Positions 1-41,795 of a stretch of DNA of 41,795 nucleotides are shown in pieces. The translations under genes were made by a program, and so were the position numbers. Origin of the DNA: Flavobacteriales bacterium (GTDB lineage Bacteria; Bacteroidota; Bacteroidia; Flavobacteriales_D; Sanyastnellaceae); assembly GCA_020437755.1 (NCBI GenBank), contig JAGQVX010000015.1, positions 1-41,795 of the forward strand. The letters run 5' to 3'. The notes under the pieces were generated by a model that worked only from the letters and a program-made list of their open reading frames with translations, made no database searches and was not told the DNA's origin. Each line of letters starts with the position of its first letter. The first letter of the stretch is position 1.

Positions 1-2
1 CA

Positions 3-158
3 TGGGGGGAAATTAATGGATTGAACCAGCCTCCGCAACCACAACAAACAGAAATTTATCAGGCCAATGAGAAAAAGTCAATGAACAGCAGTTACCATAA
101 GGATCTAAGCAGGAACCAAAATGAATCCCCCTACCCCATTTTAAACGCTCCATTCTGA
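3..158 (+). CDS. possible C-terminal tail of a protein truncated by the window edge
   Basis: A frame that is open from the left edge runs 51 sense codons to a TGA at 156-158. The peptide is rich in Gln, Asn and Pro and contains NQPPQPQQTEIYQ; no domain is recognised. An open frame of this length can occur by chance among six frames, so this is weak. If real, it ends about 100 bp before the polyketide operon and would be the tail of an upstream gene on the same strand. It could equally be plain intergenic DNA. Confidence 0.25.
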   Translation, partial: WGEINGLNQPPQPQQTEIYQANEKKSMNSSYHKDLSRNQNESPYPILNAPF

Positions 159-250
159 AACCCTTCCCCGTATATTCGGCTTCGACTCCGCTCAGTCGCC
201 AGTTTCAGCAAAGGGAATTTTGAATTTTCCATTCTGAATTCTCCACTCTG
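159..250. repeat. intergenic spacer with short degenerate direct repeats
   Basis: The spacer contains related 10-12 nt units: TCCATTCTGAA near 150 and again near 228, and CTCCACTCTG at 241-250. It also has a TTCGACTCCGCTCAGTCGCC-like segment near 181-200, a type of string that I associate with dispersed intergenic repeats in Bacteroidota genomes. No gene is seen here. The units are imperfect and few, so this may be a repeat remnant rather than an active element. Confidence 0.35.
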
Positions 251-258
251 TATCTTTA
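251..258 (+). promoter_or_regulatory. -7 box of the type III PKS operon, leaderless geometry
   Basis: TATCTTTA matches the Bacteroidota -7 consensus TAnnTTTG at seven of eight positions. Only four bases (CCCC) separate it from the ATG at 263, so transcription would start at or next to the start codon. No clear TTTG-like -33 element lies at the expected distance of about 19 bp, which lowers confidence. Confidence 0.45.
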
Positions 259-262
259 CCCC

Positions 263-1378
263 ATGTCACAAATTGCAATCATCGGAGGGGGACTGGCCGG
301 ACTGGCGGCTGCTACAGACTTGTCGCTGCGTGGGTTTGAGGTGGTGGTGTTTGAGAAGAGGAAGTGGCCGTCGCACAAGGTGTGCGGGGAATATGTTTCC
401 AATGAAGTCCTACCTTACCTCAACCGTCTGGGTGCTGACCCGCTGTCGTGGGGGGCTGTAGCTATTGAATCGTTCGAATTTTCCTCACCCAATGGTCGCT
501 ACCGTCACACAACCCTGCCGCTGGGTGGGTTCAGTATTTCGCGATTTGCGCTGGATGTGCACATGGCTCATCGGGCGCGTGAGGCCGGAGCTATAATTCA
601 TGACCACATGGAAATCACGGGAATCGAAAACGATGCCCAAGGTATGACGTTGATAGCTCACGATGGGACGAGGCATGGATTTGATGTAGTGTTGGGAGCG
701 TTTGGCAAGCGTAGCAAAATGGACAAATCGCTCGAACGGCCTGAGTTTTATCACCGCACGGATTACGTGGGACTCAAGCAATACTTCCGTGGCGAGTATC
801 CGACTCACCAGGTCGGACTCTACCATTTCGGTCCGGGCTACCTCGGTATCAGCAATGTTGAAACCGGACTGCTCAACGTAGCCGTATTGGTGCGGTCCGA
901 TGCCCTCAAAGGCGGCAAAACGCCGGCGCAGTTGCTGCAAGAAGTTATTGCGTCGCAGCCCCGCATTCATGACCATTTGGCGCATGCCACCCCCATACTC
1001 GACAACCCGTTGGCCATTTCCAATATTTCGTTCTTGCCGCGATCAGTGGTGCACCGCGGCATCTTGATGATGGGCGACGCCGCCGGCATGATTCCTCCCC
1101 TGGCCGGAAACGGCATGGCCATGGCCATACGGGCAGCTCAACTGGCCTCGCACGAGGTGGCAGCGTACCTGAAAGGCCAATGTTCACGCGAGGAAATGGA
1201 GGTGCGATACGCACGCGGTTGGAATGACGAATTCCAAAAAAGATTGCAATGGGGACGTCGATTACAACGCATTATGGAACACGAATGGGCTTGCAATATT
1301 GGGCTTCAATTGACACGCCTTGTTCCGGGCGGGCTTGCTACCATTGTACAACAAACGCACGGCACCTCGCATGAATAA
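263..1378 (+). CDS. NAD(P)/FAD-dependent oxidoreductase (geranylgeranyl reductase/monooxygenase-like)
   Basis: This 371-residue flavoprotein has an N-terminal Rossmann dinucleotide fold with GGGLAG at 8-13 and an acidic ribose-binding residue, E31. It has a KVCGEY motif at 39-44, typical of the geranylgeranyl-reductase/halogenase-like branch, and a second FAD motif, MGDAAG, at 270-275. It is the first gene of a ten-gene run and overlaps the next gene by 8 bp. By analogy with SrsC-type flavin monooxygenases of alkylquinone pathways, it may hydroxylate or oxidise the phenolic product of the type III PKS; alternatively it could reduce double bonds in the acyl chain. The fold is secure, but the substrate and the direction of chemistry are inferred from context only. 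Confidence 0.85.
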   Translation: MSQIAIIGGGLAGLAAATDLSLRGFEVVVFEKRKWPSHKVCGEYVSNEVLPYLNRLGADPLSWGAVAIESFEFSSPNGRYRHTTLPLGGFSISRFALDVHMAHRAREAGAIIHDHMEITGIENDAQGMTLIAHDGTRHGFDVVLGAFGKRSKMDKSLERPEFYHRTDYVGLKQYFRGEYPTHQVGLYHFGPGYLGISNVETGLLNVAVLVRSDALKGGKTPAQLLQEVIASQPRIHDHLAHATPILDNPLAISNISFLPRSVVHRGILMMGDAAGMIPPLAGNGMAMAIRAAQLASHEVAAYLKGQCSREEMEVRYARGWNDEFQKRLQWGRRLQRIMEHEWACNIGLQLTRLVPGGLATIVQQTHGTSHE

Positions 1379-2075
1379 TCTCCGCCCGCAAATCACTGAG
1401 CAATTGGATCATCCCGATTTCGGAGGGGAACACCTGCACCGTGTTTTGGGCGATCTGGAACGCATTAATCGGCTATTGTTCAATCATTTACATATTAAAA
1501 AAGCATTCGCCAAATGTATGGGTGGTCATACCCAGGTGCGCCTCACGGATTTTGGCTGCGGCGGCGGCGATGTGCTGCGTAAACTCGTGGATTTCAGTCG
1601 GAAAAAGGGGATTGCCATTCAGGCTTTGGGTCTTGATCACAATGAGCAGGTGCTGGCATACGCCAAATGGAAATCGGCCGACTACCCGGAGATCCGCTTT
1701 GAGCGCTGGGATGCACACAGCACCTCGCACGACCTTTCCCCATGCGACGTGGCGGTTTCGTCCCAATTCATGTACCATCTGGAAGACAACGAACTGATTG
1801 CCCTGCTCGGTCGTATTCGCAGCAATTCCACCCTGGCGGTCATCATTTCCGAAGTCGAAAACCACCGCCTCGCCGCACGTTTATTCCCCCTCTTAGCCCG
1901 CTGCCTCCGCCTCGACCCCACCAGCCTCTCCGACGGCCTGAACTCCATGAAATCGGGGTTCACGGCAAGTCAGCTGAAGTCGCTCGCACACCGTCTTCCC
2001 GGCAATTGGAATGCAAAACGCTACATCCCCTTTCGGCTGTTGCTAACCCATAACCATTCGAATACCGCACCATGA
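1371..2075 (+). CDS. class I SAM-dependent methyltransferase (first of two)
   Basis: I chose the ATG at 1371 (234 aa) because it overlaps the stop of the FAD gene by 8 bp, as elsewhere in this operon, and removes an atypical N-terminal extension. The SAM-binding motif I is DFGCGGG at 60-66, followed by an acidic motif GLDHN near 85-90. Before the SAM domain lies a helix LERINRLL that is also found in the next gene (IERVNRFL), so the two are probably paralogues. The likely role is O- or C-methylation of the type III PKS product, as for SrsB-type enzymes in alkylresorcinol clusters. Which atom is methylated cannot be told from sequence. Confidence 0.85.
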   Translation: MNNLRPQITEQLDHPDFGGEHLHRVLGDLERINRLLFNHLHIKKAFAKCMGGHTQVRLTDFGCGGGDVLRKLVDFSRKKGIAIQALGLDHNEQVLAYAKWKSADYPEIRFERWDAHSTSHDLSPCDVAVSSQFMYHLEDNELIALLGRIRSNSTLAVIISEVENHRLAARLFPLLARCLRLDPTSLSDGLNSMKSGFTASQLKSLAHRLPGNWNAKRYIPFRLLLTHNHSNTAP

Positions 2076-2761
2076 AGCAACGCAGCACCGAGCCCGAAAT
2101 CATGGACGACCTCGAATTGTCGGGCAGCGAACTTGAAGCCACACTACAAACCATTGAACGTGTGAACCGTTTCCTGGGAGGTTCCCGCAATGTCACCAAC
2201 GTGATCGACTCCCTCCTGCCGCTGAACCCCAACCCCACCATTCTCGACGCAGGGTGCGGAAGTGGCGACATACTGCGTGAATTGCAATCGCGTTTTGGAC
2301 AAAACAACGCTCCTGTTCAGCTGGTTGGTCTGGATGCCAACACACATATTCTGGACTATGCACGTGCTCACAGTGAGGGCATAACCTTTTTAAAAGCGAA
2401 TATTTTTGACCACATTATACCCCATCCTCAGGCAACTATAGTCCTGTGCAGTTTGTTTCTGCACCATTTTACCGACCAACAAATCGTAAACTTGCTTCGC
2501 CAATGGAAATCGGCGGGTGTGCATGCCATCCTCATCAACGACTTGCAGCGAGGACACCTTCCCCTGCTGTTGTTTCGATGCATTGCATTTCTGTTTCGCT
2601 TTCCACCAATGGCCCGTTATGACGGCAGCTTGTCTATACGAAAGGGATTTCGCAAAAACGAACTCCGCACCTTGGCCAAGGAAGCCGGGTACAACGCTAT
2701 TGAGATTCGTCCGGTTTGGGCGTTTCGGTACCGAATGATTTTGAAAAATGAACAGTTATAA
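2072..2761 (+). CDS. class I SAM-dependent methyltransferase (second of two)
   Basis: A 229-residue protein that starts inside the stop of the previous methyltransferase (ATGA overlap). SAM motif I is DAGCGSG at 59-65, with GLDAN as the acidic loop near residue 90. The C-terminal part contains a hydrophobic stretch (LPLLLFRCIAFLFRF, about 160-175), perhaps a membrane- or lipid-facing surface, which would suit a long-chain substrate. It overlaps the type III PKS by 14 bp. Two adjacent methyltransferases suggest two methylations or one methylation plus a diverged partner. Confidence 0.85.
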   Translation: MKQRSTEPEIMDDLELSGSELEATLQTIERVNRFLGGSRNVTNVIDSLLPLNPNPTILDAGCGSGDILRELQSRFGQNNAPVQLVGLDANTHILDYARAHSEGITFLKANIFDHIIPHPQATIVLCSLFLHHFTDQQIVNLLRQWKSAGVHAILINDLQRGHLPLLLFRCIAFLFRFPPMARYDGSLSIRKGFRKNELRTLAKEAGYNAIEIRPVWAFRYRMILKNEQL

Positions 2762-3809
2762 CCCTACCATACTCAGCACCTTCACGGCCAATCCGAAGTA
2801 CACGAAAAGTACATCGGAGATTCTACGGGATATGGAAATACACCTGGCCGACCATGATGAACGCTTTCGGCGCAAGGTGCTTCGCATTTTTGAATATGCA
2901 CAGGTGGATCGCCGGTACTCCATAATGCCTGCCGAAGATGTGCTGGCTCCCCTCAGTTTCGAGCAAAAGAACAACCGCTACATGGAGCAGGTGAAGATGT
3001 TGGGTGAGGAAGTGCTGACCGGCGCCTTGGAACGGGCCAACCTAACTCCACACGATATTGACTTTATTATTACGGTAAGTTGCACCGGGTTCATGATTCC
3101 CTCCCTCGATGCCTACCTCATCAATCAGTTGAACATGCGCCAGGATGTGGTACGCCTGCCGGTAACGGAAATGGGCTGTGCCGCGGGAGTTAGTGCTATG
3201 ATTTATGCCGAGCAGTTCCTCCGGGCTAATCCGCAGAAACGTGCGGCCATTGTTTCGGTAGAATCCCCCATGAGCACTTTTCAGCATGGTGACTTTAGCA
3301 TGGCCAACATGGTATCGGCCGCCTTGTTTGGCGATGGCGCCGCCTGTGCCATTCTGGGTCCGTCCGATCAACCCGGCCCACAGGTGCTTGGCAGCGAGAT
3401 GTTTCACTTCTTCGACGAAATCGACATGATGGGCTTTCACTTGTCAGACAGCGGTTTCCGTATGGTGCTATCGCCCGATGTTCCCGAAAAAATTGAATCG
3501 CACTTCGGTGAAATTCTGCATCCCTTCCTGGAGCGATTCGGGCTTACCATTGCTGATATTCAGCATCTTATTTTCCACCCGGGAGGCAAGAAGATCATTC
3601 AATTGGCCGAACAACTATTCGCCGAATTCGAAAAAGACCTTACGGATACCCGTGCCGTTTTGCGCGACTTTGGTAACATGTCGAGCGCTACGGTCCTCTT
3701 TGTACTTGACCGTTTGATGTCGCGAGCGGTTCCGACGGGTGATTATGGGTTGATGCTCAGTTTCGGTCCGGGATTTTCAGCACAACGCGTACTTTTGAAA
3801 TGGCAATGA
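2748..3809 (+). CDS. type III polyketide synthase (chalcone/alkylresorcinol synthase family)
   Basis: At 353 residues this is the usual length for the family. The catalytic triad is complete: Cys144 in TEMGCAAG, His277 in HPGG and Asn310 in GNMSSAT. The C-terminal FGPGF loop (339-343) corresponds to the GFGPG motif lining the cyclisation pocket. The enzyme should load an acyl starter on Cys144, extend it with malonyl units and cyclise it. The following genes encode a type II fatty-acid module with its own ACP, so the starter is probably an ACP-bound fatty acyl chain, giving an alkylresorcinol, alkylpyrone or related phenolic lipid. Family assignment is secure; product class is inferred. The start overlaps the preceding gene by 14 bp, consistent with translational coupling. 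Confidence 0.95.
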   Translation: MNSYNPTILSTFTANPKYTKSTSEILRDMEIHLADHDERFRRKVLRIFEYAQVDRRYSIMPAEDVLAPLSFEQKNNRYMEQVKMLGEEVLTGALERANLTPHDIDFIITVSCTGFMIPSLDAYLINQLNMRQDVVRLPVTEMGCAAGVSAMIYAEQFLRANPQKRAAIVSVESPMSTFQHGDFSMANMVSAALFGDGAACAILGPSDQPGPQVLGSEMFHFFDEIDMMGFHLSDSGFRMVLSPDVPEKIESHFGEILHPFLERFGLTIADIQHLIFHPGGKKIIQLAEQLFAEFEKDLTDTRAVLRDFGNMSSATVLFVLDRLMSRAVPTGDYGLMLSFGPGFSAQRVLLKWQ

Positions 3810-4582
3810 ACAACAACACTTGGGCTATAATCCTGGGCGGCTCGGATGGTATCGGTCTGGCATGCGCCAAAAGGCTCGCCAAAGGCGGATTCAACCTGCT
3901 TATAGTGCATCGCGACCGGCGAGCGCGAGGTGAGGAGCTGTCTGCAATCAATAGTGAACTAATTTCAAATGGAATTGCCACACATTGGATCAATGCTGAT
4001 GCAGCGCTTCCGGCAACGATCGACCGCGCCCTCTATGAATTGAACGAAGTTGACAAAAACGCGAAAGTGAGCTGCCTGCTGCACTCAATTGCGCGCGGCA
4101 ATGTGAAGCCCCTTGCCAATGCCACCGACACACTTACCCGACAAGACCTGCACGTCACCGCCGACCAAATGGCGTTTTGTCTGCTCGACTGGGTAAAAGC
4201 CTTGCACCAGGGCGGACACTTTACCCCGGAAGCCGCAGTCATTGCCCTTACCAGTGAGGGCAGTCAGCGCGCCATACCCCAATATGCCGCCGTAGGGATG
4301 GCCAAAGCAGCGTTGGAAGCCCTTTGCCGATCCATCGCATTGGAATACGCTCCCTTTGGTATCCGTTGCAATAGCGTTCAGCCGGGGGTGTGTTTAACCA
4401 ATAGCTTTTACCGTATTCCCGGACATGAAGAAATCGAGGCCATCACACGAAAGCGCAACCCCGCGGGCCGACTCACCACACCTGAAGATGTGGCCGGAGT
4501 GGTGCATTTCCTCACTACTTCCGAAGCACGGTGGATTAATGGAGCCAATATACCTGTAGATGGAGGCGAACGCATAGCATGA
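3800..4582 (+). CDS. SDR oxidoreductase, FabL-like enoyl-ACP reductase
   Basis: A 260-residue short-chain dehydrogenase with an N-terminal nucleotide motif GGSDGIG at 13-19. The active site reads YAAVGMAK, placing Tyr162 and Lys169 in a Y-x6-K spacing. That spacing is typical of enoyl-ACP reductases (FabI, FabL) and not of ketoreductases (Y-x3-K). The C-terminal NPAGRLTTPEDVAG and PVDGG segments also resemble FabL. It probably reduces enoyl-ACP in the dedicated fatty-acid module. The start is ATG 3800 or ATG 3806; the latter gives the ATGA overlap with the PKS stop that is common in this operon. No ketoreductase gene is present here, so FabG would have to come from elsewhere or this enzyme is bifunctional. 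Confidence 0.85.
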   Translation: MAMNNNTWAIILGGSDGIGLACAKRLAKGGFNLLIVHRDRRARGEELSAINSELISNGIATHWINADAALPATIDRALYELNEVDKNAKVSCLLHSIARGNVKPLANATDTLTRQDLHVTADQMAFCLLDWVKALHQGGHFTPEAAVIALTSEGSQRAIPQYAAVGMAKAALEALCRSIALEYAPFGIRCNSVQPGVCLTNSFYRIPGHEEIEAITRKRNPAGRLTTPEDVAGVVHFLTTSEARWINGANIPVDGGERIA

Positions 4583-5022
4583 TGACGCCCCAACACATAT
4601 TGTCGCTCATCCCGCACCGGGAGCCTTTTCGGTTTATTGATCATCTGGAACATGCCGATAGAGAAGGTGCACAAGGTCACTACACATTTCGCGAAGATGA
4701 GTACTTCTTTAAGGGACACTTTCCCGATAAGCCCATTGTACCCGGAGTCATTTTGGTGGAAGTCATGGCACAAATTGGCGTATTACCCTGTGCCTTGGTG
4801 CACATCAACCCTGCACCCGATTCTCGCATGGAAATGGCGTTCACCCATTGCCACGTCGATTTCCTGCACCCCGTGTATCCGGGCGATACGCTACAGGTGA
4901 GCTCGTCCGTAACCCGCTTTCGACTGGGAAAGATCTATTGCGAGGCGGAGGCCCGGAATCAGCATGGAACACTCTGTTGCAAGGGCAGTCTGCAAGGTAT
5001 TTCTAAATCCACCCCGGCATGA
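4579..5022 (+). CDS. 3-hydroxyacyl-ACP dehydratase, FabZ-like
   Basis: A 147-residue single hot-dog protein. The FabZ signature is intact: GHFPDKPIVPGV with catalytic His47, then VEVMAQ with catalytic Glu61. The length matches FabZ. It should dehydrate 3-hydroxyacyl-ACP to trans-2-enoyl-ACP, the step before the FabL-like reductase encoded just upstream. It overlaps that reductase gene by 4 bp and the ketosynthase gene by 4 bp. The likely role is in the dedicated starter-acyl pathway and not in housekeeping lipid synthesis, given its place inside the PKS operon. Confidence 0.9.
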   Translation: MMTPQHILSLIPHREPFRFIDHLEHADREGAQGHYTFREDEYFFKGHFPDKPIVPGVILVEVMAQIGVLPCALVHINPAPDSRMEMAFTHCHVDFLHPVYPGDTLQVSSSVTRFRLGKIYCEAEARNQHGTLCCKGSLQGISKSTPA

Positions 5023-6290
5023 AGAGACGTGTAGTCATAACCGGGATGGGCGTGGTGAGCTCCATTGGAAACGACCTCTCCACCTTTGAGAAAAATCTAA
5101 GAAACGGAACGTCAGGTATTCGCCATTTTCCCGAACTGGAGCAGTTACAATTTGGTTGTCAGATCGGCAGCCGCCCCGAAATTCCGGCAGAGCTCATCGA
5201 TCTGTACTTCACACCCCTCCAGCAAAAACAACTACAGGCTGATGGTGTGCTGTACGGAGCACTCGCCTCGGCAATGGCCTGGCGTGATGCGCAGTTGGCA
5301 GTAGGTGAAACTGCCGACTGGGACAGTGGATGTATACTCGGGGCCGGATTGGCGGGGGCCGATGTGATTCGTGATTCGGTATATCACATTGACGCCGGCA
5401 ACACCCGACGACTGGGGAGTACTACAGTACCTCAAACCATGTCGAGTGCCATTAGTGCATTTGTGGGTGGGTATTTGGGGCTGGGCAACCGTGTTTCGAC
5501 CAATGCCTCTGCCTGCAGCACCGGAACTGAGGCTATGATCCTCGCCGCTGAGCACATTGCTGCGGGGAAAGCCGAACGCATGCTGGCGGGAGGGTGCGAC
5601 AGTGGTAGTCCATATGTGTGGGCAGGTTTCGACGCAATGCGCGTCACCACGCGCAAGCACAACACCACGCCCACCCTCGGTTCTCGACCGATGAGTGCTA
5701 CGGCCTCGGGCTTTGTACCCGGGGGAGGAGGAGCGGCTCTTGTGCTGGAAAGTCTGGAATCAGCCATGCAGCGAGGCGCACGCATTTACGCCGAAATTCG
5801 TGGCGGATTCATCAATAGCGGGGGGCAACGCGGCGGAGGGACGATGACTGCTCCAAATCCCGAAGGCATAAAACGCTGCATTCAAGGAGCTCTCAACGAT
5901 GCCGAAATAACCGCCCGCGATCTACAGCTCATTTCCGGTCACCTCACCGCCACCATTTTTGATGCACGCGAAGTGGAATTGTGGAGAACAGTGTTGTCTC
6001 AAGACTCCTCCTTTTTCCCCTACCTCAACGCCTTGAAAGGACTTACCGGACATTGTCTGAGCGCTTCCGGCGCATTGGAAGGCGTGGCCACTGCACTTCA
6101 AGTTTACGCACAATTTGTGCATGGGTCGGTCAACTGTGAGGATCTTCATCCCGAGATAAGTGCTATCATTGACCCCGAAAACATTCCCGTGCAAAGCCTG
6201 GATGTGCCCATCGAGTTTGCGGCCAGCAGCAGCTTTGGTTTTGGCGATGTAAACAGTGTGGTCATTTTACAACGATTCGAACATGGATGA
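5019..6290 (+). CDS. beta-ketoacyl-ACP synthase, KAS I/II (FabB/FabF) type
   Basis: A 423-residue condensing enzyme with the Cys-His-His triad: Cys166 in NASACSTG, His308 in SGHLTATIFD and His345 in LKGLTGHCLSASG, with Lys340 at the expected place. The C-terminal SFGFGD replaces the usual SFGFGG. It would elongate acyl-ACP with malonyl-ACP. The loop around the first His differs from the usual NAHGTST of FabF, so it may belong to a secondary-metabolism subclass such as those in aryl polyene or dialkylresorcinol clusters. It is not part of a chain-length-factor pair, because no second KS is nearby. It sits between the dehydratase and ACP genes with short overlaps. Confidence 0.92.
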   Translation: MKRRVVITGMGVVSSIGNDLSTFEKNLRNGTSGIRHFPELEQLQFGCQIGSRPEIPAELIDLYFTPLQQKQLQADGVLYGALASAMAWRDAQLAVGETADWDSGCILGAGLAGADVIRDSVYHIDAGNTRRLGSTTVPQTMSSAISAFVGGYLGLGNRVSTNASACSTGTEAMILAAEHIAAGKAERMLAGGCDSGSPYVWAGFDAMRVTTRKHNTTPTLGSRPMSATASGFVPGGGGAALVLESLESAMQRGARIYAEIRGGFINSGGQRGGGTMTAPNPEGIKRCIQGALNDAEITARDLQLISGHLTATIFDAREVELWRTVLSQDSSFFPYLNALKGLTGHCLSASGALEGVATALQVYAQFVHGSVNCEDLHPEISAIIDPENIPVQSLDVPIEFAASSSFGFGDVNSVVILQRFEHG

Positions 6291-6534
6291 TAAGGAGATT
6301 GAAGAGAAACTCAGGGCAATCATAAAACCCTACCTGCCCGAGGAAGGCTTGTTGGATGGGATTTCCCGTGAAACCCACATGCTGAACGACCTCAAGATCA
6401 ACTCGGCACATTTAGTAGATATCATTCTGGACGCTGAGGACGCTTTCGAAATTCACATTTCCGATGATGACGCTGAGCGCATGATGACCGTTCAGGACGC
6501 CATCGACGTCATTCAAAGTCACCTGAATGCATGA
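6283..6534 (+). CDS. acyl carrier protein with atypical serine motif
   Basis: The ATG at 6283 overlaps the ketosynthase stop and gives an 83-residue acidic protein, the usual ACP size. The expected four-helix pattern is seen, with the attachment serine most likely Ser41 in LKINSAHLVDI, followed by helix II (LVDIILDAEDAF). Most ACPs have D-S-L around this serine; here it is N-S-A. It is probably activated by the PPTase encoded directly downstream and carries the acyl chain for the KS, DH and ER of this operon before hand-over to the type III PKS. Confidence 0.88.
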   Translation: MDDKEIEEKLRAIIKPYLPEEGLLDGISRETHMLNDLKINSAHLVDIILDAEDAFEIHISDDDAERMMTVQDAIDVIQSHLNA

Positions 6535-7079
6535 TTGGCATTGATGTCATTGATTGGGATCAAGCGCGCAAATCGAGGTGGGACGAACAGCGTTTTCGCG
6601 AGAAATTCTGCACTGGGCGCGAGCTAATCCATTTGGCGAATGCCGAAAACGTATTCTTCGAGACGTGGAAAATATGGGCAGCCAAGGAAGCGGCTTTTAA
6701 GGCCTGGAGCATGTTGAGCCATGAAACCACATTTCGCCCCCGGGACTGGGAATTCGACGGACATGCCCATATCCACAAGGTTAACGACAATGCTTGCACC
6801 ATGCACATAGAGTGGATACACCTCGAAAATGGATTGGTTTCCTGGGTTCAGGCAGGTGCGCCATTCGGCAAATGTGAGGGCGGCGCTCTTCGCATCAACG
6901 ACAGTGGCCGAAAGGAACCACAGGTTTATGTATTTGGCGAATGCCTGAATACCGTGACGATGGAAAGTAAAAAGCTGCCCCGATATGGGAAAATAACTGA
7001 TTTACAGAACACTAACCATTGGATCAGCCGCTCACATCATGGGCGGTACGACGTATGGATGATTGCCCGCGAGGCGTAA
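6531..7079 (+). CDS. 4'-phosphopantetheinyl transferase superfamily protein
   Basis: A 182-residue protein that begins in the ACP stop codon (ATGA). It has the two family motifs: GID at 3-5, with Asp5 as likely magnesium ligand, and WAAKEAAFK at 49-57 with Lys52, Glu53 and Lys57. It should transfer the phosphopantetheine arm from CoA to a serine of a carrier protein. Given the overlap, the partner is almost certainly the ACP at 6283-6534. Its size lies between AcpS (about 120 aa) and Sfp (about 220 aa), and the C-terminal half is not recognisable to me. Confidence 0.85.
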   Translation: MIGIDVIDWDQARKSRWDEQRFREKFCTGRELIHLANAENVFFETWKIWAAKEAAFKAWSMLSHETTFRPRDWEFDGHAHIHKVNDNACTMHIEWIHLENGLVSWVQAGAPFGKCEGGALRINDSGRKEPQVYVFGECLNTVTMESKKLPRYGKITDLQNTNHWISRSHHGRYDVWMIAREA

Positions 7080-7088
7080 AAAACACCT

Positions 7089-7502
7089 ATGGAAGAGATT
7101 CTTGCACCTTTGAAAAACGCCCCCCTCACCTCAATTGGAACGTATGTCGTGGTGTACGCACTTTGGGGTATTGGCATGAATACCTTTGGCAAGAAAGCCT
7201 GCATTGCGGAGTTTCGCTACTGGTGGCAAATCATTACCGTTTACTTGCTTTACATGATCCCCATTTCACTGATATTGAGCCCGCTGGAATGGTATGCGCA
7301 ATATGCCTACGGTTTGTTTTTCATGGGAATCCTAGAATTTGGCGGCTATGCTTTGAAGTCGTCCATTGCCCATCCCGGAAATATCCTCGACCGCTGGTTT
7401 GGTGAACGCAATTTTGCATTGGGAATGACCTTGTTTTTTGCGTCTTATTTTCCACTGGGAAATGCTGCTGTTGAATACATCCATGAGCTTTTGTTCTGTT
7501 AG
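7089..7502 (+). CDS. small polytopic membrane protein of the PKS operon, function unknown
   Basis: A 137-residue protein with about four hydrophobic segments, roughly 15-33, 46-64, 68-86 and 107-127. It carries a polar loop with HPGNILDRWFGERNFALG near 93-110. No family is recognised. It starts 9 bp after the PPTase and is on the same strand, so it is probably the last gene of the PKS operon. It could anchor the pathway to the membrane or move the lipid product, but nothing in the sequence shows this. Confidence 0.7.
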   Translation: MEEILAPLKNAPLTSIGTYVVVYALWGIGMNTFGKKACIAEFRYWWQIITVYLLYMIPISLILSPLEWYAQYAYGLFFMGILEFGGYALKSSIAHPGNILDRWFGERNFALGMTLFFASYFPLGNAAVEYIHELLFC

Positions 7503-7548
7503 ATCAGGTTTCATGACCGAGGTCACCATTAAGCTGCATACTTACTCG

Positions 7549-7556
7549 TATATTTG
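7549..7556 (+). promoter_or_regulatory. -7 box ahead of the metal island, leaderless geometry
   Basis: TATATTTG is a perfect match to TAnnTTTG. It lies four bases (GATT) before a GTG at 7561 that begins a protein with a good N-terminal membrane helix. This box decides the start of the next gene: the upstream ATG at 7513 would place the promoter inside the coding region. Confidence 0.5.
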
Positions 7557-7560
7557 GATT

Positions 7561-7941
7561 GTGAAACAATGGGTTTCTTATATTATGATCGTGCTTGGTG
7601 TTGCGTTGTTGTCGGTAGTATCGACGCGCAATGCCGTGATTTACTGGTCGTTTACCATTAATCAGGATTACATTGCGGCACATCTGTGCGAGCAGAAAGA
7701 CGATGCCAACAATTCATGTCAGGGTCATTGTTACCTGGAAAAGCAATTGCAGGATCAATCAGACGCTTCTCAACCACTGGAACGACCTGAACTTGAAGTG
7801 AAGTACGACTGGATTACTTCGACGGCAGTCGCTTGTGCATTTGGCGAATGCCACCACTCTTTTAAACCCACTTCACTCCCTTTGAAGGAGGAAGTACGGA
7901 CTCCTCAGCTGACGGATATTTTTCATCCACCCCGGATTTGA
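7561..7941 (+). CDS. small Cys-containing membrane-anchored protein, Bacteroidota type
   Basis: I prefer the GTG at 7561 (126 aa) because the product then opens with a single membrane helix (about residues 5-22) and the -7 box TATATTTG ends four bases upstream; an in-frame ATG at 7513 is the alternative. After the helix comes FTINQDYIAAHLCEQK, then SCQGHCYLEKQL, giving Cys43, Cys53 and Cys57 with a nearby His. From memory this resembles a small uncharacterised Bacteroidota family with a LCE...CxGxCYL pattern often found near metal-related genes. Its position ahead of MbnP/MbnH-like genes suggests a role in metal binding or redox in the periplasm, but no function is established. Confidence 0.7.
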   Translation: MKQWVSYIMIVLGVALLSVVSTRNAVIYWSFTINQDYIAAHLCEQKDDANNSCQGHCYLEKQLQDQSDASQPLERPELEVKYDWITSTAVACAFGECHHSFKPTSLPLKEEVRTPQLTDIFHPPRI

Positions 7942-7983
7942 CGCGACATACGTGTTTAGTTAGTCAATCTGAAAAAAATCGAA

Positions 7984-8919
7984 ATGAAATCAATTATCAC
8001 CGGAGTGCTTTTGCTCTTCGGTAGTGTCGTAATGGCGTGTGACCATTGTGGTATGTACCTCAATATGCGGCCCAATGATTTCTCACATTTCGTCGGCATT
8101 TTTTACACCAGCAATGTGTATGAAGGGTTGGTACCGGTTACCACCAAATCAATGATGCTGCGACATGGGGATGAATTGGTATTGCCTGATTTTCAGGGAA
8201 ATACTTTGCGGGATCGCTATCAGATTACGGAGCTTCGCGCGCGGTATTCTTTCAACCAGAAATGGTTTTTATGGGGAAGGATTCCGTTTGTGCAAAATGC
8301 CCGGTATGTGAATAATGAGCTTACCCAATCGGCGAGTGGCGTGGGAGACCCCATGCTATTTGTAGGGCACAACCTCTACAACTCGCGTTCAGCCGACTCG
8401 ACCGAGGTGGCCCAGCGGTTGGAATGGAGTGTAGGAGTAAAGTTTCCATTGGGAGCTACACAATTGAAGTACGGCAATGAATACGTAGATCACGACCTAC
8501 AGCCAGGTTCGGGGAGTTACGACTTCCTCCTTTCAGCCAATTATATGGTCTTTTGGAAGCGTATCGGCTTGTCCAATCAGGTCATGTACCGCTGGAACGG
8601 TCCGAATTTGGGAAAATACGCATTCGGGAATCTGCTCACCGACAATCTGACCTTTATAGGCAAGCTCCGGGCGAATGACTGGACCATCATGCCTCAGGCA
8701 GGAATATCGGCACGGTGGTTCAGTCCGGACACCGACTCGGGAGAAATCCTCGTGAATTCGGGAGGCACACGTTATTTATGGTCTGCAGGTATGGAAATCA
8801 ACTACAAGAATGTATCCATACAAGGCGTTTACCTGCAACCCATTCAAGAGAAATTAGAAGGAACTCAACTTCCTCAAAAAAACGCTATAACCATTAATGT
8901 AAAATACTTTATATCATGA
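7984..8919 (+). CDS. outer-membrane beta-barrel-like protein with N-terminal CxxC
   Basis: A 311-residue exported protein. A signal peptide (about 1-18) is followed at once by CDHCGMYLNM (Cys19, His21, Cys22, Met24, Met28), a cluster of soft-metal ligands at the mature N terminus. The rest alternates polar and aromatic residues in beta-strand style, with repeated WxxG and YxF segments, and ends in KYFIS, which suits a barrel closing strand. The VMAC sequence could also serve as a weak lipobox, making Cys19 a lipid attachment site. It overlaps the first MbnP-like gene by 4 bp, so the two are likely made together. A role in copper or iron passage at the outer membrane is inferred. Confidence 0.7.
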   Translation: MKSIITGVLLLFGSVVMACDHCGMYLNMRPNDFSHFVGIFYTSNVYEGLVPVTTKSMMLRHGDELVLPDFQGNTLRDRYQITELRARYSFNQKWFLWGRIPFVQNARYVNNELTQSASGVGDPMLFVGHNLYNSRSADSTEVAQRLEWSVGVKFPLGATQLKYGNEYVDHDLQPGSGSYDFLLSANYMVFWKRIGLSNQVMYRWNGPNLGKYAFGNLLTDNLTFIGKLRANDWTIMPQAGISARWFSPDTDSGEILVNSGGTRYLWSAGMEINYKNVSIQGVYLQPIQEKLEGTQLPQKNAITINVKYFIS

Positions 8920-9662
8920 AATTTAAATCATCCTTATATATGCCGGCATTGATGCTGGTAGCTCTTGTGGCAGTTGCACTTACCGGTTGCAAGAAAGACG
9001 AAGAGCCTGTGGATTGCAAGCCGGAAGTACGTGACTTGCAATTGTTCTTCAACGACAAATATGCCGGTGAAGATTTTGCCTTGAATTCTCCCTACACCCT
9101 CGACGGTGTGGAGGTGAAGTTCACACGCATCAGCTATTACTTGTCCAACTTTGTGGGCATGGACGATGAAGGTGGCATGGAAATGTACGACGGCAAAGTG
9201 TTGTTGGTAGATGCCGGAGACAATTCGGGACACAGTCTGGGACTGATTGGATTGGATCACCTGCATATGCTGAACTTTATTGTTGGTTTGGACTCCCTCA
9301 CCAACCATGGCGATCCCATTACGGCGGAAGCTCCATTGAATGATCCCGACATGAGCTGGAACTGGAATCCAACAGCAGGATACAAGTTTATCCGTGTTGA
9401 CGGTGAGCGTGACATTGACGGAGACGGAACGTTTGAGGCGTTCGAAATCCACGTGGCTACCGATGCTCTGAAGCGCGATGTTTCGCTCATGGTGCATGAG
9501 AGCCCAACGGCTTCAGGATTGGATGTGCAGGTATATGTAGACTACTACAACTTCTTTTCAGGGGTAGCTTTTTCGGCTGAAACCATGGAAGGAACACATG
9601 GCGATGGTGTGACCACTGTAAGTGTGGCCAACGGAGCCGCCACGGCATTCTCTGTTGATTAA
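8916..9662 (+). CDS. MbnP-like copper-binding lipoprotein (copy 1)
   Basis: A 248-residue lipoprotein with a lipobox ending LTGC (Cys25). The body matches what is known of MbnP: RISYYLSN at 71-78, LLVDAG, a GLDSLTNHG segment near 124-132, then DMSWNWNPTAGYKF. The last contains the WxW motif as Trp148-Asn-Trp150, with Met146 just before it. In methanotroph MbnP the first Trp of WxW is oxidised to kynurenine by the diheme enzyme MbnH, and this is needed for Cu(I) binding by His and Met. Two MbnH-like genes follow downstream. Copper binding here is inferred from the family, not shown. The C-terminal part has an acidic DIDGDGTFE loop that could bind calcium. Confidence 0.85.
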   Translation: MKFKSSLYMPALMLVALVAVALTGCKKDEEPVDCKPEVRDLQLFFNDKYAGEDFALNSPYTLDGVEVKFTRISYYLSNFVGMDDEGGMEMYDGKVLLVDAGDNSGHSLGLIGLDHLHMLNFIVGLDSLTNHGDPITAEAPLNDPDMSWNWNPTAGYKFIRVDGERDIDGDGTFEAFEIHVATDALKRDVSLMVHESPTASGLDVQVYVDYYNFFSGVAFSAETMEGTHGDGVTTVSVANGAATAFSVD

Positions 9663-9670
9663 ATGAATTT

Positions 9671-9693
9671 CCCCCCGTTGTATCGACGGGGGG
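9671..9693 (+). terminator. strong G+C hairpin between the two MbnP-like genes
   Basis: CCCCCCGT at 9671-9678 pairs perfectly with ACGGGGGG at 9686-9693 around a 7-nt loop, and is followed by ATAATCTTCTTT. It lies in the 47-bp gap between the two MbnP-like genes. It may act as an intrinsic terminator or attenuator, or as a 3' stabiliser of the upstream message, allowing different levels for the two gene pairs. The downstream T content is only moderate. Confidence 0.6.
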
Positions 9694-9709
9694 ATAATCT
9701 TCTTTAGAA

Positions 9710-10456
9710 ATGAAAAGAATTCTGTTTGTACTTCTAGCCATAACGGCACTCACTTCCTGTCTGAAAAAGGAACCCGAAGACCAGAAAGGAACCATTCGTA
9801 TAGATATGGTGGCCCGGGTTGAAGGCGAGCCTTTTGAGCTGGGTGAGATTTATACCAACGTGCTTACTGATCGCTACTGGACGGAGATCTTCAAGGCCTA
9901 TGTTTCGAATATCCGCGCCCATCGCATGGATGGCAGTTCGGAACTGCTGGCACAGGTATTTTTGGCCAATTTCGACGGAGGTAACACCGTATATGCCGAA
10001 GTGGATCCCGGAACATTTTCAGGATTGTCTTTTGGCATAGGCGTTCCTGAAGAGCTGAACAAAGGCAATGATCCCAGCCAATACCCCAATGATCATCCAT
10101 TGAGCGCCATTGGTTCGGAAGGGATGTTCTGGACCTGGAATTCAGGGTATATATTCACCATGTTCCAGGGAAAAGCCGACACACTCGACGGACAGGACGT
10201 AACCCCTTTACATCCCTTTGCCTACCATTGTGGAGAGGATTTTCTGTACATCGACAAAAGCTACGACACCGAATTCACTCTGGAGGCGTGCAAAACCAAG
10301 ACGTTCACTATAGTGTTTGATGTAGATCGATTTTGGTATTCGCAATCCGACACCCTCGACGTAGCGAAGGACTACCTCACGCATACATCGGGAAATGTTG
10401 AGCTTGCCGAGCGATGCACAGCATTCATCGAAGAAGCGGTTCATCTTGAAGAATGA
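9710..10456 (+). CDS. MbnP-like copper-binding lipoprotein (copy 2)
   Basis: A 248-residue lipoprotein with lipobox LTSC (Cys17). It shares the MbnP layout with the upstream gene: KAYVSNIRAH near 62-71, FGIGVPEELNKGNDP near 108-122, then EGMFWTWNSGYIF with Trp141-Thr-Trp143 as the WxW motif and Met139 before it. It differs clearly from copy 1 in the C-terminal half, which has two cysteines (CGEDF and EACKTK). It overlaps the first diheme peroxidase gene by 4 bp, an arrangement expected for an MbnP/MbnH pair. Confidence 0.85.
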   Translation: MKRILFVLLAITALTSCLKKEPEDQKGTIRIDMVARVEGEPFELGEIYTNVLTDRYWTEIFKAYVSNIRAHRMDGSSELLAQVFLANFDGGNTVYAEVDPGTFSGLSFGIGVPEELNKGNDPSQYPNDHPLSAIGSEGMFWTWNSGYIFTMFQGKADTLDGQDVTPLHPFAYHCGEDFLYIDKSYDTEFTLEACKTKTFTIVFDVDRFWYSQSDTLDVAKDYLTHTSGNVELAERCTAFIEEAVHLEE

Positions 10457-11475
10457 AAAATTCGGGGATCTTCATATTGATCTTGTTTGTGCTGCAAGGC
10501 TGCGTAAAAACAGACTTGCCCGGACCCGATTTGCTGGATTTCCCCTATGAACTGGAGCTTCCCGCGGGATTCCCTCCCCCTCCAATTCCCGAGGATAACG
10601 CCCTCACCCAAAACCGTGTGGCGTTGGGCAAGATATTGTTTCACGACGTGCGATTGAGTGGCGACAACAGTATCAGTTGTGCCGATTGTCATTTTCAGGA
10701 ATTTGCCTTTGCCGATCCAAATCCGGTAAGTATAGGTGTAGATGATGCGGTAGGCGTTCGAAACTCCCCTTCACTTGCCAACGTTGCCTATGTTGACAGT
10801 CTGTTTTGGGATGGCGGTGTTCCCACACTTGAATTGCAAGTCTTGGCTCCCATTCATAATCCGTTGGAAATGAATGAGCATATTCGCGACATTCTCGACA
10901 AGCTCCATGACGACCAACATATTCAGGATCTTTCGCTTTCCGCTTATGGTAGAAAGTTGGATATGTATGTTGTAACCCGCGCATTGGCTGCCTTTGAACG
11001 CACATTGATTTCGGGAAACAGTCGATTTGATCAGTACTATTACGAAGGGCAAGACGTTTTTACTGAGGATGAGTTGGCCGGCTGGGAGTTGTTTCAGAGC
11101 GCAAACGCGCAATGCAGTTCCTGCCACAGTGGGTTCAACTTCACCAACAATTCATTTGAGAACATCGGGTTGTACGAAGAATACACCGATGCCGGACGGG
11201 AACGCATAACATTGGATCCGGCGGATAATGGAAAGTTCCGCGTACCCGGATTGCGTAATGTTGCCGTCACAGCTCCTTACATGCACGACGGATCAGTGGC
11301 TACATTGGAAGACGTGGTAGAATTGATTAATGCCGGAGGTGTTGGACATCCGAATCAAAGTGAGCTGATTCACCCGCTCAATCTCTCAACATTGGAAAAG
11401 CAACAATTGGTAGCTTTTTTAAAGACATTGACTGACGAGGAGTTCATTACCAATCAGGCATTTCAGGTAGAATAG
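10453..11475 (+). CDS. diheme cytochrome c peroxidase/MauG family lipoprotein, MbnH-like (copy 1)
   Basis: A 340-residue lipoprotein (lipobox LQGC, Cys17) with two c-type heme motifs: CADCH at 76-80 and CSSCH at 221-225. The family segments FWDGG (118-122) and TAPYMHDGSVATLEDV (about 273-288) are present, as is RNSPSLANVAY near 103-113. Classical members reduce peroxide. The MbnH branch uses high-valent diheme iron to oxidise a Trp of MbnP to kynurenine. Overlap with an MbnP-like gene favours the MbnH-type role, with the second MbnP-like protein as partner. General peroxide detoxification remains possible. Heme is attached in the periplasm. Confidence 0.9.
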   Translation: MKNSGIFILILFVLQGCVKTDLPGPDLLDFPYELELPAGFPPPPIPEDNALTQNRVALGKILFHDVRLSGDNSISCADCHFQEFAFADPNPVSIGVDDAVGVRNSPSLANVAYVDSLFWDGGVPTLELQVLAPIHNPLEMNEHIRDILDKLHDDQHIQDLSLSAYGRKLDMYVVTRALAAFERTLISGNSRFDQYYYEGQDVFTEDELAGWELFQSANAQCSSCHSGFNFTNNSFENIGLYEEYTDAGRERITLDPADNGKFRVPGLRNVAVTAPYMHDGSVATLEDVVELINAGGVGHPNQSELIHPLNLSTLEKQQLVAFLKTLTDEEFITNQAFQVE

Positions 11476-11477
11476 GT

Positions 11478-11485
11478 TAACTTTA
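11478..11485 (+). promoter_or_regulatory. -7 box before the second diheme gene, leaderless geometry
   Basis: TAACTTTA matches TAnnTTTG at seven of eight positions and ends four bases (CAGC) before the ATG at 11490. It begins right after the stop of the first diheme gene. It may let the second peroxidase and the YkgJ gene be transcribed apart from the upstream genes. Confidence 0.4.
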
Positions 11486-11489
11486 CAGC

Positions 11490-12575
11490 ATGAACAGGTA
11501 TCGCAATACATTTTTGGCTGCAATTCTCATCGGAATCCTCGCTATTGGGTGTCGAAAGGAATTTGCAGAACCACCTTGTGAGACTCCTGTTTCGGGCACT
11601 CCATATGTGTTTCCAACCATGCCATTCTTTCCGGAAATGGATATCCCTGAAAACAACCCCCTTACACAAGAGAAAGTGGAACTGGGGCGACACCTGTTTT
11701 GGGAGAAAGCACTTTCAGGTAACAATACCATGTCTTGCGGCACTTGCCACCTTCCAACCAACAATTTCTCCGATCCCGCTCAATTTTCGACGGGGATCAA
11801 TGGTGAGATCGGTAATCGCCAGGCGATGGCTTTGGTGAATTTAGGCTGGGCCAACGATTTTTTCTGGGATGGTCGGGCATTGACGTTGGAAGATCAGGTC
11901 ATTCAGCCGGTGACCAATCCTATTGAAATGGCACAAGAGTGGCCTGAAGCGCTTGAAGAACTGGCGGCGATTGATATTTATCCCCCGATGTTTGAAGCAG
12001 CGTTTGGTTCGCCTGAGATCACTCAAACCCGAGCTGCAAAGGCCATGGCATCTTTCCTGCGCACCATGGTTTCGTATCAGTCCAAATTTGATTTATCGCG
12101 CATAGGAATGGCGCAGTTGTCGGAATCAGAACAGCGCGGACTGGACCTTTTTCAGCGCGAGGGTGGCGATCCGTTGTATGGAGCCGATTGTTTTCACTGT
12201 CATGGATTCGGCGCAATGCAGTTCTCCGATTATCTGCCACGCAACAATGGACTGGATTCCATTTTTACCGATTTGGGATATGGTGGCATCAGTGGTGATC
12301 CTCTGCTAATGGGTAAATTCAAGACACCCTCACTTCGCAATGTTGAGCTTTCAGCGCCGTACATGCACGACGGACGCTTCAATACGTTGGAAGAAGTGAT
12401 AGAACATTACAATTCCGGTGGTTTGCCAAGCCCTACCATTGACCCCTTCATGAAGTACACGGATGGTGGCCTCACCTTAACCGACATGGACAAGGAAGAC
12501 CTCGTAAACTTCCTAAAAACCCTTACGGATACAGCTTACGTTAACAATCCGGCATATCAGGATCCCTTCAACTGA
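11490..12575 (+). CDS. diheme cytochrome c peroxidase/MauG family lipoprotein, MbnH-like (copy 2)
   Basis: A 361-residue paralogue of the upstream enzyme, with lipobox AIGC (Cys21) and heme motifs CGTCH at 83-87 and CFHCH at 234-238. It shares FFWDGRALTLEDQV (about 124-137) and SAPYMHDGRFNTLEEV near residue 290. It is exported and membrane-anchored. With two MbnP-like proteins in the same locus, each peroxidase may serve one partner. The heme spacing differs slightly from copy 1 and the second heme sits in a different loop (GGDPLYGADCFHCHG), so partner or substrate choice may differ. It overlaps the YkgJ gene by one base. Confidence 0.9.
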   Translation: MNRYRNTFLAAILIGILAIGCRKEFAEPPCETPVSGTPYVFPTMPFFPEMDIPENNPLTQEKVELGRHLFWEKALSGNNTMSCGTCHLPTNNFSDPAQFSTGINGEIGNRQAMALVNLGWANDFFWDGRALTLEDQVIQPVTNPIEMAQEWPEALEELAAIDIYPPMFEAAFGSPEITQTRAAKAMASFLRTMVSYQSKFDLSRIGMAQLSESEQRGLDLFQREGGDPLYGADCFHCHGFGAMQFSDYLPRNNGLDSIFTDLGYGGISGDPLLMGKFKTPSLRNVELSAPYMHDGRFNTLEEVIEHYNSGGLPSPTIDPFMKYTDGGLTLTDMDKEDLVNFLKTLTDTAYVNNPAYQDPFN

Positions 12576-13072
12576 TGGATGAATTCCCCTATTCAGCAGA
12601 GCTTGACAAAGCCCGAAGTCAGCTAAAACCCACCAAGAAACTCATGCAAAAAGCGCGGAAGGAGAAGCCTTCTCGATTGGATGCACTGTTTCACGAAGCA
12701 CATGATGACGTATTCTCCCATTTTGATTGTCTGACCTGCGCCAACTGCTGCAAAACCACCAGCCCCATATTCCGCGAAATCGATATCGAACGTCTTTCGA
12801 GTCACCTTCGCATGAAACCGGGGCACTTCATTGAAACTTACCTCAAAAAAGACACCGACGGACTGTGGATGCTCAAGTCGTCTCCTTGTCCATTTCTGGG
12901 CGATGACAACTATTGTGCAGTATATGAATCACGTCCGGGAGCCTGCAGGGAATATCCCCACACCGATCGAAAGAATATGTACCAGATCCTGCCATTGACC
13001 ACCCGCAATACGATGGTGTGTCCTGCTGTACATTTGATTGTTGAGAAAATCAGAATTGGCCTACAATCGTAA
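12575..13072 (+). CDS. YkgJ family cysteine-cluster protein
   Basis: A 165-residue cytosolic protein with the family's metal-binding signature: Cys52, Cys55, Cys58 and Cys59 in CLTCANCC, then Cys105 (PCPF), Cys114 (YCAVY), Cys124 (ACREYP) and Cys149 (VCP). Members probably hold a zinc or iron-sulfur centre; their biochemical role is unclear. Its ATG sits in the stop of the second peroxidase gene, so it is probably the last gene of the metal island and is co-translated with it. Confidence 0.85.
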   Translation: MDEFPYSAELDKARSQLKPTKKLMQKARKEKPSRLDALFHEAHDDVFSHFDCLTCANCCKTTSPIFREIDIERLSSHLRMKPGHFIETYLKKDTDGLWMLKSSPCPFLGDDNYCAVYESRPGACREYPHTDRKNMYQILPLTTRNTMVCPAVHLIVEKIRIGLQS

Positions 13073-13086
13073 CAATTTGGCTTCCT

Positions 13087-13094
13087 TACATTTG
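13087..13094 (+). promoter_or_regulatory. -7 box candidate for the PKD/T9SS operon
   Basis: TACATTTG matches TAnnTTTG exactly. It lies after the YkgJ stop, in the 132-bp gap before the giant PKD gene, and would give a 5' leader of about 105 nt. No convincing -33 TTTG at 19 bp is seen. The leader carries a GTATCC/GGATAC inverted repeat that ends next to the start codon. Confidence 0.4.
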
Positions 13095-13204
13095 GCGTAT
13101 GCTCACAGAAAGCCATCGGGAATTCGGAGAGCATTTAAACAGATTGGTCTAAAACCCTATAAACCAATGTATCCTGAACGCCGATTCGACGTATAAGGGA
13201 TACT

Positions 13205-16200
13205 ATGCAGATGGCAAGGAAAATATTGTTGATCCGCCCTTGGCTGATTCTCGGCCTGCTTGTACCCTTCGGAGCAATGGCTCAATGTCCGGAAGTCTTT
13301 GACTTTTACGGTTCAACGACCGACTCACCGTACTGGTATGACTGTTCGGGAAACAACTACACATTCAATCTTCAATCGCCCGATAACTGGGGAGAGTATA
13401 CGATTGATTGGGGTGATGGCAGTGCCGTTACGACAGGATCGTCATGGAATTCGCCATCGGCCATTACGCACGTGTACACCGCTACCGTAGACACATTTCT
13501 TGTTACCATTACAGAAGTCAATACCGGCTGTGTGGTGGAGGGAGTAATGGTGCTTGAAGAAGCCTCCAGCGCCTCGATTCAGATTCCAATAGGTGGATTG
13601 ACACAGGCTTGTGCTCCACAACTTATGGAGTTCATCAACTCAAGTACCAACGTATCAGAAACTACCATTTTCACTTGGGATTTTGGCGACGGCAGTCCAC
13701 AGGAAACGTACGACTACACCAACTGGGGACAAACCGTGAGTCACGTGTACCAACCCGGTACGGTAGATTGTGAAACCGAGGTCTCCCTTACAGCAGAAAA
13801 CTACTGCAACACCATTCAGGGTGGAGAGAGTGAAGCCACCTTCAATCCTATCCGAATATGGGACATTGATGAAGCAGCGATTACGGCTTCAGCAACGGTT
13901 CTGTGCTATCCCGACACCATTGTGGAGTTCACAAACACCACACAACGCAACTGTTTGTTTCAGGGAAATATCTTCCAGCGTTACGAATATTGGAACTTTG
14001 GAGATTATTGGGGAGAGGGACAGGACAGTATCATCGACTGGACGCCCTGGCCACCAACATTCCCTCATGAAATAGCTTATCCGGGAATTGGAACCTATGA
14101 GGTCATGATGCTCGACAGTAATTATTGCGGTATTGACACCGCCTACATTACCATCGAGATTGTGCCGCCTCCATCAGCCGGACTGTCAGCTACAGGCGAT
14201 ACCATATGTGTCGGAGAGCCCATCACGTTCTTTCAGGAATCCAGCAGTTCGGCCAATTCCTATCAATGGAATTTTGGGGATGGAATCGGCTGGTTACCTA
14301 CTGGTGGTGGAAACATAACCTATGTGTACAACAATCCGGGCACGTACAATGTGTGCACGGCGGTCAGTATTTCATCAAGCTCCAGCGGATGTGCTGATAC
14401 GGCTTGTGTACCTGTTACCGTGCTTCCAAGTCCGATAGCATTCTTCACTCCCGACAATGTAAGCGGCTGCGACTCGCTCACGGTGGTATTCACCGATGGA
14501 TCGAGCGGAGCAACAGGTTGGGAATGGACTTTTGACGTCCCACCTTTTTCCTATACCGGCTTTGACCCTCCGCCAATCTCTTACAACAGTACGGGAAACT
14601 ACGTCGCTACACTGACCGTGGAGAGTATTAATGGTTGTCTGGATACCTATCAAGAAGTCATCAGCGTATTCGAAGCACCAGTACCCGATTTCCTGGCCAA
14701 CAATGTATGTGAAGGCGAACAGGCGGTATTTACCGATATATCCACCTCTGATGCCGGAGATCCAATCATTGGCTGGAACTGGGATTTTGGAGATACAGGA
14801 ACATCAGTGGATGAAAATCCAACACATATTTATCCTTCTACCGGTTCATATGACGTAACACTGACTGTTTCCACTGCGAGTTGCTCTTCTACTGCCGTAT
14901 TCCCTATTGCCGTTGAACCTGCTCCAACGGCCGATATAGCTCTTGACAATGATATGGGATGCTCTCCGTTGTTGGTCAATTTTGAGAACAATAGTATAGG
15001 CGCTGACAACTACGTATGGAACTTTGGCGATGGCAACGCTTCCGCCGCAGAGGAGCCTTCGAATACGTTCCTTAATTTGGGCAGCACTGACACCACGTAC
15101 ACCATCGTTATGACGGCAAGTACCGCCTTTGGGTGTAGTTCGGTGGATTCATTGCAAGTGACGGTTATGCCCGGGGCTCAAGCCTCGTATACCGACAACA
15201 GCATGCCTCCTTCTTGCGCTCCCTTTGATGCGCAGTTCATCAACACATCCGTTGGAGCGACCAGCTATCTATGGGATTTTGGAGATGGCACACCTACCTC
15301 AACCGAGACCGATCCTGCCCATTTTTATGAAAACACCACAGGATTCCTCGAGGTTTACGATGTGACATTGATCGCCTATGCGGCAAATGGATGTAATGAC
15401 ACCGTAATGAATGGAGTAACTGTTTATCCAACGGCAGATTTCTCCTTCGATGTTTGGCCTGATTCGGGGTGCGCGCCATTGTTTGTGCAGATGCCTTTTA
15501 TATCAGGTGTAAATTCATATTTCTGGGATTTTGGCGACAATCAAACGTCGACCTTTCCGAATCCCACTCACATGTTTGAAAATACCACCACAGATCCAAT
15601 CGTTTTCGACATTACCTTCATTGGAATCTCGCCGTTTGGATGTGTCGATACCGCGATGAGCGAAGTTTTGGTTAATCCACAGCCACTGGCTCAAATGACC
15701 GCAGATATTAACTCCGGTTGTTCACCCATTACCGTGGAGTTTGAAAACTTGAGTATCCAGGCCGATTCCTATTTATGGAACTATGGCGACGGTGAAACGG
15801 AAACAACCAGTTCGACATTTCACTCACACACCTTTGTCAACCTCACCAATGACGTGATCGTTTACGAAGTGGAGCTGACGGCTATATCGGACGACGGCTG
15901 CGACGACACGTTTATTATTCCTATTCAAGTATTTCCACAGGTCATTGCCGAAATCGAAGACCCTGGAGATGGATGTGCCCCCTACGTGGTAGAATTCGGA
16001 AACAACTCCCTGAATGCCGACTCGTATGACTGGGATCTCGGCAATGGGCTGCAAAGTATCAACACCAATCCTACAGCAACGTATGTAAATCTAGGATCTA
16101 CGGACACGACCTATACGGTTTGCATGATCGCCGAATCACCCTATGGATGTTCGGATGAAACCTGTATCGATATTGTCGTTCACCCGGCTCCTATTGCAGA

Positions 16201-18262
16201 ATTTGACATGAGTGATGATGCCGCGTGCCATCCGGCTCCGATCCAATTCATCAACAATTCCCAATGGGCCGATAGCTATACGTGGAACTATGGTGATGGG
16301 AATTCTTCTGATACTTCGGCATTGGTGCACACCCACGTTTTTGAGAATACCGGGATTAATGACAACAGCTACCTGATTGAACTCATTGCTACCACGCAAT
16401 ATGGTTGTGCAGACACCACATCGGCCACATTTACCATTTATCCTCAGGTCATTGCCGCTTTTTCTTTGGATTCTATGGGGTGCTCTCCCTTGCAGGCCTT
16501 CTTTGTAAATCAAAGCGTAGGCGCTACAGCAGGATTCGAATGGGATTTCGGCGATGGTCAGACTTCATTCCAAACCAATCCATCGCACATTTACGTGAAC
16601 AATTCGGGAGCGGACACTACCTATTACTGCACGCTGATCGCTTCCAATGTTCAAGGCTGCAACGACACCACTCAGATTGGAATTGATGTTTACCCCACGC
16701 CAGTGGCGCAAATTGCCATTGACACCACATTGGGTTGCTATCCGCTGCAGGTGGTTTTCGAAAACCAAACCATTGGAGCCGACAGCTACCAGTGGGTTTA
16801 TGGTACCGGAGAGGTAAGCACCGTGGAAGATCAATTCCACACTTATACGTATTACAATTTTACTGACCAGCCTGTTACCTACAATGTATTTCTCAACGCC
16901 TATACGGACGAGGGCTGCACCAGTACCGATCAGATTTCAATTGATGTCCTTCCTGAACTCGAGGCCGATTTTGATGCTCCTGACGAAGGATGTTCACCAT
17001 TCGAGGTATCGTTTGACAACAATAGCGTGGGAGCTATGAGTTACCAGTGGGACTTTGGAGACGGCAATACACACAACATTGCCAACCCGACCCATATATT
17101 TTACAATGACGGCACTACCGATACAACCTACACAGTGATGCTCGTTGCATTGTCTGCATATGGTTGTTATGACACGGCTTTCTATGACATCACGGTATTT
17201 GCAACGCCATTTGCCAATTTCACAGCTACTCCTGAGAGTCAGCAATTCCCTGCGTCCACCATTGACATTACCGACCTAAGTGTGGCTGGAGATGTGAATT
17301 ATGACTGGACGCTGGGCGACGGCAGTACCTCCGGTGACCCCGAGTTAACTACACACACGTACACTTCCTGGGGCGTGTACACCATTACACTGGAAATTAC
17401 CAATGGCGCATGTAGTTCAGAAGCACAACGCAGCGTCGAAATTCTTCCCCCCGACCCTATAGCCGAGATGGACATTCCGGAACAGACGGGATGTGCACCG
17501 CTTACGGTACATTTCACAAGCAACTCACAGTACGGTGCTGCCTTCGAATGGGACTTTGGTGATGGAGGATCATCATCGGTAGAGAACCCCGTATATACGT
17601 ACTACCAACCCGGAACCTATGACGTATCGCTCACCGTGACGGGCTTCGATGGAGTTACGACTGACGTAATCGTCATACAAGATGCCATCGAGGTTTATCC
17701 GGTGGCCATTGCTGCATTTACCGTTACACCAAATGAAGTCTCGATTCCAAGTCAACCCGTTTACTGCATCAATTTGTCGCAAAACGCTACGTCGTATCTA
17801 TGGGATTTCCACGATGGCACCACTTCAACCGAATTCAACCCCATCCATTACTACCAGGAGGAAGGGTTGTATGATATTTCTTTAATTGCCTACAATGAGT
17901 ATGGCTGTACGGATACCTTCCTCGTTGCTGAAGCAGTCCATGCTAAGGCATTAGGTTCTATCGAATTCCCGAATGCCTTCACGCCGAACACCGGAAATTC
18001 CTCGGGAGGTGTCTACGATCCATGGGCGTTTAACAATGATATTTTCTTCCCCGTTTACTACGGAGTTGTGGAGTACCAACTCCAGATCTTCAACAAATGG
18101 GGAGAGCTCCTTTTTGAATCCTCCGACCCCAAAGTAGGTTGGGACGGATACTATAGGGGACAGCTTTGTCGCGAAGATGTGTACGCCTGGAAAGCCTGGG
18201 TGCGATTCGTGGATGGCGAAGAAATAAAACAAGCCGGTGACGTAACTCTGTTGATCAAGTGA
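13205..18262 (+). CDS. giant PKD-repeat surface protein with T9SS type B sorting domain
   Basis: A 1685-residue secreted protein (start ATG 13205 or 13211). It has a signal peptide ending GAMAQ (about 1-27), then about 18 PKD-like units recognised by variants of WDFGDG. It ends in a C-terminal gliding-motility type domain (about 1590-1685) with FPNAFTPN, FNKWGELLFES, GWDGYYRG and DVYAWK. Several units share a start GCSPxxVxFxN and a second half ending xxGCxDT, so most have a pair of cysteines that could form a disulfide. The C-terminal domain directs export by the type IX system and surface attachment, usually with a PorP/SprF partner, and one is encoded two genes downstream. The likely role is adhesion or a surface stalk. 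Units with divergent cores (WTFDVP, WVYGTG) are still in register. Confidence 0.92.
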   Translation: MQMARKILLIRPWLILGLLVPFGAMAQCPEVFDFYGSTTDSPYWYDCSGNNYTFNLQSPDNWGEYTIDWGDGSAVTTGSSWNSPSAITHVYTATVDTFLVTITEVNTGCVVEGVMVLEEASSASIQIPIGGLTQACAPQLMEFINSSTNVSETTIFTWDFGDGSPQETYDYTNWGQTVSHVYQPGTVDCETEVSLTAENYCNTIQGGESEATFNPIRIWDIDEAAITASATVLCYPDTIVEFTNTTQRNCLFQGNIFQRYEYWNFGDYWGEGQDSIIDWTPWPPTFPHEIAYPGIGTYEVMMLDSNYCGIDTAYITIEIVPPPSAGLSATGDTICVGEPITFFQESSSSANSYQWNFGDGIGWLPTGGGNITYVYNNPGTYNVCTAVSISSSSSGCADTACVPVTVLPSPIAFFTPDNVSGCDSLTVVFTDGSSGATGWEWTFDVPPFSYTGFDPPPISYNSTGNYVATLTVESINGCLDTYQEVISVFEAPVPDFLANNVCEGEQAVFTDISTSDAGDPIIGWNWDFGDTGTSVDENPTHIYPSTGSYDVTLTVSTASCSSTAVFPIAVEPAPTADIALDNDMGCSPLLVNFENNSIGADNYVWNFGDGNASAAEEPSNTFLNLGSTDTTYTIVMTASTAFGCSSVDSLQVTVMPGAQASYTDNSMPPSCAPFDAQFINTSVGATSYLWDFGDGTPTSTETDPAHFYENTTGFLEVYDVTLIAYAANGCNDTVMNGVTVYPTADFSFDVWPDSGCAPLFVQMPFISGVNSYFWDFGDNQTSTFPNPTHMFENTTTDPIVFDITFIGISPFGCVDTAMSEVLVNPQPLAQMTADINSGCSPITVEFENLSIQADSYLWNYGDGETETTSSTFHSHTFVNLTNDVIVYEVELTAISDDGCDDTFIIPIQVFPQVIAEIEDPGDGCAPYVVEFGNNSLNADSYDWDLGNGLQSINTNPTATYVNLGSTDTTYTVCMIAESPYGCSDETCIDIVVHPAPIAEFDMSDDAACHPAPIQFINNSQWADSYTWNYGDGNSSDTSALVHTHVFENTGINDNSYLIELIATTQYGCADTTSATFTIYPQVIAAFSLDSMGCSPLQAFFVNQSVGATAGFEWDFGDGQTSFQTNPSHIYVNNSGADTTYYCTLIASNVQGCNDTTQIGIDVYPTPVAQIAIDTTLGCYPLQVVFENQTIGADSYQWVYGTGEVSTVEDQFHTYTYYNFTDQPVTYNVFLNAYTDEGCTSTDQISIDVLPELEADFDAPDEGCSPFEVSFDNNSVGAMSYQWDFGDGNTHNIANPTHIFYNDGTTDTTYTVMLVALSAYGCYDTAFYDITVFATPFANFTATPESQQFPASTIDITDLSVAGDVNYDWTLGDGSTSGDPELTTHTYTSWGVYTITLEITNGACSSEAQRSVEILPPDPIAEMDIPEQTGCAPLTVHFTSNSQYGAAFEWDFGDGGSSSVENPVYTYYQPGTYDVSLTVTGFDGVTTDVIVIQDAIEVYPVAIAAFTVTPNEVSIPSQPVYCINLSQNATSYLWDFHDGTTSTEFNPIHYYQEEGLYDISLIAYNEYGCTDTFLVAEAVHAKALGSIEFPNAFTPNTGNSSGGVYDPWAFNNDIFFPVYYGVVEYQLQIFNKWGELLFESSDPKVGWDGYYRGQLCREDVYAWKAWVRFVDGEEIKQAGDVTLLIK

Positions 18263-19821
18263 TGAAGAAGCTCGCCTTTATACTCGCAATATCCGCTCTT
18301 TCGCTCAGCACGTTCACTCAAGACAAGCTGAACCGACAAGACCTGCGCGACCTTAAAGATGCGGATTTCGCATTCTTTCAGGGAGACTACGCATTTGCCT
18401 TACAACTTCTTGAGCCACTGTACTCCAAGGATAGCTCCAACACCGATATCTGCTTCCTTTATGGCGCCACAATGGTAGAATTGCAGCAAGTGGATTCTTC
18501 GGTTTTGGGAGCTCTCAATCGCGCTCGTGCAGGAATGAATACCGAAAGTCTGTACTACCTCGGAAGAGCAGAGCACCTGTCGCATCATTTTGAAACAGCG
18601 GTGAGCCGCTTTACGGAATACCTTTACCACGAGAAGAAAGAACAGTCCAACGACGAGGTTGAGCGACAAATGGCCATTTCAGTTCGGGCATTGAAAATGG
18701 TCTCAGACCCCGTGGATGTGAAGGTTACTAATCTGGGACCAGGGGTCAACACCGCCGACAAAGAGTACGTACCTGTGATTACAGGCGACGGACAAACCCT
18801 CTATTTCACCTCGCGAAGGTCCAATACAACAGCCCAATTGAAGGATCCCAATGGTGAATACTTCGAGGATATTTACTTCAGTCGGAAAGTGAACGGACAG
18901 TGGTCGAAAGCCGAGAATGCGGGTCTACCCATCAATTCTGAAACACATGACGCTACGGTATCCATATCGGCCGACGGGCAAACTATGATTATTTACCGCA
19001 CCAACAAAAACCTTTCAGGTGGCGATTTATACCTCACCGAAATGAAAAACGGTCGCTGGTCTGAACCTCGACTGCTGGATGAACGTATAAATAGTACTTA
19101 TCAGGAAGCTTCTGCCGCATTGAATCGAAACGCCTCCATATTGTATTTCTCTTCGAATCGCCCGGGAGGCTTTGGAGGAAAGGATATCTATCGGGTTAAA
19201 CGTTTGCCGAATGGCTCCTGGAGCTTGCCCAAAAACCTGGGCCCCATGATCAACACGCCTTACGATGAAGATGCACCTTTCGTAGACATCGACGAGAATT
19301 TCCTGTACTTCAGTTCCAACGGACACGAAACCATGGGAGGATACGATGTGTTCCGGTCGCGACGGCTGGATAGCGAGCGTTGGGGAAAACCTGAAAATCT
19401 CGGATACCCCGTCAATACGGTCAAGGACGACATTTTTATGACGCTGGATGCATCCGGAAAAACCGGTTACTACACTTCTGCTGCCGACGGTGGATTTGGT
19501 CAGCTGGATATTTACTCACTGGAATTCATCTACCGTGAGAATAAAGTATTGGTGGTCAAAGGAACGATCTCCGACCTGAAAGGAAATCCGGTAAAAGCAC
19601 GTATTACATTGCTCGACGAAAACTCGCGAGAGGTGCAGGGAATCTACACTTCCAACGAAGGAACCGGCAAGTTTATCCTCGCCATCAATCCACTCACAAC
19701 TTACCGCATGTTCATCGACGCCGATGGCTATCGCGGTCAGCAGGATGAACTGTACTTTGAGTTTCCGGAGGGCGAAGAATTTGAATTGGAATCACCACCA
19801 TATATCCTGATCGAAGAATGA
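18262..19821 (+). CDS. TPR / beta-propeller (PD40) / regulatory-like domain protein, PorE-like without OmpA domain
   Basis: I chose the ATG at 18262, which overlaps the stop of the PKD gene; the product is 519 residues. After a signal peptide (about 1-20) there is a TPR-like helical part (about 30-130), then a TolB/PD40-type propeller (about 165-420) with repeated blades such as DGQTLYFTSRR, ASILYFSSNRPGG, ENFLYFSSNG and KTGYYTSAADGG. A carboxypeptidase-regulatory-like beta domain (VKGTISDLKGNPVKA, about 430-515) ends the protein. This is the order seen in PorE of type IX secretion, but the C-terminal OmpA peptidoglycan-binding domain is absent. It lies between the PKD protein and PorP/SprF genes, with overlaps on both sides, and probably works with them at the outer membrane. 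Confidence 0.85.
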   Translation: MKKLAFILAISALSLSTFTQDKLNRQDLRDLKDADFAFFQGDYAFALQLLEPLYSKDSSNTDICFLYGATMVELQQVDSSVLGALNRARAGMNTESLYYLGRAEHLSHHFETAVSRFTEYLYHEKKEQSNDEVERQMAISVRALKMVSDPVDVKVTNLGPGVNTADKEYVPVITGDGQTLYFTSRRSNTTAQLKDPNGEYFEDIYFSRKVNGQWSKAENAGLPINSETHDATVSISADGQTMIIYRTNKNLSGGDLYLTEMKNGRWSEPRLLDERINSTYQEASAALNRNASILYFSSNRPGGFGGKDIYRVKRLPNGSWSLPKNLGPMINTPYDEDAPFVDIDENFLYFSSNGHETMGGYDVFRSRRLDSERWGKPENLGYPVNTVKDDIFMTLDASGKTGYYTSAADGGFGQLDIYSLEFIYRENKVLVVKGTISDLKGNPVKARITLLDENSREVQGIYTSNEGTGKFILAINPLTTYRMFIDADGYRGQQDELYFEFPEGEEFELESPPYILIEE

Positions 19822-20819
19822 AAAACTGGAGATGGACATATCTGCTTTTCAGCCTGGTGATTGCTCAATTTGCGCATGCTCAAGACATGCAATTCACGCA
19901 ATTCTACGCGGCATCTACCTATTTGAATCCGGCTTTTGCGGGAACCTCGGTGCAGAGCCGTTTATCGGCTAATTATCGAAACCAATGGCCCTCAATACCC
20001 GGTGGATTTACGATGTACAATGCCGCTTTTGATCATTTTTCGCCCAAGCTCAATTCAGGGTTCGGATTGCTGGAATCACACGACCGTGCAGGCTCAGGCG
20101 CCCTGGCCAATACCTCAATTTCACTGCAATACGCATACGAGTTCCGGATAACCCGCAACACCTTTATTCGTCCGGCGCTACAATTTACCTACACCAACCG
20201 ACACGTTGACTTCTCCAAACTGGTCTTTCCCGATCAATTGGTGCGCAACGACGAAACGACTTTGGAGGAAGGTCTCAACAACGGTGTGAATTTCTTTGAT
20301 TTTGGTGGTGGCGTGGTGATGAACAGCACCCGGTTTTGGTTTGGCGTAGCCGCACACCACCTCAACCAGCCCACAGAATCGCTTTATGGCGGACTGATCG
20401 CTACTTTGCCGATGAAGCTCTCCGCTCATGGAGGCTATAAACTCGCCTTCCGAAAAGGCTATTCGAAGAAAAAGAAGTATGCCGTAGTGGCCTTCAACTA
20501 CAAGTCGCAAGGTCTCTACGACCAGCTTGATTTGGGAGGATATTACGAATTCGATCCGCTTATCGTGGGATTGTGGTATCGTGGTTTGCCCGGACTGAAA
20601 TCCAACGGTTACGGCCACATCAATCACGATTCATTCGCGCTTATCATCGGCTGGAATCAGGGGCCATACAAAATTGGTTATAGCTACGATTTCACGGTGT
20701 CACAACTGTCCATTGGGGCATCCGGCGGTGCTCATGAAATCTCCTTGAGCTATGAGTGGGCCAACAAGCGCAATAAGCGACTGGCTAAGCGCAGAATCAT
20801 TCCATGCGCCAAGTTTTAA
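19818..20819 (+). CDS. PorP/SprF family T9SS outer membrane protein
   Basis: A 333-residue beta-barrel-type protein with a signal peptide ending AHAQD (about 1-21). The N-terminal pattern MQFTQFYAASTYLNPAFAGT followed by NYRNQWPSIPGGF is typical of PorP/SprF. Family members help type IX secretion or anchoring of particular substrates and are commonly encoded next to large CHU_C-type adhesins. Here the gene starts in the stop of the PorE-like gene and closes a three-gene operon with the PKD adhesin, which is therefore its likely client. Confidence 0.93.
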   Translation: MKNWRWTYLLFSLVIAQFAHAQDMQFTQFYAASTYLNPAFAGTSVQSRLSANYRNQWPSIPGGFTMYNAAFDHFSPKLNSGFGLLESHDRAGSGALANTSISLQYAYEFRITRNTFIRPALQFTYTNRHVDFSKLVFPDQLVRNDETTLEEGLNNGVNFFDFGGGVVMNSTRFWFGVAAHHLNQPTESLYGGLIATLPMKLSAHGGYKLAFRKGYSKKKKYAVVAFNYKSQGLYDQLDLGGYYEFDPLIVGLWYRGLPGLKSNGYGHINHDSFALIIGWNQGPYKIGYSYDFTVSQLSIGASGGAHEISLSYEWANKRNKRLAKRRIIPCAKF

Positions 20820-20839
20820 TCTGACGGGTTAAGTCTGCA

Positions 20840-20871
20840 AAGCTTGCAATCAATTTGTCTTCGACAAGCTT
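20840..20871 (+). terminator. nested inverted repeat after the PorP/SprF gene
   Basis: AAGCTTG at 20840-20846 pairs with CAAGCTT at 20865-20871. Inside lies a smaller alternative hairpin, TTGTC-TTC-GACAA (20855-20867). No T run follows, so it is a weak terminator candidate in the 98-bp gap before the metalloprotease gene. Confidence 0.3.
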
Positions 20872-20917
20872 CCTGTGCAGGCCATTTTGAGTACCTTCAT
20901 GGTTCAATCTGACCCGC

Positions 20918-23900
20918 ATGAAACTGTTCTTTACCCTTACCATTGTATTCTTGTCTCTCCTTGTTCATGCTCAGAACTACTGTGGTTTTGATCATTTCAG
21001 GGCATCCGCCAAATTTAGTAGTCCCGGCGAGACGGCTGTGAACGAAAAAATCCTCGAAGCACTGTTCGAAATGCGAAGCCGTGGAGGATCAGAGGAATTT
21101 GTAATTCCGGTCGTCGTTCATATCGTGCACAACAATGGCCCGGAGAATATTTCCGATGAGCAGGTCATTCAGGGAATAGAGCACCTCAACCAGGCCTTTG
21201 CCAATGAAGGACCCTACAGCTCCGTCAATGGAGTGTCCATTCCCATCTCGTTTTGTTTGGCTTCCCGCACACCCGAAGGTGAATTCTCAACAGGAATCAA
21301 CCGTGTACAATCCGCAGGACTGACAGACTTACTTGTTCCATCCGAAGACCTCGATCTCAAAGAAACAATCCACTGGGATCAGGAGCAGTACCTCAATATT
21401 TGGCTTGTCCGGGAAATAACCCGTGAAGACAACAACAGCGGAACGGTGGGTTATTCCACTTTTCCCGATAGCCATGGCTTGCCGGAAGATGGTGTTGTAT
21501 GTGAAGCGACCTTCTTCGGCGCCAATGCCCAGCATTCCAGCGTTCACATTCATGAATGCGGGCACTACCTGGGATTGTACCATACCTTTGAAGGGGGATG
21601 TCCCAACGATGACTGCCTCACCACAGGCGACCACGTGTGCGACACGCCACCTGATCAGCACCTGAACAACACCGTTTGCCTTGATGGCACCAACTCCTGC
21701 CTAACCGACGGGGACGATGAATCTGACAATAACCCGTTTCGCGCCATTGGACTGGGCGGACTGGGCGAGCAGATTGACGATCAAACCAATTTCATGGACT
21801 ACAGCGGATTGGTATGCTTCCAACATTTCACCGCCGGACAATCCGACCGCATGGCAGCTACTGTGGCCGGAATTCGAGCGTCGCTGCTCGAAAGTATGGG
21901 CTGCGAGCCTCCATGTGAATCAGACATAATGATAGACGTAACCGTTGTTTCAACCGACTTGCTGGTGGGAGAAGACCTCGAATTCGTGAGTAACTCAACT
22001 GGACAAACCAGCACTTCGTGGACCCTTGATGGCGTCGAAATCAATACGAACAACGAAGGAACTTACACGATCAATACTCCGGGAGAATACACGTTTGAGG
22101 TGATCCTCTCCAACGACGAACCGGGCTGCACGCAAACGCTCACGTACAACGTACAGGTGTCCTGCATAGCCGAAGCCTCATTCACAACTGAGTCGCTCAA
22201 CCTGGCAACCGGCGAAACCGGAACGTTTACGAATACCTCCGTAAATGCAGATAGTTATATGTGGCTGGTCAATGGTCAACCCGTTGATCCTTCTACCGAC
22301 CTGAATTACGCGTTCGACGAACCCGGTACGCACACCGTTCAATTGCAGGCCTTCTTCCTCAACTGCAGCAGTCTTTCGGATGCTGTTCAGGTAGAAGTGG
22401 GCAGTTGCAGTTCGGGAAGGGAGAGCAATCTGTGGTACTTCTTTAATGCAGGTGGAAATATGTTTGGACTAGACTTCAACGATTCCCCTCCCACACCCAT
22501 CTCCGAAGGAGCGCCCCTTACAGGACATACGAAGACAACGCTGTGCGATCCATCGGGGGACCTGCTGTTTGTCACCAACGGAACCTCCGTTCTCAACGCC
22601 AACCTGGAACTCATGCTCAACGGCGACAACCTCACGGGAAGCACTTCCAGTCACTTTGGTGCGCTCTTCGTCGGCGTTCCCCAAAGCGATCACACGTATT
22701 ACCTGTTTTACAATGGCTCCGACGAAAACGACTGGCAAGGAGGATTGAGCTATTCGGTAATCGATCTCAGTCTGGATAATGGCTTGGGGGGCGTTACGGA
22801 TGAAAAAAACATACACCTGGCCGATCCATTGAATGAATCCCTCACCGCTATTCGTCACTGCAATCTGAACGATTTTTGGCTTGTTACCTACAATCAGGTC
22901 GTGGATCAATACATGTCGTTTCCGGTAACTTCCGAAGGCATTGGTGAACCGGTCTTCTCCAACATTCCCAATCCGGGCGTGATGTTCTCGGCGGCTTTAA
23001 ATGCCTCACCAAGGGGAAATTTAATCGCCCATGGGGAGCTGATCCTCGGATTTGACAATGCCACAGGAGAACTTTCATTGATCAAAGAGTCCACGCTTCC
23101 CGGCCTGGCTCTCGGAGCAGCATTTTCGCCATCCGGCAAATACTTGTTCTGGGATTGGGGGGATTTGTCGAGCACCATCTCTCAAATCGATTTATCGGAA
23201 GATCCAGATTTGTGGTTTGACAATGCTCAGGACTTTGAACTGGATCAAAATCTCATTCTCTTCTACCCCACCACTGGTCCAGACGGTCGCATTTATCTTG
23301 AAGATGTGCTCGTAAGTGAAATAGCTGTGATTGACAACACCAACCTTCCATTTGGTCAAAGTACGCTCGAACTGGATGTGTACGAAGTTGGTGGGCTGAT
23401 CAACTCACTAGGCAATTACTACAGCAGCTACATTACCGGAAGAGTGGTGTATGTGGAAGGCAACGAAACACCCTGCGCGCAGGCCATCGCCACGTATTGG
23501 GTAGATGGATTTGAATGCATTACCGACAACATTACATGGAATGTACCCGAAGGCATTTCATACACCGAACCGGAGCCGGGCGTGATCGAAATACAGGTTC
23601 CCGCCGGGGATTCGTTTGATCTGCAGGCTACCGTTCATACCGACTGCGGCAACTGGAACGGAACTCTTACCGTACATCCTCTCGACGCGAATCCACCATC
23701 CCTCGGGGAGGATCACATCCTTTGTGAGGATACCGACGAATTGCTGGAGGCAGGCACCGGATTTGACAGTTACTTGTGGCAGGATGATTCTGAAAGCACC
23801 ACACTTGCGGTGCAGGAGCCAGGGACGTACTGGGTGCAAACCACATTTGGCGAATGCCTCTTTACCGATACGATAAACCTGCTTACACCCCCCGCACCAA

Positions 23901-24379
23901 TCGAGCTTGGACCTAATTTCGACCTGTGCGATAATGAAGCTGTAGTTCTTACCGTGTCAGAAACCTATCTCGATCCGGTGTGGCAAGACGGAACCATGAA
24001 CCATAACTACACGGTTTTTGAAGGGGGCACTTATTCCGTTTCCGTAACCAGCCCTTGCCCCTCTTCCGATGTGGTAACCGTAGACAATTGCGGACATGGA
24101 ATTAATGGCGTGGACGAAGACGAACTGCTCAACGGTATTGTGATTTTCCCGAACCCCAGTCGTGAAGCGGCTACCTTAAACGTGTGGAACAACGCCAATG
24201 ACAAGGCTGTGCTCGAAATCTGGGATACGCGAGGACGATTGATCGAACGCCGGAATATTGCTCTTAACGCAGGGATGACCACGATTGACATGGATGCCTC
24301 AGGACTTGCAGCTCAATGCTATACCGTGCGTGTCATTCAGAGCAGTCGTACCCGTCAAGTGCAATGGATGATTCAATAG
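20918..24379 (+). CDS. M43-type metalloprotease with beta-propeller and T9SS type A sorting domain
   Basis: A 1153-residue secreted protein with a signal peptide ending VHAQN (about 1-19). The catalytic domain (about 60-330) has HECGHYLGLYH with zinc ligands His212, His216 and His222 and catalytic Glu213, then a Met-turn NFMDYSG with Met293, as in pappalysin/cytophagalysin proteases. Paired cysteines surround the site. Two PKD/Ig-like domains follow (about 335-495). Next is a domain resembling the LWYF...GLDF beta-propeller of Bacteroidota surface proteins (about 500-825), then more beta domains. The last 80 residues (IVIFPNPS to the end) form a type A sorting domain. The product is probably a secreted or surface-held protease. 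It has its own gap of 98 bp and is convergent with murB. Confidence 0.9.
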   Translation: MKLFFTLTIVFLSLLVHAQNYCGFDHFRASAKFSSPGETAVNEKILEALFEMRSRGGSEEFVIPVVVHIVHNNGPENISDEQVIQGIEHLNQAFANEGPYSSVNGVSIPISFCLASRTPEGEFSTGINRVQSAGLTDLLVPSEDLDLKETIHWDQEQYLNIWLVREITREDNNSGTVGYSTFPDSHGLPEDGVVCEATFFGANAQHSSVHIHECGHYLGLYHTFEGGCPNDDCLTTGDHVCDTPPDQHLNNTVCLDGTNSCLTDGDDESDNNPFRAIGLGGLGEQIDDQTNFMDYSGLVCFQHFTAGQSDRMAATVAGIRASLLESMGCEPPCESDIMIDVTVVSTDLLVGEDLEFVSNSTGQTSTSWTLDGVEINTNNEGTYTINTPGEYTFEVILSNDEPGCTQTLTYNVQVSCIAEASFTTESLNLATGETGTFTNTSVNADSYMWLVNGQPVDPSTDLNYAFDEPGTHTVQLQAFFLNCSSLSDAVQVEVGSCSSGRESNLWYFFNAGGNMFGLDFNDSPPTPISEGAPLTGHTKTTLCDPSGDLLFVTNGTSVLNANLELMLNGDNLTGSTSSHFGALFVGVPQSDHTYYLFYNGSDENDWQGGLSYSVIDLSLDNGLGGVTDEKNIHLADPLNESLTAIRHCNLNDFWLVTYNQVVDQYMSFPVTSEGIGEPVFSNIPNPGVMFSAALNASPRGNLIAHGELILGFDNATGELSLIKESTLPGLALGAAFSPSGKYLFWDWGDLSSTISQIDLSEDPDLWFDNAQDFELDQNLILFYPTTGPDGRIYLEDVLVSEIAVIDNTNLPFGQSTLELDVYEVGGLINSLGNYYSSYITGRVVYVEGNETPCAQAIATYWVDGFECITDNITWNVPEGISYTEPEPGVIEIQVPAGDSFDLQATVHTDCGNWNGTLTVHPLDANPPSLGEDHILCEDTDELLEAGTGFDSYLWQDDSESTTLAVQEPGTYWVQTTFGECLFTDTINLLTPPAPIELGPNFDLCDNEAVVLTVSETYLDPVWQDGTMNHNYTVFEGGTYSVSVTSPCPSSDVVTVDNCGHGINGVDEDELLNGIVIFPNPSREAATLNVWNNANDKAVLEIWDTRGRLIERRNIALNAGMTTIDMDASGLAAQCYTVRVIQSSRTRQVQWMIQ

Positions 24380-24419
24380 AAGGCTGAACTGCGTCGATCA
24401 GACCCCTTGGAACAATAAA

Positions 24420-25433
24420 CTAGATAATATTGACCTCGCGCTCCAGCTCGATGCCAAAGCGCCGGTTGATGTCAGAAATAATGCGTGAACTGAGGTCGTA
24501 AATATCCCTCCCGCGTGCATGACCGCGATTGACCAGAACCAACGCCTGCCGGTCGTGGACGCCAAAATCACCTTCGGAATACCCCTTCCAGCCCGCCTGC
24601 TCAATCAACCAACCCGCGGCCGTTTTTATATGACCTGCATCTACCGGATATCCAGGAATGGTAGGATATTGAGCCTGGAGCTCTTCAAAATGCGCTTTAT
24701 CCAGCACCGGATTCTTGAAAAAACTACCTGCATTTCCAATGACCCGGGGATCGGGAAGCTTGCTTTGCCGTATGGCAATTACTGCCCTGCTCACCGCCTC
24801 AATGCTTAACGATCCTACCCCCATTTCCTTGAGCTGAGCCTCAATAGCGCCATAGCTCACTTGAAAACGCGGGGTTTTGGATAGCTTTAGCGTCACTGAT
24901 GTGATAAAATACTTACCCTTGAGTCGCCGCTTGAAAACACTTTCGCGGTAGCCAAATTCACAGTCGGCATGTGAAAAGGTATCAAGGCTGCCATTGGTCA
25001 GATGCCACGCCTCCAACTCATGAAAAACTTCCTTTAACTCCACGCCGTACGCCCCGATATTCTGCATTGGCGCCGCGCCCACACTACCCGGGATCAGACT
25101 GAGATTCTCAATTCCCGCCCAGCCCCGATCAATGGAATGCATGACCAGGTCGTGCCACACCACACCTGCGCCCGACTTCACATATACGAAATCGCCTTCC
25201 TCGCGAATCAACTCTATGTCTGGAATTTCGTTGTGGAGGACATATCGATCCACATCGCCGGTCAAAAGCACGTTGCTGCCCCCACCCAAAATCAATACCC
25301 GAGAGGGGTCGGGAACCTGTGCCATTAAACCGGGCAATTCATCCACACTGCTCACCCTCGCCCAGTGTGCTGCCAGCACATCCATGCCAAAGGTATTATA
25401 GGGTTTCAGAGAAACATTGTGGGTCCAGCTCAT
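24420..25433 (-). CDS. murB: UDP-N-acetylenolpyruvoylglucosamine reductase (type I MurB)
   Basis: A 337-residue flavoenzyme of the type I family, which carries out the NADPH-dependent second step of UDP-MurNAc synthesis in the cytosol. FAD-binding motifs are LGGGSNVLL (49-57) and IPGSVGAAPMQNIGAYG (114-130). Catalytic residues fit: Arg163 in GYRESVF, Ser237 in NAGSFFKNP and Glu333 in the C-terminal LEREV, matching the Arg-Ser-Glu set of E. coli MurB. The length is normal. It stands alone on the minus strand and has its own promoter. Confidence 0.97.
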   Translation of the reverse strand: MSWTHNVSLKPYNTFGMDVLAAHWARVSSVDELPGLMAQVPDPSRVLILGGGSNVLLTGDVDRYVLHNEIPDIELIREEGDFVYVKSGAGVVWHDLVMHSIDRGWAGIENLSLIPGSVGAAPMQNIGAYGVELKEVFHELEAWHLTNGSLDTFSHADCEFGYRESVFKRRLKGKYFITSVTLKLSKTPRFQVSYGAIEAQLKEMGVGSLSIEAVSRAVIAIRQSKLPDPRVIGNAGSFFKNPVLDKAHFEELQAQYPTIPGYPVDAGHIKTAAGWLIEQAGWKGYSEGDFGVHDRQALVLVNRGHARGRDIYDLSSRIISDINRRFGIELEREVNII

Positions 25434-25437
25434 GCGT

Positions 25438-25466
25438 CAAAGGTAGCACTATGCCCCATAGTACAA
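25438..25466 (-). promoter_or_regulatory. murB promoter (-33 TTG, -7 TACCTTTG), leaderless geometry
   Basis: On the minus strand, TTG (25464-25466) is followed after 18 bases by TACCTTTG (25438-25445), a perfect TAnnTTTG box. Only four bases (ACGC) then precede the murB ATG. This is the best complete promoter in the window and predicts a leaderless message. Confidence 0.6.
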
Positions 25467-25518
25467 CTGCGTCTCACGGGGCATCGATTAACATCTGGGG
25501 GTTAGTTGGATCAACTCC

Positions 25519-25743
25519 TCACTTTACGGCTTCAAACTCTTCCGGGCTCGACTCCACAGCGGGCGGAACCAGGTTGATTAAATTGCGAATCAACACCTTC
25601 TCCGGATACTGGCGGGCGTGAATAACATGCTCAATATGTCGCGAACCAACTATCTGTCGCTCAACACATTGATCTTCGCTGTCAATTCTGAAATACGACG
25701 CTCCATGGACGTATTTCCGATAAAGTGGAAAGTCTGAACTCAC
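25519..25743 (-). CDS. possible small Bacteroidota protein, unknown function
   Basis: A frame of 74 residues from a GTG at 25743 (a longer start at 25779 would overlap the divergent TPR gene). The sequence FPLYRKYVHGASYFRI, then RQIVGSRHIEHVIHARQYPEKVLIRNLI looks like a folded beta-alpha protein. It recalls short uncharacterised Bacteroidota proteins of the type KYxxGxSYFKI...PExxxIxxL, as far as I can judge from memory. It fills an otherwise empty 322-bp gap between murB and the TPR gene. Coding status is not certain. Confidence 0.5.
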   Translation of the reverse strand: MSSDFPLYRKYVHGASYFRIDSEDQCVERQIVGSRHIEHVIHARQYPEKVLIRNLINLVPPAVESSPEEFEAVK

Positions 25744-25748
25744 GTTAG

Positions 25749-25756
25749 TACTTTTG
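25749..25756 (+). promoter_or_regulatory. -7 box of the TPR gene, leaderless geometry
   Basis: TACTTTTG is a perfect TAnnTTTG match. Five bases (TGGTG) separate it from the ATG at 25762. It overlaps an earlier GTG that could be read as a start, which argues for the ATG as the real start. No good -33 element is seen. Confidence 0.5.
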
Positions 25757-25761
25757 TGGTG

Positions 25762-26358
25762 ATGCAAGATTATCCACAATATTCCAAAGCCCTGGCATTG
25801 CTCCGGGAAAAAAAGTTTGACGAAGCTCTCGAGCTTTACCGGGAAGCTTCAAAATCGCACCCCAATGACCCCAACGTGTGGCATGATTGGGGCGTTTGTC
25901 TGTTCCATCTCAATAAGCCCCTCGAAGCCCTCCAAATGATGAATGAAGCAGTTCGCTTGCAACCCGAATACAGCTATCGGTACTCCAGCCGTGCCTACAT
26001 TCGCGCCGGATTGAAAGACGTTCAGGGGGCCATTGCTGATTACCGCATCGCCATCGAACTCGACCCCGAAGACGCCGTGGCTCTCAATAATTTGGGATTG
26101 CTGGAAGAGCAATTGGGATACGTTAAGGAGGCCAAAGAAAAATTCGATCTTGCCGATGAATTATCGAAAATTCTCGAAGAGAAAAACATTGATATGGCAT
26201 CCGCCAAAAGTGAAGGCGCACTCCGTGCACCTCAAATTCCAAACACACCAGAAGAGCAATCTTCACTGTGGAAAGAAATCAATCGGGTGTTCTCCTCTTC
26301 TGAAGGATTTAAAGAGTATATTTCCTTCATCAAGAGTGGATTTAAACTGAAGAAATAG
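25762..26358 (+). CDS. TPR-repeat protein
   Basis: A 198-residue soluble protein with about four TPR units in the first 140 residues: KKFDEALELYREASKSHPND, KPLEALQMMNEAVRLQPEY, DVQGAIADYRIAIELDPED, and YVKEAKEKFDLADEL. No signal peptide is present. The C-terminal 55 residues are charged and end in KSGFKLKK. TPRs bind other proteins; the partner is unknown. The ATG at 25762 was preferred over GTG codons at 25756 and 25759. The nuclease gene starts only 3 bp after its stop, so the two are probably one transcript. Confidence 0.85.
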   Translation: MQDYPQYSKALALLREKKFDEALELYREASKSHPNDPNVWHDWGVCLFHLNKPLEALQMMNEAVRLQPEYSYRYSSRAYIRAGLKDVQGAIADYRIAIELDPEDAVALNNLGLLEEQLGYVKEAKEKFDLADELSKILEEKNIDMASAKSEGALRAPQIPNTPEEQSSLWKEINRVFSSSEGFKEYISFIKSGFKLKK

Positions 26359-26361
26359 CCG

Positions 26362-29112
26362 ATGAATTCTCGCGCAGAGCGCACATTTCTCGAAGAAGTT
26401 GCCCAATACATCTATGACCAAAACCCCTCCGATCTGAGATCAACCCTCGTGGTTGTACCCGGACATCGATCGGCTGTCTTTTTAAAAAAACATTTGGCCT
26501 TGTGCCACCAAAAAGCCTACTGGCCACCGCGCTTCGTGACCATTTCAGAACTGTTTCAGGAAATGAGTCCTCATAGCCTTATTGCTCCTGAAGAAACACC
26601 TTTCCTTCTCTTCAACTCGTACCGAAAACTCGGTCCCGACCATGAGCCGTTCGACGCATTTTGGAAGTGGGGAAAAAATGCCCTCGCCGATTTCAACGAC
26701 ATCGACAACTACCTCGTTGATGGAAAGGTATTGTTCTCCAACCTGCGGGAAATCAAAGACATAGAAGAATGGAGCTTGTCGGGCGAAAACCTCAGCCGCG
26801 AACAAGAACACTTCCTGCAATTCTGGGACGACCTTGGGCACTTGTACGACCAATTCCGAAGAGACAGCCTGGAACGCGGCAAACTCCTCGCCGGAACGCT
26901 CAAGCGCGACGTTCTCGACAACGAACACTACACGGAATTTCCGACCCAATGGGAACACATTCACCTGGTGGGATTCAACGCCTTGTCACCATCGGAAGAA
27001 CTGCTTTTTCGTCACCTCACGGAACATCCCAATACCACAGTACATTGGGATGCCGACCAGCACTATGTGGGCAATGCCATACACGAAGCCGGGCTCTTCC
27101 TTCGCCGATTGAGTAAGCATTTCACAGGCATCCAGGAAGTTCCGGCCCGCCTGGCCAAGTCGCTGCCCGAGATTACCCTATACGAATGCGCCGGCACCAC
27201 AGGAATGTCCAAAATGGCCGCCCAGCTGGCCGATAGATCGCAAGACAACAGCATTCGATCGGCGATTGTACTTTGCGACAACAACCTGCTCACTCCTACC
27301 TTGTCGGCCCTCCCACCTGAATTGGACCGGGTAAACGTTACCATGGGCTACCCTTCACATACGAATGCGGTATTTCAATGCTTCGCAGCGCTAATCGAAC
27401 TGGCCGACGTTTGCCGCAACAACGATGGCATGATGCCCTATGCCCAATTGTCGCGACTCCTCCAAAATGCCGTTTTCCAGCTTCATGCCGCCGAAGATGG
27501 CGATGCAGCACAAACACAAGCCTCCCTGATCAAGGCCAAAGCTTCCGTAGTTGATCTGGAACTTTGGACAAGCTGCCACTCGGATGCGACGATAGAAAAA
27601 GAATTGGAACGGCTGTTTCATTTGAATTCAGTAGACGATTTGCTCCAATTTCTGGTGGATATGTGCGGCCTATTCCGCGCGGCCAACATCCTCGATTCCT
27701 GGAATCGGGAGTTTTTGTTCCACATCAGTTCGAGCATTAGAGAATTGAGTCAGTTGGTCAATATATATGGGGTTATTGAACAATTCCGCACCGTTCGGGA
27801 TATGTTTTACGGACTCATTGGAAAGGAAGAACTCTCTTTCGTAGGTGAACCCCTTGACGGTCTGCAAATAATGGGGATGCTCGAAACCCGGACCCTGGAT
27901 TTCGATCATGTGATACTCGTGAGCGCCAACGAAGGATTCCTACCGGCAAAACCGGCAAGTAATTCGTTCATCCCGTTTGATTTGCGTAAGGCATTCAAGC
28001 TGCCAACCCATCATGATCGGGAATCGATTTACAGCTACTATTTCTACCGCTTGCTGCACCGCTCCGAACGGGTTGACATCCTCTACAGCGCCCAACGAGA
28101 CATCCTGGGCAGTGGCGAACGCAGCCACTTTATAGAACAACTGCGCGTAGACTTTGGTATGAACGCCGAGGCAATCTACGTCCAAAATACTTCCTTCGAC
28201 AGTGTGCCTTCGGATGTTGTACTCGGCGCGAAGGACTCCATTCGGGAACGGTTGATCAAGAGCATGGAGCGAAGCCTCAGCCCGTCGCGCATCAACAGCT
28301 TTTTCGACTGCCCCCTCAACTTTGTTATTCAAAACGCATTTGGACTTGGCGAACCGGAAGAATTGGAAGACAATATCACCGTCTCTGAAATGGGAACCGT
28401 TATTCACCAGGTGCTCTTCGATTTGTATGAACCATTTATCCATAAAAAGCTCACGGAAGACGAACTTCGAAACCAAATTCCACTCATTACTGAAAGGGTA
28501 GACTATCACTTCGCCAAAGCACTGCGCTCCAATAAAAACCTGGACCGCGGACTGAACTTCTTGGCCAATAAAATGAGTGCCGATCAAGTGAGAAAGGTGA
28601 TTGCCTGGGACATCGCACAGATTAAGGCCGGAAACCGCATTGAGATCGTTGCACTGGAAAAAAAGTATGAGCACTCCCTGCCTGTAGACACAGGAGAATT
28701 TCAATTCAATGCCCGACTGGCAGGTGAAATTGACCGTATTGACAGGGTCAATGGTCAGCTGCGCATCGTGGACTACAAAACAGGGACTTCAAGTACATCA
28801 AGAGCACAATTAAAATCAACAGCCGAACTCACCAACAAAATCAAAGACCACGCCCGTCAATTGTTGTACTATGCCTACATTTTCAGTCAGGACACGGGAA
28901 ACAAGGACGTGCTCACGGCAGGAATCGCCAGTACACGTGCGCTTTCGGGTGGTTTGGTGGAGCTGACCATCGATTATTCTCCATTCATCACGGCTGAGCA
29001 TTTATCCAGCTTTGAGGAAGAACTCCATGGCATTATTGCCATGATTCTTGATCCCGAACAGGAGTACATGCACAACCCGAAAAGCAAATACTGCAAGTAT
29101 TGTGTGGGCTAG
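26362..29112 (+). CDS. PD-(D/E)XK nuclease family protein, AddB/RecB-like
   Basis: A 916-residue protein of the type in which a degenerate helicase-like N-terminal half is joined to a RecB-family nuclease. The N-terminal part opens with STLVVVPGHRSAVFLKKHL, like the inactive helicase domain of AddB, and TLDFDHVILVSANEGFLP (about 511-528) is a motif-V/VI type segment. The nuclease part starts at SPSRINSFFDCPLNF (about 639-653) and has VDYKTG near 803-808 with the catalytic Asp and Lys. Cys649, Cys911 and Cys914 would be iron-sulfur ligands, but the protein ends right after YCKYCVG, so the usual last cysteine is missing. No AddA-type helicase is in the window. Likely role: DNA end processing and repair. 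Confidence 0.85.
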   Translation: MNSRAERTFLEEVAQYIYDQNPSDLRSTLVVVPGHRSAVFLKKHLALCHQKAYWPPRFVTISELFQEMSPHSLIAPEETPFLLFNSYRKLGPDHEPFDAFWKWGKNALADFNDIDNYLVDGKVLFSNLREIKDIEEWSLSGENLSREQEHFLQFWDDLGHLYDQFRRDSLERGKLLAGTLKRDVLDNEHYTEFPTQWEHIHLVGFNALSPSEELLFRHLTEHPNTTVHWDADQHYVGNAIHEAGLFLRRLSKHFTGIQEVPARLAKSLPEITLYECAGTTGMSKMAAQLADRSQDNSIRSAIVLCDNNLLTPTLSALPPELDRVNVTMGYPSHTNAVFQCFAALIELADVCRNNDGMMPYAQLSRLLQNAVFQLHAAEDGDAAQTQASLIKAKASVVDLELWTSCHSDATIEKELERLFHLNSVDDLLQFLVDMCGLFRAANILDSWNREFLFHISSSIRELSQLVNIYGVIEQFRTVRDMFYGLIGKEELSFVGEPLDGLQIMGMLETRTLDFDHVILVSANEGFLPAKPASNSFIPFDLRKAFKLPTHHDRESIYSYYFYRLLHRSERVDILYSAQRDILGSGERSHFIEQLRVDFGMNAEAIYVQNTSFDSVPSDVVLGAKDSIRERLIKSMERSLSPSRINSFFDCPLNFVIQNAFGLGEPEELEDNITVSEMGTVIHQVLFDLYEPFIHKKLTEDELRNQIPLITERVDYHFAKALRSNKNLDRGLNFLANKMSADQVRKVIAWDIAQIKAGNRIEIVALEKKYEHSLPVDTGEFQFNARLAGEIDRIDRVNGQLRIVDYKTGTSSTSRAQLKSTAELTNKIKDHARQLLYYAYIFSQDTGNKDVLTAGIASTRALSGGLVELTIDYSPFITAEHLSSFEEELHGIIAMILDPEQEYMHNPKSKYCKYCVG

Positions 29113-29159
29113 CATTTGAAAGTACAATTTGGAAGATCCCCCATCCCCATAAACATCCG

Positions 29160-29167
29160 TAATATTG
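29160..29167 (+). promoter_or_regulatory. -7-like box of the first glycosyltransferase gene
   Basis: TAATATTG matches TAnnTTTG at seven of eight positions and is followed by five bases (CAGCC) and the ATG at 29173. This supports the ATG over a TTG start at 29116. Confidence 0.4.
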
Positions 29168-29172
29168 CAGCC

Positions 29173-30510
29173 ATGGAACATGGAAAGCGGGTCTTAATCA
29201 TCACCTACTACTGGCCACCGAGCGGTGGATCGGGCGTACAGCGATGGTTGAAATTTGTGAAGTACCTGGTTGACCTTGGATGGAAGCCGGTGATCTACAC
29301 TCCCCAAAACCCGGAGTTTCCCTCTATTGATGAATCGCTCCTTTCGAATGTGCCTAAAGAAGTTGAAATCATTCGTACCTCGATCTGGGAACCCTATTCC
29401 ATTTACAAGCGCGTTATCGGTCAGGATAAAAACGAAGGCATCAATGCCGGATTCATAACCACCGATGAAAAACCGGGCAAGTTGGAACATCTATCTCGCT
29501 GGATTCGAGGAAACTTCTTCATTCCCGATGCCCGAAAATTCTGGATTCGACCGTCGATTAAATTCCTCACGAATTACCTGAAACAGCATCCGGTTGACCT
29601 TATGATCAGCACGGGGCCACCCCATAGTATGCACCTCATTGCACACGGTGTGAAAAAAAACCTCAACACGCCGTGGATTGCTGACTTCCGCGACCCGTGG
29701 ACGCAAATCGATTTCTACGATGACCTGCTCCTCACCAAACGCGCCGATAACAAGCACCACCGCCTCGAAAAAAGGGTACTCTCCGATGCCGACCATGTGC
29801 TGGTAGTTGGCGAAGTGATGAAGGAAGCTATGTCGCAACTGGCTGATACCCGGGCCATGACCGCCATACCCAATGGCTTTGACAGCGCCGACTATACTTC
29901 CCAGCAATCGTTGAAGCCCGACGAGCAATTTACCATTGCCCATATCGGGTCTTTCACCTCCTCGCGAAATCCGTCAATGCTATGGAAAGTCCTGGCGGAT
30001 AAGTGCCGGAATGATGACAATTTCAAGCGCGATCTGCGGATTAAGGCTATTGGCAAAACCGACATCAGCATTGTAAAAGAGCTCGAGTCCCTGGGACTTG
30101 GCGAACAACTGGAGCGGGTCGATTATTTGCCGCATGATGAAGTCATCCAACAACAATTGAGGGCTCAAGTGCTGCTTTTGGTGGTTAATCGCACGTCCAA
30201 TCAAAAGATGATTCTCACCGGAAAGATTTTCGAATACCTCAACAGTGGTCGCCCAATTCTGGCTATTGGCCCGGTAGATGGTGAATTATCGCACCTCCTG
30301 CGCTCATGTGGAATTCCGGCTGCATTTGATTACGAAGATGAAGTGGCCATTCGGCAAATGGTTGATCAGCTGTATACGGCTTTTTGCACCGATACACCAC
30401 CGACTCCGGTACAGCATCTAGACAGATTCACCAGGCAAAACCTAACTCAGCAGCTAAGTGCTATTATGGAAGAAGTTGTGGGAAACCACTCACATTCCGA
30501 CCGCCGATAA
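29173..30510 (+). CDS. glycosyltransferase family 4-type protein
   Basis: I chose the ATG at 29173 (445 aa), since MEHGKRVLIITYYWPPSGGSG is the usual N terminus of this group. The N-terminal fold has the glycine-rich PPSGGSGVQRW loop for the acceptor/nucleotide site. The C-terminal half has NGFDSADY, the IGSFTSSRNP segment and KIFEYLNSGRPILAIGP, typical of GT-B enzymes using nucleotide sugars. An HxxxK-type charged region (KHHRLEKRVLSDADHVLVVG) marks the domain linker. It probably builds a surface polysaccharide together with the epimerase, pyruvyl transferase and flippase nearby. Donor sugar cannot be told. Confidence 0.9.
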   Translation: MEHGKRVLIITYYWPPSGGSGVQRWLKFVKYLVDLGWKPVIYTPQNPEFPSIDESLLSNVPKEVEIIRTSIWEPYSIYKRVIGQDKNEGINAGFITTDEKPGKLEHLSRWIRGNFFIPDARKFWIRPSIKFLTNYLKQHPVDLMISTGPPHSMHLIAHGVKKNLNTPWIADFRDPWTQIDFYDDLLLTKRADNKHHRLEKRVLSDADHVLVVGEVMKEAMSQLADTRAMTAIPNGFDSADYTSQQSLKPDEQFTIAHIGSFTSSRNPSMLWKVLADKCRNDDNFKRDLRIKAIGKTDISIVKELESLGLGEQLERVDYLPHDEVIQQQLRAQVLLLVVNRTSNQKMILTGKIFEYLNSGRPILAIGPVDGELSHLLRSCGIPAAFDYEDEVAIRQMVDQLYTAFCTDTPPTPVQHLDRFTRQNLTQQLSAIMEEVVGNHSHSDRR

Positions 30511-30585
30511 CGCACAACAATTCCAACTTCTTTAGGCAAACCGCACAACGCACTTGCTCGTTCAAAAGGGGATATACAGGACCCC

Positions 30586-31665
30586 ATGAAAAAGAAGATC
30601 CTCATTTCCGTTGGTACTCGCCCCAATTTCATCAAGGTGACACGCTTCAAGGAATGCGCGCGCAACCACCCGAATCTGGAAATACGCATTGTCCACACCG
30701 GACAGCATTACGACCGACTGATGTCGAGTGTTTTCTTTGAGCAGTTTGGCCTTCAACCCGATTATTACCTAACCCTAGAGTCCAGGTTACCCTCCATGCA
30801 AATGGGAGAGATCACCATGAAGATCGGTGAACTCCTCGACGCTTGGAAACCTGACCTGCTCGTTGTTCCCGGTGACGTGAACTCAACGTTGGCCGCCGCA
30901 CTTGCCGCCAATAAAGCGGGTGTCCCACTGGCCCACCTCGAAAGCGGATTGAGAAGCCACGACCGCACTATGCCCGAAGAGATCAATCGCATCCTCACCG
31001 ATGAAATTACCGAAACCTACTTCATTACCGAACAAAGCGGAATGGACAACCTCCTCCTCGAAGGCACCCGTCGGGAGCAGCTCCATTTTGTGGGAAATAC
31101 CATGATCGACACCCTGGTGGCATTCGAATCGGAAATTGAACAATCAACAATTTTAGAAGATCTCGGCATCCGCCAAATGCCTTACCTACTCATGACCATG
31201 CACCGCCCCTCCAACGTGGATAATGAGGCGGGATTGATCTTCATTCGAGACCTCCTCCAAGGTGCCACAACCGATTTCAATGTCGTATTTCCCATGCACC
31301 CGCGCACATGGAAAAAAATCGACGAATTCAATTTACGCAGCGATTTTGAAGCCCTCTCCCGACTCACCATAACCGATCCCCTCGATTATTTTGCATTCCA
31401 AAAACTCATCAAGCACACCCGCATGATCCTTACCGACAGCGGAGGCATCCAGGAAGAATCCACATTTCGTCAGGTACCCTGCCTTACCATTCGCGACAAT
31501 ACCGAACGCCCTGTGACCTGTGAATTGGGCACCAACGAACTTGTTCCTCGTGACGCTCGCACAGTACTTTCTAAAATGACCACCAACATGACCAAAAAAG
31601 GAATCATCCCTCCTCTTTGGGACGGCAAAGCCACCGAGCGGATTTTGGAGATTATTGCGGCTTGA
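30586..31665 (+). CDS. wecB: UDP-N-acetylglucosamine 2-epimerase (non-hydrolysing)
   Basis: A 359-residue GT-B-fold enzyme converting UDP-GlcNAc to UDP-ManNAc for surface polysaccharide. Motifs fit WecB/MnaA: GTRPNFIK (10-17), HTGQHYD (37-43), PGDVNS (95-100), HLESGLRS (117-124) with Glu119, MPEEINR (129-135) with Glu131, MHRPSNVD and LTDSGGIQEES. Two small changes from the usual sequence are TRPN for TRPE and HRPSN for HRREN. The C terminus overlaps the convergent pyruvyl transferase gene by 14 bp. It lies 75 bp after the glycosyltransferase. Confidence 0.93.
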   Translation: MKKKILISVGTRPNFIKVTRFKECARNHPNLEIRIVHTGQHYDRLMSSVFFEQFGLQPDYYLTLESRLPSMQMGEITMKIGELLDAWKPDLLVVPGDVNSTLAAALAANKAGVPLAHLESGLRSHDRTMPEEINRILTDEITETYFITEQSGMDNLLLEGTRREQLHFVGNTMIDTLVAFESEIEQSTILEDLGIRQMPYLLMTMHRPSNVDNEAGLIFIRDLLQGATTDFNVVFPMHPRTWKKIDEFNLRSDFEALSRLTITDPLDYFAFQKLIKHTRMILTDSGGIQEESTFRQVPCLTIRDNTERPVTCELGTNELVPRDARTVLSKMTTNMTKKGIIPPLWDGKATERILEIIAA

Positions 31666-32800
31666 CCCCAAGGCACTTTAAAAGGTCGCGAAGATGTTCC
31701 AGAGCCTTAGTGTGCTGATGCTGCATAGCATCCCATACCTTTGGACGGAGCTCCTCAATACGTTCCCCGAATTTCTTTAGCGCAGCCACGGCCTGCTCGG
31801 AATCACCATTGTAGTCAATAGTATACTCCTTAAACCCAAGGTATTCGTACATAGCCCTACCTTTTTCTTCATAGCTAATATTCAAAGCTGGAGTCCCACT
31901 TTTCATGGATAGCACGCACATGTGCAGCCGGGTGCCAATGGTAAAATGAAAATGCCTCAACAACTCCCTCAATTCATCTAATGTATGATACCCGGAATCG
32001 ACCTGTACGTTCTGTCGTACGTCATCAGATAACAAGCCCACAATCCGTTGGGCACACTTACTGTCATCTACGTAGCCCGGTAATCCCTGACATGTGGATA
32101 ACATGACCACATCGTATCCATCCATCACCACACTTTCGATCATAGCTACCATCATGCGCTCGTACACCTTGGTGTCTCTTCCATCCGCCTTCCAGTCTCT
32201 TACCGAAACAGCAACCCTTCTACTTTGATTCAGCGACGACAAGTCGTCCAATAAAAAAGCCGCATCATTGGACTGCATGATACGAGTGGCATCAACCCCA
32301 CATTCCACCAGATTCTGAACCGACCACCCATCACGTGCCATCATTACGTCAATGTCTCCTTGATAACTCCTCATCAACTCCTGATCAAAAGCCGTAAACG
32401 GGCCAAATGACTGAGCGTAGATAGCACTTCTTTTTCCTTTTTGCTTTGCCTCGCGGAAAAGCGCCAGCTTGTTAGCTACTCCATAAGTCGAATTCATGTA
32501 ACCTCCCGGACACCCCAATATGACTGCAGCCTCTCTAAAAGCTGGGAACGTTTTCATTTGCCAACGTGCAAAAACACTCCTCAACCAAGGTAGCTTGATG
32601 AAAATCCACGCTGAAGACCGATCTCTCACCAGGGGATAATTGCCGTAGAAATCCTTGATTTGATCGTAATGCATGGTCAAGATTGTGCTGCTCACACCTT
32701 CCTTCCGAAGTGCATCATGAAGCCCAAAGACCAACGCAGCATCGCCATTGTTGGTTAAAACTGCATTAATGATGAATACGCTCGCATTTGCATTTTGCAT
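31652..32800 (-). CDS. polysaccharide pyruvyl transferase family protein
   Basis: A 382-residue protein on the opposite strand to its neighbours. It begins with NAVLTNNGDAALVFGL, the N-terminal glycine/aspartate motif of the family, and has ILGCPGGYMNS, ARDGWSVQNL and GTRLHMCVLSMKSGTPAL, matching the C-terminal GxRxH motif. Family members transfer pyruvate from PEP to make ketals on polysaccharide sugars, which adds negative charge. It converges on wecB with a 14-bp overlap and diverges from the next glycosyltransferase gene over a gap of about 62 bp, so its expression is separate from the plus-strand genes. Confidence 0.88.
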   Translation of the reverse strand: MQNANASVFIINAVLTNNGDAALVFGLHDALRKEGVSSTILTMHYDQIKDFYGNYPLVRDRSSAWIFIKLPWLRSVFARWQMKTFPAFREAAVILGCPGGYMNSTYGVANKLALFREAKQKGKRSAIYAQSFGPFTAFDQELMRSYQGDIDVMMARDGWSVQNLVECGVDATRIMQSNDAAFLLDDLSSLNQSRRVAVSVRDWKADGRDTKVYERMMVAMIESVVMDGYDVVMLSTCQGLPGYVDDSKCAQRIVGLLSDDVRQNVQVDSGYHTLDELRELLRHFHFTIGTRLHMCVLSMKSGTPALNISYEEKGRAMYEYLGFKEYTIDYNGDSEQAVAALKKFGERIEELRPKVWDAMQHQHTKALEHLRDLLKCLGVKPQ

Positions 32801-32862
32801 AGACTACAAAACAATTAAAATTCTTGCCAGAATTGACTCATGCTCGTTTCTTTGTTCGAACA

Positions 32863-33903
32863 ATGACACGCTCATCTTCCACCAAAAAACGCATCCTGAT
32901 GGTCTTCGACCAGGACTCAACCTTCGTGAGGCGCGATGTTGATATTCTTAAGGAAGTATGGGATGTGGAGGATCATCACTTTAACAGCAAGCCTAAGTGG
33001 AAGACGATCTCGGCATTCGCCAAATTATTGTTCAAATTGGTTTTTAAAAGGTATGATCTGGTCGTCACCCAATCGGCCGGATACCTTTCGCTCGTTCCTG
33101 CTTTGCTCGGTAAATGGGGAAAGCACAAATGTGTCATCATCGTTATTGGCACGGATGGCGCCTGTCTGCCCGAAATTAATTACGGACATTTTATCAGACA
33201 ACCATTGGCATGGGCCACTTGTAGGAGTCTATCCATGGCAAATTTAATCTTGCCGGTGCACCGTTCCCTCGAATCAAGTACCTACACATACGACAAGGTA
33301 CAGCACGTTCAACAGGGGTTCAGGGCGTTTTGTCCCGAGATCACCACTCAGGTAGTCGAAATCGTGAATGGATACGACCACGACCGATTTCACATCTTGA
33401 CTCCCTGGGAAGAGCGGCCACTAAGCTTTCTTACAGTAGCAGCGCATCTGAGTCACGTTTCATTCAGGAGAAAAGGCCTCGATCTCATCTTTGATTTTGC
33501 TGTCCGCAATCCACACCTGAATTTTACAGTGGTAAGCCAGCTCCCGACTGATATCCAAATTCCTGAAAATGTTCACTTGTTGCCCAATGTGCCCCAAAAC
33601 GAATTGGTAGCCTTTTACAATCAACATAAGTACTATTTGCAACTTAGCATGTTTGAAGGCTTTCCCAATGCACTTTGTGAAGCCATGCTTTGCGGCTGTG
33701 TCCCCATAGGAAGCAATGTTGCCGCCATTCCTGAAATTATTGGAGAGGAAGGTTATCTTCTTCAGCACAAGGACGTGGATGAACTTACGGCCATAGTCCA
33801 AACGGTTTCTGGCAGTTCCAAAAACCCTCGGCAACGCATTCAACAAAATTTCCCCCTCTCTCGCAGATCAAAAGAGCTTCGGGAAGCGCTCCAAAATGCG
33901 TAA
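32863..33903 (+). CDS. glycosyltransferase family 4-type protein
   Basis: I chose the ATG at 32863 (346 aa), preceded by a TTTCTTTG box 8 bases upstream; a TTG at 32824 is the other option. The GT-B C-terminal domain is clear: RRKGLDLIFDFA, LLPNVPQNELVAFYNQH, LQLSMFEGFPNALCEAML, and GSNVAAIPEII, with the E-x7-E type element in EGFPNALCE. The N-terminal half is short and has VVTQSAGYLSLVPALLGK, suggesting a lipid or acceptor site. It probably adds a sugar in the same polysaccharide pathway as its neighbours. Confidence 0.88.
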   Translation: MTRSSSTKKRILMVFDQDSTFVRRDVDILKEVWDVEDHHFNSKPKWKTISAFAKLLFKLVFKRYDLVVTQSAGYLSLVPALLGKWGKHKCVIIVIGTDGACLPEINYGHFIRQPLAWATCRSLSMANLILPVHRSLESSTYTYDKVQHVQQGFRAFCPEITTQVVEIVNGYDHDRFHILTPWEERPLSFLTVAAHLSHVSFRRKGLDLIFDFAVRNPHLNFTVVSQLPTDIQIPENVHLLPNVPQNELVAFYNQHKYYLQLSMFEGFPNALCEAMLCGCVPIGSNVAAIPEIIGEEGYLLQHKDVDELTAIVQTVSGSSKNPRQRIQQNFPLSRRSKELREALQNA

Positions 33904-33922
33904 TTTGGGGCAAACTACTATT

Positions 33923-34936
33923 ATGAAGGCACTCTACCTCACGATCCTCTCCACGATTCTCTTCACAGCGCTAACCTCCGCGCAAGAAATTACCGATGGT
34001 TTGATTTGCTATTATCCTTTAAACGGCACTGCCGAAGACCTTTCGGGAAACGATCTTCATGGAACCATTTCAGGCGCAGAGGCGGCCCCGGATCGATTCG
34101 ACACGCCTTCAAGTGCCATGTACTTTGATGGCATAGATGATGAAATCACACTCCCCAATGATCCGCTCCTAAAACCTGATTTCCCGCTTACCATAGCGTT
34201 TTGGATCAAGTTGGAATCCCAGATGCAATTGGAAAACCGCATTATTGCAACTGAACATGACTACAACAATTACACGGGCGTTTGGATCGGGGTATCTGCT
34301 GCAAATTCAGGCAAAATATCGTTGAACTTTGGCGACAATTCAGGCAATGCATCAGCTTCGAACAGAAGAAGTAAAGTAAGTGACACCGAGCTTGAAGTGG
34401 GCATTTGGTATCATATTGTCTGCGTCATCACCAACGGATTGGACATGAACATTTATGTGGATTGTCACGAAACCGGGGGCGTTTATTCGGGGTCGGGAGG
34501 CATGGAAGTACAGTATATCAATGAACCGGGTGCCATTGGCAGTATTCCTGCAAATTCAGAATTTCCCACCACCTATCAGTGGGGCACAATTGATGAACTC
34601 GCCATGTGGGACCGTGCGCTGACAGAAGACGAGATACTTCAATTTTGTTCGGGAAATCCACTTGCCGTGGAAGAAAGTGTTCAGCGAATAGAATATAGCG
34701 CAGTACTTTATCCCAATCCTTCCCATTCATCATTCAGAATCAGTGTTAAAGGACTAGAAAACGATTCATTCCGCGTCGTGCTTCAAGAGCAATCAGGGCG
34801 AATCGTGAAGGATGTCAATGTCCGTAGTGGAGTTGATTCTATAGATATCAGTGATCTGGCGCAAGGAACCTACATTGCCACTATACTTCACTCCGATTCA
34901 GAGTTCTCTGATACTGTGATATTCATCAAACAATGA
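33923..34936 (+). CDS. secreted LamG-domain protein with T9SS type A sorting domain
   Basis: I chose the ATG at 33923 (337 aa), because MKALYLTILSTILFTALTSAQ is then a good signal peptide. The earlier ATG at 33896 lies inside the preceding gene and adds a polar extension. Residues about 25-245 form a LamG/concanavalin A-like domain (DGLICYYPLNGTAEDLSGN, AMYFDGIDDEITLP, GTIDELAMWDRALTEDEI). Residues about 255-337 are a type A sorting domain (VLYPNPS...GTYIATIL). The product is likely exported by the type IX system and binds glycans or proteins at the surface. Its place within a polysaccharide locus suggests that it binds the polymer made there, which is inference. Confidence 0.88.
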   Translation: MKALYLTILSTILFTALTSAQEITDGLICYYPLNGTAEDLSGNDLHGTISGAEAAPDRFDTPSSAMYFDGIDDEITLPNDPLLKPDFPLTIAFWIKLESQMQLENRIIATEHDYNNYTGVWIGVSAANSGKISLNFGDNSGNASASNRRSKVSDTELEVGIWYHIVCVITNGLDMNIYVDCHETGGVYSGSGGMEVQYINEPGAIGSIPANSEFPTTYQWGTIDELAMWDRALTEDEILQFCSGNPLAVEESVQRIEYSAVLYPNPSHSSFRISVKGLENDSFRVVLQEQSGRIVKDVNVRSGVDSIDISDLAQGTYIATILHSDSEFSDTVIFIKQ

Positions 34937-35010
34937 TGATGGGCTTTCCGACAAATCTGTGGGATGTTCGCAGGAATTAGCGACCTTGCCCCCGATTCTC
35001 GAAACGGCTC

Positions 35011-36492
35011 ATGGGTATTATTGTCAGACAAGCATCATGGAATGCACTAAGTATTGCAATAGGCACAATTGCAGGTGCCGTGAATACCGTGCTCATACTT
35101 CCAAGGGTTTTTGAAGATTCTCCTGATGATTGGGGTTTAATTAAACTCATTACGGCCTACGCACTTACAGGTGCTCAGTTTTTGTGCATCGGAGCACCTC
35201 AAATCATTTCGCGCTTCTATCCCCGAATGGTAGGGAGGCAACGAGATGCCATGGTTACCTTCGCTCTGGCAATCCCGTTGTCATTACTACTGATCTTGGG
35301 TGCCATTCTTTTTCTAGGTCCGGTTGAATTGCAGGATTGGCTCGGAAACAAGGCTCCTGAATTGAGAGGCGAGTACACCATCGCCTTCGTTCTCATGACC
35401 TTCCAAACGCTCTTCATCTCCCTCTATGGGTATATGGCGTCAATATTTAAAACGACGCTATTCCAAATGTTAAACGACATGTTCCAAAAAGTGGGATACC
35501 TGCTCATTGTGCTGGCCTTCGCATTGGGTTGGATCAGTTTCACTCAACTACTTTACATCTATACCGCCATTTACGGATTGCAATTTCTCATCATTTTGTG
35601 GCAAAGCATGGCCAATGGTCTACGCTTAAGATTTTCTTTTCAAGACCTCAACAAAAAGGAAATCCTAAACTATGGAGCGTACTCAATCCTCGATAGAGGC
35701 GCGGCTGTTATTGTGGCGAATCTCGATATTATTATGCTCGCTGCCATTCTAGGAGCTGCCGGACTGAAGGATATCGCATTCTATACCATAGCCTTTTATA
35801 TGGGGTCGGTAGCCATGATTCCCCAAAAAAGCATCTCTGTTATCGCCAACCCCGTCGTATCAAAAGCTATTCACGAGGAAAATTGGCTCGAACTGGCAAG
35901 TGTTTATCGCAAATCCAGCGTTACCCAATTGTTGATCGGCGGATTCATTTTCGCTATGGTATGGGCCAATATTGATGAAATCATGCTGCTCATTCCGGAG
36001 AAATTCCGAGGTGGAAAATGGGTTGTGCTGTTTATTGGTATTTCGAAGTTATTCGCCCTGGCCTCAGGGGTCAATGGAGCTATTATCATCTACTCCAAAT
36101 ACTACCGTGCCAATCTCGCCATAAATACAAGTCTGGTAGTTCTTACGATGGTGACCAATTACTTCTTCATCCATCCTCATTACCTGAATATGGGTATCAA
36201 TGGGGCAGCTTTGGCAACGGCCATAACTTTCCTCGTTTATAACGTGGTAAAAACATGGTATGTGTTCGGGCGTTTTGGTATTCACCAAATGGACAAGTCC
36301 TTCAATATTACCGCTCTTCTAGTATTATCAGGAGCTTTGGTCTATTTCCTGCCTTTAGGTATTTCTCCCATTGCGGCAATTGCCATTAAATCCGGCTTGG
36401 TCACCATCACATTTGCCCTGGTGGCATATCATTTCCGCCTTTCCGACGAATTGCATGCGATGGCAAACAAATATATCCTGCGGAAAAAATAG
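35011..36492 (+). CDS. oligosaccharide flippase family protein (Wzx-like)
   Basis: A 493-residue protein with about 12-14 hydrophobic segments along its whole length. It starts GIIVRQASWNALSIAIGTIAG, a typical Wzx/MATE-like N terminus in Bacteroidota, and contains YGAYSILDRGAAVIVANLDIIMLAAILG, like the second half of the MOP fold. It likely moves lipid-linked sugar units across the inner membrane for the polysaccharide made by the neighbouring glycosyltransferases. It lies 74 bp after the LamG gene on the same strand and is convergent with DUF2147. Confidence 0.88.
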   Translation: MGIIVRQASWNALSIAIGTIAGAVNTVLILPRVFEDSPDDWGLIKLITAYALTGAQFLCIGAPQIISRFYPRMVGRQRDAMVTFALAIPLSLLLILGAILFLGPVELQDWLGNKAPELRGEYTIAFVLMTFQTLFISLYGYMASIFKTTLFQMLNDMFQKVGYLLIVLAFALGWISFTQLLYIYTAIYGLQFLIILWQSMANGLRLRFSFQDLNKKEILNYGAYSILDRGAAVIVANLDIIMLAAILGAAGLKDIAFYTIAFYMGSVAMIPQKSISVIANPVVSKAIHEENWLELASVYRKSSVTQLLIGGFIFAMVWANIDEIMLLIPEKFRGGKWVVLFIGISKLFALASGVNGAIIIYSKYYRANLAINTSLVVLTMVTNYFFIHPHYLNMGINGAALATAITFLVYNVVKTWYVFGRFGIHQMDKSFNITALLVLSGALVYFLPLGISPIAAIAIKSGLVTITFALVAYHFRLSDELHAMANKYILRKK

Positions 36493-36542
36493 CAGACGCA
36501 TTTGCCAAGGAAAGCCTCAGAAAACCTTCTTGTTCAACTGCT

Positions 36543-36971
36543 TTAAACCCTCACCCAGGTTTGGGTGCGGAAGAAGAAATACAAATATCCCCTCACCTGG
36601 AGTTTGTTAGGATCATCTTCATCCACCCAAATCTTACAATCGTAGATGGTACCGTCCTTCGGGTCGCAAATGGTTCCGTCTTCCCATTCATCACCATCCG
36701 CCTCCAAATCACGAATGATCTCCATTCCCACAATGCGCTTGTCCTTGCGGTCGTCTTCACATTTTACGCAGTAGGGATCCTGAACTTCGTGCGGCTCCCT
36801 GTACAGCTCGAGGATGCGTCCATACAATTTGCCATTTTTCATGTAGATCTCTACAATGGATTTGGCCTTTCCCGTCTCGTCATCAATGGTTTTCCATTTG
36901 CCGACTGGCGACTGACAAAAAGCTAAAACAGCAATAAAAAAGAAAGCGAGTGTGGTTATGATCTTTTTCAT
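36543..36971 (-). CDS. DUF2147 family exported protein
   Basis: A 142-residue protein with a signal peptide ending LAFCQ (about 1-20), then SPVGKWKTIDDETGKAKSIV, the start of DUF2147. A CVKC pair (about 73-76) sits in the segment YCVKCEDDRKDKRIVGMEI, and the domain ends with LQVRGYLYFFFRTQTWVRV. It is a small beta-barrel-like periplasmic domain of unknown function. It starts in the stop of the YihY gene (ATGA), so it is translated in the same transcript as that gene and nadC. Confidence 0.9.
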   Translation of the reverse strand: MKKIITTLAFFFIAVLAFCQSPVGKWKTIDDETGKAKSIVEIYMKNGKLYGRILELYREPHEVQDPYCVKCEDDRKDKRIVGMEIIRDLEADGDEWEDGTICDPKDGTIYDCKIWVDEDDPNKLQVRGYLYFFFRTQTWVRV

Positions 36972-37921
36972 GACATTGTGGTAAGTCGTGTTTCAAATTC
37001 TGACTTTGCGCGACCAATACTGGCGTTGAGTTCAAAGCCGAGCAACAAGATATTACAATTAAAATTAATCCAAATCAACAACAACAACAACGTCCCGAGT
37101 GACCCATATAGCGTGTTGTACTGCGCAAAATTGTTCACGAACCAGGCAAACCCCAATGATGCAATGATGAAAAACAAGGTTGCAAATGACGCACCGGCAG
37201 AAAAGGTCTTCCATCTGCGTCCCTTATAATCCCCAACGTTGTATAAAGTCGAGATGCTCATGTATATCAGGAACAAGGTGATCAACCACCGGGCAATGTT
37301 CAACAACAAGATGATGCCATCGTCCGGAATGAAATTGAATTCTTTCAGATAATCGAACACCATTCCACTGAAAATAATGAGCACCACAGCCATCAGAATA
37401 AATATGGTAAGAACCAACATTAGCAGTAGGGAAAGTAATCTGAAAACAACCGGGTTTCCTTTGTGCTCCACATTGTAGGACCCACTGAATCCGGTAAGAA
37501 TGGCATTTACACTGCTCGACGAATAAAACAACACCAACAAGAAACCAATCGACAGCAGGGTGTTGTGCTTTCGATTGATCAAATCGTCCAGCGTAGTTTC
37601 CACCAAATCGAAGGTGTCCCCGGGAAAAAATCCCTGGATATTGCTGAACAAACTCTCTTGAAAGTCATCAATTGGAACCAGTGGAATTATGGAAAGCAAC
37701 AATATCAAAGCAGGGAATACGGCTAGAAATAGGCGAAACGAAATAGCCGCAGCCCTGGTTGTAACAGCACCCTTCTGCAGTCCTTCCACAAAAAAGCGCA
37801 TTACGTAAAACAGGGACAAGCCTTCAAAACCCCACGGACGAATACTATCGGCAATACGGATCATAGCACGCACAGGTGCCGAAAACAGAATTCGATTCCA
37901 GAGCTTCTTCAACATGCTCAA
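36968..37921 (-). CDS. YihY/virulence factor BrkB family membrane protein
   Basis: A 317-residue inner membrane protein with about six membrane segments between residues 55 and 300. It has the family segments TTRAAAISFRLFLAVFPALI (about 54-73), FYSSSSVNAILTGFSGSYN, and LYGSLGTLLLLLIWINFNCNILLLGFELNA near the C terminus. The family was once thought to include RNase BN, but that was disproved; function remains unknown. It overlaps nadC by 4 bp at its start and DUF2147 by 4 bp at its end. Confidence 0.92.
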   Translation of the reverse strand: MSMLKKLWNRILFSAPVRAMIRIADSIRPWGFEGLSLFYVMRFFVEGLQKGAVTTRAAAISFRLFLAVFPALILLLSIIPLVPIDDFQESLFSNIQGFFPGDTFDLVETTLDDLINRKHNTLLSIGFLLVLFYSSSSVNAILTGFSGSYNVEHKGNPVVFRLLSLLLMLVLTIFILMAVVLIIFSGMVFDYLKEFNFIPDDGIILLLNIARWLITLFLIYMSISTLYNVGDYKGRRWKTFSAGASFATLFFIIASLGFAWFVNNFAQYNTLYGSLGTLLLLLIWINFNCNILLLGFELNASIGRAKSEFETRLTTMS

Positions 37922-38754
37922 TAGGCTTTCAAACTTAGATCAAGGCTTTTCACACTATGGGTCAGTGCACCCATAGAAATGAAATCCACTCCCGCCTCTG
38001 CATAGGGTACAATATTGCCCTCATGAATACCTCCGCTAGCTTCCGTTTCCGCTTGACCGTTGATTAATGATACAGCCTCCACAATTTGCGAAGGAGCGAA
38101 GTTGTCAAGCATGATCCGGTCTACCCCTCCTACGCCCAATATCTGGCGCACTTCCTCCATGTCACGAGCTTCCACTTCAATGCGCAAATCCTTACCCAGA
38201 TTGTTGAGATACTCCTTGGTACGTTCTATTGCCTGAGCTATTCCTCCTGCGTAATCAATGTGATTGTCTTTAATGAGAATCATGTCGTACAATCCAATGC
38301 GATGATTCGTCCCTCCTCCATGTAAAACGGCTTCCTTCTCCAGTTTTCGTAGAACCGGGGTAGTCTTGCGCGTATCCAATATACGAGCCCGGGTGTGGCA
38401 TATGGACTCTGCTATACGATGCGTTACCGTGGCAATACCACTCATGCGCTGCATGACGTTGAGCACCAGGCGCTCGGCTGCCAAAATGGAACGGGAAGAA
38501 CCTTCAACCGTGAACGCGATATCACCTTTTTTGATGATGTCACCATCACTTAATATTGCAGTAACACTCAACGACGGATCCACTCGACTAAAAATAGTCT
38601 TCGCATATTCCATCCCCGACAACACACCATCCTCCTTTACCAGTAACCGGGCTCTCCCCTGCGCATCTTCCGGAATGCACGCCATACTGGTATGATCTCC
38701 GTCCCCAAGGTCCTCGGCAATTGCCAATTCAATCCATTGTTCTGTTTGGTTCAT
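37918..38754 (-). CDS. nadC: nicotinate-nucleotide diphosphorylase (carboxylating)
   Basis: A 278-residue cytosolic enzyme (start ATG 38754; an upstream TTG at 38775 would add seven residues) converting quinolinate and PRPP to nicotinate mononucleotide in de novo NAD synthesis. The family signatures are present: EDLGDGDHTS near the N terminus, ILDTRKTTPVLRKLEKEAV, HRIGLYDMILIKDNHI with substrate-binding Arg, His and Lys, then EVEARDMEEV and ASGGIHEGNI. The length is normal. The order rlmH, DUF4783, nadC is common in Bacteroidota and is seen here with divergent rlmH. Confidence 0.96.
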   Translation of the reverse strand: MNQTEQWIELAIAEDLGDGDHTSMACIPEDAQGRARLLVKEDGVLSGMEYAKTIFSRVDPSLSVTAILSDGDIIKKGDIAFTVEGSSRSILAAERLVLNVMQRMSGIATVTHRIAESICHTRARILDTRKTTPVLRKLEKEAVLHGGGTNHRIGLYDMILIKDNHIDYAGGIAQAIERTKEYLNNLGKDLRIEVEARDMEEVRQILGVGGVDRIMLDNFAPSQIVEAVSLINGQAETEASGGIHEGNIVPYAEAGVDFISMGALTHSVKSLDLSLKAY

Positions 38755-38843
38755 GCGATAGTCTTTAGCATGCAAAGAAAATAAGAGCTGATCGAATACT
38801 ACTCATGATTTTCCGCAGGTCTACAAAAAAGTCTGTAAATACA

Positions 38844-38870
38844 CAGGGCCCCACCTATGGCGGAGCCCTG
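38844..38870 (-). terminator. hairpin terminator after the DUF4783 gene
   Basis: CAGGGC (38844-38849) pairs with GCCCTG (38865-38870). Read on the minus strand the hairpin follows the DUF4783 stop by about 18 bases and leads into GTGTATTTACAGACTTTTTT, a T-rich tail. This fits an intrinsic terminator for DUF4783 and separates it from nadC. Confidence 0.6.
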
Positions 38871-38888
38871 ACTTGAATGCTTTATCCA

Positions 38889-39284
38889 TTAAAATCCATC
38901 ATCGGCACTTTCAATACGAATTTGTTTTATTCGCATGCCTTGTGGAGTTTTCTTCATAAAGAATGTGACCCTAAATTCACCCTTGGCGGTCTTCAAATCT
39001 CCAATGCGGTATTGATCGTCAAGCTTCGAAGTTCCTTTGTGCTTCACCTCAAAACTGATCACCTGGTGGCTGCTGAAGAATCGCTGAAGCTGTGCAGTAG
39101 CCTCACTGCTAGAGTACATTTCCTCTCTCCCCAGAATCGCCACGTCCACATTTGGAGTGAAGTACTGGCCCACCTGTCCGGCGTTTCCGTTGCCAATGGC
39201 ACGCGAAACATCCGCAGTAACCTGATCCTGACTCCGGGCCAGAAATCCTATGGAGAGAAAAAGCAAAATACTCAGTATTCTCAT
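38889..39284 (-). CDS. DUF4783 family exported protein
   Basis: I chose the ATG at 39284 (131 aa), which opens with the signal peptide MRILSILLFLSIGFLARSQ; the longer frame adds an unlikely polar N terminus. The mature part DVSRAIGNGNAGQVGQYFTP, EEMYSSSEATAQLQRFF and GEFRVTFFMKKTPQGMRI is typical of DUF4783, a small NTF2-like periplasmic fold of unknown function restricted to Bacteroidota. It stands between nadC and divergent rlmH, as in many genomes of this phylum. Confidence 0.9.
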   Translation of the reverse strand: MRILSILLFLSIGFLARSQDQVTADVSRAIGNGNAGQVGQYFTPNVDVAILGREEMYSSSEATAQLQRFFSSHQVISFEVKHKGTSKLDDQYRIGDLKTAKGEFRVTFFMKKTPQGMRIKQIRIESADDGF

Positions 39285-39410
39285 TGCTTTAAATTTGTTC
39301 TTGGGCAAGCAAATATTACGCCAAAGATGCATAGCAAGTTTAAAAATAGTCAATTTTGCGGCACCGCCTTAAACAGCTTTTCAACAAGCCATTAACGAAG
39401 TGCTTTCAAC

Positions 39411-39881
39411 ATGAAGATTCAACTCATTTCCATCGGAAAAACCCAAGATGCCTATATCAAGGAAGGAATGGACATTTTTCTCAACAGATTGAAGCACTAC
39501 GGCAAATTTGAATACCTGGAATTGCCCCTCGTCAAGGGTGCTGGGAAACTACCGCAGGACAAACTCAAAACCGAAGAAGAATTACGGTTCTTGGCACAAA
39601 TTGACCCGTCCGACTGGGTGGTCCTGCTCGATGAACGAGGAAAGACCTATTCCTCTACTCGATTTGCTGGTCAAATGGAAAGTATGTTTCACAAAACGGC
39701 CCGCAGCGTGGTGTTCATCATTGGAGGTGCGTATGGCTTTTCCGATGGAATGTATCAAAGGGCAAACGAAAAACTAGCCCTCTCTGAGATGACCTTTTCG
39801 CATCAAATGGTCAGACTTATCGCTCTGGAACAGATTTACCGGGCCATGACCATTCTCAAAGGTGAGCAATACCACCATTAG
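39411..39881 (+). CDS. rlmH: 23S rRNA (pseudouridine1915-N3)-methyltransferase
   Basis: A 156-residue SPOUT methyltransferase that modifies pseudouridine 1915 in helix 69 of 23S rRNA as a homodimer. Seen here: KIQLISIGKTQDAYIKEG at the N terminus, LLDERGKTYSSTRFA, the glycine-rich knot FIIGGAYGFSDG (about 102-113), LALSEMTFSHQMVRLIALEQ and a C-terminal YHH. The length is normal. It is divergent from DUF4783 across a 126-bp gap. Confidence 0.96.
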   Translation: MKIQLISIGKTQDAYIKEGMDIFLNRLKHYGKFEYLELPLVKGAGKLPQDKLKTEEELRFLAQIDPSDWVVLLDERGKTYSSTRFAGQMESMFHKTARSVVFIIGGAYGFSDGMYQRANEKLALSEMTFSHQMVRLIALEQIYRAMTILKGEQYHH

Positions 39882-39897
39882 TATCCTATTTGTTTGA

Positions 39898-39928
39898 TTG
39901 AAACACTAGGAATATGATCGTACTTTTG
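39898..39928 (+). promoter_or_regulatory. promoter of the polytopic membrane protein gene
   Basis: TTG (39898-39900) is followed after 20 bases by TACTTTTG (39921-39928), a perfect -7 box. Twenty bases then precede the GTG at 39949, so this transcript would carry a short leader, unlike the leaderless cases. Confidence 0.5.
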
Positions 39929-39948
39929 ACCTCATACGACTGAATCAG

Positions 39949-41328
39949 GTGTACATCAAAACGTTTACATACGGCAAAGTTCCCGTAGAGGTGTGGGAAT
40001 ACCCCATGCTTTTCCTGATCATCGTGGTGCTTTTCCTCCTTTCGGGATATATCAAAAGGAAGCACATCTCGTATAATTCTGCTTATCGTTACTTCCTTTG
40101 GGGACTGTGGGCCAAAGTCATTGGTGGAATCGTCTTTGGGGTAATCTACACACTTTACTACAGCGGTGGGGACACAACAAGTTATTACGAATGTGCACTT
40201 GCCTTTTGTAACTTATTCACCAACAACTTCAGCGACTTCGTCACAGCCTATATTGAAGGTGGCACGCAGGAAGTCAAAAGTATTTTTACCGGAGAAACGG
40301 GATCCCCTCTTTGGTACATGTTTGCCGAAAGCAAAACACGCATGGTGATTAAACTGCTTGTGCCTTTTATGCTTCTGGGCATGAAAAGCTACTTCCTTAC
40401 AACCGTGCTGGTCTCAGTAGCAACCTATGGCGGCTTATGGAAACTCTACCTCATGTTCAATCGCTACTTTCCGGGTAATGAGGGTAAACTGGCACTGGCT
40501 ATTTTGTTTATGCCCAGTGTTGTATTCTGGGGGTCGGGAATTTTGAAGGATTCATTCACGCTAGCCTTAACATGCTATTTCGTAGTGGCAACGGAACGAC
40601 TCATCAGCAAACACGGCCATCGTGTGTGGAATGCGGTATTGCTCATCGTAAGTGGATTCTTCATCTTGAACATCAAGCCTTATATTCTCATGATCCTTCT
40701 GCCGTGCACACTGGTTTGGATGTTCTACGCCCGCATTCGCCGGATTCGAAATAAATTCTTCCGATACATCATGGTACCGTTCATCTACCTGGTAATTATA
40801 CTTGGAAGCTATGGCGCGCTTGTTACTATGGGCGACTCATTAGGTAAATTCGCTCCCGAACGCGCGCTGAAAACAGCTGTCGTTATTCAAAATGATCTCA
40901 AACAAGAATACTACGACGGAAGTTCATTCGATATAGGTGAATTGGAGGCGACGCCTACGAGCATTCTTTCCAAATTCCCTCAGGCCACAGTTGCGGGTCT
41001 TTACCGACCATTTCTCTGGGAGAGCAACAACGTGGTTATGCTCCTCTCCGGCCTGGAAAACCTGATCATACTGGGGATTACCCTTTTGGTATTGATCTCC
41101 ATCCGATGGCGCAGTTTGTGGCGCATTATAGTGGATAATCCCATCATTATGTATTGTCTGTTTTTCAGCGTAATGTTTGCCTTCATGATCGGTGTTACCA
41201 CATCCAATTTTGGAGCGTTGGTGCGCTTTAAGATCCCGTTAATTCCCCTTTACATGGGCACCATGGTGATTCTTCTCGGTCAGTTGCGCATCCACAATTC
41301 ACAATTGAAAAGGGACACATTGAATTAA
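39949..41328 (+). CDS. polytopic membrane protein, possible polysaccharide polymerase/glycosyltransferase type
   Basis: A 459-residue protein starting at GTG, with about ten or more hydrophobic segments. Polar loops carry YYSGGDTTSYYECA (about 65-78), LFMPSVVFWGSGILKDSF (about 186-203), where the charge pattern suggests an active-site loop, and GALVRFKIPLIPLY near the C terminus. This layout resembles uncharacterised Bacteroidota membrane proteins linked to surface sugar synthesis (Wzy or GT-C style), but I cannot assign a family. It lies outside the main polysaccharide block, behind rlmH. Its stop is 20 bp from the end of the group II intron. Confidence 0.8.
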   Translation: MYIKTFTYGKVPVEVWEYPMLFLIIVVLFLLSGYIKRKHISYNSAYRYFLWGLWAKVIGGIVFGVIYTLYYSGGDTTSYYECALAFCNLFTNNFSDFVTAYIEGGTQEVKSIFTGETGSPLWYMFAESKTRMVIKLLVPFMLLGMKSYFLTTVLVSVATYGGLWKLYLMFNRYFPGNEGKLALAILFMPSVVFWGSGILKDSFTLALTCYFVVATERLISKHGHRVWNAVLLIVSGFFILNIKPYILMILLPCTLVWMFYARIRRIRNKFFRYIMVPFIYLVIILGSYGALVTMGDSLGKFAPERALKTAVVIQNDLKQEYYDGSSFDIGELEATPTSILSKFPQATVAGLYRPFLWESNNVVMLLSGLENLIILGITLLVLISIRWRSLWRIIVDNPIIMYCLFFSVMFAFMIGVTTSNFGALVRFKIPLIPLYMGTMVILLGQLRIHNSQLKRDTLN

Positions 41329-41358
41329 GCCATTTAGCCATTCGGCAATCGAGTAGGA

Positions 41359-41381
41359 AGATAGGGATTAGTTCCCTATCT
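41359..41381 (-). ncRNA. group II intron domain VI hairpin
   Basis: AGATAGGGA at 41359-41367 pairs perfectly with TCCCTATCT at 41373-41381 around a 5-nt loop. It sits between domain V and the intron 3' end, as domain VI does. The branch-point adenosine should be an unpaired A near the base of this stem on the minus strand; I cannot fix its position. Confidence 0.65.
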
Positions 41382-41390
41382 GTCCTCTCA

Positions 41391-41425
41391 CACCACCGTA
41401 CGTACGGTTCCGTATACGGCGGTTC
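41391..41425 (-). ncRNA. group II intron domain V
   Basis: On the minus strand it begins GAACCGCCGTATACGG and ends GTACGGTGGTG. CCGCCGTA pairs with TACGGTGG (one G-T pair) to form the basal stem, leaving a short bulge and a distal stem-loop, as in domain V, the catalytic core of group II introns. It begins one base after the maturase stop codon. Confidence 0.75.
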
Positions 41426-41426
41426 A

Positions 41427-41795
41427 TTAAGTAGATAATCTCAAAGAGTACAATTGCGATAAGCTGATGTAGCCAAAGTTGTGGAGACGGTCGATGGTGA
41501 TAGCCCGGGTAAGAATAAAGCTATGGCATACACGCCAACCACCCTTGCGGGTATTTGCCCATTGATAAGCCTTGGCTTTTGGTATTCCCATGCTAACTAA
41601 AGCATTCAACTTTGTTCGTATGTGTTTCCATTGGTGCCAGATACAATAGCGTAGTCGGCTTCGTATCCATTCGTCCAGTTGCCTAAAGCTTTTCTTTGCG
41701 TCGGCTAGCTTAAAATAGTTAAACCATCCGCGACAAAATGCGTTCAGACGAACTAATCGTTCTTCCGTGGAGAGTGACCATGTTTTACGGGTTAG
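41427..41795 (-). CDS. ltrA: group II intron reverse transcriptase/maturase, C-terminal part
   Basis: The frame is open from the right edge for 122 codons to TAA at 41427-41429. It reads RGWFNYFKLADAKKSFRQL, then DEWIRSRLRYCIWHQWK, and later GIPKAKAYQWANTRKGGWRV and a final ILTRAITIDRL. This is the maturase-specific (GIIM) domain that binds the intron RNA. The RT palm and fingers would lie upstream, outside the window. Conserved residues are intact, so there is no sign of decay in the part that can be seen. Confidence 0.9.
   Translation of the reverse strand, partial: LTRKTWSLSTEERLVRLNAFCRGWFNYFKLADAKKSFRQLDEWIRSRLRYCIWHQWKHIRTKLNALVSMGIPKAKAYQWANTRKGGWRVCHSFILTRAITIDRLHNFGYISLSQLYSLRLST

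Follow-up and report, generated by a model that had tools for sequence, protein, structure and literature searches.

Biochemical knowledge of kynurenine-copper sites comes from methanotrophs. The kynurenine of methanotroph MbnP was reportedly described in 2021, and MbnP of Methylosinus trichosporium OB3b, said to be the sole member studied, reportedly needs it for copper binding. The OB3b proteins (7l6g for MbnP, 6e1c for the di-heme enzyme MbnH) share with the locus described here the MbnP fold with its M-x-W-x-W motif and His, and the MbnH fold with two c-hemes and an inter-heme Trp; the Tyr heme ligand is found in the second of our two enzymes, H2. Unlike in OB3b, we find Bacteroidota lipoproteins, few Cys in the MbnP-like members, no methanobactin genes, two MbnP-like proteins (P1, P2), two unequal MbnH-like enzymes (H1, H2) and the partners S, O and Y. 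A comparable arrangement is that of methanotroph CorA/CorB and MopE, where a copper-repressible kynurenine-copper protein is encoded beside a di-heme peroxidase gene (PMC3621798, PMC3912023). The CorA site, in contrast to that of MbnP, consists of two His and kynurenine and not of Met and His, and no marked sequence similarity of MbnP to MopE/CorA was reported (PMC3621798). MauG is likewise a di-heme enzyme oxidising Trp of a partner protein and has, as H2, a Tyr-ligated 6c heme and the inter-heme Trp, but its substrate is methylamine dehydrogenase and the Tyr is absent from our H1. BthA of Burkholderia is a natural di-heme enzyme devoid of inter-heme Trp, like most relatives of H1, but it keeps the Tyr ligand and has no known pairing with MbnP or with a second di-heme enzyme. 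That MbnP/MbnH pairs also exist outside methanobactin operons has been known since 2013 (PMC3621798), and this part is therefore not new; the operon with its tandem of unequal H1 and H2 was not found described in the open-licence PMC papers searched.

The DNA analysed (the window, 41,795 nt in all) is from contig JAGQVX010000015.1 of a Flavobacteriales bacterium (Sanyastnellaceae; assembly GCA_020437755.1). The original prediction placed two MbnP-like and two MbnH-like genes in the order P1, P2, H1, H2 at 8916-12575, and ORF coordinates agree: the four are consecutive and all on the + strand. The conserved unit exceeds four genes and reads S-O-P1-P2-H1-H2-Y, at 7513-13072:

7513..7941, + strand: S, small membrane protein, with invariant Cys, Gly and PP in the family alignment
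7984..8919, + strand: O, outer-membrane beta-barrel-like protein, CDxCG following its signal peptide, recurring in relatives
8916..9662, + strand: P1, MbnP-like lipoprotein (PF20243, 1e-24; match to 7l6g)
9670..9694, + strand: GC-rich hairpin between P1 and P2, terminator/attenuator-like (-22 kcal/mol)
9710..10456, + strand: P2, MbnP-like lipoprotein (PF20243, 3e-28)
10453..11475, + strand: H1, divergent MbnH-like di-heme lipoprotein (TIGR04039, 2e-85; 6e1c, TM 0.85)
11490..12575, + strand: H2, canonical MbnH-like di-heme lipoprotein (TIGR04039, 4e-77)
12575..13072, + strand: Y, CxxCxxCC (YkgJ-like) protein (PF03692, 7e-14)

The order S-O-P-P-H-H is also found at G016/L148, L149, L186 and L190, in records of Flavobacteriales, Sphingobacteriales and Chitinophagales. 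A lipobox Cys is present in all four of P1, P2, H1 and H2, as expected from the membrane anchoring that had been proposed. The absence of methanobactin genes, also part of that proposal, holds for the source genome (G000, 99% complete), where no match to the MbnB family PF05114 was obtained and where P1 and P2 are the only PF20243 genes. MbnP itself is found in 38/40 close relatives and 78/296 sampled genomes of the phylum. The hairpin at 9670-9694 is perfect (z -3.8) and may cause the enzymes to be expressed less than P1. In the relative L148 P1 and P2 overlap, so that no P1-P2 hairpin of this kind exists there. Occurrence of the Bacteroidetes -7 box TAnnTTTG near S was at chance level in the window.

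Assignment of the lipoproteins to the MbnP family was confirmed by HMM: P1 and P2 reach 87.8 and 99.4 bits with Pfam PF20243 (gathering cut-off 27), and both miss the 140-bit cut-off of the NCBIfam MbnP equivalog TIGR04052 (42.6 and 46.7 bits). The AF2 model of P1 (pLDDT 91) has MbnP 7l6g as best match (Foldseek E 2.9e-10, Z 16.6 over 200 residues, rmsd 3.0), the next structural match having Z 5.3; P2 was assigned to the MbnP fold by sequence profile only. The Bacteroidota MbnP profile aligns GM-x-W-x-W and the His with GMAWNW and HVG of 7l6g, which gives as site residues M146, W148, W150 and H179 in P1 (lipobox C25) and M139, W141, W143 and H173 in P2 (lipobox C17). Thus the WxW motifs initially noticed (W148-N-W150 and W141-T-W143) stand, while the Met said to precede them lies at position -2 (M146, M139) and is not directly adjacent. 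W148 and W141 are the predicted kynurenine positions. The complete set of Met, two Trp and His is present in 144/178 MbnP relatives. Across these 178 proteins loss or retention of WxW tends to go with that of the His: the His is kept in 162/163 proteins with WxW versus 8/15 without (Fisher p 5e-8, without correction for kinship).

P1 and P2 are 22% identical. The P tree places P1 among proteins encoded in other S-O-P operons (99*; members of its clade come from G001, G016 and G031) and P2 among GMFWTW proteins (98*). Low identity and separate clades rule out a recent tandem duplication, and P1 and P2 are, on this evidence, old paralogs. Other MbnP relatives depart from this type. Six (L096, L099, L101, L106, L107 and L115) are about 311-327 aa long, with M-H-W-G-W and, at the C-terminus, a T9SS sorting domain (TIGR04183), and no lipobox found, and are therefore probably secreted or surface-attached; one of them, L099, belongs to the window's own genus. 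At L137, L142 and L144, two MbnP relatives devoid of WxW are followed by an H with Trp.

Both H1 and H2 match Pfam CCP_MauG (PF03150). With the NCBIfam MbnH model TIGR04039, a hypothetical equivalog, they obtain 286.7 and 259.7 bits, below its curated cut-off of 362.85 bits. Because P1, P2, H1 and H2 all stay below the NCBIfam cut-offs, we use the wording 'MbnP/MbnH-like'. The two enzymes nevertheless score far higher on MbnH than on MauG models, with 6e1c as top PDB match, and the H1 model (pLDDT 90) has 6e1c as its best match. Both are lipoproteins with two CxxCH motifs, as first proposed. H2 carries all four MbnH/MauG features: hemes at C83-H87 and C234-H238, inter-heme Trp W126, distal Glu E146 and axial Tyr Y307. 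H1 has three of them (hemes C76-H80 and C221-H225, W119, E139), the axial heme Tyr of MauG/MbnH being replaced by Ile292. A GGxxH His (H299 in window H1, 11347-11349) is present in 32/39 H1-type proteins versus 4/96 others; a role as a replacement heme ligand is not supported, as H1-type proteins with Tyr carry GGxxH too. Acidic residues after the lipid Cys, a surface-export signal, are similar in P and most H; only H1 is lower. The source genome also encodes a third MbnH-like di-heme lipoprotein (L278:4757-5890, on G000:C15), which keeps Trp and Tyr and has no adjoining MbnP gene.

To what extent the two enzymes differ can be judged from 42 non-redundant operons with tandem H genes. The inter-heme Trp is carried by exactly one H in 39/42, by both in 3/42 (the window, L116 and L140) and by neither in 0/42. 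In 37 of the 39 one-Trp operons, which being related are not 39 independent events, the Trp-bearing H is the second gene; at L103 and L204 the two H genes stand in reverse order and the Trp has changed place with them. The axial Tyr is kept by the second H in 42/42 and replaced in 15 first H. First and second H form separate groups in the H trees, and H1 and H2 are, judging from these trees, separate old lineages that are not equivalent; each is also seen in operons with a single P. The inter-heme Trp is kept by six H1-type proteins encoded by the sole H gene of their operon. Six other single-H operons (first tree set) have an H1-type protein devoid of it, another H being possible elsewhere in the genome. 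In many one-P operons the only H is of the H2 type (20 single-H rows of one-P operons lie in the H2-type part of the tree), so this type seems sufficient there.

Window H1 is an exception in that it has kept inter-heme Trp119 and lost the axial Tyr. In BthA and MauG, changing the axial Tyr to His abolishes the bis-Fe(IV) signal, with H2O2 reduction retained in BthA; BthA has a Ser at the inter-heme Trp position, yet forms bis-Fe(IV) (PMC6405878). Loss of Trp alone is thus no proof of lost function. Taken together, the axial Tyr results and the natural lack of Trp in BthA make H2 the likely kynurenine-former, and H1 is predicted to be altered, not necessarily inactive.

From homology, fold, conserved residues, conserved operon and H1/H2 asymmetry, we infer kynurenine formation, copper binding and a division of labour. 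With a probability of about 0.6, the locus is a Bacteroidota copper-handling operon working on the MbnP/MbnH principle, with H2 as the kynurenine-former and H1 as an accessory. At the di-heme centre of H2, H2O2 (or O2) would be used to convert the first Trp of the WxW motif of both P1 and P2 into kynurenine. The modified P1 and P2 would each hold one Cu(I) with the conserved Met and His, and these Cu(I) lipoproteins would act at the cell envelope to acquire or buffer copper, S and O being putative partners. H1 would be an accessory di-heme protein issued from an ancient duplication, which lost one element of the MauG-type relay (the Trp in nearly all relatives, the axial Tyr in the window genome). 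Most likely it has lost the ability to form a stabilised bis-Fe(IV) oxidant itself, and may instead reduce H2O2, pass electrons or assist H2. Such a conserved operon would bring kynurenine-copper chemistry to common flavobacteria. Since the tandem enzymes differ at exactly the key residues of the MauG family, they also constitute a natural experiment on the residues needed for Trp oxidation.

A variant of this scheme, possible in our view but unlikely, makes H1 and H2 a joint kynurenine machine, in a complex or sequentially, in which H2 would supply the MauG-type oxidant and H1 would be a selected relay-defective variant controlling H2O2 or electron flow; if true, it would mean that tandem operons retain one fully equipped and one altered enzyme. 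Two other readings dispense with the kynurenine. P proteins might bind copper or another metal in its absence, H proteins having some other redox role. Kynurenine is indeed postulated here by homology only, and the MbnP relatives devoid of WxW at L137, L142 and L144 still adjoin an H; joint loss of WxW and His, and the kynurenine that OB3b copper binding is said to require, make this improbable. The second takes both enzymes for ordinary bacterial cytochrome c peroxidases, which detoxify H2O2 and modify no Trp, and would suit their membership of the CCP_MauG superfamily and the missing axial Tyr of H1. It is difficult to reconcile with scores on MbnH models that far exceed those on MauG models, with 6e1c as top PDB match, with the Tyr, not the Met of bCcP, at the ligand position of window H2 and other second-position H, and with H genes directly adjoining MbnP genes throughout the phylum, and we consider it quite improbable. 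We give equally little credit to H1 being a decaying, functionless copy (a pseudo-enzyme in the loose sense): Trp or Tyr are lost at catalytic positions and their replacements are many and varied, but H1 has kept, over a deep lineage, both CxxCH motifs and the distal Glu along with many invariant positions, the lineage-specific GGxxH His occurs in 32/39 and the gene is retained in the operon across several orders.

The original prediction further suggested that each H may act on a particular P, H1 modifying one and H2 the other. Two P and two H do occur together here and at 7 further non-redundant loci, and L138 has the arrangement P-H-P-H, in which each H type is represented once. This suggestion is not supported by the operon counts, which are 90 1P1H, 35 1P2H, 1 1P3H, 8 2P2H (window included) and 5 2P1H among non-redundant operons. 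The 35 operons combine one P with both H types and the 5 combine two P with one H; moreover, the H1/H2 split occurs with P of different clades and window H2 is closest to H2 of one-P operons. Counts and trees therefore indicate that doubling of P and doubling of H were separate events. One-to-one pairing was rejected on these grounds, and dedicated pairs are very unlikely.

S has the motif C-x9-C-x-G-x-C (C59, C69 and C73, counted from ATG 7513) and a C-terminal PP; both are invariant in the family alignment, and the family is present in 79/198 phylum genomes. The start of S is uncertain, GTG 7561 fitting relatives better than ATG 7513. Elsewhere, S-family genes adjoin TonB receptors, SCO1 and PCuAC, O is also near SCO1 and PCuAC, and in Pedobacter (L226) SCO1 adjoins S-P-H-O. 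The neighbours of the S family are the best copper evidence beyond homology, and neighbours and homology together suggest a copper role for the operon. O gave no Pfam or NCBIfam match; in relatives it is encoded either between S and P or downstream of H, and a divergent O relative matches PF13557. Y follows H2 in many relatives and is the conserved end of P-H1-H2-Y.

Further observations concern the surroundings. A PKD-repeat protein is encoded at 13205-18262 of the window, and its relatives follow P-H1-H2-Y at 43 loci. S-O-P-H1-H2 also occurs on a Saccharospirillaceae-labelled contig (L223), a possible case of transfer from Bacteroidota or of mis-binning. Directly upstream of the operon, a + strand run at 263-7079 encodes a FAD enzyme, methyltransferases, a ketosynthase-like protein, a reductase and an ACPS, and resembles by eye a pigment or polyene cluster, the ACPS alone being assigned by Pfam.
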